DNA of 64,000 nt, from NCBI RefSeq assembly GCF_020144665.1, contig NZ_JAAHBQ010000036.1, positions 370-64,369 on the forward strand. The letters run 5' to 3'. The first letter of the stretch is position 1; the number at the start of each line of letters is the position of its first letter. Both the position numbers and the translations under genes were made by a program. Shown here one piece after another: positions 1 through 64,000 of this stretch. The stretch comes from Oscillatoria salina IIICB1. GTDB taxonomy: Bacteria > Cyanobacteriota > Cyanobacteriia > Cyanobacteriales > SIO1D9. The notes beneath the pieces were generated by a model. The model had not been told where the DNA came from. It worked only from the letters and a program-made list of their open reading frames with translations, and ran no database searches.

Positions 1-112
1 AGTTTGTTGAGCACTAAAGTCCTCACTACGAATTTGCTAGTTTGTTGAGCACTAAAGTCCTCACTACGAACTCGCTAGTTTGTTGAGCACTAAAGTCCTC
101 ACTACGAATTTG
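1..112. repeat. 38-bp tandem repeat, three copies
   Basis: Three head-to-tail copies of a 38-bp unit start at 1, 39 and 77. Each contains TTGAGCACTAAAGTCCTCAC; the third copy runs out near 112, just before the chlM stop codon. Copies differ only at a few bases near the unit end (aatttgct versus aactcgct). The array may extend left beyond the window. The core resembles a dispersed intergenic repeat common in cyanobacteria; that link is from memory. It lies immediately 3' of chlM and could sit in its transcript tail. Confidence 0.9.
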
Positions 113-115
113 ATT

Positions 116-802
116 TTAACTACGAGTTGCTTCTAAAATACGCGAGAAGTAAAAGCGAGTGCTAGTCATTCCTTGACGTTGAATAGAAAAGCCGTTATCT
201 TGCAGAATTTTGAGAATATTTGCTTCACGATGTTGATAAGCGCGAGTCGTTTTAGAAGGTCCGGGAAAAAATTCGCCGATTTTTTTGAGTATAGTTAAAG
301 CAAAAGTTTTCGGTGCGAAACTAAGTATTAAACGAGATTCTGCCATACTTGCTAAATGAGAAATCATTTCGGCGGCTTTGTCTTCGGGATAGTGAATTAA
401 AACATCCAAACAAATAACTGTATGGTAGTTACCGCTAAGAGATTCTAAATCTTGTACTGCAAAGGTAAGATTACTGGTATTTTCTAACTTTTCGGCGGCT
501 TTTTCTTTGGCTTCACCAACCATTTTCTCGGAAATGTCGCTAGCGAAAACTTTTGCACCAGCTTCAGCGAGGGGAATGCTGAGACTACCTACACCACAAC
601 CTGCGTCACAGATGGAAATTTCCGCTAGGTTTTCGTCTTCTTTGAGCCAGATTACCACAGTGTCAATAGTTTGTTGGTGTCCGATGCGAATGTCTTGTTG
701 AACTTTGTTAACTTCGCCGTTACCATAGATTCTACGCCAGCGATCGAATCCGGTGGCGTTGAAGTATTCTTTAACTAAGGTTTTATCGTCGGTTGCGTTC
801 AT
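116..802 (-). CDS. chlM: Magnesium protoporphyrin IX methyltransferase
   Basis: ChlM transfers a methyl group from S-adenosylmethionine to the ring-C propionate of Mg-protoporphyrin IX, the step after Mg chelatase in chlorophyll synthesis. The 228-residue length fits the family. The N-terminus has the family-typical stretch YFNATGFDRWRRIYG (about residues 13-27). A class I Rossmann methyltransferase core follows: motif I DAGCGVGSLSIPLA near residues 66-79, an acidic residue in VFASDIS, and a CLDVLIHYP segment near 131-139. The start ATG at 802 gives a full-length protein. It is transcribed leftward, alone, with nagA upstream on the same strand but about 190 bp away across a repeat-filled gap, so it is probably a separate unit. 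Nothing appears broken. Confidence 0.95.
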   Translation of the reverse strand: MNATDDKTLVKEYFNATGFDRWRRIYGNGEVNKVQQDIRIGHQQTIDTVVIWLKEDENLAEISICDAGCGVGSLSIPLAEAGAKVFASDISEKMVGEAKEKAAEKLENTSNLTFAVQDLESLSGNYHTVICLDVLIHYPEDKAAEMISHLASMAESRLILSFAPKTFALTILKKIGEFFPGPSKTTRAYQHREANILKILQDNGFSIQRQGMTSTRFYFSRILEATRS

Positions 803-888
803 AAATTTCGATCTGTAATTTCTAATTTGGCTTATTAGTAACTCGATTGCTTATTATCGCTTGTTTTGTTGATTGTCTCGCATTTAGA

Positions 889-987
889 TCAGTTACCAGT
901 TATCAGTGAACAGTTATCAGTGACCAGTTAACAGTTTATCGTCCTTGTTTCCCAGTCCCCAATCCCCAGTCCCCAATCCCCAGTCAC
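889..987. repeat. Short tandem repeats: AGTTATC-type and CCCCAAT/CCCCAGT-type heptamers
   Basis: The gap between nagA and chlM holds two simple repeat families. From about 889 to 935 there are repeats of the type CAGTTATCAGTGA/ACCAGTTA. From about 950 to 987 there are alternating CCCCAGT and CCCCAAT heptamers. The second type matches the heptameric STRR sequences described in filamentous cyanobacteria. The same two families recur near 5.9, 7.4, 9.4, 11.9, 51.8 and 57.6 kb in this window. Confidence 0.85.
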
Positions 988-993
988 TAATCC

Positions 994-2142
994 CTACAAA
1001 CGTTCCCAAGTTAGTTTGGAGCTTGTTTGGTTAAAATGCCAGCGTAGCAGTGTGGCTGGTTTTCGGGGGCTGATTCCGGTTAAACCGATCGCGTTTCGAG
1101 GTGATTCGGTTGCGATCGCGATCGCTTCTCTGATTCCACAAATTCCCCACTCGACTAAGTTGGTTACTCCGACTAACAAGGGTAAGGTTGTTCCTGCTAA
1201 GGTACCATCTTCTAGTCTCGCTGTGCCGTTTTTGACTGTGATTTCGCGGTTATCCCACGGATACACTCCCTCTGGTAATCCTATCGGTGCGAGGGCATCG
1301 CTGACTAGAAAAAGCCTTTGTTCGTAGTTTGCTGCTTGTAGTAAAATTTGCAGCATGGTGGGGCAAATGTGCTGTCCGTCGGCGATGAAACCACATTTAA
1401 CTTGGGGATTTACTAAAGCCGCACCGAGCAATCCTGGTTGGCGATGGTGTAAACTGGGCATGGCGTTGAAGGCGTGAGTTACCATCGTTGCGCCTTGCTG
1501 AAAGGCTTGCTGGGCTTGAGTTTCGCTGGCGAGAGAATGACCTAAACTTACGGTAATCCCTAAAGATTTTAAGTAGGAAATTACTTTTCCTGTGGGTTCT
1601 AATTCTGGCGCGAGGGTGATTACTTTGACAATTTCAGCGTAATCTCCGAGAATTCGCTTGACATTTTCTTGATTTAATGGTAATAAATACTCGGCTGGAT
1701 GTGCGCCGCGTTTTTCTGAGTTGAGAAAAGGTCCTTCGAGGTGTACTCCGAGGATTTGGGCGTATTCTGGGGATGTCTTGCTGGTAAACTCGCTAATGAT
1801 GGAGAGCGATCGCTGGATCTTGGCGACAGATGTGGTAACTATGGTGGGTAAGAAAGCGTCTACTCCTTGTTGCCATAAAAATTGGCAAATTTTGTCTAGT
1901 AAGGGTAAATGCTGCTTTTCTAACTCAGGAAAGGCTAATCCTAAACCGCCGTTAATCTGTAAATCTACACCACCAAGGGAAATCCAGTCACCAGCAACGT
2001 CTAAAATTGGGCGAGATCTGTTAATTGGGGGAGAATCTGACATTGGCGCGATCGAGGCAATTTTACCATCCCGCAGCGAAATTAATTGTAAGTCTGGCGA
2101 AATGGGCAGCTTAGCGTTGATAATCTCGATATTATCTTTCAT
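994..2142 (-). CDS. nagA: N-acetylglucosamine-6-phosphate deacetylase
   Basis: NagA removes the acetyl group from GlcNAc-6-phosphate, giving glucosamine-6-phosphate for amino-sugar salvage or cell-wall recycling. The protein (382 aa) has the expected amidohydrolase landmarks in order: DLQINGGLG near residues 56-64, GVHLEGPFLN with a metal-binding Glu near 133-142, a metal His in LGHSLAS near 200, THAFNAM near 221-227, and the catalytic Asp in LVSDALAPIG near 280. Length is normal. It is divergent from purE with a 58-bp shared upstream region. No nagB or transporter gene is next to it, so recycling rather than an uptake operon is likely (inference). Confidence 0.93.
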   Translation of the reverse strand: MKDNIEIINAKLPISPDLQLISLRDGKIASIAPMSDSPPINRSRPILDVAGDWISLGGVDLQINGGLGLAFPELEKQHLPLLDKICQFLWQQGVDAFLPTIVTTSVAKIQRSLSIISEFTSKTSPEYAQILGVHLEGPFLNSEKRGAHPAEYLLPLNQENVKRILGDYAEIVKVITLAPELEPTGKVISYLKSLGITVSLGHSLASETQAQQAFQQGATMVTHAFNAMPSLHHRQPGLLGAALVNPQVKCGFIADGQHICPTMLQILLQAANYEQRLFLVSDALAPIGLPEGVYPWDNREITVKNGTARLEDGTLAGTTLPLLVGVTNLVEWGICGIREAIAIATESPRNAIGLTGISPRKPATLLRWHFNQTSSKLTWERL

Positions 2143-2200
2143 TTGGCGACAAAAACCTCTATTCTACAGCTAAATTATTCTTTATCCGATCGCAAATCTT

Positions 2201-2737
2201 ATGAGCGACAAACAACCTTTAATTGGTATTATCATGGGCAGCGACTCAGATTTGCCCACTATGCAAGCGGCGATCGCTGTCTGCGAAGATTTTGCTGTGG
2301 AATGCGAAGTAGCCATTGTGTCCGCGCACCGTACTCCCGAACGTATGGTAGAATACGCCCAAACTGCCCACACACGAGGGCTTAGAGTAATTATCGCTGG
2401 TGCTGGTGGCGCGGCACACCTTCCCGGCATGGTAGCATCTTTAACACCATTACCCGTAATTGGCGTACCTGTGGCTACTCGTCACCTTCAAGGTATTGAC
2501 TCCCTTTATTCGATCGTCCAAATGCCGAGAGGAATACCCGTCGCTACCGTAGCGATCGGTAATGCTCAAAATGCTGGTTTGCTTGCCGTGCAAATTCTCG
2601 CTTCTAGTAATCCAGAATTACTGGAAAAAGTTCAGCAATATCGTCAAAGTTTATCTCAATCTGTGTTGGATAAACAAACTAAACTCGAAGAGCTTGGCTA
2701 TCAAAAATACCTCAGCCAAATGTCCTCATCAAAATAG
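2201..2737 (+). CDS. purE: N5-carboxyaminoimidazole ribonucleotide mutase (AIR carboxylase catalytic subunit)
   Basis: PurE converts N5-CAIR to CAIR in de novo purine synthesis. The 178-residue protein has the class I PurE signature: GSDSDLPTM near residues 13-21 (phosphate and ribose binding), SAHRTPERM near 41-49 with the catalytic His, and [12 protein letters not shown] near 67-78. The ATG at 2201 places the first motif where it normally lies. The last 25 residues are a polar helix-like tail. purK, often adjacent in other bacteria, is not next to it here. It is divergent from nagA. Confidence 0.96.
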
Positions 2738-3376
2738 GAACAAAATTAGAGCGACAAAGAACTTTTATGCTTGTTGTTTTGACTGAGATACAGCTATTTT
2801 TTTCTTCAGAACGATGGCGAGATTTTTATTCTGAAAGGATAAATTTAACTTACCGATCTTGGCAAGAAAAATTAATAAAAATTCACAAATTAGCCAGAAT
2901 TAAATTAATACCTGTTTGCAATCAGTTATCTAGTTGATTAACTTGGCGGAAAACTAACGATAAACGTCGCTCGACATAACTCGATAACGGTTGTAAGACA
3001 GGCAAACTTAGCTTAGTAGGCGTAATTTAAATTTTGCAATCATCGAAAAAATGTATTGTTTGATACAGAAAAATTCACCAAGAAAATACAGAATTTGAAG
3101 ATTTCAATTACACGACAGTAACTATGGCAAAAAAAAGACAGTCCCTTGACGGTTTTGCCAGTTATCTGTAATTTTTTTATACACAAGAGTGTAAGATGGC
3201 AGATAAAACTCGGCAATTGATTTGGGAGCGAGTAAAGAAACCAAATTACCGAAACAAAATTGAGTTGAGCGAAAATCAACCAAAGACTGTCATAATTGCT
3301 CCTAGTTAGCGAAGAGCTAAGTAAAAGGTTATTAACGAAAACCGTGCTGTAATTTTCGATTTTTCTGTAAAGTTAA
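2738..3376. other. 639-bp intergenic region upstream of amt
   Basis: No convincing gene lies here. A 56-codon open frame runs from ATG 2767 to TGA 2937 on the plus strand (begins MLVVLTEIQLFFSS); it has no recognisable domain and no clear ribosome site and may be a gene remnant. An 8-bp perfect inverted repeat, TGGCAAAA at 3125-3132 and TTTTGCCA at 3153-3160, has a 20-bp loop. I looked for an NtcA box (GTA-N8-TAC) before amt, expected for an ammonium transporter, and saw no canonical match. The amt promoter presumably lies in the last 200 bp. Confidence 0.5.
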
Positions 3377-4924
3377 GTGATGATGTCTAAAACAAAACTC
3401 AAACAAGAAAAGTCGCACTTCCCAAATAGACGAGTAGAGTCTCAGACAAAAACCCGTTATTTGTGGGATGCGCCGATCTTCGAGCCAATAAGAGCGATCG
3501 CCGGGAGATTTTCTTTTTACTGGCTAGCTTGTATTCCCCTCACAGCATTGATTGTCGTGATTTGGAATGCAGCAGCAGTAGCCCAAGGCTTCGATCCACC
3601 AGAAGATGTAGCAGAACTCAAAGTAGTTCTCGACTCAATCTTTCTGTTAGTAGCATCGGTACTGGTAATCTTCATGAATGCCGGATTCGGAATGCTGGAA
3701 ACAGGATTTTGTCGGCAGAAAAACGCCGTGAACATTTTGGCAAAAAACCTAATTGTGTTTGCGATCGCCACAATCGCGTACTGGGCGATCGGTTTTGCCT
3801 TAATGTACGGCGAAGGAAACACCTTTATGGGTTTAAATGGCTTCTTCTTTAGCGGCGATGCTGCCGCTTACGGAGACGCAGAATATCCCGAAGCAGTACC
3901 GATCGCGATTTCCTTCCTCTTCCAAGTCGCTTTCGCCGCCACCGCAGCAACCATTGTCTCCGGTGCAGTCGCCGAAAGAATCAAATTCGATGCCTTTTTA
4001 ATCTTCAGCTTTTTGTTAGTTGCCATTTCCTACCCCATTACCGGACGTTGGCTGTGGGACGGAGAATGGCTTTCAGGAATCTTTGGAGTTGGTTTTATTG
4101 ACTTTGCCGGATCGACAATCGTTCACTCAGTAGGTGGTTGGGCAGCCTTAATGGGAGCAGCTTTTCTCGGACCCCGTCTCGGCAAATATAGCGACGGTAG
4201 AATCAACGCCATTCCCGGTCATAACATGAGTATTGCCACCCTAGGCTGTCTCATCCTCTGGATTGGCTGGTTTGGCTTCAACCCAGGTTCCGAATTAGCT
4301 GCAACCGCGAACGTACCTTATATTGCCTTAACCACAAACTTAGCAGCCGCAGCAGGTGGCGTAACCTCAACCATTACTTCTTGGGTAAAAGACGGCAAGC
4401 CAGACTTATCGATGATTATCAACGGTATTTTGGCAGGATTAGTCGCCATTACCGCCGGATGTGCTTCCGTCGGCTACTTCTCAGCAATTATCATTGGTGG
4501 GATTGGTGGGGTACTCGTAGTTTTCTCTGTCTCCTTCTTTGACAGCATCCACATTGACGATCCCGTCGGTGCAACCTCAGTTCACTTAGTTAACGGCGTT
4601 TGGGGAACCTTGGCTGTTGGTTTATTTGCCACCGAAGGCGGTCTTTTATTTGGCGGCGGTATTACTCAGTTATTAGCCCAAATCATTGGTATTCTCGTCA
4701 TTGGTGGGTTCACTGTCTTATTTAGCACCATCGTCTGGTTAGCTTTAAAAGCAACTCTGGGTATTCGTGTTAGTGCCGAAGAAGAAATTCACGGCTTAGA
4801 TATCGGCGAACACGGAATGGAAGCCTACGCTGGCTTTGTCAAAGAATCTGACGTTTTGACTGGTGGTATGGGTGCTGGCATTAGTGGCGTTAGTGAAATG
4901 CCTCATAGTTCAGAAGTCTCATAG
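3377..4924 (+). CDS. amt: Ammonium transporter (Amt/MEP/Rh family)
   Basis: This inner-membrane channel takes up ammonium. The protein has 515 residues with about 11 membrane helices after residue 70. Family landmarks are present: [16 protein letters not shown] near residues 104-119, [13 protein letters not shown] near 194-206, the first pore His in [12 protein letters not shown] near 245-256, [10 protein letters not shown] near 306, and the second pore His in [12 protein letters not shown] near 396-407. The N-terminus is unusual: about 45 polar, basic residues precede a hydrophobic stretch ending AAAVAQG, which looks like a signal peptide. Typical cyanobacterial Amt proteins start close to that stretch, but no later ATG exists before residue 100, so the ATG at 3377 is kept. 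No glnK/glnB gene is adjacent. A terminator candidate follows. Confidence 0.95.
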
Positions 4925-4980
4925 TTGAATTGCGATCGCCCTCAAACAACAAATAACTGGCAAAATTTGCCGGAAAATCA

Positions 4981-5037
4981 ACCCGCTTAGTAACAAAGAA
5001 TGCTTGCATCCTGAGTTGAAGGCGGGTATTTTTTGTT
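4981..5037 (+). terminator. Candidate terminator after amt
   Basis: ACCCGC at 4981-4986 pairs with GCGGGT at 5022-5027, followed by ATTTTTTGTT. The loop is long (about 35 nt) and may contain minor pairing. Its position 56 nt after the amt stop and the T run support an intrinsic terminator, but the short stem makes it modest. Confidence 0.55.
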
Positions 5038-5060
5038 AAAAAGGTGTTGGAGCTTGCTTT

Positions 5061-5966
5061 GTGCGTATTACCTTGAAACGTTATCCTCGTTGGGCAGTTT
5101 GGTCTTTAGCTACTAACGGATTGTTAATCCTGGCGATCGCGTTTGTCGTAGTGCGTCAGCAAATTTGGTCAAAGCGATCTTGGGCAAGTTCCTCGCTTCC
5201 CTCGGTTAAATTAGAAATGCCGACTGCGATTCCCAGCCCCGAATTAGGCGAGCGACACCAACTTAATTATCAGCAATGGGTAGCACTCTTGGCAACCGAA
5301 GCCGAAGTAGCAGCCAAAAATCAACCGGAAAATCTCCATATTCTTCTCGGTGACTCAATTAGTTTGTGGTTTCCGCCAGAATTGTTACCCGAAAACAAAA
5401 CTTGGCTCAATCAAGGAATTTCGGGGGAAACCTCTCTAGGATTGCTCAGACGCTTGGAATTAATCGACAAAACTGAACCAGAATTCATTTTTGTGATGAT
5501 TGGGATCAACGACTTACTCAAGGGAATACCAGATCATACAGTCGTCGCCAATCAGCGCCTAATCGTGCGTTATTTGCAGCGCGTCCATCCCGAAGCCAAA
5601 ATAATTATCCAGTCAGTTTTACCTCACAGTGCCGAAAAAGCCACCTGGGAAGGAAAAGATCGTCTGTTAGAGATTCCCAACGATCGCATCCAAAAAATCA
5701 ACCACCGTCTCGAAGCGATCGCACGAGAGCAAAATATTATTTATCTTGACCTCTACTCGCTCTTTGCCGACACTCAAGGTAATCTAAGAACAGAGTTGAG
5801 TACCGATGGTTTACATCTCAACCACGAAGGTTACAAACTCTGGCGTACTGCTCTTTTAGTAACAACTCAGTTATCACGTAGCCGCATTTACCAGTTATCA
5901 GTAGAGATTGGAGACAAGGAAGAGGGGGAGACAAGGAGGACAAGGAGGACAAGCAAGATAAACTGA
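5061..5966 (+). CDS. GDSL/SGNH-family lipase or esterase, N-terminally anchored
   Basis: This is an SGNH-type hydrolase of unknown substrate, probably acting outside the cytoplasm. A GTG start at 5061 gives 301 residues. A hydrophobic segment (about residues 13-30) is a signal anchor. Block I is HILLGDSISLWFP near residues 93-105 with the catalytic Ser. Block II (Gly) is in NQGISGETSLG near 116. Block III is VMIGINDLLKG near 145-155. Block V is the D-x-x-H in STDGLHLNHEG near 247-257. The last ~30 residues (basic, Arg/Glu/Thr-rich) are encoded by the left arm of an inverted repeat (5873-5976), so the native C-terminus has probably been overwritten by repeat DNA. The catalytic core is intact. 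Thioesterase/lysophospholipase-like activity is typical of the family; no specific substrate can be assigned. Confidence 0.88.
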   Translation: MRITLKRYPRWAVWSLATNGLLILAIAFVVVRQQIWSKRSWASSSLPSVKLEMPTAIPSPELGERHQLNYQQWVALLATEAEVAAKNQPENLHILLGDSISLWFPPELLPENKTWLNQGISGETSLGLLRRLELIDKTEPEFIFVMIGINDLLKGIPDHTVVANQRLIVRYLQRVHPEAKIIIQSVLPHSAEKATWEGKDRLLEIPNDRIQKINHRLEAIAREQNIIYLDLYSLFADTQGNLRTELSTDGLHLNHEGYKLWRTALLVTTQLSRSRIYQLSVEIGDKEEGETRRTRRTSKIN

Positions 5967-6125
5967 TAACTGGTAACTGATAACTGGTAACCGATAACTG
6001 GTAACCGATAACTGGTAACTGTTCACTGATAACTGGTAACTGATAACTGATAACTGGTAACTGGTAACTGATAACTGGTAACTGATAACTGGTAACTGAT
6101 AACTGGTAACTGATAACTGAACCCA
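5873..6125. repeat. Iteron-like array and left arm of inverted repeat flanking ispH
   Basis: From 5873 to about 5976 lies a block (ATCACGTAGCCGCATTTA, then GA-rich DNA, then CAAGATAAACTGATAACTGG) whose reverse complement recurs at about 7451-7561. After it, 5961-6125 is a dense array of GATAACTGGTAACT-type units, roughly 12-14 bp each, in slightly varied order. The array sits directly upstream of ispH and overlaps the end of the GDSL gene. Spurious open frames full of SYQLPVI arise from it; they are not genes. Confidence 0.9.
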
Positions 6126-6173
6126 ATCACCAATCACCAACTATCAAATAGCAAATAGTAACTAACAAAAAAC

Positions 6174-7376
6174 ATGGATACAAAAGCTTTCAAACGTTCC
6201 TTACACGAATCTAAAAATTATCATCGCCGAGGATTCGGTCATCAAGCCGAAATCACTAACCTTTTAAATACAGAATATCAAAGTAATCTTATTCAAGAAA
6301 TTCGCAATAATAACTACCGACTGCAAAAAGGAAATGTCACCATTCGTCTAGCAGAAGCCTTTGGCTTTTGTTGGGGTGTAGAGCGTGCAGTCGCAATGGC
6401 TTACGAAACTCGCAAGCATTTCCCTAACGAACGAATTTGGATTACTAACGAAGTGATTCATAATCCTTCGGTAAATCAACGTTTGCGGGACATGAACGTT
6501 CAGTTTATACCTGTAGAAAACGGCGAAAAAAACTTTTCTGTAGTAGATTCGGCTGATGTAGTAATTTTACCTGCCTTTGGTGCTAGCGTCAGCGAAATGC
6601 AACTGCTGAACGATAAAGGCTGTACAATTGTTGATACAACTTGTCCTTGGGTTTCTAAAGTTTGGAATTCTGTAGAAAAGCATAAAAAACGCAATTACAC
6701 TTCAATTATTCACGGCAAATACAAACATGAAGAAACAGTCGCTACGAGTTCATTTGCTGATAAATACCTGGTGGTACTGAATTTAGAACAAGGAAATTAT
6801 GTTGCTAATTACATTCTTAACGGCGGATCTCGCGAAGAATTTCTAGCAAAATTTGCTCAAGCTTATTCGCCCGGATTCGACCCAGATAAGGATTTGGAGC
6901 GAATTGGCATTGCTAACCAAACAACCATGCTCAAGAGCGAAACAGAACAGATTGGTAAGTTATTTGAACGTACCATGCTGAAAAAGTATGGTCCCACAGC
7001 ACTCAACGAACATTATTTAAGCTTTAATACCATTTGTGACGCTACCCAAGAACGTCAAGATGCGATGTTAAATTTAGTTGAAGAAGACCTTGATTTGATG
7101 GTAGTAATTGGTGGTTTCAATTCTTCCAATACAACTCATTTACAAGAAATTGCGATTGAAAGAGGTATTCCTTCGTATCATATTGATAGCGGCGATCGCA
7201 TCGGTCCGGGAAACAAAATCGAACACAAACCTTTAGGTAAAGACATTGAAGTGCAAGAAAATTGGCTACCCGACGGTGAAATTACGATCGGTGTCACATC
7301 CGGTGCATCAACTCCAGATCGGATTGTCGAGGAGGCGATCGCTAAAATTCTAGCATTAAAAATGGCTCTGGTTTAA
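6174..7376 (+). CDS. ispH: 4-hydroxy-3-methylbut-2-enyl diphosphate reductase
   Basis: IspH performs the last step of the MEP isoprenoid pathway, reducing HMBPP to IPP and DMAPP with a 4Fe-4S cluster. It therefore supplies carotenoids, the chlorophyll phytyl chain and the terpene precursors used by the geosmin synthase in this window. The 400-residue length is typical of the long cyanobacterial/plant form with an N-terminal extension of about 60 residues. The three cluster cysteines are visible in [11 protein letters not shown] near residue 66, [12 protein letters not shown] near 157, and [12 protein letters not shown] near 287. [11 protein letters not shown] near 319 is in the substrate-binding region. 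The start ATG at 6174 follows the repeat array by about 50 bp. The gene lies between two arms of an inverted repeat. Confidence 0.95.
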
Positions 7377-7394
7377 TGGCGATCGGGGATTGGG

Positions 7395-7590
7395 GACTGG
7401 GGACTGGGTTCAGTTATCAGTGAACAGTTACCAGTTATCAGTTACCAGTGAACAGTTACCAGTTATCAGTTTATCTTGCTTGTCCTCCTTGTCCTCCCTT
7501 GTCTCCCCCCTCTTCCTTGTCTCCAATCTCTACTGATAACTTATAAATGCGGCTACGTGATAAATGCGGCTACGTGATAACTGATAACCC
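7395..7590. repeat. Right arm of inverted repeat plus short tandem repeats
   Basis: The 309-bp gap between ispH and the NDH-2 gene is mostly repeats. GGGGACT heptamers run at about 7390-7410 and CAGTTATCAGTGA-type units at 7410-7470. The block 7451-7561 is the near-perfect reverse complement of 5873-5980 (two substitutions and two one-base indels by eye). A 21-bp unit (AAATGCGGCTACGTGATA core) is duplicated at 7545-7580. The last ~90 bp before the next gene show nothing I recognise. Confidence 0.9.
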
Positions 7591-7685
7591 CCTCCTCCCC
7601 ATCCATCTCCCAAGTCTTCCTTGGGGTAGACGTAAAGAAAATTGAGACTTGTAAAGCTGTATGCAGAAAGATTTATTACAGAGCA

Positions 7686-8987
7686 ATGAAGGGATCTCGA
7701 ACTCCTAGAGTAGTAATTATTGGGGCTGGTTTTGCGGGTTTAAAAGCAACTCAATTGCTCGGAAATTCGGCATTAGAGATCTCCTTAATCGATCGCCACA
7801 ACTACCATAGCTTCATTCCTTTACTATATCAGGTAGCAACAGCACAACTATCACCAGAGCAAATAGCATATCCAATTCGTCAAGCTTTGCGAAAACTTAC
7901 AAACGTACGTTTCATAGTTGCCGAAGTCAAGCGAATTGATTTCACCGAGCGAGTCGTGCAAACTGAAGATAGCGCGATCGCCTACGATTATCTAATTATT
8001 GCCACCGGAAGTCAAGCAAAATATTTAGGGGTACCAGGTGCAGCCGATTACACTTTCGGAATTAGAACCTTACCACAAGCTATTCAGTTACGAACTCGTA
8101 TTATTACCTGTTTTGAACAAGCACAGCAAGAGCAAGATCCGACGACAAAACAACATTTACTTACTTTTATTATCGTCGGTGGCGGAACTACGGGCGTAGA
8201 ATTAGCCGGAGGAATAAGCGAACTAATTCGCGATACGCTGGTTTTTTCTTATCCCCAAATCAATCCAGAACAAGTGCGGATAATCTTAATTCAGTCTGGA
8301 AATTGTCTGCTTCCAAAATTTCCTAAACGACTTGCTAAACGCGCCGAAATTTATTTACGCAAAATTGGCGTTAAAGTACATTTAAATACCAAAGTTAGCG
8401 CAGTTAGACCTAACATAGTTCATTTAGAAGACGACACAGAAATTGAAGCAGGAACGATAATTTGGACAGCAGGAATAGAAGCAGCTAAACCTAAAACTAG
8501 CGCCGATCTCAAAATAGCCGCAAAAGAGAAAATTGTTGTTCTTTCTACTCTCCAATTACCAGAATATCCAGAAGTTTATGCTGTGGGTGATGTGGCTTAT
8601 TTCGAGCAAAACGATCGACCGCTTATCGGTGTAGCCCAAGTTGCACTCCAACAAGGAACAGCCGCCGCCGAAAATATTCAGTTACAATTACAAGAAATGC
8701 CAGCTAAACCTTTTATTTACAATCATAAAGGTAGAGCAGCAATTATTGCTCGTAATGCTGGAGTTGCTAAAACGAATAAATGCAACCTAACTGGTCTTTG
8801 GGGTTGGTTATTGTGGTCGCTCGTACACTTATATTATCTTCCTGGTAAGCGGAATAAAATAGAAGTTCTCTTGAATTGGATTTTTGATTATTTTCGTCTT
8901 CCTCGCCGCTATTGTCAAATTTTGCCTTTAGAAAATGAGGAAATATCTTTAGATTCGGAATTTGATGCTGAAACAAAAAAATGGTAA
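7686..8987 (+). CDS. Type II NAD(P)H dehydrogenase-like FAD oxidoreductase
   Basis: Probably a single-subunit, non-proton-pumping NAD(P)H:quinone oxidoreductase attached to the membrane surface (Ndb type). The 433 residues show the two-dinucleotide-fold layout. The FAD site is VVIIGAGFAGLKA near residues 9-21, a second FAD motif with YDYLIIATGSQAKY lies near 100, the NADH site FIIVGGGTTGVELAGG is near 160-175, and the FAD-contacting EVYAVGDVAYF is near 298-308. The C-terminal region (about 365-400) is hydrophobic, as expected for membrane attachment. The ATG at 7686 places the first fold directly at the N-terminus. The next gene starts 6 nt after its stop, so the two are probably co-transcribed. 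Assignment to NdbA, NdbB or NdbC is not attempted. Confidence 0.88.
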   Translation: MKGSRTPRVVIIGAGFAGLKATQLLGNSALEISLIDRHNYHSFIPLLYQVATAQLSPEQIAYPIRQALRKLTNVRFIVAEVKRIDFTERVVQTEDSAIAYDYLIIATGSQAKYLGVPGAADYTFGIRTLPQAIQLRTRIITCFEQAQQEQDPTTKQHLLTFIIVGGGTTGVELAGGISELIRDTLVFSYPQINPEQVRIILIQSGNCLLPKFPKRLAKRAEIYLRKIGVKVHLNTKVSAVRPNIVHLEDDTEIEAGTIIWTAGIEAAKPKTSADLKIAAKEKIVVLSTLQLPEYPEVYAVGDVAYFEQNDRPLIGVAQVALQQGTAAAENIQLQLQEMPAKPFIYNHKGRAAIIARNAGVAKTNKCNLTGLWGWLLWSLVHLYYLPGKRNKIEVLLNWIFDYFRLPRRYCQILPLENEEISLDSEFDAETKKW

Positions 8988-8993
8988 TTTAAG

Positions 8994-9370
8994 ATGAAAT
9001 ATCTTCCTTTAATTGCACGAGTTTTTATTGCTTTGATTTTCTTTTACGCTGGAATAAAAAATTTACTTGGCTTTGCAAGTATGGTTGGAGTTTTATCTGA
9101 AAAAGGTATTTTTTACCGGAATTAATGTTATTCGCTAGTATAGTTTTCCAAGTTCTTGGTGCTGTTTTGTTAGTCGTGGGTTATAAAGCTCGTTGGGGAG
9201 GAATTTTATTAATTGTGTTTTTGATTCCTACTACCTTGATTTTTCATAACTTTTGGGTTAATCCAGAAGAGACAATTGCTTTTTTCAAGAATTTAGCTTT
9301 AATTGGAGCCTTATTACAAGTTTATTATTATGGTGCGGGACCTGTAAGTTTAGAGCGAAAAAGTTTGTAG
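8994..9370 (+). pseudogene. DoxX-family membrane protein, frameshifted
   Basis: Two open segments together make a complete DoxX-like protein of about 125 residues with four membrane helices. Segment one starts at ATG 8994 (MKYLPLIARVFIALIFFYAG) and reads to TAA 9125-9127. Segment two, in another frame, carries LMLFASIVFQVLGAVLLV and GYKARWGGILLIVF. They join at a run of six T at 9109-9114: with seven T the reading would be EKGIFLPELMLFASIVF, matching the conserved loop of the family. So one base appears missing. It may be a real mutation, a slippage site or a sequence error. It lies 6 nt after the NDH-2 gene, and a DoxX protein beside a quinone-linked oxidoreductase suggests a shared redox role (inference). 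The C-terminus is intact. Confidence 0.85.
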
Positions 9371-9407
9371 GTATGTAGAGAAGTTTACGGTCTTTAGTAA
9401 ACAGGAG

Positions 9408-9515
9408 ATTGGTGACTGGGAATTGGGGGAATTGAAAGACAAGGGGGATAAACTGCTAGCTAATTGAACTGGTACTGATAACTGGTCACTGATAACAGAA
9501 CCAAGTCGCCAATCC
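9408..9515. repeat. Short tandem repeats upstream of a peptidoglycan-binding gene
   Basis: The 230-bp gap contains GGTGACTGGGAATTGGGG-type and GATAACTGGTCACTG-type repeats like those at 5.9 and 7.4 kb, followed by CCAATCCCCATTTCC. From 9520 to 9600 the DNA is AT-rich and free of repeats and presumably holds the promoter of the next gene. Confidence 0.75.
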
Positions 9516-9600
9516 CCATTTCCGAAAATTGAGGCTATATTGTAGTTGACCTTGTTAATTTATACAACTGTAGAATTTCGGAAAAATTAAAAGTAAAATT

Positions 9601-10575
9601 ATGGAATCACTCGCCTACTTACATTTAGCTGAAGCCTACGAAGACCCAAACCTGGAAACTCTCGAAATTGTCTTGTTTAAAGGTTGGGATTGGCAGAAAA
9701 TTAACTCTCGGTCGATTCAGATTGTCTCGTTATTGCTAGCTATTTCTTTAATCAGTCTTACTAACGCTGCTTCAGCGTTACAAAGAGGCGATCGCGGTTC
9801 AGAGGTTACTAGACTGCAAAATGCTCTCAAACAAATCGGTTTATTCCCGACCAGTGTTAGATCTACCGGATACTACGGAGAGATTACGGAAAAGGCAGTT
9901 AGAGATTTTCAACAAGCTATTGGACTTATCCCAGTAGATGGAATCGCTGGACCGCAAACCTTAAGCGCACTTTATGATTATGGTTATGGCTTTCCGACAC
10001 AGCCTTCGCTTCCAACTACTCCTCAATATATAGAATTAAGACCGGGCAGTCAGGGTTCGGAAGTGATTAAGTTGCAAGAAGCTTTGCGAGAGCAAGGTTA
10101 TTATCCTCGCTTTCCGAATGGTAGTTATGACTATCTCACGGAGGAGGCTGTAAGAAACTATCAAAGTGGTATTAATTTAACTCCTACGGGGATCGCCGAT
10201 CGCTATACTTTAGCTTTACTCTACGGTAATGAGAGTGAGTCTGCGTCAGCACCGATTCGAGAAGTTGTAGTTAATTCCGATGTTTCCACAGTACCAAGAT
10301 TTCCTTACCCGGTTGCTTCTATCGAACAACCGCCTGTTTTCTCATCTTTACCTAATGACTCTAGTCTAATTACATCATCACCCTACTGTCGTCGTGTAGA
10401 AACGATTAGCGGACGTAGGTTAAATCGGCGATCGCAACCTACAACTGCTAGTGCGATAATTGGCAAAATACCTAATGGTTCTATCGTCGAAATTGCTAAC
10501 CTTGGTAGCAATGGCTGGGTTCCTCTGCGAGATGGTGGTTATGTTTCCGCAGATTATCTGAAACAATGTTTGTAG
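9601..10575 (+). CDS. Peptidoglycan-binding protein with two PG_binding_1 domains and an SH3-like domain
   Basis: First of three paralogues. The 324-residue protein opens with MESLAYLHLAEAYED, an N-terminal signature shared by all three, followed by a membrane segment near residues 38-58. Two PG_binding_1 domains follow: GDRGSEVTRLQNALKQIG near 62-79 through VDGIAGPQTLSALY near 113-126, and GSQGSEVIKLQEALREQG near 149-166. A bacterial SH3-like domain is near 260-324 (RRLNRRSQPTTAS, IVEIANLGSNGWVPL). The layout predicts a short cytoplasmic tail, one membrane helix and wall-facing binding domains. No catalytic domain is present, so the role is wall anchoring or recognition, not hydrolysis (inference). 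It is separated from the next paralogue by 98 bp containing HIP1 sites. Confidence 0.85.
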   Translation: MESLAYLHLAEAYEDPNLETLEIVLFKGWDWQKINSRSIQIVSLLLAISLISLTNAASALQRGDRGSEVTRLQNALKQIGLFPTSVRSTGYYGEITEKAVRDFQQAIGLIPVDGIAGPQTLSALYDYGYGFPTQPSLPTTPQYIELRPGSQGSEVIKLQEALREQGYYPRFPNGSYDYLTEEAVRNYQSGINLTPTGIADRYTLALLYGNESESASAPIREVVVNSDVSTVPRFPYPVASIEQPPVFSSLPNDSSLITSSPYCRRVETISGRRLNRRSQPTTASAIIGKIPNGSIVEIANLGSNGWVPLRDGGYVSADYLKQCL

Positions 10576-10673
10576 AAGCGGTCGAACACAGCCGAAACTG
10601 AGTTAAAAATTAGTCGCGATCGCTAAGTGAAATTACGCTTAAATAGTTGTAGCGATCGCGGGAGAGCAAACTT

Positions 10674-11159
10674 ATGGAAACACTAGCTTATCTACATCTG
10701 GCTGAAGCTTACGAAGATTCTGCCAAAACTTGGTTGACCGGGCTGAACTGGCAGAAAATTGGTTCTGGTTGGATTAAATTGTTAGCGGCAATTCTAGCTG
10801 TCTCAATTTTGAGTGTGACTAGTAAGGTAATGGCTTTGCAAAGAGGATCTCAGTCAGTTTCGGTGGTGCAACTGCAAAATACTCTCAAAGTACAAGGCTT
10901 TTTTCCCGCTAATGTCCCTTCTACAGGCTACTACGGTGCGACAACCGAAACCGCAGTCAGAAACTATCAACAAGCCGCCGGGCTTGCTGTAGACGGCATT
11001 GCTGGGGCGAGAACTCTCGAAAAACTCTACGGTAGAACAACCGCCCCAGTCCAAACAAGCAACTGTCGCCTCCGAGGTTATAAAAGCGATCGAAGCCGCG
11101 ATCGCCCTCAACTTAACTTCAAAACACCCGAAAAATGGCATCTCAGCCAATGGTACTGA
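10674..11159 (+). CDS. Peptidoglycan-binding protein, short paralogue without SH3 domain
   Basis: Second paralogue, 161 residues: METLAYLHLAEAYED signature, a membrane segment near residues 35-55 and one PG_binding_1 domain (GSQSVSVVQLQNTLKVQG to VDGIAGARTLEKLYG, about 59-122). After that the reading frame continues with about 38 basic residues (CRLRGYKSDRSRDRP) that resemble neither an SH3 domain nor the paralogues. One other frame stays open to about 11173 across the same stretch and reads more protein-like (ATVASEVIKAIEAAIALN), so a frameshift near 11050 is possible. The C-terminal SH3-like domain seen in both neighbours is absent either way. The gene is probably derived by duplication and has lost or replaced its 3' end. 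Confidence 0.75.
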   Translation: METLAYLHLAEAYEDSAKTWLTGLNWQKIGSGWIKLLAAILAVSILSVTSKVMALQRGSQSVSVVQLQNTLKVQGFFPANVPSTGYYGATTETAVRNYQQAAGLAVDGIAGARTLEKLYGRTTAPVQTSNCRLRGYKSDRSRDRPQLNFKTPEKWHLSQWY

Positions 11160-11252
11160 AATTAGTTGCAAATAATCATAAAAATTGAGGTTAAATAAAT
11201 ATAACTCAAGATAATCAATATAAATTGGAAACAATATATTTAGGAGCTAACA

Positions 11253-11858
11253 GTGGAAGCATTTGCCTATCTTCAAATTGCACAAGCTTATGAAAGCAAA
11301 ATCTATCACGATCGCGAACTGACCTTACTTGATGGACTTGACTGGCGCACTATTCGTTCTGGTTGGTATCTGACAATTTCGGTTTTCCTAGCTCTCTCTA
11401 CTCTTAGCATTGCTAAAAGTGCAATGGCACTGCAAAGAGGCGATCGCGGACCTTCGGTAGTTGAATTGCAAAATAGCCTTAAACTCCAAGGTGTCTTTCC
11501 TCCAGATTTAGAGTCTACAGGTTACTATGGTCCAACAACCGAAGATGCAGTAGCCACTTATCAACGCCTCAATAGTATCCCCGCAGATGGCGTTGCTGGT
11601 TTGCTAACTCTGGAAACTCTCTATGGTTACAGACGACCAGATCCGATTATTGAACCAGAAGAAAACTACTGCCGTCGCGTAGCTACTAAAGGTGCGAGGC
11701 TGAATATTCGCTCGCAACCGACTACAAATTCCAGGATTATTGGTAAACTACCTCAAGGAACTCAGATTGTAATTGAAAATCGGGGTAGTTATGGTTGGGT
11801 TCCTCTTTCTAATGGTGGTTATGTCTCTTCAGCATATCTCGGCTATTGCCTGGAGTAA
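11253..11858 (+). CDS. Peptidoglycan-binding protein with one PG_binding_1 domain and an SH3-like domain
   Basis: Third paralogue, 201 residues, with a GTG start at 11253. It opens with a diverged form of the shared N-terminal signature (EAFAYLQIAQAYES), then a membrane segment near residues 40-60 and a PG_binding_1 domain (GDRGPSVVELQNSLKLQG near 64-81, to ADGVAGLLTLETLYG near 113-127). The SH3-like domain is near 140-200 (RLNIRSQPTTNSRIIG, GYGWVPL-like NRGSYGWVPLSNG). It is preceded by TAGGAG at a suitable distance. The three genes stand in tandem on the plus strand, consistent with local duplication and different domain gain or loss. Role as for the first paralogue. Confidence 0.85.
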   Translation: MEAFAYLQIAQAYESKIYHDRELTLLDGLDWRTIRSGWYLTISVFLALSTLSIAKSAMALQRGDRGPSVVELQNSLKLQGVFPPDLESTGYYGPTTEDAVATYQRLNSIPADGVAGLLTLETLYGYRRPDPIIEPEENYCRRVATKGARLNIRSQPTTNSRIIGKLPQGTQIVIENRGSYGWVPLSNGGYVSSAYLGYCLE

Positions 11859-12110
11859 TGGGGATTGGGGATTGGTGATTGGGAAGAGGGGGAAGACAAG
11901 GAGGAATTAAACTATCAACTGTTAACTGGTCACTGATTCTCCTCTTCCCCAAAAATAAATCTCTTGACAAATTTATATTTATGTGCTAAGAAAAAGTTTA
12001 CAGCGAAAGAGAACCGAGTAGCAAATCAGAACGAAAATTCTTTCAACGCAGATGAAAAAGTAAAACATCTGCGTTTATCCGTGTTTATCTGTGGTTCCTA
12101 CTCTTGAAAC
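11859..12110. repeat. Mixed dispersed repeats between the peptidoglycan-binding gene and alaS
   Basis: The 320-bp gap before alaS begins with GGGGATTGGTGATTG heptamer-type repeats (11860-11885), a GA-rich block and ACTGTTAACTGGTCACTG (11910-11935). Around 12050-12110 lies CATCTGCGTTTATCCGTG and following bases, resembling a dispersed repeat seen in many cyanobacterial genomes (recognition from memory). The last 70 bp are AT-rich and probably carry the alaS promoter; no specific motif was identified. Confidence 0.6.
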
Positions 12111-12178
12111 TAGCTGTCAGACAAAACAAAATGTAACAATACTAAATAGTAGAACTAGATTTTTTAGATTAGAAAATT

Positions 12179-14824
12179 ATGAGTTACTCTCCCCAATATC
12201 TTAGCGGTAGTGAAATTCGGCAAAAATTTCTCGAATTTTACTCAGAACGACAGCATAAAATCTTACCTAGCGCTTCGTTAGTACCTGACGATCCCACAGT
12301 CCTATTAACGATCGCCGGAATGTTACCATTTAAGCCCATTTTCCTCGGACAAAAAAAAGCAGAATGCGATCGCGCGACAACTTCCCAAAAGTGTATCCGC
12401 ACTAATGATATCGAAAATGTGGGACGGACAGCGCGACATCATACATTTTTCGAGATGTTGGGTAATTTTAGCTTTGGAGATTATTTTAAAGAACAGGCGA
12501 TCGCTTGGGCTTGGGAACTCTCAACTAAAGTTTTTGGGCTACCCCCGGAACGTTTAATTCCCAGTGTCTATGAAGAAGATGACGAAGCATTTGCAATTTG
12601 GCGAGATCAAATCGGCATTCCCGAACATCGCATTCAACGCATGGGAGAAGAAGATAACTTTTGGAATGCAGGTTCTACAGGTCCTTGCGGTCCTTGTTCG
12701 GAAATTTATTATGATTTTCATCCCGAAAAAGGAGACAAAAACATCGATCTCGAAGATGACACCAGATTTATCGAATTTTATAACCTGGTGTTCATGCAAT
12801 ATAATCGCGATGCCGAAGGTAATTTAACTCCGCTAAAAAATAAGAATATTGACACCGGAATGGGTTTAGAAAGGATGGCGCAAATTTTGCAAGCCGTCCC
12901 CAATAATTATGAAACAGATTTAATTTTCCCTCTACTCAAATCCGCAGCCGAACTTGCTGAAATTAACTACCAAAAAGCGGACGAGAAAACCAAAGTATCC
13001 TTAAAAGTAATTGGGGATCATATTCGGGCGGTAGTCCACATGATTGCCGACGGAATTAGCGCCTCAAATACTGGTCGTGGCTACATTTTGCGGCGTTTAA
13101 TTCGTCGCGTAGTTCGTCACGGGCGCTTAATTGGGATTGAAGGAAAGTTTACCACTAAATTAGCAGAAGTTGCGATCGTGCTTTCAGAAACAGCTTATCC
13201 GAATGTTCGCGAACGAGAAGCTTATATCCAAACGGAACTAAAACGCGAGGAAACAGCTTTCTTGAAAACTCTGGAACGCGGTGAAAAGTTACTTGCAGAG
13301 GTAATCGCGAAAACTGCCAATCAATCGGAAAAAATAATTCCGGGAGAAGATGCTTTTGATTTATATGCTACCTATGGTTTTCCTCTGGAATTAACCGAAG
13401 AAATCGCTGCCGAACAAGGTTTTGAAGTTGACCTTGATGGCTTTGAACAAAAGATGAAAGAACATCAAGGTTTAGGAAATAAAGACCGCGAAACTATTGA
13501 TTTAACCGCCCAAGATATTTTGACGGAATTAGCAGCAGAAAGTAAAGCAACTGCGTTTTTAGGTTACACTGATTTAACTACCCAAGCCCAAATTATGGGA
13601 TTAGTAGTTAATAGCGAACAAGTAGAAACGGCGACGGCTGGTGAAGAAGTTCAAATAATCTTAGATGAAACCCCTTTCTATGCAGAATCAGGGGGACAAA
13701 TTGGCGATCGCGGTTATCTTTCTGGTGAGAATATTTTAGTTAGGATCGAAGATGTCCAAAAACAAGCTAATATTTTTGTTCATCACGGTCACATCGAACG
13801 GGGTACGATACATTTAGGCGATCCCGTTACAGCCCAAATCGATCGCGCTTGTCGTCGTCGCGCCCAAGCTAATCATACCGCAACTCATTTACTACAAGCG
13901 GCGCTGAAATTAATTATCGATCCCGGAATTTCTCAAGCTGGTTCTTTAGTGGCTTTTGACCGCTTACGCTTTGATTTTAACTGTCCTCGCGCCTTAACAC
14001 CAGAGGAAGTTCAGCAAGTCGAAGAACAAGTAAATACTTGGATTGCAGAAGCCCACGATGCGGATGTGAATATTATGCCCTTAGAAGAAGCAAAAGCCAA
14101 GGGCGCGATCGCGATGTTTGGGGAAAAATACGCTGACGAAGTACGAGTGATTGATTTTCCTGGGGTTTCGATGGAACTTTGCGGTGGTACTCATGTCAAG
14201 AATACAGCCGAAATAGGCGTATTTAAGATTATCTCCGAAACGGGAATTTCTTCCGGTGTTCGTCGCATCGAAGCCGTAGCTGGACCGGCAGTGTTAGACT
14301 ATCTCAAAGTAAGGGAAAATGTTGTCCGCTACCTCAGCGAACAATTTAAAGTTAAACCAGAAGAAGTTTGCGATCGCGTCAACGCTATCCAAAGCGAGTT
14401 AAAAGACACCCAGAAGCAACTCGCAGCAGTCAAAGAAGAATTGGCGATCGCGAAATCTGACCAATTATTATCGCAAACAGAAACCGTCGGCAACTTCCAA
14501 ATTTTAGTCGCCGAAATGGAAAACGCCGAACCCAATGCTTTAAAAACTGCCGCCGAACGTTTACAGCAAAAATTAGGCGAAGCCGCCGTAATTTTAGGTT
14601 CAATCCCTAGCGAAGATAAAGTTAGTTTAGTCGCTGCTTTTAGCCCGAAAATCAACAAAGAAAAGCAACTTCAGGCTGGAAAATTTATCGGCGGCATTGC
14701 CAAAATTTGCGGCGGAGGAGGCGGCGGACGACCGAATCTCGCCCAAGCTGGCGGACGCGATCCCAGTAAATTAAAAGAAGCTTTAGCTACTGCTAAACAG
14801 CAATTAATTGAAGGGTTGCAATAA
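12179..14824 (+). CDS. alaS: Alanyl-tRNA synthetase
   Basis: AlaS charges tRNA-Ala and edits mischarged Ser or Gly. At 881 residues it is full length. The class II catalytic core opens with [13 protein letters not shown] near residues 9-21 and includes the motif 2 region [15 protein letters not shown] near 68-82 and GMGLERM near 227-233. The editing domain has the HxxxH zinc motif in HTATHLLQA near 567-575 and CGGTHVKNT near 672-680. The C-terminal DHHA1 domain ends with the glycine-rich [15 protein letters not shown] near 847-861. The ATG start gives the usual N-terminus [11 protein letters not shown] hairpin terminator follows directly. Confidence 0.98.
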
Positions 14825-14832
14825 GGTTTTTT

Positions 14833-14857
14833 AGGTGGGAATTTACCCACCTTTTTT
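14833..14857 (+). terminator. Rho-independent terminator of alaS
   Basis: AGGTGGG (14833-14839) and CCCACCT (14846-14852) form a perfect 7-bp stem with a six-base loop, followed by a T run to 14857. It begins 9 nt after the alaS stop codon. Confidence 0.88.
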
Positions 14858-14903
14858 GATATTATTTTCTCAGTGAGGAACAGAAAAATTGCTGACAAAT
14901 TAA

Positions 14904-15125
14904 GCGAGAGAAAATCAGCAACGGCTTTTTGATTTAGAAGAATTGCAAACTTTGCAAAAACAACTTTCTGGCGAATATAAAATCCTCAAAGATGAACGCA
15001 AAACTAACTTCAATGTTATTGAATTATTTGCTAGTTGTGGAGGAATGGCTTTAGGGTTAGAAAATGCTGGTTGGCAAACAAAATTACTTGTAAAAATTGA
15101 CAAAAATTGTGTTAATACCTTTTAA
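14904..15125 (+). pseudogene. N-terminal remnant of a DNA cytosine-5 methyltransferase
   Basis: A single frame, open from about 14904 and possibly initiated at TTG 14943, encodes LQTLQKQLSGEYKILKDER followed by VIELFASCGGMALGLENAGW and KIDKNCVNTF. This matches motif I (FAGxGG) and motif II of C5 DNA methyltransferases, where the Gly after Ala is here Ser. It stops at TAA 15123. No PC catalytic motif (IV) or later motif was seen in the 690 bp downstream, so at least 80% of the gene is missing. It is a decayed fragment, probably of a restriction-modification gene. It sits between alaS and the geosmin synthase gene and may mark an old insertion or deletion boundary. Confidence 0.8.
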
Positions 15126-18069
<2,944 letters not shown>

Positions 18070-18112
18070 CTCAAATTAGTTTTTGACAACAGTTAGGCAA
18101 TGGAGACTAATT

Positions 18113-19522
18113 ATGACAGATGCAGCAAATACCCCTGCGGAAATTCTTGAGAATCAACAACAAATGAGTCTGAGTAAAGAGGGGGCGCGTAATTTAGCCA
18201 CCACGACGAAAACTCAGCCACAGATGCAAGGCATTACCTCGCGGTGGTTGTTAAAGCTGCTGCCTTGGGTAGATGTGGTTGGCGGTACTTATCGAGTTAA
18301 CCGTCGGATGACTTATACTGTCGGCGATGGACGAGTCAGCTTTACCACTACGGGCGCTGAAGTGCGGGTAATTCCTCAAGAACTTGGCGAACTGCCCTTG
18401 TTACGAGGTTTTGACGATGTTGAGGTGTTAAATGCCTTAGCGGAGCGATTTGTCCAGCAAGAGTTTGCACCGGGTGATGTAATTGTCCAGGCGGGTCAAG
18501 CAGCCGATCGCGTGTTACTGATTGCTCATGGTAAAGTCAATCAGATTGGAGCGGGAAAGTATGACGAGCAAACTGTGTTGGGCGTGCTGGCTGATGGAGA
18601 TCATTTTGGCGACCAAGCGATCGCTCTATCCGAAGATACTTGGGATGTTACCCTAGTCGCCATTACCAGTTGTATAGTGCTGTCTCTGCCGCAACAAGCT
18701 TTTGAAGAATTGGTGAACCAATCCGAGAGCTTACAAACTCAGGTCGATCGTTTCCGCACTCTTGTCAATCAACCTAAAAATGAAGAAGGAGAAGCTTCAA
18801 TTGAGGTAGCTTCCGGACATGAAGGAGAAACAGAGCTTCCTGGAACCTTTGCTGATTATGAAATGGCTCCACGGGAGTATGAGTTGAGCGTCGCGCAAAC
18901 GATTTTGCGAGTAAATACCCGCATCACTGACTTGTACAGCGAACCGATGAATCAAACTGAGGAGCAATTACGGTTAACTATCGAAGCCTTGCGCGAACGT
19001 CAGGAACATGAAATGATGAATAACCGCGATTTCGGGCTTTTGCACAACGCCGACCTCAAACAACGTATCTTTACTCGCACCGGTCCGCCGACTCCCGATG
19101 ACCTTGACGAACTGATCTCAATTGTTTGGAAAGAACCAAGCTTTTTCCTCGCTCCTCCCCGCGCGATCGCTGCTTTTGGTCGGGAGTGCAACCGCCGGGG
19201 ACTTTATCCCCAGCCTATTGTGATGGGTAACAGTGCAATTCCGTCTTGGCGCGGTATTCCGATCTACCCCTGTAATAAGATTCCCGTAACGAAAAACCGC
19301 ACTAGCTCGATCGTCTTAATGCGTGCGGGAGTAGCTAACCAGGGTGTAATTGGGCTACATAAAACTGGTATTCCTGATGAATACCAACCCAGTTTGTCTG
19401 TCCGATTCATGGGTATTAACGAGAAAGCGATTATTTCTTACTTAGTTAGTGCCTATTATTCAGTAGCCGTTCTCGTCCCTGATGCACTGGGTATCCTTGA
19501 AGATGTGGAAATTGGTCGCTAG
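18113..19522 (+). CDS. EshA-like/family 2B encapsulin shell protein with cyclic-nucleotide-binding-like domain (copy 1)
   Basis: Start ATG 18113 is chosen over an upstream in-frame ATG at 18083 because it has a TGGAGA ribosome site and matches the start of the paralogue (MTDA). The 469-residue protein has an N-terminal arm ([15 protein letters not shown] near residues 25-39). A Crp-type domain lies at about 95-215, with [16 protein letters not shown] near 155-170. A C-terminal region at about 255-469 resembles the HK97-fold part of family 2 encapsulins ([68 protein letters not shown]). Family 2B shells carry such an inserted domain and often accompany terpene cyclases. No DNA-binding helix-turn-helix is seen, so it is not a Crp regulator. 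Expected role: assemble a shell around geosmin synthase (inference). The cassette Arg that contacts cNMP phosphate is absent (DTWDVT). Confidence 0.85.
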
Positions 19523-19738
19523 GAAGAATGATTAAATACCTGTTTGGCTAGTTACTTGGTTTGAACGTACCCCAACTAAATTGAAGCTCGAGTTGGGGGT
19601 TCGTTTCCCAGTCAAGACTTACTAGCTTTTTGGCTAATATCTGAGCGTTTTCTGAGAGTTACCAACTGGGTGCTGAGTAAAACCTTAATCAAATCAAGCA
19701 ATCAAAATTAGTTAGTTATTAACTACAAGAGTTAGATT

Positions 19739-21148
19739 ATGACAGATGCTTCGAGAGGATCGAATTTAGAATTTGAGAACGAGCAACCGCAAATGAGCTT
19801 GGGAAAGGCGGTGGCACGTAATTTAGCAACAACGACAAAAACCCAGCCGCAGATGCAGGACATTACTCCGCGGTGGTTGTTAAAGATGTTGCCTTGGGTA
19901 GATGTAGTTGGCGGTACTTATCAAGTTAACCGTCGCTTGACTTATACCCTCAAAGATAAACGAGTTAGCTTTATTAATACTGGGGCTGAAGTGCGGGTAA
20001 TTCCCCAAGAACTTAGCGAACTGCCCTTGCTGCAAGGATTTGAAGATAGGAAGGTGTTGAATGCCTTAGCAGAGCGATTTGTCCAGCAAGAGTTTGCATC
20101 TGGTGAGGCGATCGTCGAGGAGGGTCAACCCGTCGATCGCGTGTTGCTGATTGCTCATGGTAAAGTCAATAAGATTAAGGCGGGAAAGTATGATGAAGAA
20201 GCTTTACGAGCTATACTAGCTGACGGAGACTATTTTGGAGACCAGGCGATCGCCGAATCCCAAGATACTTGGGATGTTACTCTCAGAGCAATTACGCGCT
20301 GTACGGTGTTGGTACTTTCGCAACAGGCGTTTCAAGAGGTACTTAACCAATCTGAGGCTTTGCAAACTCAGGTAGATCGCTTTAGAGCTAAGTTGAGACA
20401 ACCTCAGGACAAAAACAATCAAGCGGAGATCGCGATTTCCACAGGTCATACTGAAGAAACCGAGCTACCAAGGACATTTGTTGATTATGACATCGCACCG
20501 CGCGAGTATGAGTTGAGTGTAGCTCAAACTATTTTGCAAGTAAACGTGCGAGTTGCTGACCTCTACAGCGAACCCATGAATCAGACTGAGCAACAACTAC
20601 GACTGACGATTGAGGCTTTGCGGGAACGGCAAGAATACGAAATGATTAACAATCGTGACTTTGGGCTACTACATAATGCTGACCTCAAGCAACGTCTTTT
20701 TACCCGCACAGGTCCGCCGACTCCAGATGACCTCGACGAACTGTTCTCTCGACGGAGGAAAACTCATTTCTTCCTAGCCCACCCTCGCGCGATCGCTGCT
20801 TTTGGTCGGGAATGCAACCGTCGGGGTATCTATCCTCAAGCTACTGAAGTCAATGGACAGAAAGTACAAGCTTGGCGCCACTGTCCGATCTTTCCCTGCA
20901 ACAAAATTCCGATTACTAAGGAGCGCACTAGCTCTATCCTCGCGCTTCGTGTCGGAGAAAAACATCAAGGTGTAGTTGGGCTACACAAAACTGGCATCCC
21001 TGACGAATATCAACCTAGTTTATCTGTCCGGTTTATGGGCATTAACGAAAAAGCTATTATTTCGTACCTCATTAGTGTCTACTATTCTACAGCAGTTCTC
21101 ATCCCCGACGCATTGGGCGTTCTCGAAAATGTCGAAATCGGTCTTTAA
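19739..21148 (+). CDS. EshA-like/family 2B encapsulin shell protein with cyclic-nucleotide-binding-like domain (copy 2)
   Basis: 469 residues, highly similar to copy 1 along its whole length: arm [15 protein letters not shown], Crp-like domain with [16 protein letters not shown], and HK97-like C-terminus with [11 protein letters not shown]-type and [17 protein letters not shown] motifs. Differences cluster in the domain linker (about 215-250) and around residues 325-345 and 355-365 ([14 protein letters not shown] versus [15 protein letters not shown]), which in an encapsulin could lie at subunit contacts. It also lacks the phosphate-binding Arg (QDTWDVT). It is 216 bp downstream of copy 1 on the same strand. 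Two related shell genes behind one terpene synthase is the pattern expected for a two-component shell; alternatively the second could be a regulatory or minor shell protein. Confidence 0.85.
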
Positions 21149-21353
21149 ACTTACCACCAATAAGCAGGTTTAAAGTCCCGTCTTCTCTAGAATAATTAGT
21201 CGATATTTACCCCTGAGTTCTCTGGCGATCGCTAGATAAGTTCCGCTAACATTAAACACAAAAACCCTGTGATTTTATCCAGGGTTAGAAGATCGAACCG
21301 TACAGCAAGCGAAAATTCGTAATTTTATATTTTGTGAAATTGAGGATGATGAA

Positions 21354-22202
21354 ATGAGTATTGCCTGGGAAAATTCAACGAATAAAGGAACTTCAATGTT
21401 AAAGCTTATCCATCAATTTCAAAGCGAATTACTTTTTAAGGATAATTATCTCAATTGGTTTTTCGCGCCATCTTTAATCGACTCTCTTCAAAAAAAACCT
21501 CCCAATATTGACGAACTAGAAGTCTTTCAAAGAATTGCTTATTGGTACATCCTTGTTAGAGAAAAGTACGGTGATGAAGTAATTGAAGCCTCAATTAAAG
21601 CTGGATGTAAGCAGCTTCTTCTGCTAGGTTCTGGTTATGATACTAGATTTTTTCGTCTGGCTTCTATTCAAAATAACTCAGTTAAAACTTTTGAGATTGA
21701 TTTACCGGAGACTATTAATGATAAAAAGAAATGCTTAATTGCCAAATTAAAAATTATTCCTCATGGTTTGTCGCTCATTTCTCTCGATCTGAATAAAGAT
21801 AATCTCAACAGCCTTGTTGACTATGGCTTTGAAAGTGAAATTCCCACAATCTATATTTGGCAAGGAGTTAGCTACTATTTAACCCAAGAAAGCATTGATA
21901 AAGTTTTGGATTATATCAAAAAGCAGATGACCCCTAATTCGGTGTTTGTTTTTGACTGTTGTTCGCCGCTAATGACATTTAAAAACGATCGAGTTCCCGG
22001 AATAAATTCTAATATCGAGCGACTTGCTGAAATCGGGGAACCCTATCGTTTTGGTATGTATAGCGATGAAATGGAATTGTGGTTAAGAGAGAAAGGTTTT
22101 CAAAATATACAAATTTTACAACAAAATGATTTAGAGGAAAGGTTTCTTGAAAGACGAACCTTACCAGATAATATGTGGTATGTAGTCACCATTAAAGCAT
22201 AG
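21354..22202 (+). CDS. Class I SAM-dependent methyltransferase, PPM1/LCMT (TIGR00027-like) family
   Basis: 282 residues. The fold is that of leucine carboxyl methyltransferase-like enzymes, which in bacteria methylate small-molecule carboxylates or hydroxyls. Visible motifs: LLLLGSGYDTRFFRL near residues 88-102 (SAM site; GxGxDxR), TFEIDLPETINDKK near 112-125 (acidic ribose contact), and PTIYIWQGVSYYLT near 163-176. A GAGGA site precedes ATG 21354. It lies 205 bp after the second shell gene on the same strand; that gap contains an inverted repeat (AACCCTG, CAGGGTT near 21264-21287), so co-transcription with geoA is uncertain. It may modify a secondary metabolite, but no substrate can be named. 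No evidence links it to the C-methylation used for 2-methylisoborneol. Confidence 0.82.
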   Translation: MSIAWENSTNKGTSMLKLIHQFQSELLFKDNYLNWFFAPSLIDSLQKKPPNIDELEVFQRIAYWYILVREKYGDEVIEASIKAGCKQLLLLGSGYDTRFFRLASIQNNSVKTFEIDLPETINDKKKCLIAKLKIIPHGLSLISLDLNKDNLNSLVDYGFESEIPTIYIWQGVSYYLTQESIDKVLDYIKKQMTPNSVFVFDCCSPLMTFKNDRVPGINSNIERLAEIGEPYRFGMYSDEMELWLREKGFQNIQILQQNDLEERFLERRTLPDNMWYVVTIKA

Positions 22203-22571
22203 TTACTTAATCATTCATTTGCAATGAGGACGATTTAAGTAACAAATAAATTCTGCGATCGCTGCCGATGTAGGAGCATCATTAATTTTCATCACTGCTA
22301 CATTCCTCACTCACCGATTGTAATACGAAAAACCAAATTTGGCTTTGGACAGGAAAACCTCTACTCTTCTACGTTTCGGAAAATACTCGAATATTCAATC
22401 TTTTTTGGCTAAATTGACTATAGTTTCCAACTCTTACTGAAAATGCTTCTAAAATCTCTCTTTATCGGCAAATTATATCTTAATTGTTCAAGGTTTTAAA
22501 TCTTCATAAATATTCCTCGACATAAATAATTTTTCGAGGTAAATTAAAAAAAAATAAAAAGTTGTCGTCAG
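22203..22571. other. 369-bp intergenic region upstream of the two-partner secretion operon
   Basis: No gene, repeat array or RNA was recognised. One HIP1 site lies at 22256. The region becomes strongly AT-rich toward 22571 (runs such as AAAAAAAATAAAAAG), consistent with a promoter for the exoprotein gene, but no -10/-35 pair can be named with confidence. Confidence 0.45.
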
Positions 22572-25500
22572 ATGAAAAAAGCGGAATTAAACAAGTGCTA
22601 TCGTTTTGGCATAGTTAATATGACAGCTATTGTAGGCACGATACAAGCAATTTGCGTCGGTGCGGCGATCGCACTCTGGACTAATTCTGCTTCCGCACAA
22701 CTTGTCCCTGATAACAGTTTAGGAGAGGAAAGTTCGCGGGTACAAAGAAATGCAAACATCAATAATCGGTTAACCGATTTAATTGAAGGAGGAGCAATTC
22801 GCTATGAAACTCTCTTTCACAGTTTCTCAGAATTTAATGTTAATCAGGGACAACGAGTTTATTTCGCTAACCCTGCTCAAATTGAAAACATTCTTACTCG
22901 CGTCACTGGAAGTAATCACAGCGAAATTTTGGGAACTTTAGGCGTAGTTGGAAAGGCAAATCTCTTCTTAATTAATCCTAACGGAATTATTTTTGGTCCA
23001 AATGCGAGTTTAGATATTCGAGGCTCATTTGTAGCTAGTACCGCAAATAGTTTTGTTTGGGATAATAATCTTGAATACAGTGCGACTAACCCCCAAGCGC
23101 CACCATTGTTAAGAGTTAACCTTACCCCAGGTTTACAATATGGTACGAGACAACCTGGAACTATTATTAATTCAGGACGATTAGAAGTAGGAAAAAATTT
23201 AGCTTTACTGGGCGGTAACGTCTTCAGTAGCGGATTTTTAGCTGCTCCTCAAGGTAATCTTACCATCGCCTCTGTACCTAGTTATGCACGGGTAAATTTA
23301 ACTCCAGAATTAGGCTTAGAAAGCATTTCTCTTCTCAGTTTACAGCCGGATGTAGCTGGAGGAGACGTAAGCGTCAAAAACGCGATCGCGCAAACAGCAA
23401 CCTTACGAGCAGAAAACAATTTAATTTTAACAGAAGCTCAGTTAGCAACCGCAGGAAATTTGTCTTTACTCGCTGGAGAAAATGTCCAAATACGCGATAC
23501 AGTCAATCATCCTTTCATCGCTTCAGCCGGAGAAAATCTCATTATTCAAGGTAACACAGGTATCGAGATTTTCGCTTTAAATCACCCCGAAAGCGGCTTA
23601 TTTTCCGGTGGAGAAATGATTTTGCGGAGTGCTAATCCAGTTAGAGGAGATGCTCATTATTGGAGTGGTGGCGGTTTTCGCATCGAGAAAATAGACGGTA
23701 GTTTAGGAAATTTATCTAGTCCTTTTGACCCTGTAATTCGTTCCTTCGGAGATGTTAGTTTTGATTCATATATTGGCGCATCTTTGCATATTTTAGCGGC
23801 AGGAAAAGTTGAAATACTTGGTTTTATTCAAATTACCGGGGCAGATCCTCTTCAAGGTATCGTCGAAACAGTGACTTTATCTGATGGTAATATTATAGCA
23901 ATTAATGGTCAAATTGAACCAACTTTAGATATTCGTGCCGGAATGAATCCGGCGGCAATTGGCGTACCAGAAATTAGTAATTTGGGCGGGACATTTTTCA
24001 ATTCTTTTCTGATTCCTAGCTCACCTAATTTAACAAATACTCCTACTAGTGCCGATATTAATCTGGGTACGATCGCCTTTACTGATAACAATTTTAACAC
24101 TCTCGCAGGACGAGTTTTACTTACTAATCAAGATCGAGCTAATCCTACTCTAACTGGAGATATTCAAGTTAATGCTACCATCGGTAATTTAGTTCCCGAA
24201 TTAGGAGATTTTGCCTTAGTTACTGGTGGCAATGTTACTATTGACTCTCGCGGTGGCGTAACTTTAAATGGAGTAGTTACAACTTCGGGAATTAGTGGCG
24301 ATGCAGGTAATTTTACTATTCTTGCTAATGAGAATATTTCAGCGATAGATACAATTACCGCAAGTGTGAGTGGTAATGGCGGACAAATCTCGTTTTTGAG
24401 TAGAAATGGTAGCATTAATACAACTAATGGTACTTTAGTTTCGGCTGCAAATAGTGGTAATGGCGGCAAAATTGAGTTAACCGCAAGTGGAGATATTTTT
24501 ACCGGAAATTTGTTTAGTTTTAATGGCGATTTTGCAAGTTTGCCAACTAATTTAGACAATATTTTTTTGTTTGACAATTTACCAACTAACGGCGCAATTG
24601 GTAACGGTGGAGAAATTGCAATTACCAGTAGTAATGGTGCAATCAATACTACAGCCGGAGAAGTAGTTTCTGCTTCTAGTAGCGGTAACGGAGGTAAGAT
24701 TTTTCTTGATGCTAATAATAGTTTGACTGCGGCTAACATAATTACTGCTGGTGAAATCAATGGCGGCGTAATCAATCTTATTAGTAATAATGGTGTAATT
24801 GATACTGTTAATGGTAATTTGTTTTCGGCTGCGAATAACGGTGATGCCGGGAAAATTAGTTTAACAGCAAATAGTAATATTACTACAGCAAATATTGTAA
24901 GTTCTAGCGGAAATTTAGTTGAGTTAACTAGCGAGTTTGAGAGTAGTTTTTTACCCGATTTTTTTTCTTCTCCCAGTATAAGTGGTAACGGTGGAGAAAT
25001 TATTATTTCCAGTAGTAATGGTGCAATTAATACCACAATTGGAAACGTGGTTTCTGCATCGGTTGATGGTAATGGGGGCAATATTTCTTTTAGCAGTAAC
25101 GAAAATATTGCTACAAGTGACGTAATTTCTAGCAGTATTGCTGCTAATGGTGGTGCAATTCAAATAGTTAGCCAAAATGGAGAACTTGACTTGACAGCAG
25201 GAAGTTTAATTTCGGCTACAAATGGTGGTGATGGTGGGAAGATTGAATTAAGAGCGAGGGGAAATATATCCACAGGAAATATTTTTTCTACTAGCGGTAA
25301 TTTAGCCGAGTTAGGTGCTAATTTTGAGCTAGATTTCTTATCAGATGGTTTGAATTTCAATAACGATCTGGAAATTGGTAATGGAGGAGAAATAGAAATT
25401 ATTAGCGATAATGGTGCAATTGATACCACGGGAGTTAATTTAATTTCTCTTGCAGCTAATCGAAACGGTGGCAAAATTACTCTTGATGCAATGGGAGATA

Positions 25501-28148
25501 TTAATTTAGGTAATCTCATTTCTGGTAGCGGTAACTTGGAAGAAATTATAACTATTTTAAATACGGGGAATATAGCTCTTTTGGGCTTGACAAATAGCAG
25601 CAAAAATGGTAATGGTGGAGAAATAGAAATTATTAGTAGAAACGGCGATATCGCTACAAGCGCAGGTTTGTTGTTTTCGGGTTCAACTAATGGTGACGGC
25701 GGTAATATTTTCCTGACTGCACCCGGTAATATTACCACAGCAAACATCTTTTCTATTAGTAATAATGGTAACGGTGGGCGAGTGGAAATCACCAGTGAAA
25801 ATGGGCTAATTGAAACCAGGGCGAATATTGTTTCTACTTCAACAATAGCTAACGGAGGCGAGATTCTTTTAACTACTGCTGGCGATATCTTTGCTGGTAA
25901 TTTAATTTCAGGTGGAAATGAAGGTAATGGCGGTCAAATTGAACTAATTAGTAAGAATGGTGAAGTTAACTTGACAAACTTGTTTATAGCTAGTTCTTTA
26001 GTTGGCGAAGCAGGTCAAGTTTCAGTTATTTCTGAAGGAAATATTAACGCCGACACAGCAATTATTAATACTTTTGGTAAAACCGCCGGGGGAGCAATTG
26101 AACTTAGAAGTAACAATGGTACAATTAATGTAAATTCTAGCATCATTAATTCCGGAGGTTCTGCAAGAGATATTAGTCAATTTCCTATTTTAGCTGAGAT
26201 TGATTTACCAACACTGCAATTATCATCGCAATTACAAGATGGTGGTGCAATTAAAATATTTGGTAGTGAAGGAATTAATTTAGATACAGTTTTAATTAAT
26301 GCTTCTGGTGGTACTGGTAGCGAAACAGGTAGATCGGGAGCAACCACTTTTGAGAGTAACGAAACTATATTTTTTAACAATACTATCTTGGATAACGAAA
26401 CTTTTATCGGAGCTGGAAACGAAATTAATCTTAATGCAGAAAAAGTAATTTTATCAAGAAGTGCGATCGTCAGTGATTCGCGGACAGATATCGGTAGCAA
26501 TGGTCGCAGTAGCGATATTAATATTCATGCAGTGGAAGTAACGTTAAGTGAAGGTAGTGGAATTATTGTCCAAAACCGGAGCAATAATCCTGGTGGTAGT
26601 TTAACAATTAATACCGAAACTTTGTCAATATTTGAGAATTCCATAGTTTCGACGACAACTGATACTCTGTTTCCGGGTGGGAGAGGTGGTGATTTAACGA
26701 TAAATGCTACTGATTTTATCTTGTTAGACGGTAGTAGCGCCGATTTTGAGTTAGGAATCAACTTATTATTAATAAATTTCCCTTTAGAGGAAAGAGAATT
26801 ACTCACAGCCGCGATCGCTAGTAGCACTCTTGGTGAAGCCGATGGTGGCACAATTGTCATTAATACCCCAGAATTGACAATCAAAAACGGAGCCGGAATT
26901 CTTGCTGCTTCAGCAAATCGCGGTGATGGCGGTAGTATTATTATTAATGCTAACCAGATTCAATTAAGCGGTACTTCTGCTAATCAAGTTATTCCTAGCG
27001 GCATTTCTGTTGACACTGTCTTCCCCGATTTTAGTGGGGCTACAGCCGGAGATATAATTATCCAAACTAACCAATTAACTCTTACTAATGGTGCAGTTAT
27101 TTCGGCTTCTACTACCAGTGATTCTCCAGGAGGAGATATTGAAATTCAAGCCGATCTAATCCAACTGCAAGGGACTTCTGCTGACGGAGAAATTCGCAGT
27201 GGAATTCGCGCTCAATCATTTGCTGAGGGAAATGCTGGAAGTATCATAGTTAAGGCGGAAAATGTCTTTGTTGTAGATGAGGGAATAATTGCTGTTAGTA
27301 GCGATACCGAATCTAAAGAGGTAGTTAATCTTCTGGCTAGAAGTCAGCAAATTTTGGGATTTTTAGAACTATTTGTTTCTGGCGTTTTCTCTGCTTTAGA
27401 CATTGAAATAAGTGCCGGTTCCGGAGATGCGGGAATAGTATCGATTGACGCTGAAAATATACTTTTAGATGAACGAGGTGCAATTATTGCCATTACTTCT
27501 TCTGGTGAAGGAGGTAATATTAGCTTAGACGTTGACGATCTAGTTCAGCTTCGACGTAATAGCTTAGTTTCAGCTACGGCTGGGGGTACGGGAAACGGCG
27601 GTAATATTGATATAAATGCTGAATTTGTGATTGCAGTTCCGGCAGAAAATAGCGATTTAACTGCTAATGCTTTTGCGGGTAATGGTGGTAATATTAACAT
27701 TAATGCGACCGAAATATTCGGTTTAGAATTTCGTCCGGGAATTAGCGATCGCAGCGATATCACTGTTAGTTCTGAATTGGGTATCGATGGTACAGTTAAC
27801 TTGAATACTCCCGACATCGATCCCAGTCGCGGCTTAACCGAATTTTCTGAAGAATTACCTAATCCAGAAATTGCACAAAACTGTCAAACAATTGGCGGAC
27901 AAACTTCTACCAGTAGCTTTATTCCTGTGGGACGTGGCGGTCAACCTGCTAGTCCCGATCGACCATTAAATAATAACAGTGTTGATGTACCGTGGACAAA
28001 TCCAAATTTTGAGTCATCAAGTTCGTCATCAAATCAAATTGTGGAGGCAAAAGGATGGGTAAGATTAGCAAATGGTGACGTGGTTTTTACTAACAATACT
28101 CCTAATTTATCTTTGCCAGGGTGCATGATTCAAGGTTCTCAAAGATGA
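22572..28148 (+). CDS. TpsA-type filamentous hemagglutinin exoprotein
   Basis: A very large secreted protein (1858 aa) of a two-partner secretion system, probably an adhesin or surface protein. A long signal peptide ends near residue 43 (WTNSASAQ). The TPS secretion domain follows (about 45-290) with FNVNQGQRVYFANP near 88-101 and the NPNGIIFGP motif near 135-143. Most of the rest is predicted beta-helix rich in G-N-G-G-x-I units (597-1157 most regular). The C-terminus (about 1770-1858) has the conserved cyanobacterial tail with Cys residues (IAQNCQTIGG, WVRLANGDVVFT, LPGCMIQ). No enzymatic or toxin domain and no CdiA-like motif was seen. Its stop overlaps the tpsB start (ATGA), so the partners are translationally coupled. 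No breaks. Confidence 0.93.
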   Translation: MKKAELNKCYRFGIVNMTAIVGTIQAICVGAAIALWTNSASAQLVPDNSLGEESSRVQRNANINNRLTDLIEGGAIRYETLFHSFSEFNVNQGQRVYFANPAQIENILTRVTGSNHSEILGTLGVVGKANLFLINPNGIIFGPNASLDIRGSFVASTANSFVWDNNLEYSATNPQAPPLLRVNLTPGLQYGTRQPGTIINSGRLEVGKNLALLGGNVFSSGFLAAPQGNLTIASVPSYARVNLTPELGLESISLLSLQPDVAGGDVSVKNAIAQTATLRAENNLILTEAQLATAGNLSLLAGENVQIRDTVNHPFIASAGENLIIQGNTGIEIFALNHPESGLFSGGEMILRSANPVRGDAHYWSGGGFRIEKIDGSLGNLSSPFDPVIRSFGDVSFDSYIGASLHILAAGKVEILGFIQITGADPLQGIVETVTLSDGNIIAINGQIEPTLDIRAGMNPAAIGVPEISNLGGTFFNSFLIPSSPNLTNTPTSADINLGTIAFTDNNFNTLAGRVLLTNQDRANPTLTGDIQVNATIGNLVPELGDFALVTGGNVTIDSRGGVTLNGVVTTSGISGDAGNFTILANENISAIDTITASVSGNGGQISFLSRNGSINTTNGTLVSAANSGNGGKIELTASGDIFTGNLFSFNGDFASLPTNLDNIFLFDNLPTNGAIGNGGEIAITSSNGAINTTAGEVVSASSSGNGGKIFLDANNSLTAANIITAGEINGGVINLISNNGVIDTVNGNLFSAANNGDAGKISLTANSNITTANIVSSSGNLVELTSEFESSFLPDFFSSPSISGNGGEIIISSSNGAINTTIGNVVSASVDGNGGNISFSSNENIATSDVISSSIAANGGAIQIVSQNGELDLTAGSLISATNGGDGGKIELRARGNISTGNIFSTSGNLAELGANFELDFLSDGLNFNNDLEIGNGGEIEIISDNGAIDTTGVNLISLAANRNGGKITLDAMGDINLGNLISGSGNLEEIITILNTGNIALLGLTNSSKNGNGGEIEIISRNGDIATSAGLLFSGSTNGDGGNIFLTAPGNITTANIFSISNNGNGGRVEITSENGLIETRANIVSTSTIANGGEILLTTAGDIFAGNLISGGNEGNGGQIELISKNGEVNLTNLFIASSLVGEAGQVSVISEGNINADTAIINTFGKTAGGAIELRSNNGTINVNSSIINSGGSARDISQFPILAEIDLPTLQLSSQLQDGGAIKIFGSEGINLDTVLINASGGTGSETGRSGATTFESNETIFFNNTILDNETFIGAGNEINLNAEKVILSRSAIVSDSRTDIGSNGRSSDINIHAVEVTLSEGSGIIVQNRSNNPGGSLTINTETLSIFENSIVSTTTDTLFPGGRGGDLTINATDFILLDGSSADFELGINLLLINFPLEERELLTAAIASSTLGEADGGTIVINTPELTIKNGAGILAASANRGDGGSIIINANQIQLSGTSANQVIPSGISVDTVFPDFSGATAGDIIIQTNQLTLTNGAVISASTTSDSPGGDIEIQADLIQLQGTSADGEIRSGIRAQSFAEGNAGSIIVKAENVFVVDEGIIAVSSDTESKEVVNLLARSQQILGFLELFVSGVFSALDIEISAGSGDAGIVSIDAENILLDERGAIIAITSSGEGGNISLDVDDLVQLRRNSLVSATAGGTGNGGNIDINAEFVIAVPAENSDLTANAFAGNGGNININATEIFGLEFRPGISDRSDITVSSELGIDGTVNLNTPDIDPSRGLTEFSEELPNPEIAQNCQTIGGQTSTSSFIPVGRGGQPASPDRPLNNNSVDVPWTNPNFESSSSSSNQIVEAKGWVRLANGDVVFTNNTPNLSLPGCMIQGSQR
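24361..26040 (+). repeat. Beta-helix coding repeats inside the exoprotein gene
   Basis: Residues about 597-1157 consist of roughly a dozen units of the form GNGGxIxIxSxNGxIxT followed by a GGKIxLxAxGxI half. Several alternate units carry a longer insertion of about 25 residues (SSGNLVELTSEF, TSGNLAELGANF, SGSGNLEEIITIL). The pattern is diverged at DNA level, so it is old rather than a fresh expansion. The regularity creates long spurious antisense open frames here. Confidence 0.85.
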
Positions 28149-30031
28149 GTTTAAATGATGATGATTTAAGCAAAAAAAATTTAGAAACTACCATCAGGTT
28201 AAGCTTGGTAGAAAATCAGTTGCCAAGTCTCAAGAAACTACGGTTATTTTCTACTCTAGTTTACCTAATTTTAGGAATTAGTTGGAATTCGGTAGCATTT
28301 GCCGAAAGTCTAGATGAATTATTGAATAACAAAACTCGGTTGTCAGTACCTAATTTTCCAGAAATTTTTGCTCAAACTCCGAACCCATCAGACTTGCGTC
28401 CACCTACTCCAGAAATACCTGATTTCCCTGATGAGATTGAACCTCAGCAACCTCCAGAAACTCCTTTAGAAGTTCCCACACCATCGGAACAATTGCCCGA
28501 ATCTTTACCAACAATATTAGACAAAATTACGGTTACGCAATTTAATTTTGAAGGGAACACAGTTTTTAGCGATGAAGAGTTAAGAAACCAAGTAACAGAA
28601 TATACTAACCGGGAAATTTCTTTTGCGGAATTACTCGAAGCGCGATCGCGCATTACGCAACTTTATCTGGACAATGATTATCTAACTTCTGGTGCTTATA
28701 TTCCTTTGCAACAAAGGCTTTCCGGAGGAAGAGGAGAAGTTACTATCCAAATAGTCGAAGGAAGTATCTCAGATATTCGCATTCAAGGGACAGAAAGATT
28801 AAACTCAAGTTATATCCGCGATCGCCTGCGTCTGGGTACGGCTACTCCTCTTAATAAAAATCGCTTAATTCAAGCTTTGCAACTATTACAATTGGACTCG
28901 CGAATTAGTAATATTTCGGCGGAACTTTCTCAAGATATAGAACCAGGTAAAAGTATTTTAGATATTCGGATTGAAGAAGCAGATACTTTTAATACTTTTG
29001 CCTCAATAAATAATGGACGCGCCCCCAGTGTCGGGAGTTTCCGTCGTGGTGGCGGTTTAGTCGAAGAAAACTTGTTAGGTTTTGGCGATACCCTCTTTTT
29101 TAGTTACAATAATACCGATGGTAGCGATAACTTTGATGTTAGCTATACTTTACCCGTAAATCCTCGCGACGGTACGTTAAGTTTTGGCTACGGAACAACT
29201 TCTAGCGATGTAATTGAACCACCTTTCGATGATTTAGATATTGATGCCGAATCGCGTTATTATCAGTTAAGTTTCCGTCAACCAATTTGGCGATCGCCAA
29301 CCGAAGAATTTGCTGTTGGGATTACTGCTTCGCGTCAAGAAAGTGAAACCTCGCTGTTAGATATTCCTTTTCCTCTCTCTCCTGGGGCAGATGACGAAGG
29401 ACGCATTCGAGTCTCCGCCCTGCGCTTTTTCCAGGATTGGCGACAACAGGGATCTCGTTATGTTTATGGAGTGCGATCGCAGTTTACCGTCGGCATTGAT
29501 GCTTTTGATGCCACAATTAATGATAATGCCCCCGACAGTCAATTTTTTGCTTGGCGAGGACAAGGACAATTAGTTTATTTATTAGGAGAAAATAATGGCA
29601 ATCCACCTTTAGCTACCACAATGGTAGTTCGCGCTGACGTGCAATTTGCCGCCCAAGAATTACTTTCTTTAGAACAATTTGCATTAGGAGGTTTTAACAG
29701 TATTCGCGGTTATCGTCAAGATGCTTTATTAACCGACAATGGTGCATTTTTGTCCGCAGAAATACGTTTCCCAATAGTGAGAATTTCCGAGTGGGAAACA
29801 GCAATCCAACTAATACCTTTTCTCGAAATTGGTACAGGTTGGAATAACGGCGCAGACAATAATCCCGACCCTAGCACGTTAGCCGCGATCGGTTTAGGAT
29901 TACAATTAATTCAGTCCGATCGTTTTAGCGCTCGTTTAGACTGGGGTATTCCGCTTATAGAGTTAGATTCTACTGAAAGAACATGGCAAGAAAACGGCAT
30001 TTATTTTTCCGTCGAATTCTATCCTTTTTGA
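28145..30031 (+). CDS. TpsB-type outer-membrane transporter (ShlB/FhaC/HecB family)
   Basis: The outer-membrane partner that recognises and exports the exoprotein. I place the start at ATG 28145, which overlaps the tpsA stop as ATGA; an in-frame ATG at 28121 is possible. A signal segment (about residues 38-55) is followed by a proline-rich linker (about 85-120) and a POTRA domain (ITVTQFNFEGNTVFSDEEL to GGRGEVTIQIVEGSISDI, about 130-225). A 16-strand barrel follows to the end, with the channel-region motif GGFNSIRGYRQD near residue 525 (the conserved VRGY-type box) and a C-terminal aromatic residue (YPF) as expected for BAM-inserted barrels. The linker before POTRA is typical of the family. 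Its end overlaps the next gene by 49 bp. Confidence 0.93.
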   Translation: MSLNDDDLSKKNLETTIRLSLVENQLPSLKKLRLFSTLVYLILGISWNSVAFAESLDELLNNKTRLSVPNFPEIFAQTPNPSDLRPPTPEIPDFPDEIEPQQPPETPLEVPTPSEQLPESLPTILDKITVTQFNFEGNTVFSDEELRNQVTEYTNREISFAELLEARSRITQLYLDNDYLTSGAYIPLQQRLSGGRGEVTIQIVEGSISDIRIQGTERLNSSYIRDRLRLGTATPLNKNRLIQALQLLQLDSRISNISAELSQDIEPGKSILDIRIEEADTFNTFASINNGRAPSVGSFRRGGGLVEENLLGFGDTLFFSYNNTDGSDNFDVSYTLPVNPRDGTLSFGYGTTSSDVIEPPFDDLDIDAESRYYQLSFRQPIWRSPTEEFAVGITASRQESETSLLDIPFPLSPGADDEGRIRVSALRFFQDWRQQGSRYVYGVRSQFTVGIDAFDATINDNAPDSQFFAWRGQGQLVYLLGENNGNPPLATTMVVRADVQFAAQELLSLEQFALGGFNSIRGYRQDALLTDNGAFLSAEIRFPIVRISEWETAIQLIPFLEIGTGWNNGADNNPDPSTLAAIGLGLQLIQSDRFSARLDWGIPLIELDSTERTWQENGIYFSVEFYPF

Positions 30032-32841
30032 GGCTAATAAAATCTCAGTTAGCTTCTTGGTTATCTAAAAAAGTAGCTTATTTATCTTTACTTTTAAGCC
30101 TTTTTGTGCTAGCTGCTTTCTTGCCAGTAATCGCTCAAGAAACAGTTTCACAAAATTCGTCTTCTACTACTATTTTAATTAAACAAGCAGAAATCAACTA
30201 TAACCTGGGTGAATATCAGCGAGCAGCAGAATTATTGCAACAAGCCACAAATGAATTAGAAAATAATCGTCAACTGCAAGCTATTGCTTTAACTAATCTT
30301 TCCTTAGTTTACCAGCAACAAGGAGAATGGCAGTTAGCCCAAGCAGCAATTAATGAAAGTTTGACTATTTTACAGCAAGATACTAAAAATAATTTAGCCT
30401 TATTAGCACGAGCCTGGGAAGTCCAAGGCAAACTTCAACTAGCAATTGGAAAAGCCAGCGAAGCTATTACAAGTTGGCAAAAAGCTATAGACAACTACGA
30501 AAATATTGAGGATAAAGAAGGTAAAATTCGGACGAAAATTCATCAAACTGTTGCTTTACAAGAATTAGGTTTGTATCGCGAAGCTTTCAAACAACTCACT
30601 ACAATTAAACCAGAAGAGATAGAAGCTAATTTGGTTCGAGGGGCTTGGTTACGAAATTTAGGTAATATTGTGCGTGTAGTCGGTAATGTTAACGAAATTG
30701 AAAGTATTTTACCAACAAATATTTGCCAGTTAAAGGAAGAAGAATCGACAGATTACTTAAAAATATCTGAGTGTTTATTACGAAATAGTTTAGCAACTAT
30801 AGAAATAAGCAATTCGCCACAACTTAAAGCCGAAGTTTCACTCGACTTAGGTAATACTTATACGGCGATGTATCAACGCGCTAAAGACGCATTTCAGCGT
30901 GCAGTAACGCAAAGTAATAATCCAAACAAACAATGGGAATTAATTAAACAAGCTATCGAATATTACGAAAAGGCAGAAAATACTACTAATTTACTGCTTA
31001 CGCTTCTCCAAGCCCAAATTAATCAACTAAGTCTTTTGATTGATTTCCAGCCACAGTTAGCTAAGATAAAAGATGAATTAGTTCGGCAAGAAGCAACAAC
31101 TTCTATTCACAGACAAATTGAGCAAATACCAGATATTTTCGCAGAAATAAATAATTTATCTATTAGTAAATCAGCAATTTTTACTCGTATCAACCTAGCT
31201 AAAAGTCTGATTAATCTCGAAAACTATTCACAACCAGAATTAATCGAACAACTTTTATTGCAAGCTATCGAAGAAGCGAGAACTTTAGCCGACGTGCGAA
31301 CCACAGCATACGCTCTTGGTACTCTTGGTAAGCTATATGAAGAACAAAAACAATGGGAACAAGCTTTAGAGAAAACCCAAGACGCTATTAGACTAACTGA
31401 AGAAATTCAAGCACCAGAGCTAGCATACCAGTGGGAGTGGCAGTTGGGAAGGTTGTTGCGAAATCAAGGAGAGATTGAGAGTGCTGTTGCTGCTTACGAA
31501 GTTGCTGTTAAAAACCTAGAACTGTCTCGTCAAAATTTTCTCATTCTTCAATCAGAAGAAAGATTTACTCTCCAAAATTCTCTAAATACTTTTTACCGAG
31601 AATTAATTGCTTTATTATTACCAAAAGACGACCTAAATCCCGACCAGGAAAACCTTCAAAAGTCTATTTATTATATAGAGTCACTCCAATTAGCAGAATT
31701 AGAGAATTTCTTAAAATGTAATTTAACAGATATTGAAACCGTACAATTAGAACGTAAAGATAGAGAAGATGAGCCAGTAGCACAGTTAATGGAGCGAACG
31801 AAACTATTTTTAAACAAAGCTCCAAAAACGGCAATAGTATATTCAGTAATTTTGCCAGACCATTTAGTAACTATACTTCAACTACCTAATGATAACAAGC
31901 TAGTTTATAGTTCTTCTAATAAAGATAGTTCAGCAGTTCAAAAATTAATTAGCGAGATTGATAATGTCCTAAAAAATACTTTGGCTATAAATGAAATTAA
32001 AAGAAAAGTTAAAGAGTTATACGATATTTCTTTACAAGGAGTTGAGCAAGAATTAAAAAGAGCAGGAATAGAAACTTTAGTTTTTATACTTGATTCTTCT
32101 TTGAGCCGTATACCAATGGCAAGTCTTTACGATGGACATCAATATTTAGTAGAAAATTACGCTTCTGTTTTAACTTCTAGTATTCAGTTTCTCAAACATA
32201 AACAGTTTACGAATAATCAATTAAAAGCTTTGATTGTCGGAGCTATAAAACAAAGACAAAATTATGATTCTTTGGAAGAAGAAGTTCCACAACAAATAAA
32301 TAAAATTAAAGAAAATCTATCCAACTATGACATTTTAGATAATGGTAAATTTACGAAAAAAGCTCTTCGAGAAAAATTTCGATCTTCAGTTTACGATCTA
32401 GTTCATATAATTACACATGGTCAATTTAGTTCCGATCCCAAAGAGACATATATTATTACTGATGATGATTCTCAAGAATTCAACGAATACTCTATCAATA
32501 TCAATGAATTCAGTAATTTACTTCAAACTAGAGACCAAAGTAAGTTGATAAACCTACTTTTTTTTAGTGCTTGTGAAACGGCATCCGGTGACAAGCGAGC
32601 AGTTTTAGGTATTGCAGGAACGGCAATCAGGTTTGGTGCAAACGCAACCATAGCAACTCTCTGGAATGTAAAACAAGAAGAAACTACTGATTTTGTAGAT
32701 GAGTTTTACAGCAATTTAGTAAAAAAAGAGTTAAATATAGCACAAGCACTAAGGCAAACACAAATAACCATGATCGAAAGTGATAATTTTGAAATACGTC
32801 ATCCTCGCAACTGGGCATCATTTATTATGGTAGGTTACTAA
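29983..32841 (+). CDS. TPR-CHAT protein: exported caspase-like protease candidate
   Basis: 952 residues. A hydrophobic segment (about residues 32-51, ending PVIAQE) looks like a signal peptide or anchor, so the protein is probably periplasmic or membrane-tied. TPR-like helices occupy about 60-530 (ALTNLSLVYQQQGEWQLAQAAI-type units; another set near 440-510). The C-terminal CHAT domain (about 650-952) has the expected His in VHIITHGQFSS near 805 and Cys in FFSACETASG near 864, then GIAGTAIRFGANATIATLW. This is the Cys-His dyad of caspase-clan CHAT proteases. The start overlaps tpsB by 49 bp, so it belongs to the tpsA-tpsB operon. It may cleave or regulate the exoprotein or its transporter (inference). 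Similar genes commonly neighbour cyanobacterial TPS loci. Confidence 0.9.
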   Translation: MARKRHLFFRRILSFLRLIKSQLASWLSKKVAYLSLLLSLFVLAAFLPVIAQETVSQNSSSTTILIKQAEINYNLGEYQRAAELLQQATNELENNRQLQAIALTNLSLVYQQQGEWQLAQAAINESLTILQQDTKNNLALLARAWEVQGKLQLAIGKASEAITSWQKAIDNYENIEDKEGKIRTKIHQTVALQELGLYREAFKQLTTIKPEEIEANLVRGAWLRNLGNIVRVVGNVNEIESILPTNICQLKEEESTDYLKISECLLRNSLATIEISNSPQLKAEVSLDLGNTYTAMYQRAKDAFQRAVTQSNNPNKQWELIKQAIEYYEKAENTTNLLLTLLQAQINQLSLLIDFQPQLAKIKDELVRQEATTSIHRQIEQIPDIFAEINNLSISKSAIFTRINLAKSLINLENYSQPELIEQLLLQAIEEARTLADVRTTAYALGTLGKLYEEQKQWEQALEKTQDAIRLTEEIQAPELAYQWEWQLGRLLRNQGEIESAVAAYEVAVKNLELSRQNFLILQSEERFTLQNSLNTFYRELIALLLPKDDLNPDQENLQKSIYYIESLQLAELENFLKCNLTDIETVQLERKDREDEPVAQLMERTKLFLNKAPKTAIVYSVILPDHLVTILQLPNDNKLVYSSSNKDSSAVQKLISEIDNVLKNTLAINEIKRKVKELYDISLQGVEQELKRAGIETLVFILDSSLSRIPMASLYDGHQYLVENYASVLTSSIQFLKHKQFTNNQLKALIVGAIKQRQNYDSLEEEVPQQINKIKENLSNYDILDNGKFTKKALREKFRSSVYDLVHIITHGQFSSDPKETYIITDDDSQEFNEYSININEFSNLLQTRDQSKLINLLFFSACETASGDKRAVLGIAGTAIRFGANATIATLWNVKQEETTDFVDEFYSNLVKKELNIAQALRQTQITMIESDNFEIRHPRNWASFIMVGY

Positions 32842-32879
32842 TTTGTATTTGTCAAAAACAATGACTATTAATGACTATC

Positions 32880-33680
32880 TTAGCTACAACATTCAGTTAA
32901 TTTTTCTTCTGCTAATTCTTCTAAGTCAATATCTGGATCTTTCAAAAATTCAGTTAATATTGCTTTACCTTTTTGAGGATCGAGAGGCATGATTTCTGTC
33001 AATATTGTAGTTAAACTTTCATGCCATAAACCATCTTTCGCATAAATTATTAATCGCTCTTCTGGTGTTCCTGTAAGTGAAGATATATCATCAAAGTTAG
33101 GAATAACTCTTTGATACTTACCAGTTACATAAATATTTTCTTGTTGCGAATTGCAAATAACAGTTAAAGACCAAAAATAATCTTGATTAAGCTGTAAAAG
33201 ACCTACTGTTGGTGGTAGCGAAATTCTAATAATACCTGGAGTCCCAGTTAAGGAAAACTGTTCGCGATAAACTTCTTCATCTTGATAGTCTACTAATTGA
33301 AATTCTACCGAAAGACCTGAAGCATTATAAGGAACATAAAACCAAAAGATAGGATTTTCTTGAGATGTTAATGCACGCAAAGAATCATTTTTAAAGCCAG
33401 GTACTAAAGCGGTGAGAGGTTTTTCTACAGGTGAACATTTCTCCTCGCCGTAGTCTGGTTTTGTTGTTCTATCTCCGGGTGCATCGTCTTTAGCAGTGAG
33501 ATCGCGAGGTACGAAATCTAAGCCAATGCTATCGTTTTCTTGGGCTTGAGCAACAAAGTTATTAGTTCTCGCTTTAATCCTGTATTGAGTGTGAACTAAG
33601 CTTATTTGTTCTGGTAAATAATTAGAGCCTAATAAACTAGCAATCAAAGTAATTTGTAAATGACGTTTAATAAATTTCAT
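32880..33680 (-). CDS. DUF928-family secreted protein
   Basis: 266 residues with an N-terminal signal-like region (MKFIKRHLQITLIASLLGS) and the DUF928 pattern: a GDRTTKPDYGEEKCSP-like glycine/cysteine segment near residues 68-84, LTALVP near 88, NPIFWFYVPY near 107-116, then a beta-rich stretch ending before YQRV. The last 60 residues form a helical bundle with conserved spacing (RLIIYAKDGLWHESLTTI, about 208-225). DUF928 has no known function; it often occurs in cyanobacteria beside CHASE2/CHAT and TPS genes. It converges on the TPR-CHAT gene with a 38-bp gap and is the last gene of the minus-strand operon that starts with the sigma-like factor. Probably an envelope accessory protein. Confidence 0.85.
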   Translation of the reverse strand: MKFIKRHLQITLIASLLGSNYLPEQISLVHTQYRIKARTNNFVAQAQENDSIGLDFVPRDLTAKDDAPGDRTTKPDYGEEKCSPVEKPLTALVPGFKNDSLRALTSQENPIFWFYVPYNASGLSVEFQLVDYQDEEVYREQFSLTGTPGIIRISLPPTVGLLQLNQDYFWSLTVICNSQQENIYVTGKYQRVIPNFDDISSLTGTPEERLIIYAKDGLWHESLTTILTEIMPLDPQKGKAILTEFLKDPDIDLEELAEEKLTECCS

Positions 33681-33715
33681 AGTCTAATTTAGTGAAGATA
33701 AATTAATTATTTTTT

Positions 33716-36163
33716 CTATTTTAATGTCATGTATCCTTTGACAGATATACCAGTTAGTAGCATAGCTATAACTGTAGGAACTAATGGTATCCAACCTCCA
33801 TAATAACTCAAGAAAAACCAGCACGAGCTATATAGCATAACTAAACTTATACTACCAAAGAAAACTAAATGTACTATTGATTTGGTATTTTTCTGTTCGA
33901 GTAAATTAACTTTTAAAACAATAAAACTTACGATCAAAGACCAACTCCAAATCCAAAGGAAATCTCCTGGCAAATTCCAAGTCCAAATTAAAGGTAATTC
34001 GCCTTCAACTATGCTAATAAGATGACTTACCATTTGAGCTTGAAGAAATAAGTTAGGTAAAGGTAATTCATTTTTATAAGGTGTCTTAAAAGTATTATTG
34101 CTGCTTCCATCTCTACCAATTAAAACAATTTTGTTTTTTACATCCTCAAGAGAGAGTTGGTTATTGAAAACATCTGTAACGGATTTGACTTTAGCAATAT
34201 CCTGAAGATAATTGTGATAAGGACGATAGTTAAGCATTACTTGAATACCTTTGTCTACATCCGGTTCGAGTGTTTTACCTGAATTTGTATTTGAGCGATG
34301 ATATCCACCTCTATGAAGTTTTAAAGGAGCGAAAATATAATTGCCTATTTTAATAAACTTATCTTCTTTTCGATCATTTCTTTGAATATTTTCGGCTTTC
34401 AGGTAGCTAAGTGCTACCTTGAGGCTAAAAGCTTCAACTTCTTGTTGCGCTTTACAGGGTTTTGGATCTGGTAATGTCATTAACAATAGATGACGACGAA
34501 CGACTTGATCGCGTGGATTATGTACAACATCGCCAAAACCAATCCTTTCTGAAGGAACATCAGTAGGAGCATATTTGGCTCCATCTTTTTCAGTTTCACC
34601 ACTACATAATGCAATGAAGGAACCTTTTTGGAAGATAGATTTGAGATTTTTATATAAAGGATCTATACTTCCTTCCCGGTGAATATTTAAACCAATAACT
34701 CTGGGCTGATACTGTTGTAATTTTACTAAAAGGCGTTCTAAATTTTTATCGGATAAACTTCTTGCGCCTTGTCCTGTAGATTCTGGAGGTTGTTGTAGAA
34801 GTTTGAGATCTTCTTTAGTCACGCGGACAACTAAAATTCGATCGTCTGGTTCTTTAATAGGTCGCTGTTGCATGAGATGGTCGTAAGCAATAAGTTCCAA
34901 AGTTTGTAACTTTCCTTGCCATCTTCCCCACATAATCAAGCTTGTAATGATTAAGCTAGCAATAATTGCTACTCGAAGTTTACGCCATCTGGATCTGTTT
35001 TTTCGACGATCATTTTTCTTAGTTACTGTATGTTTTCTATGCGGCAGGCTAAGTAGCGAATTTTCCTCACTGATACTACTCAACTCTTCCCAAGTAGGGG
35101 GCAAAGTAGCGGGATTTTGGCAAATAACGGGCAACCAACTGGCGCAGGGAAACTCGCGCTCCAAGGCTCGAAGCCGATCGCGTGCCGATCGCACCGCCAG
35201 ATAAAATGATTCTCCACTCGCAAAGGCGGTGAGGAAATACTTCAGAAACTCTTGAGCGACGCGATCGGGGACGAGTTCCCGCATGACAATCGTCAGGGGG
35301 ATCTGGCGATCGCCAATCCGTTGTGCTAGCCCTAATCCGTCGCAAGAGTTGAAAATCGCTAACTGCAACCCTCTTTCTACAGCTTTTTTTAAGCCTATCC
35401 ACAATTCATCTGTGGTAATAAATTCATCGGGATTGATATAAATTCGACCTTCATCTCCCTCAGTCAAGCTATGCCCAGCAAAAAAGATAATATCCCAATC
35501 TTGTTCCCAAAGGCGATCGTTTATTTCCAAATAACTTGGTTCCACTAAAAATGTTACTTCTGCATTCGGCAACTTCTTCAATAATTGTCGGTCTTTTTGA
35601 GTATCAATTCCTTCCTGGTGACCGAGAATTGCTAAAATTCTAATTCGTAATTTACCTGTTATTTGCTGAAAACGATCGGTGCGTCTGTATTCCGGCGGAC
35701 TTAAACCAACCTCTGCTTTTCCATAACTCTTCACAAAATCCCAGAGATGCCAAGGAAGCTTTTGTAATTGACGATCCTCAGTCCGAATTAATACCCGAAT
35801 TTCCTCTTCCCGACTTAACTCAGAACGTAATTCTCGATCTATTTCTCGAAAACTCTCAGCTTCTAACCAATCCTTAAACTCGGCTTCCAATTGTTTTGCT
35901 GACTCTTGACACTCTCTCAAATTTATCGCCCCTTCATTAATAATTTCCGTTGGTTTAATGCGATAAGGCGCTCCCAAAGGGCGATATTTTTCTAACCAAT
36001 GTTCTTCTAAGTGGGTGGCTAATTCCGGATTTGCAGGTAACTCCTTTGTCATTTCTAGATCGGGGCGCATTCCTTCAACCCCAATTTCTAGATGCACTCG
36101 AAAGCCTTGCTCTTCGAGATTACCTTCTAATGTTAATACGACTAACTTACCCATCATCGCCAC
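33716..36163 (-). CDS. CHAT-CHASE2 transmembrane protein
   Basis: 815 residues combining a cytoplasmic caspase-like domain with an extracytoplasmic sensor. The N-terminal 110 residues are a conserved cap. The CHAT domain (about 125-345) has His in IIFFAGHSLTEGDEG near 229 and Cys in AIFNSCDGLGLA near 273. A basic linker (RKNDRRKNRSRWRK) precedes a membrane helix near 397-412. CHASE2 follows (about 418-715; LELIAYDHLMQQRPIKEPDDR near the start is the family hallmark), then two or three membrane helices to the end. In CHASE2 proteins the output domain is usually a kinase, cyclase or phosphatase at the C-terminus; here the output would be the N-terminal CHAT. It starts at ATG 36163 or, two codons later, 36157. 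It lies 35 bp upstream of the DUF928 gene in the same operon. Confidence 0.9.
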   Translation of the reverse strand: MAMMGKLVVLTLEGNLEEQGFRVHLEIGVEGMRPDLEMTKELPANPELATHLEEHWLEKYRPLGAPYRIKPTEIINEGAINLRECQESAKQLEAEFKDWLEAESFREIDRELRSELSREEEIRVLIRTEDRQLQKLPWHLWDFVKSYGKAEVGLSPPEYRRTDRFQQITGKLRIRILAILGHQEGIDTQKDRQLLKKLPNAEVTFLVEPSYLEINDRLWEQDWDIIFFAGHSLTEGDEGRIYINPDEFITTDELWIGLKKAVERGLQLAIFNSCDGLGLAQRIGDRQIPLTIVMRELVPDRVAQEFLKYFLTAFASGESFYLAVRSARDRLRALEREFPCASWLPVICQNPATLPPTWEELSSISEENSLLSLPHRKHTVTKKNDRRKNRSRWRKLRVAIIASLIITSLIMWGRWQGKLQTLELIAYDHLMQQRPIKEPDDRILVVRVTKEDLKLLQQPPESTGQGARSLSDKNLERLLVKLQQYQPRVIGLNIHREGSIDPLYKNLKSIFQKGSFIALCSGETEKDGAKYAPTDVPSERIGFGDVVHNPRDQVVRRHLLLMTLPDPKPCKAQQEVEAFSLKVALSYLKAENIQRNDRKEDKFIKIGNYIFAPLKLHRGGYHRSNTNSGKTLEPDVDKGIQVMLNYRPYHNYLQDIAKVKSVTDVFNNQLSLEDVKNKIVLIGRDGSSNNTFKTPYKNELPLPNLFLQAQMVSHLISIVEGELPLIWTWNLPGDFLWIWSWSLIVSFIVLKVNLLEQKNTKSIVHLVFFGSISLVMLYSSCWFFLSYYGGWIPLVPTVIAMLLTGISVKGYMTLK

Positions 36164-36267
36164 CTTAACTCTTTACTAGGAAAACTGAGAATTACGGACG
36201 AATTTAAAATAATTACCAACCATCTAAATCCTAAACTCATTTTTTTTCATTCCGCAAGTCTCTTTTT

Positions 36268-36310
36268 AGGTTCAGATTAAGTTCAAATTAGGTTCAAATT
36301 AAGTCTAAAC
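36268..36310. promoter_or_regulatory. Four 11-bp direct repeats upstream of the CHAT-CHASE2 gene
   Basis: On the plus strand the units are AGGTTCAGATT (36268), AAGTTCAAATT (36279), AGGTTCAAATT (36290) and AAGTCTAAAC (36301), an exact 11-bp period. They lie 105-147 bp upstream of the CHAT-CHASE2 start and overlap the stop codon of the DUF1822 gene. Spacing of one helical turn is how OmpR/PhoB-type response regulators bind tandem sites; cyanobacterial Pho boxes share this 11-bp period but have a different consensus. An internal regulated promoter is a plausible reading. Confidence 0.5.
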
Positions 36311-37252
36311 TATAAACTCTTCGGTCAAGATCGCATCACCTAAGTTTACTTGGACGCTAAAAATTTCTCCTGTTTCAGCAGTAAACTTAAACTTAATGCT
36401 CTTACTACTTCTAGCTTGACTTTTCATGACTTCTTCTCCTTTGCTATCCAGTATACATAGCTGCAAGTTATCTGGTAAATAAGTATTTTCACCAGTAGGA
36501 GATATCTGTACCCAAATTGCCATTTCTGGTATTGCTTTTGATTCTAATCCCACTAATAAAGCAATTCGTTCGCCAGCATTTTCTAACTCTAAAACTTTAC
36601 CTCGCTTAATGCCATCAGGACTATTGTTGACTAATTTTTTATTCAACACTCCTGGACTACGAAAATTAAAGGCTAGTTGGTTTAATTGTGGCTGACAAAG
36701 TTCTTCAATTGTTTGCCAACTAGCAGTAAATATATCTTCTATCCAGTCGCTTAAATGTACTACGGGTGGCAATTTGTCAATTAATTCATCTAGCGGTTTA
36801 AACTGACTAAGTAGTAGCTTAGCTGTAGTCACTTTGGCAACAAAGCCAACGATAGTAGCTTCAGTTAAAGCTTGATTCATCTGCACTGCTATATAGCCAA
36901 TTCGATCTGAGCATACTTCGAGTGGTATTTCGCAAAATTCCGCTTCAGGTAGGACAAAACGACACTCTAATTTACCAATATCTTTTACCTCTAAATCAGC
37001 AATATTTCCTAGGGTTTGCATTGCTGGATGCCAACTATCGCTAGCAGCTAAATTTGTCTCAATCCCTAAACATTTGAGATGGAAATTTACTGCTAATACC
37101 GCTAAAGTATTGAGATAAACTTCTTTTCTTTTTTGCGGTTGTGAGTGAAAGCTACGAAACTTTTGGGCTTGCTCGTGGTCTTTGATTGTAATTGGTACGA
37201 CGAGCGGATAATTTTCTTTGTTTAATGAATAATCTGTTTGGTATTTCATCAT
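36305..37252 (-). CDS. DUF1822-family protein
   Basis: I choose the start at ATG 37252 (MMKYQTDYSL), 26 nt after the sigma-like gene's stop codon. A longer version from 37324 would overlap that gene by 46 bp. The protein then has 315 residues. DUF1822 proteins occur almost only in cyanobacteria and have no known biochemical role. Seen here: a helical N-terminal half (AQKFRSFHSQPQKRKEVYLNTLAV-type region near 30-60), VHLSDWIEDIFTASWQTIEEL near 168-188, and a beta-rich C-terminal domain (ERIALLVGLESKAIPEMAIWV, then LPDNLQLCILDSKGEEVM). No signal peptide or membrane helix is seen, so it is probably cytoplasmic. Its fixed position after a sigma-like factor suggests a regulator or partner such as an anti-sigma factor, but that is only inferred from context. 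Confidence 0.82.
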   Translation of the reverse strand: MMKYQTDYSLNKENYPLVVPITIKDHEQAQKFRSFHSQPQKRKEVYLNTLAVLAVNFHLKCLGIETNLAASDSWHPAMQTLGNIADLEVKDIGKLECRFVLPEAEFCEIPLEVCSDRIGYIAVQMNQALTEATIVGFVAKVTTAKLLLSQFKPLDELIDKLPPVVHLSDWIEDIFTASWQTIEELCQPQLNQLAFNFRSPGVLNKKLVNNSPDGIKRGKVLELENAGERIALLVGLESKAIPEMAIWVQISPTGENTYLPDNLQLCILDSKGEEVMKSQARSSKSIKFKFTAETGEIFSVQVNLGDAILTEEFIV

Positions 37253-37278
37253 TTTTCTGGTTCTGGTGGGAACTGTAT

Positions 37279-37944
37279 CTATTGAAAGTGTTCTTGAAAT
37301 AAAGGAGCGAATTTTTTTAAGCAACGCTGATAAAACCGACTTAGAGTGGACACACTAATTGACAAACTAGAGCTTATTTCTTCCCAGGAATAACCGTCTG
37401 TTCGCCTGAGAAAAATAGATTGAAAATTAGCTCCTGGATGAGAACGGATATGCGTTTCTCGAAAAATACCCTCTGAATCTTCTTCAACAAAATGTTTGAC
37501 TTCTTCGGAAAAAAAATAATTTTGTTGTTCGTTTACTTCTAGAGAATCATTTATTTCTAATTCATCTATACTTAACCTTTTAATTTGTGCTGGTTCTATC
37601 CGCTGATGTGCAATTGGCATGAATTCGCGGCTTGCTTGAATAAAAAATCTTTTAAAGTAAGGTTTTATCCACTGTAATACTTCCCCTTTTTCAGGATTAT
37701 AATTGTTAATGTTTTGACAAATATAGAGAAAAAGTTGTTGTTTAGCTTCGCTGAGAATTTCCTCATAAAAACCTTTAAAACGACCTGGATAAAGACAGGG
37801 AAGTACGCGAGGGCGTTGCATAACCCTAATTAGTTTATCCAAGGCTTTGCGGCGCTTTCTGCTTCCTGGAGAGTACCTCTGGACTTCTAAAGCTAGCTCT
37901 TTTAAGTATTGGTCTAGTTCGCTCATATCATTGGGAATATACAC
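37279..37944 (-). CDS. Sigma-70-like factor (ECF-type, cyanobacterial DUF1822-associated)
   Basis: 221 residues; the start may be ATG 37944 or 37926 (MSELDQYL). The N-terminal half has a region-2-like helical part (about 30-125: SRKRRKALDKLIRVMQ, FYEEILSEAKQQLFLYICQNI, NPEKGEVLQWIKPYFKRFF). A variable acidic linker (about 140-165) precedes a region-4-like helix-turn-helix (FLRRTDGYSWEEISSSLSIS, then STLSRFYQRCLKKF, about 180-215). It resembles alternative sigma factors that sit ahead of DUF1822 and CHASE2 genes in filamentous cyanobacteria. It is the first gene of a minus-strand operon (sigma, DUF1822, CHAT-CHASE2, DUF928) and could drive that operon or the converging secretion genes. Promoter recognition is not predictable from sequence alone. 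Confidence 0.82.
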   Translation of the reverse strand: MYIPNDMSELDQYLKELALEVQRYSPGSRKRRKALDKLIRVMQRPRVLPCLYPGRFKGFYEEILSEAKQQLFLYICQNINNYNPEKGEVLQWIKPYFKRFFIQASREFMPIAHQRIEPAQIKRLSIDELEINDSLEVNEQQNYFFSEEVKHFVEEDSEGIFRETHIRSHPGANFQSIFLRRTDGYSWEEISSSLSISVSTLSRFYQRCLKKFAPLFQEHFQ

Positions 37945-38059
37945 CCTTCACCTCAGTTCAATCTCAATTGCGTTGCTGACCTCTATTAAGTTCTCGGTTT
38001 TCCAGGCTGGATTTTGTGCCAATTTACTAAAAGTTTACGAAAGTTTATAAAGCCTAGGC

Positions 38060-38095
38060 AGGGGAGAGGGTAGCCACGGGGGGCTACCCCTACAT
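38060..38095. repeat. Dispersed hairpin repeat (GGTAGCC/GGCTACC)
   Basis: GGTAGCC (38069-38075) and GGCTACC (38082-38088) form a 7-bp stem with loop ACGGGG, within a G-rich stretch (GGGGAGAGGGTAGCC). It resembles a REP-like intergenic hairpin common in cyanobacteria (from memory). It lies between the divergent sigma-like gene and the small gene at 38229. Confidence 0.7.
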
Positions 38096-38228
38096 TTCGC
38101 GATCGCCAACTGTAAAGTTATGTAAAAAGATCGAGCTTTTGCACAAAAGTCACCCCTCAAAAACGAGTGCTAAGTAGAGGGTTGCGTAAATTTACTCATC
38201 GCCTCACCACTGAGAGTAGGTATTTACC

Positions 38229-38423
38229 ATGATTTTGATTCGCGAATTGGTCAAACAAGCTTTAGCCACTGGCTATCTAACTCTGGAAACAGAACAACAA
38301 CTGAGACAGTTGCTACAGAGAACCAAGTATGGAAGAGAAGACTTAGACGCTTTTATGTGTTTACAAGAAGCGGCGATCGCGGGTCAAGTCCAGCAAGAAT
38401 CTCGCCAATTATTCGGTTCATAG
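38229..38423 (+). CDS. Small conserved cyanobacterial protein
   Basis: 64 residues, MILIRELVKQALATGYL at the N-terminus, then LETEQQLRQLLQRTKYG and EDLDAFMCLQEAAIAGQV. Predicted all-helical, no signal peptide or membrane segment. I recognise the pattern (xxxVxQALxTGYLTxExExQLRxLL) as a widespread cyanobacterial small-protein family of unknown function. Start ATG 38229 follows GTAGGTATTTACC. It is divergent from the sigma-like gene and 84 bp upstream of the PEP-CTERM cluster; no functional link is evident. Confidence 0.75.
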   Translation: MILIRELVKQALATGYLTLETEQQLRQLLQRTKYGREDLDAFMCLQEAAIAGQVQQESRQLFGS

Positions 38424-38506
38424 CCACTTCGAGATATTTTTCTAACACCAAACATCCTTATTTTCTTCGATTTAAATCTCACCAAAAAGTTAGCCTGACA
38501 ACTACC

Positions 38507-39433
38507 ATGAAAAATCAATCAATCCAGGGTCAAACAATGAAACAACTAGCAACTTTCTCCACAAGCTTGTCTTTAATCCTAATGGTTGCATCATCTGCTT
38601 CAGCACAATCCATCGATTTCGAGACAATTAACGAGCAATTATCTGACGGTAGTCTCAATTTAGATGATATAAAAAGTGATAACCAGTTGTCGTCATCAGA
38701 CCTAGAAAAATTTATCAATTTTGAGGGAATTGATGGGATATTACCTGATGGTAGTGAGGCTTTAGACGACATGAAAATTACCGATCAGTTTTCATCTTTA
38801 GGTATTACTTTTGGTATTGATGCTAACCTTGATGGTATTAATGACCCCGGTAAATCGCCAGTTTTGGAAGCCGTTGGTTATAGTAAGAAAGATCCTAAAT
38901 CTGGCTTTGCAAACGGTCATCTCAGTAAATTAGATGTAGCTGCACCTTCATTTGAATCACGATTAGGAAGTTTCTTTTTGAGAACCGATACACCCAAGAA
39001 GACTATCAAAGAGCAAAACCTTTTAATCACTTACAATTCTCCCACATCAGGAGCATCAGGAGAAATTTGGGACATTGATGGTGGAATACGTGGAACAGAA
39101 CAATGGAGAATTGAAGCACTTGGTCAAGATTTATCAGTTATTGACTCAATTCTTAGTCCGTTAGGAACAACACTTACTCTTGATGCTAAACCTTGGTTAT
39201 GGTCTTTCGATCGAGATGTTGCTGACATTAATGCTATTCGCTTTAATTTTGTTGGTACGAAAAAGAACGTTGCTGGATTAGCTTTCGATAATTTTTCAGT
39301 ATATTCTGTTGAGAATTCCGAAAAAGTTCCCGAACCAACTTCTGTCTTAAGTTTATTAACTTTTGGAATTTTCGGGACGATGCTGCTGAAGCGCAAACAG
39401 AGAAAAACTCCCAAAGAGTTAGGTATTAATTAA
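38507..39433 (+). CDS. PEP-CTERM sorting-domain protein (copy 1)
   Basis: The start is set at ATG 38507 because MKNQSIQGQTMKQLATF begins the same signal-peptide region as in the two following paralogues; MKQLATF at 38537 is an alternative. The open frame extends upstream to 38357 without coding character. The 308-residue protein has a signal peptide cleaved after SSASAQ (about residue 33). A beta-rich body holds VTFGIDANLDGI-type and DSPTSGASGEIWDIDG-type segments, and the C-terminal sorting signal is VPEPTSVLSLLTFG, a hydrophobic helix, then KRKQRK. Such proteins are processed by exosortase and tied to the envelope or exopolysaccharide; no exosortase gene is in this window. Copy 1 alone has an internal duplication near residues 35-95 (IDFETINEQLSDGS and INFEGIDGILPDGS). 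Confidence 0.88.
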   Translation: MKNQSIQGQTMKQLATFSTSLSLILMVASSASAQSIDFETINEQLSDGSLNLDDIKSDNQLSSSDLEKFINFEGIDGILPDGSEALDDMKITDQFSSLGITFGIDANLDGINDPGKSPVLEAVGYSKKDPKSGFANGHLSKLDVAAPSFESRLGSFFLRTDTPKKTIKEQNLLITYNSPTSGASGEIWDIDGGIRGTEQWRIEALGQDLSVIDSILSPLGTTLTLDAKPWLWSFDRDVADINAIRFNFVGTKKNVAGLAFDNFSVYSVENSEKVPEPTSVLSLLTFGIFGTMLLKRKQRKTPKELGIN

Positions 39434-39510
39434 TTGCAATTTCCCTTCTAACTGTTGCCATACCTAACTTCATTTTCAACTCTACAAATCAACTCAATCG
39501 GACAACTACC

Positions 39511-40350
39511 ATGAACAATCAATCAATCCAGGGTCAAACAATGAAACAACTAGCAACTTTCTCCACAAGCTTGTCTTTAATACTAATGGTTGCATCATCC
39601 GCTTCAGCACAATTCATCGATTTTGAGGCAATTGATGGCATATTACCTGATGGTAGTGAGGCTTTAGATGACCTGAAAATTACCGATCAGTTTTCATCTT
39701 TAGGCGTTACTTTTGGTATTGATGCTAATCTTGATGGCATTGCTGACCTCGGTAAATCGCCAATTTTGGAAGCCGTTGGTTATAGTAATAAAGATAAAAT
39801 ATACGCCTTTTCCAACGGCAGTATTGGTAAAAAGGATACGGTTGCACCTTCTTTGGAATCACGATTAGGCAAGTTCTTTTTGAGAGCAGGAGAAGTTGGG
39901 AAAACGAAAAATAAAAAACAGTTAAGTCTTCTCATCACATACGATTCTCCCACATCAGGAGCCTCTGGTGAAATTTGGGATATTGATGGTTCAGATGATT
40001 TTAAGCACGAACAATGGAGAATTGAAGCACTTGGACAAGATTTATCAGTTATTGATTTTGTTGATAGTCCAATAGGAGGTAAAGACGTTAATTTGGATGG
40101 AAAACCTTGGTTTTGGTTTTTTGAGCGAGATGTTGCTGATATTAACGCCATTCGTTTTAATGCTATAGGTTCAAGAGATGCTAAACATACAGGATTAGCT
40201 TTCGATAATTTTTCAGTACGTTCTGTTGAGAATTCCGAAACAGTTCCCGAACCAACTTCTGTCTTAAGTTTATTAGCTTTTGGTACTTTCGGGACGATGC
40301 TGCTGAAGCGTAAACAGGGAAAAACTTCTGAAAAGTTAGGAATTAATTAA
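39511..40350 (+). CDS. PEP-CTERM sorting-domain protein (copy 2)
   Basis: 279 residues, start ATG 39511 in the same context (ACAACTACCATGAACAATC) as copy 3. Signal peptide to SSASAQ, then FIDFEAIDGILPDGS, FSSLGVTFGIDANLDGIAD, a variable central stretch (about 95-140 and 180-205), and the VPEPTSVLSLLAFG sorting signal with RKQGK tail. It lacks the internal duplication of copy 1. DNA of the 5' 250 bp is nearly identical to copy 3, while the middle differs, which suggests recent duplication or gene conversion at the ends. Function as for copy 1; the ligand or structure it serves is unknown. Confidence 0.88.
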   Translation: MNNQSIQGQTMKQLATFSTSLSLILMVASSASAQFIDFEAIDGILPDGSEALDDLKITDQFSSLGVTFGIDANLDGIADLGKSPILEAVGYSNKDKIYAFSNGSIGKKDTVAPSLESRLGKFFLRAGEVGKTKNKKQLSLLITYDSPTSGASGEIWDIDGSDDFKHEQWRIEALGQDLSVIDFVDSPIGGKDVNLDGKPWFWFFERDVADINAIRFNAIGSRDAKHTGLAFDNFSVRSVENSETVPEPTSVLSLLAFGTFGTMLLKRKQGKTSEKLGIN

Positions 40351-40427
40351 TTCCAATTTCCCTTCTAACTGTTGCCATACCTAACTTCATTTTCAACTCT
40401 ACAAATCAACTCAATCGGACAACTACC

Positions 40428-41267
40428 ATGAACAATCAATCAATCCAGGGTCAAACAATGAAACAACTAGCAACTTTCTCCACAAGCTTGTCTTTAATAC
40501 TAATGGTTGCATCATCCGCTTCAGCACAATTCATCGATTTTGAGGCAATTGATGGCATATTACCTGATGGTAGTACGGCTTTAGATGACCTGAAAATTAC
40601 CGATCAGTTTTCATCTTTAGGCGTTACTTTTGGTATTGATGCTAATCTTGATGGCATTGCTGACCTCGGTAAATCGCCAATTTTGGAAGCCGTTGGTTAT
40701 AGTAATAAAGATAAAAAATCCGGCTTTTTAGGGGGTGTTAACAATGGTCAACCAGATGTAGCTGCACCTTCATTTGAATCACGATTAGGAAAGTTCTTTT
40801 TAAGAGGGGGTGAACTTCATCGTACAAAAAATAAAAAAAACTTAAATCTTTTAATCTCTTACGATTCTCCCACATCAGGAGCATCGGGAGAAATTTGGGA
40901 CATTGATGGTTCAATATATGGAACAGAAAAATGGAGAATTGAAGCTCTTGGTCAAGATTTATCAGTAATTGATTTTGTTCTTAGTCCAATAGGAGGTAAA
41001 AATGTCAATTTGGATGGAAAACCTTGGTTATGGTCTTTTGATCGTGATAATGCTGACATTAGTGCTATTCGCTTTAATTTTGTCGGGACAAAGCCAGGAA
41101 GTAACGTAGGATTAGCTTTCGATAATTTTTCAGTACGTTCTGTTGAGAATTCCGAAACAGTTCCCGAACCAACTTCTGTCTTAAGTTTATTAGCTTTCGG
41201 TACTTTCGGGACGATGCTGCTGAAGAGCAAACAGAGAAAAACTCCCAAAGAGTTAGGTATTAATTAA
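40428..41267 (+). CDS. PEP-CTERM sorting-domain protein (copy 3)
   Basis: 279 residues. N-terminal ~90 residues match copy 2 except for a Glu-to-Thr change (DGSTALDD). The central part (SGFLGGVNNGQPDVAAPSF; RGGELHRTKNKKNLNLLIS) resembles copy 1 in places and copy 2 in others, so the gene looks mosaic. It ends with VPEPTSVLSLLAFG, a hydrophobic helix and KSKQRK, and shares the exact last residues (TPKELGIN) with copy 1. The sorting signal is intact. The three genes are co-directional with 77-bp gaps that are almost identical in sequence, so each may have its own copy of the same leader. Confidence 0.88.
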   Translation: MNNQSIQGQTMKQLATFSTSLSLILMVASSASAQFIDFEAIDGILPDGSTALDDLKITDQFSSLGVTFGIDANLDGIADLGKSPILEAVGYSNKDKKSGFLGGVNNGQPDVAAPSFESRLGKFFLRGGELHRTKNKKNLNLLISYDSPTSGASGEIWDIDGSIYGTEKWRIEALGQDLSVIDFVLSPIGGKNVNLDGKPWLWSFDRDNADISAIRFNFVGTKPGSNVGLAFDNFSVRSVENSETVPEPTSVLSLLAFGTFGTMLLKSKQRKTPKELGIN

Positions 41268-41462
41268 TTGCAATTTCGCTGTTTCGAGCTACAGTTTTGT
41301 CTAAACCCCCCCTAATTCCACTTACAAAGGGGGGACAAATGCTTTTTTCAGTTTGTTAGAAAAGTAAGCAAAATATCTGTTAAATAAGCTACATTCATAG
41401 CATGAAATTTCAGGGTGCGGCAGTTCATCGAACTTAAATCAAAAATGTCAAAGGAGTTTTCT

Positions 41463-41651
41463 ATGTCTCACCAAAATCACTCTGTTGTTGAATGTCCTCG
41501 CTGCGGAAGACACACGATAGTTCAGGAGTCTGCAACTCAGTGGACTTGTCTTAACTGTAGCTTTTCTAAGGATTTGTCTAAGCCAGGTTTGGGAAGCTTG
41601 GTAATAGTGTTAGGCTTAATTTTTCTGGCGATCGCGCTTTTATTGGCTTAG
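41463..41651 (+). CDS. Small zinc-ribbon membrane protein
   Basis: Start ATG 41463 is preferred over the upstream in-frame start at 41415 because AAGGAG lies 8 nt before it. The 62-residue protein has a four-Cys zinc ribbon, CPRCGRH near residues 11-17 and CLNCSF near 30-35, followed by a single C-terminal membrane helix (GSLVIVLGLIFLAIALLLA). The ribbon should face the cytoplasm. No function is known to me; small ribbon-helix proteins of this type are common and uncharacterised. It stands alone between the PEP-CTERM cluster and ccaA (opposite strand). Confidence 0.8.
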   Translation: MSHQNHSVVECPRCGRHTIVQESATQWTCLNCSFSKDLSKPGLGSLVIVLGLIFLAIALLLA

Positions 41652-41763
41652 GCGATCGCGTTTATTCCTTCCCGATTTCGTCTTAGGAAATACCTAGTTA
41701 AATTTTTGGATAAATTTGAGCTTTTTTGCACAAAAATGACTACCCAGATCCCTAAAAACGATC

Positions 41764-42504
41764 TTATCTGACAGAACCGCGATAAATTCGCTCTGCTTGT
41801 TCGGGAGATAACCAACTAGCAGGATGTCCCGGAGTAGGTGGTAGTAATTCTTCGGGATCTCGTGGTTGTGGGGGACCTACGGGAGAAACATATTCGTGAC
41901 GCACTGCATCGTAAGCAAAAACTCTCCCAGCTTCAATGCTATAAACCCAAGCATGGAGAGAAAGATTTCCTTGGCGAATTTTTGAGTGAATCATCGGATA
42001 AGTACGCAGATTTTCAATTTGCGTCAAGACATTTTCCGCAATAGTTATTTCTAATAAAGCTTCACCTTCGAGAGTAGAATAATTTTCTTTAACTAGCCTT
42101 CTAGTAGCTTCCGCTTGCTTTAACCAGTCATAAACTAAAGGCATTTCTTCCTTTAATTGATCCATTTTTAGCAGTCCTTTCATTGCACCGCAGTGAGAGT
42201 GACCGCAAACAATAATATCTTGGATACCTAAAGCTTGGACTGCATATTCAACTGCTGCACCTTCGCCGCCATTTGTTGCTCCGTAAGGCGGAATCATATT
42301 ACCAGCATTGCGGATAACAAATATTTCGCCAACTTGGGCGTTAGTAATTAAATTTGGGTCAACTCTAGAGTCAGAACAAGTAACAAATAATACTCTTGGT
42401 TTTTGTCCATGAGAAAGTTGCTCAAATAGTTCTTGGTGGGTAGAGAAATAGCTAGTTTGGAATTCCCGCAGACCTTTAATTAATTTTTTCATCTCATTTG
42501 TCAA
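41764..42504 (-). CDS. ccaA: Beta-class carbonic anhydrase, CcaA type
   Basis: CcaA interconverts bicarbonate and CO2 inside the carboxysome to feed Rubisco. The 246-residue protein has the zinc site Cys and Asp/Arg dyad in VTCSDSRVDPNLI near residues 41-53 and His/Cys in VCGHSHCGAMKGLL near 98-111. NAGNMIPPYGA is near 66-76. Similarity to the Synechocystis enzyme extends past the catalytic fold, including MIHSKIRQGNLSLHAWVY near 171-188 and the terminal EQAERIYRGS, which lies in the C-terminal extension specific to CcaA. The linker before it is shorter than in Synechocystis. No ccm genes are adjacent, so it is an orphan locus. Start ATG 42504 gives a normal N-terminus. Confidence 0.93.
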   Translation of the reverse strand: MTNEMKKLIKGLREFQTSYFSTHQELFEQLSHGQKPRVLFVTCSDSRVDPNLITNAQVGEIFVIRNAGNMIPPYGATNGGEGAAVEYAVQALGIQDIIVCGHSHCGAMKGLLKMDQLKEEMPLVYDWLKQAEATRRLVKENYSTLEGEALLEITIAENVLTQIENLRTYPMIHSKIRQGNLSLHAWVYSIEAGRVFAYDAVRHEYVSPVGPPQPRDPEELLPPTPGHPASWLSPEQAERIYRGSVR

Positions 42505-42638
42505 ACATTAGTTTTGGTTACTCGATTATTCTTTTTAACATCAATGGTTCTTTTTGTCTAGGTTTTCAGGTGACTCCAAGCAAATTAGATTGAGATTTTT
42601 TATTTGGGGTATAACAGGTAGATCGGTTTTGCTCGTGA

Positions 42639-44891
<2,253 letters not shown>

Positions 44892-44911
44892 TCAGAAAAT
44901 TTGACTTGAGA

Positions 44912-46126
44912 TTATGACTGACTAGGTGTTATTTCTAAAGGGAAAACAAGCGTAAAAGTAGAACCATTTCCTACTTCCGATACTAGATTAATTTCTCCCT
45001 GTAATAATTTTACTAATTGAGCGACGATCGCTAAACCTAAACCTGTACTTCCGTCTTGATTCGCACCCGCAGTAGTGCGAGCAAATGGTTCAAAAATCGT
45101 TGCTTGCTCTTCTGGTGCAATCCCAATACCCGTGTCGGCTACGGTTAAAGTCCAAGTCTTGTCTTGTGAAGCTTGACAAAAAACCGTTATTGTGCCTGAA
45201 TAAGTGTAGCGAATGGCATTACTGAGCAAGTTCGTGAGAATTTGCTCTAAGCGAGAGGGATCGGTAGTGACTGTCACCGGAGCGCGATCGCCATCGACAA
45301 TCAATTGCAAATCTTTTTCTGTAACTAAAGGTAAAATTGTTTCTACTGCGCGATCGACAATTGTTCTTACATCAACTTCAATTAGTTGCAGTTGAATGTT
45401 ACCAGCGTCGTGACGCAAAATTTCCAGCCCATCATTAATTAACTGTAATAATTGTTTGCTGGAACGCAATACTCGATTAAGCATATCGATAGTTTGATTT
45501 GCTTCCGAATTTTCCTGACTCTTTTGCTGACGCAACAGCAATTGCGAGTAGCCCATAATCGAGTTAAGTGGTGTTTTTAGTTCGTGAGTAAACTGAGAAA
45601 AATTATTTTTATCCAGTTGCACCATACGCTTTAATTCTTCATTTGTTTTAGTCATTTCTGATTGCAACTGTTCCAGTTTTTCAGTACGCTCGGTAACAAA
45701 ATGATCGAAACATTGAGCGCTTGCTTCGTCAATTACAGCATCAATGACGCGAAAAGTATAAATTAATTGTTCGGATGTTAATTTCAATAATTCTTCTGAT
45801 AAAACTCGAAAAATTGTCTGGCGTAAAATTCGATATTCTCTCGTTATTTCTGCTGCATTAAATCCTTGTTCGGCGCGAACTTTTCCGTGTTTAAAGCTAG
45901 CATTATTGAGTTCGTCAAGTTCATTTTCTGAAACTAAAATGTCACGATCTAAAGCTGAAATTATGGCATTTAATACTTCGGGAAATGAATCTTCTAGAGC
46001 TGTAGCTGACAATTTTCTCGAGCTATTTATTTGCTCATTTTGACGCACATTCTTTTTCCATTGAGCAAATATTTGCTCAAAATTATTATTAATTATTTGA
46101 CCGATTTCTTTCATCGATAAAGACAT
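44912..46126 (-). CDS. Sensor histidine kinase with RsbRD-like N-terminal domain
   Basis: 404 residues, no membrane helix, so a soluble kinase. The N-terminal domain (about 8-150; FEQIFAQWKKNVRQ, EVLNAIISALD, HGKVRAEQGFNAAEITREYRILR) resembles the RsbRD/RsbT-co-antagonist N-terminal family, a globin-like sensory fold. A coiled segment (ERTEKLEQLQSEMTKTNEEL) leads to HisKA with FTHELKTPLNSIMGYS near 183-198 (phosphoacceptor His). HATPase_c follows with LLSNAIRYTYSG near 300, DTGIGIAPEEQ near 336 and STGLGLAIVAQL near 364. The catalytic boxes are intact. No response regulator gene is adjacent, so the target is unknown. Start ATG 46126; MSLSMKEIG has a second Met at residue 5. Confidence 0.9.
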   Translation of the reverse strand: MSLSMKEIGQIINNNFEQIFAQWKKNVRQNEQINSSRKLSATALEDSFPEVLNAIISALDRDILVSENELDELNNASFKHGKVRAEQGFNAAEITREYRILRQTIFRVLSEELLKLTSEQLIYTFRVIDAVIDEASAQCFDHFVTERTEKLEQLQSEMTKTNEELKRMVQLDKNNFSQFTHELKTPLNSIMGYSQLLLRQQKSQENSEANQTIDMLNRVLRSSKQLLQLINDGLEILRHDAGNIQLQLIEVDVRTIVDRAVETILPLVTEKDLQLIVDGDRAPVTVTTDPSRLEQILTNLLSNAIRYTYSGTITVFCQASQDKTWTLTVADTGIGIAPEEQATIFEPFARTTAGANQDGSTGLGLAIVAQLVKLLQGEINLVSEVGNGSTFTLVFPLEITPSQS

Positions 46127-46631
46127 TTTTAGGCTGGAGATTATTCAGCTTTACTTGAATTAAAGTAGATAAATTTTTTCAGGAGCATCCTGCTAGCAAT
46201 CACCAATAATAGTGACGCGATCGCGAAGCAGATGCAACGCAGCGAGTATCGCTCATCATCCAAACCAATTGGGTTTCAAACTCAGAGGGAAGATCTCGCA
46301 CAAAAAAGCGAGTTTTCAGGAAAGCTTGTTGGTAACGGTGAGCCAGATAAATGCGTTCAGGATCGTACCAAGCTCAAACTTTTATTTCGATCTACCTCGG
46401 TTTCCAGACAAACTGAGCTAAGTTATTTTAGCAAAAATAGACTACATTAGACTACAAAAGTCTCAATAGCTAAAATTGTTGCCAAAATTAACCTTATTTC
46501 TATTTTTAATCTAACTAATTAGAAATCGATCTTCCCAAAAACAGCTAAATTTGCCTACAACATACCTGCATCAACCTGTAAAATTGTAAGATTTATTTAA
46601 CTCCTAACGAACATCAGAGGTATTTAATTAA
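46127..46631. other. 505-bp intergenic region with a possible gene remnant
   Basis: On the minus strand a frame is open from 46373 to a stop at 46200 and reads WYDPERIYLAHRYQQAF then RFFVRDLPSEFETQL; it is bounded upstream by an in-frame TGA and has no good start. It looks protein-like but I cannot name it; it may be a pseudogene fragment. Plus-strand open frames here (46212-46450) look like its shadows. The rest, 46440-46631, is AT-rich and should hold the promoter for the phosphoketolase gene. No RNA gene was seen. Confidence 0.35.
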
Positions 46632-48830
46632 ATGACAGTTGCTAGCGCAATTCCAGCATTTTGTCAAGGCATTCAATATTTTGGCGAAGACTTACCTTAT
46701 TTTGACCAATATGGAAAAGAAGCGGCGATCGCCTCCGACCAAAAAGCGATTTCTGCTCCCAAGGACAAAGCCGCAGTATACCAAACCTTGTTAGCCGCAG
46801 ATGCCCTGCGTTACTTAACTTTACAAGTGACCGCATCCAAAGCATCAGGACACCCAGGAGGCTTTGCGAGTATTGCTGACGCGATCGCCTCTTTAGTCAT
46901 GTTAGGTTACAAAAATATTATCACCGAAGTCGGACATCACGCCCCAGGATTTTACAGTAATATGTTCTTGGATCGTTCCCTAGAAGACATGGGAATCAAA
47001 ACCGTCCAAGATATGCGCGATCGTTTCCGCGAAATGCACGGACTCCTCGGACACCTCTCCGGACAAATTCCCGGACTCCTCAACCCCGCCGGACCCCTCG
47101 GACAAGGACAACACTTCGCCATGGCGGGCGCAAAACTGCATCCTGACCAACTTTTCCCCGTAACTATCGGCGACGGCGGTATCGGCGAACCCTACGTCAT
47201 GAGTAGCTTTGGTCACTTCAACACCGCTTACCCCCAAGTTACCAACTTCCTGCCCATCTTAGTTTGGAACGGCTACTCCCAAGAACATCACAGCATGGTT
47301 TCCACCAAAACCAACGACGAAATGATTGAATATTGGGCAGGAAACGGCTTCCGCGAAATTATTCTCGTCGATGCCAAAGTTTACGACGACTCCAACCAAG
47401 CCAGCGATTACGTCGATAGTACCCTGTTTTCTTTCGACAAGCGCCTGGAATTCGTCCAAGCCGTCTTAGAAGCCACCGACAAAGCAGCTAAATCTGCAAT
47501 GGACGGCAAACTCACCGTTTTAATTATCAAACAACTCAAAGGTGCAGGCGTACACAAACGAGGCGCACAAGCACACAATCTTTATGCTGGCGATACTGTC
47601 GAAAAAGACTACATTGTTAAAGCTTTAAAAGACCGTGCCTTACCTGCTGAAGCTTGGGAATTAATTCGCACTAATTTCGTTCGTTCTAATGGTGGACCTG
47701 CTGCCAAAACCGTCGTCACCGAGAAAGAATTACCTCTCTCTGATTTAGGCGAATTACCATTAACAGAATACCCTGTTGGTGGCGAAAAACAAGTTGCAAC
47801 AACCGCAATGGGTACAGTAATTGCTCATGTGGGAAAACAAGACCCCAACTTTATTCTTACCAACGCTGACGGTAATGCCGCATCGGGAATTAATAACGTC
47901 AATATCGCCTTAAAAATCGTTCACCCTACCCCCGACGAAATTTATTACCAACAACCTCAAGGACAAGTTTACGAACCATTAAGTGAAGATGCTTGTGCCG
48001 GGTTAGCAGCAGGTTTAGCTTTATTTGGCGCACGAACTTTGTGGTGTTCCTACGAATCTTTTGCCATCAACGGATTACCAATTTGGCAAACAGTAACCCA
48101 AGCAATGGCAGAATTACGCCGGACAACTCCCGCAACAATTACTTTATTTACTGCCGGGGCTTTAGAACAAGGGCGTAACGGTTGGACGCACCAACGTCCG
48201 GAAATTGAAAACTATTTCGCTGCGATGATGCGAAATGGTAATGTTTTCCCGTTATTTCCTTGCGATGCTAATAGCATTCAAGCTTGTTATGAATGGGCGT
48301 TAACTAAGAAAAATAAGGGGATTACAATTACTGCTTCCAAGTCACCTTTAACCATTCGTTCTACCTTTGAGCAAACCCGTCAAGCGTTAGTTGATGGCGC
48401 ATTTGTTTTAGAGGAAAATGCTGGTGAGAAAACTGTTGTTTTTGCCGTTATTGGCGACATGACTTTAATTCCGGTTTACGAAGCAGCAGCACAATTAAAA
48501 GCTCAAGGAATTGGCTCAAAAATTGTTTCCGTAATTAGTCCTCGTCGCTTATATCGTCCTAGCGATACTGCTTGGGAAACTTGCTCAGAAAAAGACGGCG
48601 GTTTCTTAGATGATGCTGGCTTTGAAACAATGTTTGGCGGCGATGCTTTAATTGGGGTTACTGGCGGTTCCAGTGCGATGTTAGAACCAATTATGTTACG
48701 CAGTAATAGCAAGCGAGATACCTTTGCGTGGAAGCGTGGAGACACTGCTGCTTCGGCAACAGAAGTCATGGAAATTAATGGAATTACTGCTGAGAATATG
48801 GTCAAGAGAGCAACTGAATTAGTTGGATAG
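46632..48830 (+). CDS. xfp: Phosphoketolase family protein (Synechocystis Sll0529-like)
   Basis: A thiamine-diphosphate enzyme of about 732 residues. It aligns from memory with the shorter cyanobacterial phosphoketolase/transketolase-like proteins rather than the ~800-residue bifidobacterial type. The N-terminal catalytic domain has YLTLQVTASKASGHPGGFAS near 65-84, GHLSGQIPGLLNPAGPLGQG near 138-157 and the ThDP/Mg motif GDGGIGEPYVMSS near 179-191. The pyrimidine-binding domain includes ANLAALAAGLALFG-type LSEDACAGLAAGLALFG near 450-466, FTAGALEQGRNGWTHQRPE near 512-530 and FVLEENA near 593. The reaction expected is phosphorolytic cleavage of xylulose-5-P or fructose-6-P to acetyl-P, giving a bypass to acetyl-CoA. 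It stands as a single gene with a hairpin after it. Exact substrate cannot be told from sequence. Confidence 0.85.
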   Translation: MTVASAIPAFCQGIQYFGEDLPYFDQYGKEAAIASDQKAISAPKDKAAVYQTLLAADALRYLTLQVTASKASGHPGGFASIADAIASLVMLGYKNIITEVGHHAPGFYSNMFLDRSLEDMGIKTVQDMRDRFREMHGLLGHLSGQIPGLLNPAGPLGQGQHFAMAGAKLHPDQLFPVTIGDGGIGEPYVMSSFGHFNTAYPQVTNFLPILVWNGYSQEHHSMVSTKTNDEMIEYWAGNGFREIILVDAKVYDDSNQASDYVDSTLFSFDKRLEFVQAVLEATDKAAKSAMDGKLTVLIIKQLKGAGVHKRGAQAHNLYAGDTVEKDYIVKALKDRALPAEAWELIRTNFVRSNGGPAAKTVVTEKELPLSDLGELPLTEYPVGGEKQVATTAMGTVIAHVGKQDPNFILTNADGNAASGINNVNIALKIVHPTPDEIYYQQPQGQVYEPLSEDACAGLAAGLALFGARTLWCSYESFAINGLPIWQTVTQAMAELRRTTPATITLFTAGALEQGRNGWTHQRPEIENYFAAMMRNGNVFPLFPCDANSIQACYEWALTKKNKGITITASKSPLTIRSTFEQTRQALVDGAFVLEENAGEKTVVFAVIGDMTLIPVYEAAAQLKAQGIGSKIVSVISPRRLYRPSDTAWETCSEKDGGFLDDAGFETMFGGDALIGVTGGSSAMLEPIMLRSNSKRDTFAWKRGDTAASATEVMEINGITAENMVKRATELVG

Positions 48831-48840
48831 TTAGAGTTCC

Positions 48841-48870
48841 TGTAGAGACGTTACCTGCAACGTCTCTACA
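48841..48870. terminator. Perfect 12-bp hairpin after the phosphoketolase gene (dispersed repeat)
   Basis: TGTAGAGACGTT (48841-48852), loop ACCTGC, AACGTCTCTACA (48859-48870). It lies 10 nt after the stop codon. It could end transcription, but no T run follows (CAATTTCAGG), so mRNA-end stabilisation is equally possible. Related hairpins are at 44781 and 63268. Confidence 0.65.
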
Positions 48871-48919
48871 CAATTTCAGGTTGTCAAGCTGGCGATTGCA
48901 CTACATTTTCTTAGATAAT

Positions 48920-49425
48920 TCAGAGTAATTCTCGTTCGGCATCTTTAATAGTTATCATCAAAGTGAATGGATTAACTGGCGAGGTCATAAATCCACATTT
49001 TTCCAGATAAAAACTTTGAGCATTTTCATCAATCGCCTGAACCAAAAGAGCTTTAATTCCAATAATTTTGGCTGCTTCTATACTGCGCTTAATCGCATCT
49101 TTTACTAGACCTTTTCCTAAACCTTTATTTCGATGATTAATATCTACAGCTAGACGACCTAAAATTATTACGGGGATTGGATTTGGCATATTTCTTCTTA
49201 CTTTACCAGGTGCTTGAAAACGCTCCAAACTCCCCGACGCTAAACAATAATAAGCGATAACTTTATTGTCTTCAGTACAAACAACATAAGTTCGAGAACC
49301 CCGATTTTTTCCCCTTTCAGCGCTTGGTTTTTCAGCCAATCATTCAAAACTTGATTTTCACAATTAAAGTTTTCTACGTTGTGTTTTTCGTTGATTGGTT
49401 CTGGTTGCTTATACCTTATTCCCAA
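48920..49425 (-). pseudogene. GNAT acetyltransferase toxin (TacT-like), frameshifted
   Basis: Two frames together form one GNAT protein. The first, from TTG 49425, reads NVENFNCENQVLNDWLKNQALKGEK, which is the usual N-terminus of TacT-type toxins. The second, ending at 48920, carries SRTYVVCTEDNKVIAYY, the acetyl-CoA loop HRNKGLGKGLVKDA and the C-terminal FYLEKCGF with the catalytic-region Tyr. They meet at a run of six A (49305-49310 on the plus strand as T); a seventh A would give KGEKNRGSRTYVVC, an ideal join. TacT-like toxins acetylate aminoacyl-tRNAs. The toxin start overlaps the antitoxin stop by 10 bp, the normal pair layout. As read, no full-length toxin can be made without frameshifting. 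Confidence 0.85.
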
Positions 49426-49694
49426 GGCGCTTTTTCCTTTAGTAACTGAGCTAATTTCTCATTGAATTTTGTGGGACGGTCAAGAATTTCGTTGAATGCT
49501 TCCCACTGTTCATCAGTAAGGTAAAAAGTTTTTTGCTCTAATAAAGTTTCTGTAGCCGCGTGGTAAGCAGCATCAATCACAAACGAAGTGCGAGTTTTAC
49601 CGCAAACTTGTGCAGCAGCGTCAATTATTGAACGTATTTTGGGGTGAATTCTTAAATTGACCGTCTCAGACCGTAGTTGTTGTTCTGTACCCAT
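49416..49694 (-). CDS. DUF1778/TacA-type ribbon-helix-helix antitoxin
   Basis: I choose ATG 49694 (MGTEQQLRSETVNLRIHP), giving 92 residues, over the in-frame start at 49793 whose extra 33 residues are hydrophobic and atypical. The N-terminal ribbon-helix-helix domain (VNLRIHPKIRSIIDAAAQVCG, TRTSFVIDAAYHAA, about 11-50) should bind its own promoter. The C-terminal part (TFYLTDEQWEAFNEILDRP, about 57-75) is the conserved toxin-neutralising segment of the TacA/DUF1778 family. It overlaps the frameshifted GNAT toxin gene downstream. An ATATATAT tract near 49720-49730 just upstream may be part of the promoter. The antitoxin is intact while the toxin is not, the order of loss usually tolerated. Confidence 0.88.
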   Translation of the reverse strand: MGTEQQLRSETVNLRIHPKIRSIIDAAAQVCGKTRTSFVIDAAYHAATETLLEQKTFYLTDEQWEAFNEILDRPTKFNEKLAQLLKEKAPWE

Positions 49695-49836
49695 ATTAAT
49701 ATCTGTGACTAATGAGAGTGTATATATATTATACATACATTTACTGACAATGATTATGCTCAAGGATAAAATCTCGGCAGGTAATAACCTCAAAAATTAT
49801 TAATGATATTTATAGTAGTCGAACTAATTCCTATAG

Positions 49837-50289
49837 TCATTCTGGTAAATAATCTAATTCAAGTATTTTCGACTCAGAAAAAGGACATCCTTCCGGAAAA
49901 GTATCTAAATGTAAATTAGTTTTCTTCGCAGTAAGGTGACGAGCTTTTCGATAACAATTAGACAATACTTCCGCTAAAAATGGCTTGAGACTAGGACTAT
50001 CTTCAAGTAATAATTCTAGACAGATTCGCTGTTCGCTAATTGTACTACTCCAGCTTGGGCTTCTTTTTTCTGATTGATATTTCCACTTCAGTAAGTGCAT
50101 TAATAAAACAATTAAGCGACTTTTTAATTCTCTTTTTTCTCTTTTTACCATGCTGGCAATTTCTTCAATCAGATTATCTAAATCTACCTGATGAAATTTA
50201 TTTTCTCGTAACAAATTTGCGGTAGTTTCTGTCCAGAGATAGAAGTCGCGATCGTAGAGATTTGTTTGAAAAGTTAAATCTTTTTTAAT
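49837..50289 (-). CDS. DUF29-family protein, start codon uncertain
   Basis: The visible frame has the DUF29 pattern DLDNLIEEIASMVKREKRELKSRL, LLMHLLKWKYQSEKRS, SPSLKPFLAEVLSNCYRKAR and the final DTFPEGCPFSESKILELDYLP. DUF29 members normally begin about 25 residues earlier. That part is present in the same frame (TNLYDRDFYLWTETTANLLREN, reading from about 50260), but no ATG, GTG or suitable TTG precedes it. The only candidate is ATT at 50289 (IKKDLTFQTNLY). So either a rare start is used, the start was lost, or translation begins at TTG 50214 and yields a shortened protein (125 aa). Function of DUF29 is unknown; it is common in cyanobacteria in several copies. Confidence 0.75.
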   Translation of the reverse strand: MKKDLTFQTNLYDRDFYLWTETTANLLRENKFHQVDLDNLIEEIASMVKREKRELKSRLIVLLMHLLKWKYQSEKRSPSWSSTISEQRICLELLLEDSPSLKPFLAEVLSNCYRKARHLTAKKTNLHLDTFPEGCPFSESKILELDYLPE

Positions 50290-50369
50290 AAAAATCTCAA
50301 ATTTGGTTAATTAATTATATTACAGGCAAGATTAATTTAATTATCTAGCGGGCATTTTGCCCGCACTAC

Positions 50370-51767
50370 TTACGAACTTTCGCCACCAACAACAACATTA
50401 CGAATGCGTAAAGAAGGTCCACCACATCCTACAGGTAAACCACTTTGTCCGCCTTTACCGCAACCGCCGGACTCGTCCCAATAAAAATCATCGCCGATTC
50501 CTTCAATATTTGCCAAGGTTTTGAAGACGTTACCGGAAAGGGTGACATCTCTGACTGGTTCGGCTATTTTACCATTGCGAATCATCCAAGCTTCTCCGGC
50601 GCTAAAGGTGAACATTTCGCCGTTTGTCATTCCCCCTAACCAGTTACGGGCGTAAACTCCTTCTTTGATATCCTGAAATAAATCTGCGACTGGGGTGTTA
50701 CCTCGCTCGATCCAGGTATTCGTCATGCGGACGATGGGGGGATAATGGTAATCTAAGCAACGAGCGTTACCTGTGGGGGTTTCTCCTAATTTTCCCGCAG
50801 TTTCGCGAGAATGCAAGCGTCCGACTAACATCCCATCTTTGATTAATTGCGTGGTTGTCGCGGGCGTACCTTCATCATCATACAAGTAACTGCCGCGATG
50901 TCCTGGAGGTGCTGCGCCGTCAAAGATTTGTAACATTTCTGGACCAAATCTGCGTCCCATACTCATTACTTCTAATAAGTCGGGATTTTCGTATGCCATA
51001 TCTGCTTCTGAGAGGTGTCCAAATGCCTCGTGAACGAACAAACCTGTGAGAATGGGATCGATGACGACTGTGTAAGTATTACCCTTTACAGGGGGCAAAG
51101 CGAGGGCATCCACGGCACGTTGAGCAGCACTTTGCACCTGTTCTTCCAGTTGGGTAAGATCCTCGTAAGCTTTGCGCGAACCTGTGGTTTCTCTTCCAGT
51201 TTGCACAATTTCGCCGTTACGTGCGGTGGCTGCGAAGCGCATTTCCAAATCTGCCCAAGCTTGTTCGATTAAGATACCATCAGAGGTAGCGAGGATGATT
51301 CTTTGGTTAACATCACCGTAACGCACCGAAGTTGTGGTCACAATCTCGCTGTAGCCGCGTAAAATTTGATTGTAGCGATCGCATAATGCTTTTTTCTCAG
51401 CCAAAGGTACATTGCGCGGATCTGTACCCGTCAATGGTACACGAAAAACCCCTTGCACCGCAGGCACAGGCGCAAGTAAAGTTTCCTCATCACCAACTAT
51501 TCTCGCAGCCGCGATCGCTTCTTCCACTCGTTGAGTTAAATTATTAAGTTGGTTAAAAGTAGCAAAACCCCAACCTCCTTTATAACAAGCCCTTACCTGT
51601 CCGCCCAGAGAAATCCCTTCACTGAGGGTTTCGATTTTATCTCCTCGTAACAAGATATTCGTTCCCTCGGATTCTTCCAAGCGAATTGCTAAAAAGTCTA
51701 CACGGTCTTGATAACGTGCAATCAAATCAGAAAGTAAATTTTTCTTATCGGTAAGTAGATCGGGCAT
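50370..51767 (-). CDS. tldD: TldD-family metalloprotease
   Basis: TldD with its partner TldE forms a zinc peptidase that trims unfolded or peptide substrates and matures some microcins. The 465-residue protein carries the zinc motif HEAFGHLSEAD near residues 245-255. Other family regions are AARIVGDEET near 91, GRETTGSRKAYEDL near 198-211, SMGRRFGPEMLQIFDG near 268-283, GSYLYDDEGTPAT near 290-302, and the third zinc-ligand region with GGCGKGGQSGLPVGCGGPSLRI near 434-455, given here as positions because it is long. TldE is not adjacent, so its gene must be elsewhere. Upstream, 51778-51815 has GGGGACTGGGGATTGGTGA-type heptamer repeats. Confidence 0.93.
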   Translation of the reverse strand: MPDLLTDKKNLLSDLIARYQDRVDFLAIRLEESEGTNILLRGDKIETLSEGISLGGQVRACYKGGWGFATFNQLNNLTQRVEEAIAAARIVGDEETLLAPVPAVQGVFRVPLTGTDPRNVPLAEKKALCDRYNQILRGYSEIVTTTSVRYGDVNQRIILATSDGILIEQAWADLEMRFAATARNGEIVQTGRETTGSRKAYEDLTQLEEQVQSAAQRAVDALALPPVKGNTYTVVIDPILTGLFVHEAFGHLSEADMAYENPDLLEVMSMGRRFGPEMLQIFDGAAPPGHRGSYLYDDEGTPATTTQLIKDGMLVGRLHSRETAGKLGETPTGNARCLDYHYPPIVRMTNTWIERGNTPVADLFQDIKEGVYARNWLGGMTNGEMFTFSAGEAWMIRNGKIAEPVRDVTLSGNVFKTLANIEGIGDDFYWDESGGCGKGGQSGLPVGCGGPSLRIRNVVVGGESS

Positions 51768-51777
51768 AAAATAGAGG

Positions 51778-51815
51778 GATTGGGGACTGGGGATTGGTGA
51801 TTAGGAATTGGGATA
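51778..51815. repeat. Short GGGGACT/GGGGATT heptamer repeat
   Basis: GATTGGGGACTGGGGATT and following degenerate copies lie between tldD and the YiiX-like gene, the same family as at 950-987 and 57520-57693. Confidence 0.7.
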
Positions 51816-51945
51816 GAAGGAATATTAGGAGTAAATTAGTGACTCCAACTACCTACCAACCATTTTTAACTAAAAAGAGAGCTATTGCCAATATTTTTCG
51901 ATCGAGCATAATAGAAATATAACTTTTCGGTGCCAACGGAGGCAA

Positions 51946-52614
51946 GTGAGCAGACAGCAAAAGCTAAGATTTAATTTAGCCTATCTCGCTGCTGCTTGTT
52001 TATCCCTCCTCAGTAGTGGAATTTTGCTATCTGTTGCTTTCCCCGCTAACAAACACAAGTCTCCCGACTACATCAAAACTGTAGATTACCAATTATTCCA
52101 GACAGGAGACATAATTTTTCGCGGGGGAAATAGCTTACTTTCCCAAGCAGTAACTTCAGCCGACGCTGGTTCTCCATTTTCTCATGTTGGCTTAGTTAAA
52201 ATTATCGGCGATCGTCCTTTTGTTATTCACGCATCTACTGGAGAAACCTTTGACGACGGGACAGTAAAAATTGATTCCTTAGAAGCATTCTTAGCCAAAG
52301 ATAACGCTTCGGTTGTTGCAATTTATCGTTTACAAGTATCAGAAGCAACCATTTCCCAACTAGCCGCCGAAATTGCGACAAGTTATGCACAAGAAAATTT
52401 AGCTTTCGATGCAGAATTCGATTTAACTACCCCAGATAAATTATATTGCACCGAATTAATTTGGAGAGCATATTTAACCGCAGGGATCGATCTCACAGAC
52501 GGCAAATTTGACAAATTGCAACTTCCGATGCGTCAGGGAGAATATCTGTTACCCAGTCGTTTGTTATCTAGTCAGTATCTCAAACAAGTTTATTTTTTCC
52601 AACTAGAAAGGTAG
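51946..52614 (+). CDS. YiiX/YebB-type permuted papain-fold hydrolase, exported
   Basis: 222 residues from a GTG start (51946; GGAGG lies 8 nt upstream, which supports it). An N-terminal signal/anchor helix (YLAAACLSLLSSGILLSVAF, about residues 12-31) is followed by a circularly permuted NlpC/P60-like domain: QTGDIIFRGG near 52-61, the catalytic His in SPFSHVGLVKI near 76-86, and the catalytic Cys in KLYCTELIWRAY near 166-177. In this family the His precedes the Cys, as here. Substrates are unknown; related enzymes act on lipids or amide bonds. The next gene begins 7 nt after its stop, so they form an operon. Confidence 0.88.
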   Translation: MSRQQKLRFNLAYLAAACLSLLSSGILLSVAFPANKHKSPDYIKTVDYQLFQTGDIIFRGGNSLLSQAVTSADAGSPFSHVGLVKIIGDRPFVIHASTGETFDDGTVKIDSLEAFLAKDNASVVAIYRLQVSEATISQLAAEIATSYAQENLAFDAEFDLTTPDKLYCTELIWRAYLTAGIDLTDGKFDKLQLPMRQGEYLLPSRLLSSQYLKQVYFFQLER

Positions 52615-52621
52615 GTTTGTG

Positions 52622-53008
52622 ATGAAAAGAAGAAAATTTGTTTTAACCGCAATTATAGCAGGTACTTCTGTGCTTGTCTATGGCTGTTTCAACACTGGTC
52701 CCGCAGGAACCGTTAAGCAATTTTACCGTTCTTTAGAAGCCGGAAAAGTAGAAAACGCTGCAAATATGTTTTCCTCGACAGTTGTGAAAACAATGGGTAT
52801 TGATAAACTCAAAACTGGTTTAACCCAAGGTGTAAGAGAAATTCAAGAAAAAGGAGGCATAAAATCGATTAAAATTCTCAACGAGGATGTAGTTGGAGAA
52901 GTAGCAGAAGTCACTTATACAATTGAATTTGCCAACGGAACTACCGAAACCGAAACCACAAAATTAGTCAAAGAAAACGATGAATGGAAAATTAGCCCAA
53001 GCAAGTAA
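52622..53008 (+). CDS. DUF4878-type small lipoprotein
   Basis: 128 residues. ATG 52622 is preferred; the directly preceding GTG (52619) is in frame. The N-terminus MKRRKFVLTAIIAGTSVLVYGC is a lipoprotein signal with lipobox Val-Tyr-Gly-Cys near residue 22. The mature part has the NTF2-like pattern of DUF4878 proteins: PAGTVKQFYRSLEAGKVENAA near residues 29-49, a central helix (IDKLKTGLTQGVREIQ), and paired strands (VAEVTYTIEF, NDEWKISPS) at the end. It is likely tethered to a membrane, facing the periplasm, and co-expressed with the YiiX-like hydrolase. Its function is unknown; a binding or chaperone role for the neighbour is only a guess. Confidence 0.85.
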   Translation: MKRRKFVLTAIIAGTSVLVYGCFNTGPAGTVKQFYRSLEAGKVENAANMFSSTVVKTMGIDKLKTGLTQGVREIQEKGGIKSIKILNEDVVGEVAEVTYTIEFANGTTETETTKLVKENDEWKISPSK

Positions 53009-53043
53009 TATTTAGTTGTTTGGAAATGAGCTAATCATTTATA

Positions 53044-53406
53044 CTAATTTAAGGGCAAATAAATAATGCAATCCTGATATTCATTATCTTCAGAAGCCAG
53101 GGCTACTAAGATTAATTCTGCCAAATTTTCGTCAATACTTAGATTAGAATTGAGAATAAAAATCCCTGGAATATTACGACTAGCTGTGATACGATCGGCT
53201 AGATGAACAGGCATAGAGGTACGATTATTTGTGACAAGTGCAAAGTTATTTTCTTCACACCAGCAGAGTATTTCTGGGTCAAGGGTACTTTTAGGGGGTG
53301 TGTCCTTTTCTCCTACCACTTTAATTAATATATTAGGTTCCCGGTTTCTAATTTGATTAGCATAGAGAGGATTGACATTTTCATCAATAAGATAATTAAG
53401 CGTCAT
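53044..53406 (-). CDS. DUF5615 PIN-like toxin candidate
   Basis: 120 residues. The N-terminal LIDENVNPLYANQIR has the Asp-Glu-Asn motif of DUF5615 proteins, predicted PIN-like nucleases; then EILCWCEENNFALVTNNRTSM near residues 46-66 (second acidic/hydroxyl cluster). The C-terminus (ASRNIPGIFILNSNLSID, LAELILVALASEDNEY) completes a Rossmann-like fold. Its start overlaps the stop of the upstream DUF433 gene by 11 bp, the usual toxin-antitoxin layout. Activity is inferred from family prediction; not shown by sequence. Confidence 0.82.
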   Translation of the reverse strand: MTLNYLIDENVNPLYANQIRNREPNILIKVVGEKDTPPKSTLDPEILCWCEENNFALVTNNRTSMPVHLADRITASRNIPGIFILNSNLSIDENLAELILVALASEDNEYQDCIIYLPLN

Positions 53407-53743
53407 TATTTTTTATTTGCGCTTTTAATTTACGTTTTAATTGTTTAAACTTCTCGGAAACAGGTGGAGGATTAAGTCGCTGTTGTTCTCTCATTTTTTG
53501 ACCGTGTTCTAGCCAAGTTTTTAAGTAATCGCTAATAGTTTGTTGATTTTGCAAGTAATAAAGAATTGTCGCATAAACTTGTTCCAAGCTTAATGAAGGA
53601 TAAATTTGGGCGATTTCTTCAGGAGATTTTCCGCGTTCCAAATATTCATAAAGAATAGTTTCAATTCCAATCCGCGAACCTTTTAAACGAATATCGTTAG
53701 GTGCGAGAAAATTAAAATAATCTGAGATTTTTTGTTGAGTCAT
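53396..53743 (-). CDS. DUF433-family antitoxin candidate
   Basis: 115 residues. DUF433 domain with DIRLKGSRIGIETILYEYL near residues 17-35, SPEEIAQIYPSLSLEQVYATI near 39-59 (helix-turn-helix-like) and LYYLQNQQTISDYL. A helical tail (60-115) with basic residues (KQLKRKLKAQIK) may contact the toxin. DUF433 proteins commonly precede DUF5615 or other PIN-like genes, as here with an 11-bp overlap. A DNA-binding, autoregulating role is likely by analogy. Start ATG 53743 is the first in frame. Confidence 0.82.
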   Translation of the reverse strand: MTQQKISDYFNFLAPNDIRLKGSRIGIETILYEYLERGKSPEEIAQIYPSLSLEQVYATILYYLQNQQTISDYLKTWLEHGQKMREQQRLNPPPVSEKFKQLKRKLKAQIKNNDA

Positions 53744-53850
53744 AGTTACAATTTTATTTGTTCAGTTCCATATTAGCAAAATGCTTTGGTAGTAAATGAT
53801 GGATAAAAGCTATTGACTCAAGAAAGTATCAAAAGTATACTAGATCTAGC

Positions 53851-54465
53851 CAAAGGAAAAATGAGAAAATTTCTTTGCGTCTCATCCTTTGCGTCTTGGC
53901 ATTTTTGCGAGAAAATAAACTAAATAAACTCCCAAGATAGTCAAAGGAAAAATGAGAAAATAACTTTGCGTCTCATTCTTTGCGTCTTGGCATTTTTGCG
54001 AGAAAATAAACTAAATAAACTCCCAAGATAGTCAAAGGAAAAATGAGAAAATAACTTTGCGTCTCATCCTTTGCGACTTTGCGACTTTGCGCGAAAAAAC
54101 AACTCCCAAGATAGTCGAAGGAAAAACGAGAAAATAACTTTGTGTCTCATTCTTTGCGTCTTGGCATTTTTGCGAGAAAATAAACTAAATAAACTCCCAA
54201 GATAGTCAAAGGAAAAATGAGAAAATAACTTTGCGTCTCATCCTTTGCGTCTTGGCATTTTTGCGCGAAAATAAACTAAATAAACTCCCAAGATAGTCAA
54301 AGGAAAAATGAGAAAATAACTTTGCGTCTCATCCTTTGCGACTTTGCGACTTTGCGCGAAAAAACAACTCCCAAGATAGTCAAAGGAAAAATGAGAAAAT
54401 AACTTTGCGTCTCATCCTTTGCGACTCTGCGACTTTGCGAGAAAATAAAACAAATAAACACCAAA
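53851..54465. repeat. Higher-order tandem repeat (91/91/83-bp units)
   Basis: Seven copies of a unit beginning CAAAGGAAAAATGAGAAAAT start at 53851, 53942, 54033, 54116, 54207, 54298 and 54381. Step sizes are 91, 91, 83, 91, 91, 83. The 91-bp form contains TTGCGTCTTGGCATTTTTGC and AAATAAACTAAATAAACTCC; the 83-bp form has GCGACTTTGCGACTTTGCGC instead. The three-unit block of 265 bp is thus itself repeated twice, with a partial third. No coding frame or spacer structure is seen, so it is not a CRISPR array. The array ends about 40 bp before the next gene. Confidence 0.92.
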
Positions 54466-54503
54466 CAGTGGTAAACTCAACTTATGTCTAGCGAAGCTAT
54501 GGT

Positions 54504-55904
54504 ATGCGCTACCCTCGATTAATCGTATCGGTTTCTCTGTGCATCTGGGGACTACTTCCCAGTGTAAGTTTAGCATTGGAAACACGATCGCCATCCTTAA
54601 CTGCCCAAGCAGATTTTTGGACTCCAGCGCAGCAATTATTGCAAGAACAGTTAAACTTAATCGAAAGAGTCGAGCGATCGCTAGCGCAACCCGACCCGAA
54701 TCAGGTAAAATCAGCAAGAATCGCTTTAACTTTCCATATTATCGATGTGGAACGCTTTTTGCGTCAGCAATATCGCCTGCCTCAGTTTCTCTGCGATAAT
54801 AATCCTAATACTAATGTGCAAGTATCTTCTTTAAACGAGACTCAACAACAAGTTTATTGCACTCTCTACAATTCCACTTTAACTTTACAGCCCTTAATTC
54901 CCTTTTTAGACCGTTTGATACCCACACTACCGGGAAATATTGTAACTCCAGTTGTCCCAGAATTTCCCGAACCAGAACCACCTGTAATTGGTTTACCAGC
55001 AAAAGAAGCGATCGCTGATGCACCAGAAATAATTATACCTTTGATTACGCCCCCGGCAGAAGCGATCGTTCGACTAGAAGCTGTCAGACAAGAAACCTTA
55101 ACCGCAACCCAACTCTTCCCTCCCTCAGCCCGTTTCAACGATCCTTTAGCTAACCGAGAAAGGTTACAATCAACTTACGAAGTTTCACCTCTAGAAATCT
55201 TACTCTATGACGAATTCCTGACGGAACCGAATACAGGAATTTCACCAATACTTCCAGAAACAGTATACCGCAGCAAAATCGATCGAGTCGGCGATCGCGT
55301 TTTACCTTCATTTACAGATATTTCCGTTTTTCCACCCCTCAAACCCTTAACAGAAGATTTTTTACCTCGTTTAACTCTCGAAGTTGACAAGGAAAATTTT
55401 GCTATCCCCATGCCTAGCTTGAACTACGGTTTTATGGTAAGCTTGGGTGATATTCCCTTGGATAATGTCGCGACGTTGTTAGCAAAAAGAGCAATTCTCA
55501 CCCCAGAAGAAAGAGAATGTTTCTTTATCTATCGTCCACCCCAACAACTAGCAACAATTCAAGCAGACCAGAGACGCTTTTTCTTTCACAAACTCGGTTT
55601 AGGTGAAGTTCCACCTTTAGAATTACCCGTTTTCTCTGAATTACCTGCCAAACTAAATCATACCTATTTATTGCGTTTAATTCAATATCAACTACCAGAA
55701 CCAGTAATTACAGGTGAACCAATTCCTCGTGAAAATCGTCGTAACGCTAGAGAAATTTTAGAAACACCCAGTAGCGATATTATTATTGCTTTTCGACCAG
55801 TGCGTCAACGCGCCGATGGAGGTTATACTATTGTTTGGAGAATTATAACTGAGTTTCCCGACCCAGAAATTAGCGATTTAGAAAAATATGTTCAATTAGA
55901 ATGA
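54504..55904 (+). CDS. Secreted protein of unknown function
   Basis: 466 residues. The N-terminus MRYPRLIVSVSLCIWGLLPSV to LALETRS is a signal peptide (cleavage about residue 25). The mature protein has a helical first part (WTPAQQLLQEQLNLIERVERSL, VKSARIALTFHIIDVERFLRQQY) with a pair of Cys (FLCDNN, VYCTLY near residues 95 and 114), a proline-rich stretch (PVVPEFPEPEPPVIGLPAKE near 151-170), then a mixed C-terminal half. No known domain was recognised, and no membrane helix besides the signal. It stands alone just downstream of the large tandem repeat; the promoter must lie in the last ~40 bp or within the repeat itself. Start ATG 54504 is the first in frame. Confidence 0.75.
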   Translation: MRYPRLIVSVSLCIWGLLPSVSLALETRSPSLTAQADFWTPAQQLLQEQLNLIERVERSLAQPDPNQVKSARIALTFHIIDVERFLRQQYRLPQFLCDNNPNTNVQVSSLNETQQQVYCTLYNSTLTLQPLIPFLDRLIPTLPGNIVTPVVPEFPEPEPPVIGLPAKEAIADAPEIIIPLITPPAEAIVRLEAVRQETLTATQLFPPSARFNDPLANRERLQSTYEVSPLEILLYDEFLTEPNTGISPILPETVYRSKIDRVGDRVLPSFTDISVFPPLKPLTEDFLPRLTLEVDKENFAIPMPSLNYGFMVSLGDIPLDNVATLLAKRAILTPEERECFFIYRPPQQLATIQADQRRFFFHKLGLGEVPPLELPVFSELPAKLNHTYLLRLIQYQLPEPVITGEPIPRENRRNAREILETPSSDIIIAFRPVRQRADGGYTIVWRIITEFPDPEISDLEKYVQLE

Positions 55905-55998
55905 AGATGGGTGATTGGTCGTTAGGAATTAGGATTTCAACTCCTGAGATTATCTTATGTTAGAAGCAATTAAAGTCTGCTAGAGTAAACTAAAATAG

Positions 55999-56187
55999 TT
56001 AAATCTCGTCTCGGCGATCGAAAATTGGTTTAGAAGTACAAGTAGTGCGAGTTCCACCGTTATCGGTACTTATTGGAGTACCAATATTATCGGGAGGTTG
56101 ATAAGCATTTGCTGGTGCGATCGCTCCGAACGCGAAAGACACGATTAATGCTATTGTAGTCTTAACTAATAACCATTTCATGTTCAT
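55999..56187 (-). CDS. Small secreted protein
   Basis: 62 residues. MNMKWLLVKTTIALIVSFAF to IAPANAY is a clear signal peptide, leaving a mature peptide of about 35 residues (QPPDNIGTPISTDNGGTRT with one Cys and a charged tail). GAAGGA lies 4 nt before the first ATG and 10 nt before the second (MKWLL), so either start is possible. The GGTRTxC pattern resembles the N-terminal segment of DUF928 proteins such as the one at 32880, but nothing else of that family is present. It may be a truncated relative or an unrelated small exported peptide. Confidence 0.65.
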   Translation of the reverse strand: MNMKWLLVKTTIALIVSFAFGAIAPANAYQPPDNIGTPISTDNGGTRTTCTSKPIFDRRDEI

Positions 56188-56607
56188 TATCCTTCAACTG
56201 AGAAGGTGGTTTCGTCCCCTCCAGAGTAGAGGGAACGATAAAGAGGGAGCAAAAGGTTAAACTGGTATTATGGCTTCAAACCAAAGCATTTCATAGCTAC
56301 ATATTGGTAGCAGTAGCTTAAGCTAATCTAAGTAAAAGCTGAGAATTTGCTGAGAATTTAGACATAAATTAGTAATCTTTGCACTCTAGAGCTAAAATTT
56401 AGCTAAAATTTCCGAAAAAATACTTTACCAGACTAGCGATCGCCAAAACTAATTGAGAGGAAAAAGCACTTTTTTGCAGACTAAATTGGTCAGATATAAG
56501 AGTTTATATCACTGGAATGATATGAACACAAGCCTTTCATATTAGTAGTTTGACAACTCGGTAAAACAGAACTTGAGCTAAGATAACTACGGACAGATTC
56601 TACCAGA
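56188..56607. other. 420-bp non-coding region
   Basis: No gene was recognised. ACCAGACTAGCGATCGC, followed by a CAAAACTAA-type tail, occurs at about 56427 and again at 56601, where it runs into the 3' end of the phytochelatin-synthase-like gene; this looks like a partial local duplication around a HIP1 site. The stretch next to 56188 should contain the promoter of the small secreted protein. Confidence 0.45.
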
Positions 56608-57465
56608 CTAGCGATCGCTAACCAAAACTAAACCCCGTGTCTTATTTGATACTGAGTCTAGCGTCCGTGTTGCTAACCAAAGTTCTTCAGTTTCTACCCA
56701 AACTGGGGGGTACTTGTAGCGAGACACATCTAAAATCAAGAGACGATCGGTATCTTTATCATACGCCGCGATCGGGGAAATATGTCCACCTGTTTCTTGA
56801 CCGATAGCTTTGCGTAAATAATTCACAATTACAAAGTTATCAGTTTGTCCCAAATTATTAACAATTAGCGAACGAAATTCATCTAGTGTCAAATCTCCAC
56901 CATGATGTACTTCTGTTTTTACCGGATAAGTTGCTAACAAACCTGCCAATTCTGCAAGGGTCAGCCCCTGACGAGAAACCTTCTTAGCACTAATTATTTT
57001 ATCCGTCTGCTTGTTGAAAAAGTTTTTTTGGGTAAAAATGTCATAAGGCTTGTATTCCGGGGCTTCTGGAGCGGGAATATCAAGTGCATTCAAAACCATC
57101 ACCATACTCGCAACACCACAAAAAGCTTGATTAGTTTGGGTAACAAAATGAATACTTAAAGGTAAATAATCTGCTCTTGCTTCGCTTTCAAAAAGTAACT
57201 TTTCTCCCGCAGTTGAGTTAAAATTAATTAAATTTTCTGTTAAGGGTAATTTCTCTCTAACCGCAGGAACTTGTTGACCTTTATCTATTTCTAATAATGC
57301 TGAACTATCTACCTCAACTTGCGATTGTGAAGAACTATTCCACTTTTGAAGATACAGTGGTAATAATACCCCATTAGCAGCCCAAACTCCGATAATAATA
57401 GCTACAGGTAAGGGTATCCGTTCAAAAAGCTTGCGTAAAAAATTTGAGGTGCTACTAGCGCTCAT
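56608..57465 (-). CDS. Phytochelatin-synthase-like protein, membrane-anchored
   Basis: 285 residues. Prokaryotic members of this clan (peptidase C83) usually remove Gly from glutathione and make little phytochelatin. An N-terminal hydrophobic helix (PLPVAIIIGVWAANGVLLPLYL, about 19-40) anchors it or acts as an export signal. The catalytic triad can be seen: Cys in NQAFCGVASMVMVLNAL near residue 118, His in ETGGHISPIAAYD near 224, and Asp in LLILDVSRYKYPP near 242. Only the N-terminal catalytic domain is present; the Cys-rich C-terminal domain of plant enzymes is absent, as in Nostoc alr0975. So its role is probably glutathione or gamma-Glu-Cys turnover at the envelope rather than metal chelation (inference). 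Confidence 0.88.
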   Translation of the reverse strand: MSASSTSNFLRKLFERIPLPVAIIIGVWAANGVLLPLYLQKWNSSSQSQVEVDSSALLEIDKGQQVPAVREKLPLTENLINFNSTAGEKLLFESEARADYLPLSIHFVTQTNQAFCGVASMVMVLNALDIPAPEAPEYKPYDIFTQKNFFNKQTDKIISAKKVSRQGLTLAELAGLLATYPVKTEVHHGGDLTLDEFRSLIVNNLGQTDNFVIVNYLRKAIGQETGGHISPIAAYDKDTDRLLILDVSRYKYPPVWVETEELWLATRTLDSVSNKTRGLVLVSDR

Positions 57466-57519
57466 AGTTGATTCCCCGATGATTGTAAGCGAAATCTCGC
57501 TTTTAATCTTGCAGTATAG

Positions 57520-57693
57520 CAGGGACTGGGGACTGGGTAATTGGGGACTGGGGACTGGGGACTGGGGACTGGGTAATTGGGAGACAAGGGAGAGGGGGGA
57601 GACAAGGGAGAGGTGAAGGATAAACTATTCACTGATAACTGAACCCAATCCCTAATCCCTAATCCCCAATCCCTAATCCCTAATCCCCAATTC
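57520..57693. repeat. Heptamer repeats (GGGGACT, CCCTAAT) between aspS and the PCS-like gene
   Basis: 57520-57580 holds several copies of GGGGACT in direct order, then GA-rich AGACAAGGGAGAGG repeated twice. 57630-57693 holds CCCTAATCCCCAAT-type repeats on the opposite sense. The two halves form an imperfect inverted pair around 57600. This is the largest STRR block in the window and directly follows the aspS stop codon. Confidence 0.88.
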
Positions 57694-59484
57694 CTAATCT
57701 TCTTCAGGTTCGTAGGTCGAAGCAACGTATAATTCTTTAAGTTGGCGATCGCTAACCGAAGAAGGTGCATCAGTAAGTAGCGATCGCGCTTGTTGTGTTT
57801 TCGGAAAAGCCATTACCTCTCGAATAGACTCTTCTCCTGCTAACAACATTACCAGACGATCCAAACCGTAGGCTATCCCACCATGAGGCGGTGTACCATA
57901 TTCAAATGCTTGTAATAAGAAGCCAAATCTACCATAAGCTTCTTCTTTTGTCAAGTTAATTGCCTCAAAAACTTTTTCTTGGATTTCGCGTTGATAAATA
58001 CGCAAACTTCCGCCGCCAATTTCTAAACCATTGTAAACTAAATCGTAAGCTTGGGCGCGTGCAGTTTCGATCTCGTCAATGTCTTCGGGATAAGGTGCAG
58101 TAAAGGGGTGATGCAAAGCTTCGAGACGCTTTTCATCTTCATTCCATTCAAACATCGGAAATTCTGTCACCCAAAGCAAGTTAATTTTACTTTCATCAAT
58201 TAATCCTAACTGTTCGCCAATAACCATGCGGAGGCGATCTAAAGATTTATTAACAATCGCAGTATCTCCCGCACCAAAAAGTAATAAATGTCCTGGTTTT
58301 GCGCCAGTTCTGGTTAATAATTCTTGCTTTTGTTCCTCGCTCAAGTTATCTTTAATTGCGCCGATAGTATCAATTTTACCTGCTTCTTTAACGCGAATAT
58401 AAGCTATTCCACCAGCACCCATACTCGTAGCTTCTTTAAATAGATCGCCACCGGGTTTGATTCGCACATTGGAAATAGATTCATTTCCATTTGGTACGGG
58501 TAAAACCTTAATTATTCCCCCGTTTTTCACCGCATTAGAAAATACTTTAAAGCCAGAATCTTTAAGAATATCGGAAACATCAACTAATTCCAAATCAAAG
58601 CGAGTATCCGGCTTATCTGTACCATAACGACTCATTGCTTCTGCATAAGTTAAGCGCGGAAAAGGACGAGGTAATTTAATTCCTTTTACTGCTTGAAAAA
58701 TATGACCAACTAAAGCTTCATTTAAATCGAGAATTTCCTCAACTGACATAAAACTCATTTCCATGTCTAACTGAGTAAATTCCGGTTGTCTGTCAGCGCG
58801 TAAATCTTCATCGCGGAAACAACGAGCAATTTGATAGTATCTATCGATTCCAGATACCATTAATAACTGCTTAAATAATTGCGGTGACTGAGGTAAAGCG
58901 TACCATTGTCCAGGATTAACGCGAGAAGGTACTAAATAATCCCGCGCACCTTCAGGAGTTGAACGAGTTAAAATTGGCGTTTCAACTTCAATAAATCCTT
59001 CTATATCTTCCAGAAAACGACGCATTTCTTTAACTACCGCATGACGCAATTGAATATTTTTCGCCATGCGTTCTCGTCTTAAATCAAGATAGCGATATTT
59101 AAGTCGCAATTCTTCTTTTATTGGTTCATTGTCAGCAGTTGAAACTTGAAAAGGTAGCTGCTTGCGAACCGAATTTAGTAACTCAATTTGAGCGGCATAA
59201 ATTTCTACTTCACCAGTAGGAAGTTTCGGGTTAAGAGAATCTTCCGGACGTTTACTAACCCTACCAGTAATTTTAACCACATATTCATTACGCAAAGACT
59301 CCGCTTGCTGATAAGATTGAGGAGTACGCTGCGGATCGCTAACAATTTGGACGATACCAGAGCGATCGCGTAAATCGATAAAAATTACACCTCCATGATC
59401 GCGACGACGATCCACCCAACCACAGAGAGTAACAGTTTCGCCTATATGTTTTGCTCTAACTTCACCGCAATAATAACTTCGCAT
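57694..59484 (-). CDS. aspS: Aspartyl-tRNA synthetase
   Basis: AspS charges tRNA-Asp (and tRNA-Asn in organisms lacking AsnRS; not decidable here). The 596-residue length and layout are of the bacterial type. The N-terminal OB-fold anticodon domain opens with [20 protein letters not shown] near residues 18-37. Motif 1 ([20 protein letters not shown]) is near 171-190 and motif 2 ([20 protein letters not shown]) near 221-240. The bacterial GAD insertion occupies about 290-420. Motif 3 ([15 protein letters not shown]) is near 541-555. Start ATG 59484 matches the family N-terminus MRSYYCGEV. Confidence 0.97.
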
Positions 59485-59598
59485 AGTTACTGAAAATAAG
59501 ATACCAAGGATACTAGGGTAACAAAAAGTTTACACTTTGCCTATTATGCAGCATCTTGGGTCAGGATGTGGGAGAAAATAATTTATTAGGAGAGAAAG

Positions 59599-60051
59599 AT
59601 GGGTTTATTCGATCGCTTTCGTCAATCTGGAAATCTCGCGCAGAATCAAGTTACACTTGGACCTGCGGAAGCTTTTGCAGCTATTGTTTTAATCGTTGTC
59701 GCGGCTGACGGTTATCTCGCTGATGAGGAAATTAGTTTACTGAATACAGTCTTAGGACGGATGCGAATGTATCGTAGCTATTCAGGGGATGTGATGCGAC
59801 GGATGTTTGACAAACTCTGTGGAATCTTGCGTCGTCAAGGTAACGAAGTCTTGTTTAACGCAGCGATCGCTTCTTTACCTCACGATTTGTATGATACCAC
59901 TTTCGCGATCGCTACTGACCTGGTTTTAGCTGATGGTGAAGTTACCCCAGAAGAAGAAGCACTCTTAGGTAGTTTATGTCGCGCATTAGAAATACCCGAC
60001 GAAACTGTCAATCAAATTATTAACGTCATGTTAATTAAAAATAAGGGTTGA
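59599..60051 (+). CDS. TerB-like tellurite-resistance-family protein (copy 1)
   Basis: 150 residues, all-helical TerB-like fold: AEAFAAIVLIVVAADGYLADEEI near 23-45 and AIATDLVLADGEVTPEEEALLG near 102-123. Each holds the acidic A-D-G-x-x-x-x-E-E signature of TerB, which may bind metal. The name reflects the family, not shown tellurite resistance. Start ATG 59599 has AGGAGAG upstream. It forms a twin with the next gene; the two proteins differ in about one residue in five, mostly between 50 and 85 and at the C-terminus. The upstream 100 bp is also duplicated. Confidence 0.85.
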   Translation: MGLFDRFRQSGNLAQNQVTLGPAEAFAAIVLIVVAADGYLADEEISLLNTVLGRMRMYRSYSGDVMRRMFDKLCGILRRQGNEVLFNAAIASLPHDLYDTTFAIATDLVLADGEVTPEEEALLGSLCRALEIPDETVNQIINVMLIKNKG

Positions 60052-60203
60052 AATGAACATCTGAAAAATTAGCGATCGCTAAATAATTTCGCTTAGTTAC
60101 ATAAATTAAGATACACTTCAACGTAACAAAAAATTTACACTTAACCCATTATTTAACATTTTCGGTCAGGATATAGCAGAAAATCATTTACTAGGATGGA
60201 AAA

Positions 60204-60656
60204 ATGGGTTTATTTGATAACTTTCGTCAATCGGGAAAAATGGCGCAGAGTCAAGTTACACTTGGACCTGCGGAAGCTTTTTTAGCTATTGTTTTAATAG
60301 TTGTCGCGGCTGATGGTTATCTTGCAAATGACGAAATTACTTTACTCAATACTGTGTTACGAAGAATGCAAATGTATCGTAGTTATTCAGGAGACGTAAT
60401 GCAACGAATGTTTGACAAACTTTCGGGAATATTACGTCGTGAAGGTAGCGAAGTTTTGTTTAACGCCGCGATCGCTTCTTTACCTCACGATTTGTATGAT
60501 ACCACTTTCGCGATCGCTACTGACCTGGTTTTAGCTGATGGTAATGTCTCCAAAGAAGAAGAAGCACTTTTGGGTAGCTTGAGTCGCGCATTGTCAATCC
60601 CACAAGCAACTGTCGATAAAATTATTGAGGTAATGTTAATTAAAAACAAAGGTTAA
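60204..60656 (+). CDS. TerB-like tellurite-resistance-family protein (copy 2)
   Basis: 150 residues, paralogue of the preceding gene (same length, same two acidic signatures: VVAADGYLANDEITLL and LVLADGNVSKEEEALLG). CGGILRR becomes SGILRRE and Cys is lost from two places. The gene is preceded by its own version of the shared upstream block (TTACACT, TTCGGTCAGGAT, TACTAGGA), so both copies probably respond to the same signal independently. TerB-type proteins are stress-related in many bacteria, often near the inner membrane surface; the precise role in cyanobacteria is unknown. Confidence 0.85.
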   Translation: MGLFDNFRQSGKMAQSQVTLGPAEAFLAIVLIVVAADGYLANDEITLLNTVLRRMQMYRSYSGDVMQRMFDKLSGILRREGSEVLFNAAIASLPHDLYDTTFAIATDLVLADGNVSKEEEALLGSLSRALSIPQATVDKIIEVMLIKNKG

Positions 60657-60782
60657 AATAAATCTCTGAGAATTTCGCGATTGCGGTATTTAGAAGTTAA
60701 AATTAACAACCAACCTAGGTTTACGCGATCGCTATTTTTTCACTATCATCTAAGAGTATAATCTTAAGCAGAGAAAAATATT

Positions 60783-61355
60783 ATGTCTTTAGAAATTAAA
60801 GATTTAGAAAAAATTCAATCTACATTTCAACAAGCCCATCTCGACTACCAACTTGAATTAGTCGATGGCAAAATTACAATTATGGGATTATCAGATTATC
60901 TTTCCGAAGAAATTATCGCCCGTTTAATTACCTTTCTCAATATGTGGGTGCTACCTCGTCGAATAGGAAGAGTGACAGGATCGAGTGCAGGTTTTCGACT
61001 CCCAGATGGTAACTTACGAGGTCCTGATGTTTCTTTCGTTTCTGCTTCTCGTTTGCAAAATAGTCCCCGTAGTTTCGCTCAACTCCTACCAGATTTAATG
61101 GTCGAAGTCAAGTCTTCTACTGATAGAATTAAACCCATTGTTGAGAAAATTCATAGGTTTCTTGAATTAGGAACTACTGTAGGAATTCTCATCGATCCCG
61201 ATCGCCAGACACTCACAATTTATCGTACTACCAATAGCGAAGCAATCGAATTAACCGATACCGATATTTTAACCATACCAGAATTATTCCCCGGTTGGGA
61301 ATTACCAATTAACGAACTTTGGCCCCCCGTTTTCGAGGATAATCAAACCGAGTAG
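60783..61355 (+). CDS. Uma2-family (DUF820) predicted endonuclease
   Basis: 190 residues with a PD-(D/E)xK fold typical of the large Uma2 family in cyanobacteria: YQLELVDGKITIMG near 21-34, DGNLRGPDVSFVSASRL near 74-90 (PD motif), and LLPDLMVEVKSSTDR near 100-114 (ExK motif). All three catalytic positions are visible. Members occur in tens per genome and their target is unknown; some are expressed under stress. Start ATG 60783 follows a HIP1-containing spacer. The downstream gene on the other strand converges with a 7-bp gap. Confidence 0.88.
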   Translation: MSLEIKDLEKIQSTFQQAHLDYQLELVDGKITIMGLSDYLSEEIIARLITFLNMWVLPRRIGRVTGSSAGFRLPDGNLRGPDVSFVSASRLQNSPRSFAQLLPDLMVEVKSSTDRIKPIVEKIHRFLELGTTVGILIDPDRQTLTIYRTTNSEAIELTDTDILTIPELFPGWELPINELWPPVFEDNQTE

Positions 61356-61362
61356 GAAAAAA

Positions 61363-61986
61363 TCACTTTTTAGCTTGAATTACTTGCAAACTTCCCCCTG
61401 CGTGTAAATCTTTTTTCAACACTGCAAAACCAACTGTTTCTAACTCGTGAACTAAATCAGTTTCTAACAATTGCCAAGCCGTTTCAGTTTCAAACAACCA
61501 CATAAATACAGCCAAACCTGGAAAAAATAAAGGATTAGTTGGTTTATGGAGATCGATCAAAGCAAATATCCCTCCAGGTTGCAAAACCCGATAAACTTCT
61601 TGCAGAATCTGCTTAAGTTGTGCTGGCGACATTTCGTGCAAAGCTACACTTGTATGCACCAAATCAAAGCGAGATTCAGCAAAAGGCATATCTTCCGCAA
61701 AAGCTTCCACATACTCAGCTTCGGGAACATTACGAGATGCTCTTTGAAGAGCGAAAGGAGAAGCATCCAAGCCCGTCACATTATTTGAGTGCTTTACCAA
61801 TAATCGGGTAACTTGTCCCGCACCGCAACACAGATCGAGTATTTGAGTATCTTTGTGAATTGTTAATCCCCCCCAAGCTAGATTTCTTAAACGCTGTTCG
61901 CCACCGACACTAAGAGCAGCTAGAGCGGAAATGCTGTCATAGAGCCATTGATAGCGATAACTCCAATTTCTCAGAATTGTTGCCAA
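61363..61986 (-). CDS. Class I SAM-dependent methyltransferase (UbiE/Methyltransf_11-like)
   Basis: 207 residues. Motif I is LDLCCGAGQVTRLLVK near residues 50-65, with acidic residue in VTGLDASPFAL near 74-82, motif post-II in RFDLVHTSVALHEM near 106-119 and motif III in VLQPGGIFALIDLH near 137-150. This arrangement fits small UbiE-like methyltransferases, but quinone substrate specificity is not shown. The N-terminal 25 residues (NWSYRYQWLYDSISALAAL) resemble those of enzymes acting on lipid or quinone substrates. It is divergent from hemH, sharing a 113-bp upstream region. Confidence 0.85.
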   Translation of the reverse strand: MATILRNWSYRYQWLYDSISALAALSVGGEQRLRNLAWGGLTIHKDTQILDLCCGAGQVTRLLVKHSNNVTGLDASPFALQRASRNVPEAEYVEAFAEDMPFAESRFDLVHTSVALHEMSPAQLKQILQEVYRVLQPGGIFALIDLHKPTNPLFFPGLAVFMWLFETETAWQLLETDLVHELETVGFAVLKKDLHAGGSLQVIQAKK

Positions 61987-62099
61987 AATTTAACCTCCCA
62001 GTTAAGATGTGTATCCATTGTTGCTAATCTATACTCGAAAAAAGATATATTGTTAAACTTAGTAAAGAATCTGAAAATTTGAGAAAAGCTGTTATAACT

Positions 62100-63263
62100 A
62101 TGGGTCGTATAGGGGTATTATTACTTAATCTTGGGGGACCAGACGAGTTAAGTGACGTTCGTCCCTTCTTATTCAACTTGTTTTCTGACCCCGAAATCAT
62201 TCGCCTACCTTTTCCCTGGCTGCAAAAGCCTTTGGCGTGGTTAATTTCTACAAGACGAGCGAAAACATCGCAAGAAAACTATAAACAAATTGGCGGTGGT
62301 TCTCCATTACGCAAAATTACGGAAGCCCAAGCCCAAGCTCTGGAAGAAAAATTAGTAGAAGAGGGACATGAAGCTCGCGTATATATTGGGATGCGCTACT
62401 GGCATCCATTCACTGAAGAAGCAGTAGCAAAGATTAAACGCGATCGCGTCGATAAGTTAGTAATTTTACCCCTTTATCCGCAATTTTCCATTAGTACCAG
62501 TGGTTCCTCTTTCCGGCTGTTAGAAAAACTTTGGCAGGAAGATTCTAGTTTAAGAAACATTGATTACACAGTTATCCCCTCTTGGTATCAGCATCCAGAT
62601 TACCTGGAAGCGATGGCACAGTTAATTCGCCAAGAGTTAGAACAATTTTCCCATCCTGACGATGTTCACATCTTCTTTAGCGCTCACGGTGTCCCCAAAA
62701 GCTATGTTGAAGAAGCAGGAGATCCCTACCAACAGGAAATTGAGGAATGTACGAAAGCGATTATGAGGACTCTCGCTCGACCTAATGATTATACTTTGGC
62801 TTACCAAAGTCGTGTCGGTCCGGTTGAGTGGCTGAAACCCTACACCGAAGATGCGCTGATCGAATTAGGAGAACAAGGGGTAGACAATATTCTCGTAGTA
62901 CCGATTAGTTTTGTCTCCGAACATATTGAAACTCTCCAAGAAATCGATCTCGAATATCGCGAAATTGCTGAAGAAGCAGGTATTCATAACTTCCAGCGCG
63001 TACCCGCACTCAATACTCATCCGGTTTTCATTAAATCTTTGGTTGATTTAGTAGAAAATGCTCTCGAAGCACCTTCTCGCACTTTCTCCGAAGTCAATCT
63101 GATGAAAAAGAAAGTGAAAATGTACCCCCAAGAACGTTGGGAATGGGGAATGACGACAACCGCCGAAGTGTGGAACGGACGTTTAGCAATGATTGGCTTT
63201 ATTGCTTTGGTAATTGAGTTAATTAGCGGTCGTGGCTTATTACATTTCGTGGGTATACTGTAA
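62100..63263 (+). CDS. hemH: Ferrochelatase with C-terminal CAB helix
   Basis: HemH inserts Fe2+ into protoporphyrin IX to give heme. I use ATG 62100 ([15 protein letters not shown]); the upstream TTG at 62079 is not needed. 387 residues: [19 protein letters not shown] near 6-24, the catalytic His region [19 protein letters not shown] near 191-209, and [12 protein letters not shown] near 240-251. The family core ends near 320. The C-terminal extension has a chlorophyll a/b-binding-like motif [19 protein letters not shown] near 357-375, as in typical cyanobacterial ferrochelatases, which couples heme synthesis to pigment status. The extension is separated by a linker ([17 protein letters not shown]). 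Together with chlM at the window start it covers both tetrapyrrole branches, though not linked. Confidence 0.96.
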
Positions 63264-63267
63264 TTTC

Positions 63268-63295
63268 TGTAGAGACGTTGCTTATAACGTCTCTA
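63268..63295. terminator. GTAGAGACGTT hairpin after hemH (dispersed repeat)
   Basis: TAGAGACGTT (63270-63279), loop GCTTAT, AACGTCTCTA (63286-63295); starts a few bases after the hemH stop. Same family as at 48841 and 44781. It lies between two convergent genes (hemH and the DUF4126 gene), so it might act as a bidirectional transcript end. Confidence 0.65.
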
Positions 63296-63302
63296 CCTCT
63301 GG

Positions 63303-63890
63303 CTAATCATAATTCAAGCCAGAAGGTTTTAATGCCAGTCGTCGGCTTTCACGATACCATTGCTGCCAATGCTGAGAACTGCGAACAGCTAACCACAACA
63401 GCAACATAGCGATTAATCCTCCTTCTTGTGGGGCGTTGAAGGCAAATAGCACGAGAAAAATGCAGAGGGTATCTTCAATTAAAACTACCCAAATTGGCAA
63501 ACCGCGCAGACGAAAGAACCAACCAACTAAAACTAATTGTAAGAGAAAGGCAAATAACCCTCCGACTAAACCAATTAACCAGATTGGTCCAATTTCTACA
63601 TGAGTAAGTTTGGCAACTGCAATGCTGATTATTGAACCAACCACAGGACTACATAAAAGCTGAACTACTTGCAAGACACGCTGACCGAGCAATTTTTTTG
63701 AGCCAATTAATTCAAATAATGACCAACTGGTAAGGATACTAATTACAACTGGGGGCTCGATACTCGCTAAAATTGGTACGTCTGACCATAATCTCTCACT
63801 TTGGAGAAAGCCAATAATGAGTAGAGGTAGAGCTATCCTCATTCCTGCGGCGGCAGAAGCTGAGAGAATTGATAAAAGAGCGACGATCAT
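63303..63890 (-). CDS. DUF4126-family integral membrane protein
   Basis: 195 residues with about five membrane helices. The N-terminus MIVALLSILSASAAAGMRIALPLLIIG, a conserved SILASIEPPVVISILT-type region and AVRSSQHWQQWYRESRRLALKP at the C-terminus fit DUF4126 proteins, which are common in cyanobacteria and of unknown function. Pro and Gly in VVGSIISIAVAKLTHV and VGGLFAFLLQLVLVGWFFRL mark helix breaks. It converges on hemH. Start ATG 63890 is the first in frame; the upstream region runs to the window edge. Confidence 0.82.
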   Translation of the reverse strand: MIVALLSILSASAAAGMRIALPLLIIGFLQSERLWSDVPILASIEPPVVISILTSWSLFELIGSKKLLGQRVLQVVQLLCSPVVGSIISIAVAKLTHVEIGPIWLIGLVGGLFAFLLQLVLVGWFFRLRGLPIWVVLIEDTLCIFLVLFAFNAPQEGGLIAMLLLWLAVRSSQHWQQWYRESRRLALKPSGLNYD

Positions 63891-64000
63891 GACGGTTACT
63901 AAAGGAAATGGTGAAGTAAAAGGAAAAACAAGTGCGAGAAATCGTTAACAAGTTTTAGTTAGAGCTAAGTAGGTTGAGTTTCCTAACTTTAGCCTTACTC
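63891..64000. other. Window edge, 110 bp non-coding
   Basis: Upstream of the DUF4126 gene. No gene or repeat was recognised before the window ends. Confidence 0.5.

What the first reader, a model, noticed from the sequence alone, without database searches (positions are those of the whole stretch)
22572..37944. Two-partner secretion genes paired with two CHAT proteases, CHASE2, DUF928, DUF1822 and a sigma-like factor
Seen: tpsA-tpsB-TPR-CHAT overlap (ATGA; 49 bp) and converge, with a 38-bp gap, on sigma-DUF1822-(CHAT-CHASE2)-DUF928. Both CHAT domains keep their Cys-His dyad; one is cytoplasmic and tied to a CHASE2 sensor, the other is probably exported and tied to TPRs. Known: the same families often cluster in cyanobacteria without assigned function. 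Inferred: an envelope signal sensed by CHASE2 releases CHAT activity and a sigma factor, controlling export or processing of the large exoprotein.
Basis: partly seen in the sequence, partly recalled or inferred. Interest (0 to 1): 0.8.

Follow-up and report, generated by a model that had tools for sequence, protein, structure and literature searches.

The report
Cyanobacterial surface-exoprotein sensing and signalling module
Filamentous cyanobacteria repeatedly keep genes for a huge secreted surface protein and an exported caspase-like protease beside a membrane sensor that probably drives a gene switch; the sensor's constant neighbour, DUF928, is a good candidate for what this widespread 'orphan' sensor (CHASE2) detects.

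Summary
In detail: tpsA-tpsB-(TPR-CHAT) converges on DUF928<-(CHAT-CHASE2)<-DUF1822<-sigma-like gene. The right half belongs to a described kind (EACC2 caspase + ECF sigma + DUF1822; Kaur 2021). New is what it is plugged into. Among sigma-linked EACC2-CHAT proteins, those with CHASE2 have DUF928 next door (20/24, against 1/25 without CHASE2); phylum-wide 64/69 do. Other CHASE2 proteins beside DUF928 carry quite different outputs (cyclase, GGDEF, histidine kinase, PP2C), so DUF928-CHASE2, often with TPS and exported CHAT, looks like a constant sensing unit with swappable outputs. Copy numbers of DUF928, CHASE2 and TPS covary strongly over 60 genomes. A composite promoter (RpaB/HLR1-like box, 14-15 nt, GCRYAAAA-N16-GAKA) lies before many of these sigma genes, including this one, and before tpsA and other exoprotein or envelope genes in several genomes, but not before this window's tpsA. 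Cleavage, ligand and anti-sigma steps remain inference. New variant of a known kind, with a direct lead on what CHASE2 senses.

The parts
22572..28148 (+). tpsA: 1858-aa two-partner-secretion exoprotein with N-terminal TPS domain and C-terminal GRGG motif
   Evidence: PF05860 E 2.7e-47; sequence; motif survey
28145..30031 (+). tpsB: POTRA + ShlB outer-membrane transporter (ORF open from GTG 28121; ATG 28145 gives the ATGA overlap with tpsA)
   Evidence: PF03865 4.9e-28, PF08479 3.5e-17
29983..32841 (+). Exported TPR-CHAT caspase-like protease (CHATx), hydrophobic N-terminal segment at residues 32-50, His (ITHGQ) and Cys (SACET) kept
   Evidence: CHAT 4e-50; hydropathy; family dyad 67/67
32880..33680 (-). 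DUF928 protein: predicted extracytoplasmic beta-sandwich plus helical tail, conserved Cys82/Cys176
   Evidence: PF06051 4.3e-38; model pLDDT 78.6; Cys pair 139/156
33716..36163 (-). EACC2-like N-terminus + cytoplasmic CHAT (His231, Cys274) + TM + CHASE2 + TM helices
   Evidence: CHASE2 1.6e-46, CHAT 3.1e-9; alignment A2; TM segments
33929..34939 (-). CHASE2 domain (residues 409-745) with class-specific Cys520/Cys570
   Evidence: 111/112 keep both Cys
36305..37252 (-). DUF1822 (likely ATG start; TTG 37324 is the mechanical ORF start)
   Evidence: PF08852 6e-63
37279..37944 (-). ECF-like sigma factor gene (region 4 weakly recognised)
   Evidence: relatives in 39 of 60 genomes of the order
37992..38019 (-). 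Putative promoter of the sigma operon: GCACAAAA-N16-GAGA, 75 nt upstream of the sigma ORF
38034..38051 (-). HLR1-like (RpaB-type) box, 2 mismatches, 14 nt upstream of the GCACAAAA element, same spacing as in other loci
38109..38126 (-). Second HLR1-like match, 1 mismatch, in the intergenic region shared with the divergent ORF at 38357

Best explanation
This is an envelope-to-transcription signalling module for the cell surface. Shown by comparison: DUF928 and CHASE2 form a stable pair, often beside a two-partner-secretion exoprotein (TpsA/TpsB) and an exported TPR-CHAT protease, while the cytoplasmic output attached to CHASE2 varies; here it is an EACC2-type caspase-like protease encoded with DUF1822 and an ECF-like sigma factor. 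Inferred: DUF928 acts outside the inner membrane as the adaptor or ligand that reports the state of the exoprotein (secreted, matured by the exported CHAT, engaged or damaged) to the CHASE2 domain. CHASE2 then activates the cytoplasmic CHAT protease, which cuts or alters DUF1822, the candidate anti-sigma or adaptor, and frees the sigma factor. Sigma transcribes its own operon, under an RpaB-type light/redox box, and a set of surface genes through a GCRYAAAA-N16-GAKA promoter. Working logic: sense surface assembly or contact, then adjust expression of surface exoproteins.
For: (1) Sigma-anchored survey of 60 genomes: EACC2-CHAT with CHASE2 has DUF928 within 3 kb in 20/24, without CHASE2 in 1/25 (Fisher 7e-9); CHATx within 8 kb 16/24 against 3/25 (1e-4); TPS within 12 kb 10/24 against 3/25 (0.025). 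(2) Set chosen only by the sensor protein, across the phylum: DUF928 next downstream in 64/69; CHATx or TPS within about 9 kb in 31/46; DUF1822 upstream in 54/68. (3) DUF928-anchored loci: 23/40 have CHASE2 within 3 kb, 35/40 have CHASE2, CHATx, TPS or TpsB. (4) Outputs of 29 non-EACC2 CHASE2 proteins beside DUF928: cyclase 12, GGDEF 7, HisKA 4, SpoIIE 2, kinase 1. (5) Copy numbers over 60 genomes: DUF928-CHASE2 rho 0.91 (size-partialled 0.85), TPS-DUF928 0.89 (0.81); DUF1822 as comparison 0.27-0.32 partial. (6) Co-diversification of DUF928 and CHASE2 beyond within-genome shuffles: r 0.645 against 0.356, SD 0.048, 0/5000. (7) Topology: hydrophobic N-termini in CHATx 72/76 and DUF928 124/150, but 1/112 EACC2, 1/93 DUF1822, 0/86 sigma. 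(8) TPS-CHAT and TPS-TpsB-CHAT fusions; one-strand version L079. (9) Composite promoter before sigma genes and, independently, before tpsA and other surface genes; 14/29 sites in promoter position against 1/17 for the reversed pattern.
Against: No biochemical step is shown. Linked genes that duplicate together also co-diversify, so contact between DUF928 and CHASE2 is not proved. The sigma call is weak at region 2. DUF1822 has no recognisable anti-sigma fold. The TPS half is absent near 15 of 46 sensor loci with room. This window's tpsA lacks the promoter motif. The motif was derived from sigma upstream regions, so its enrichment there is circular; its assignment to this sigma rests on the autoregulation argument only. 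Three of the four loci with tpsA hits in the 300-nt survey are related Nostoc loci.
Confidence: 0.5

Rival explanations
1. Programmed cell death or immunity system: the EACC2-CHAT protease is a suicide or counter-invader switch triggered through CHASE2, and the TPS locus is its contact-dependent trigger or an unrelated weapon.
For: Kaur 2021 (PMC8195603) places EACC2-caspase proteins near conflict systems; sigma+DUF1822 loci with other EACC2 C-termini carry STAND/WD40 or TPR domains typical of such systems.
Against: No PADLOC match for the five proteins. CHASE2 partners of DUF928 mostly have ordinary second-messenger or kinase outputs. The promoter motif marks exoprotein and envelope genes. 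No toxin-like domain was found on TpsA.
Confidence: 0.2
2. Two adjacent but independent modules: TPS-CHAT and DUF928-CHASE2-EACC2-sigma only share a genomic neighbourhood, such as an island of surface-variation genes, with no signalling between them.
For: The TPS half is missing near 15 of 46 sensor loci with room; the halves are convergent, not co-transcribed, in most loci; genomes rich in TPS are rich in many such families.
Against: CHASE2-specific association within the same protein family, one-strand arrangement in L079, own-genome recurrences, size-corrected copy-number covariation, shared promoter in some loci.
Confidence: 0.2
3. CHASE2 senses a small molecule or light/redox stress; DUF928 is a polysaccharide- or metal-binding envelope protein co-regulated for surface maintenance and not the CHASE2 partner.
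For: The DUF928 model resembles Ig-like carbohydrate-, chaperone- and copper-binding sandwiches only weakly; HLR1-like boxes suggest light/redox input.
Against: DUF928 follows CHASE2 whatever the output and is rare beside EACC2 proteins without CHASE2 (1/25); DUF928 and CHASE2 co-diversify.
Confidence: 0.25

Closest known systems
EACC2-caspase systems with ECF sigma and DUF1822 (Kaur et al. 2021, PMC8195603)
   Same: Constant N-terminal domain + caspase-like CHAT, variable C-terminus that can be CHASE2, neighbouring sigma and DUF1822 genes
   Different: The paper text does not mention DUF928 or haemagglutinin/TPS genes; here the CHASE2 subset is tied to DUF928 and often to TPS and an exported CHAT. 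DUF1822 is called a TPR protein there; the model here shows no TPR array
Two-partner secretion (type Vb; FhaB/FhaC, HMW1A/B)
   Same: TPS-domain exoprotein plus POTRA/ShlB transporter in tandem
   Different: Adds an exported TPR-CHAT protease, sometimes fused to TpsA or TpsA-TpsB, and a paired envelope sensor
CHASE2 receptors, e.g. Dgc2 of Leptolyngbya boryana (PMC10581220)
   Same: Same extracytoplasmic sensor domain; ligand reported as unknown
   Different: Here CHASE2 is C-terminal to a protease and has a consistent DUF928 partner; the other CHASE2 proteins seen here have C-terminal outputs
Cell-surface signalling of the FecA-FecR-FecI type
   Same: Works alike in logic: outer-surface state to inner-membrane sensor to ECF sigma to surface genes
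   Different: No TonB-dependent receptor and no FecR; proposed protease switch
CHASE2-DUF928 gene cluster noted once in Nostoc punctiforme (PMC5587647)
   Same: CHASE2 and DUF928 genes side by side
   Different: Reported there as specific to that species among seven surveyed; here recurrent over the phylum

Membership tests
Two-partner secretion (type Vb) | TpsA with N-terminal TPS domain | tested here: met
   PF05860 E 2.7e-47, residues 42-275
Two-partner secretion (type Vb) | Adjacent TpsB with POTRA and ShlB barrel | tested here: met
   4-nt overlap
EACC2-caspase-sigma-DUF1822 systems | Constant N-terminal domain followed by CHAT with intact His/Cys | tested here: met
   N-terminal 165 aa detected in 66 ORFs; dyad 62/63 and 63/63. 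That this is the paper's EACC2 domain is inferred from architecture, since no model was on hand
EACC2-caspase-sigma-DUF1822 systems | Neighbouring sigma-like and DUF1822 genes | tested here: met
EACC2-caspase-sigma-DUF1822 systems | Protease activation drives output | not testable with these tools
   proposal in PMC8195603; needs biochemistry
ECF sigma factor | Regions 2 and 4 | tested here: inconclusive
   region 4 E 1.3e-4, below cut-off; TIGR02937 1.3e-5, below cut-off; no region 2 Pfam match; no PDB match
Anti-sigma factor (for DUF1822) | Recognisable anti-sigma fold or homology | tested here: not met
   AF2 model pLDDT 82, best PDB E 5e-3 and no anti-sigma match among the 50 listed
HetF (CHAT division protein) | NF045509 score over cut-off | tested here: not met
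   21.9 bits against 1200
Known anti-phage defence systems | PADLOC model match | tested here: not met
   0 matches for five proteins at E 0.01
RpaB regulon (HLR1 box) | KTTACAWW-N2-KTTACAWW box near the promoter | tested here: inconclusive
   Sequence only and with mismatches: 2 at 38034-38051, 1 at 38109-38126; 25/73 sigma upstreams against 47/1201 other ORFs at up to 2 mismatches, reverse to the gene; RpaB binding not tested

The most novel reading that the evidence does not exclude
DUF928 is the protein ligand or co-receptor of CHASE2. DUF928-CHASE2 is the constant core of a trans-envelope surface-sensing platform of filamentous cyanobacteria that monitors two-partner-secreted exoproteins and their exported caspase-like protease, with interchangeable cytoplasmic outputs, one of them a protease-sigma switch controlling a surface-protein regulon.
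Probability: 0.35. Interest if true: 0.85.

Novelty: new variant of a known kind. Interest (0 to 1): 0.7.

Why it matters
CHASE2 is a very common extracytoplasmic sensor whose ligand is still given as unknown (PMC10581220). A near-constant partner gene, DUF928, that stays with it across many output types makes that question directly testable. It would also give functions to DUF928, DUF1822 and exported CHAT proteases, and show how cyanobacteria with many giant surface proteins might couple the surface to transcription.

Tried and rejected
Defence reading: no PADLOC match. HetF orthology: far below cut-off. DUF1822 as TPR protein or known anti-sigma: not seen in the model. PDB homologues by sequence for DUF928, the CHAT-CHASE2 protein and sigma: none; the TPR-CHAT protein matched only a designed TPR chain. 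DUF928 fold: only weak Ig-like sandwich matches (TM-score by query at most 0.3 among the 50 listed), so no function is claimed from it. J-box of SigJ (GGGaAtacT, PMC6495340): not our motif. A first reading of the upstream repeat as a sigma-specific -35 was dropped because it matches the published HLR1 consensus; the downstream GCRYAAAA-N16-GAKA is kept as the promoter candidate. TPS C-terminal GRGG motif as CHAT docking site: absent in 10/10 TPS-CHAT fusions and present in 32/42 TPS with separate CHAT (p 1e-5), suggestive only.

Full report
OBSERVATION. tpsA and tpsB overlap by ATGA, tpsB and the TPR-CHAT gene by 49 bp, and the two halves converge with a 38-bp gap. One correction: DUF1822 most likely starts at ATG 37252, not TTG 37324. 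Both CHAT domains have the His-Cys dyad, and relatives keep it: 67/67 for the exported type, 62/63 and 63/63 for the cytoplasmic type. The sigma label is the weakest one: a sub-threshold region 4 and a sub-threshold ECF superfamily match.

RECURRENCE. The window's genome holds 29 CHAT matches, 9 DUF1822 matches and about 10 TPS loci. The same convergent layout occurs twice more in it: contig C38 (L051) with an EACC2-CHAT-TPR protein, and C57 (L052) with a TPS-CHAT fusion facing an EACC2-CHAT protein with a divergent CHASE2 (1.4e-16). In other families of the order, full clusters are seen in L066-L072, L076, L077, L086 and others, some without a recognised separate tpsB; in L079 all genes lie on one strand; in L074 TPS, TpsB and CHAT are one 2362-aa polypeptide.

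WHAT IS CONSTANT. I fetched the neighbourhood of the sigma relatives found in 60 genomes and annotated them with home-made profiles grown from the window proteins. Among 49 EACC2-CHAT proteins near such a sigma gene, CHASE2-bearing ones have DUF928 within 3 kb in 20/24 cases, the others in 1/25 (Fisher 7e-9); exported CHAT within 8 kb 16/24 against 3/25; TPS within 12 kb 10/24 against 3/25. In 78 loci taken from the whole phylum only by similarity to the CHAT-CHASE2 protein (Nostoc, Calothrix, Moorena, Oscillatoria, Lyngbya and others), DUF928 is next downstream in 64/69 and exported CHAT or TPS lies within about 9 kb in 31/46. Starting from DUF928 instead, 23/40 loci have CHASE2 within 3 kb and 35/40 have CHASE2, CHATx, TPS or TpsB. 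The CHASE2 proteins there mostly have other outputs: nucleotide cyclase 12, GGDEF 7 (EAL 6), histidine kinase 4, SpoIIE phosphatase 2, Ser/Thr kinase 1, of 29. So the sensor side is constant and the output is exchangeable; the protease-sigma cassette is one plug-in.

COVARIATION. Over 60 genomes the copy numbers of DUF928 and CHASE2 correlate at rho 0.91 (0.85 after removing genome size), TPS and DUF928 at 0.89 (0.81), while DUF1822 correlates with each only at partial 0.27-0.32. DUF928 and CHASE2 distance matrices correlate more than when partners are shuffled inside each genome: 0.645 against 0.356, SD 0.048, 0 of 5000; within non-EACC2 outputs alone 15 of 5000 shuffles reach the observed value. 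On both trees the EACC2/other label needs only 3 changes. Linked genes that duplicate together would give this too, so it shows a stable pair, not contact.

TOPOLOGY. Exported CHAT (72/76) and DUF928 (124/150) have hydrophobic N-termini; EACC2, DUF1822 and sigma proteins do not (1/112, 1/93, 0/86). DUF928 keeps a Cys pair (139/156) and CHASE2 of the EACC2 class keeps a class-specific pair (111/112), as expected for extracytoplasmic disulfides (inference). The DUF928 model is a beta-sandwich with a helical tail, with weak PDB matches only. DUF1822 folds into an N-terminal alpha/beta part and a C-terminal beta-sandwich with no PDB match at E 0.001.

REGULATION. Upstream of the sigma genes I found a composite element: an inverted HLR1-like box as published for RpaB (KTTACAWW-N2-KTTACAWW, PMC13421787), usually 14-15 nt, then GCRYAAAA-N16-GAKA. 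The window has it (38051 to 37992, minus strand). HLR1 matches with up to 2 mismatches, reverse to the gene, occur in 25/73 sigma upstreams against 47/1201 other ORFs. The promoter part (strict form) occurs in 16/73 sigma upstreams, which is circular since it was derived there, but also in 4/43 tpsA upstreams near EACC2 genes, 0/33 other tpsA and 6/1190 other ORFs; the tpsA hits come from three related Nostoc loci and L086, and the difference from other tpsA genes alone is not significant (p 0.13). Genome-wide in three genomes the pattern exceeds its reversed control in number, is intergenic in 21/29 against 3/17, and sits 40-155 nt before an ORF in 14/29 against 1/17. The genes downstream include another tpsA (G027:C22), subtilase and RTX exoproteins, a cadherin-like exoprotein, PEP-CTERM proteins, BepA-like M48 envelope proteases and ComFB proteins. 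This supports a sigma-linked surface regulon; that this sigma reads the motif is inferred from its place before the sigma genes. This window's tpsA lacks it, so control of that gene is not supported here.

MECHANISM. Shown: composition, conservation, predicted topology, pairing, promoter pattern. Inferred: DUF928 relays exoprotein or exported-CHAT state to CHASE2; CHASE2 activates the cytoplasmic CHAT; CHAT acts on DUF1822 or sigma; sigma turns on its own operon and surface genes, with light/redox input through RpaB. Kaur et al. proposed autopeptidase activation and a sigma output for EACC2 systems (PMC8195603); this work adds the envelope side.

KNOWN OR NEW. TPS, CHASE2 and EACC2-sigma-DUF1822 are known kinds. 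A CHASE2-DUF928 neighbourhood was noted once as specific to one species (PMC5587647). In the held library DUF928 appears in one paper and DUF1822 in two, and no paper joined CHASE2, CHAT and haemagglutinin terms. Most subscription papers are not covered. I rate it a new variant of a known kind.

Noticed in passing
window 15817-22202: Terpene synthase (750 aa), two SrpI-like type 2 encapsulin shell genes with cNMP-binding domains and an LCM-family methyltransferase gene: looks like an encapsulin-packaged terpenoid (perhaps 2-methylisoborneol) locus.
   Followed up: no
window 38357-41267: Unknown 358-aa ORF divergent from the sigma gene sharing the HLR1-like boxes, then two 279-aa ORFs, one with a weak PEP-CTERM match.
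   Followed up: partly
L264 and L287 (G000:C6, G027:C77): GCRYAAAA-N16-GAGA sites before ComFB-family genes in two genomes.
   Followed up: partly
L208:6400-8976 and L221:130-2706: 858-aa proteins with the sigma-like domain at the C-terminus behind a region with a P-loop-like GEPGAGKTTQ motif, upstream of DUF1822.
   Followed up: no
L104, L132, L134, L136: Sigma-DUF1822 operons in which the EACC2-CHAT protein is replaced by a CHAT protein of about 1600 aa.
   Followed up: no
L163, L169, L185: Tandem DUF928 genes beside a 557-559-aa protein (transglutaminase-like in L163 and L169), a DUF928 context without CHASE2.
   Followed up: partly
L051, L066, L067, L068, L074, L190: TpsA and TpsB fused in one polypeptide, in L074 also fused to CHAT.
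   Followed up: partly
L052, L054, L063, L064, L150, L153, L161, L171, L172, L179: TPS-CHAT fusions lack the C-terminal GRGG motif that most TPS proteins with a separate CHAT gene have.
   Followed up: partly
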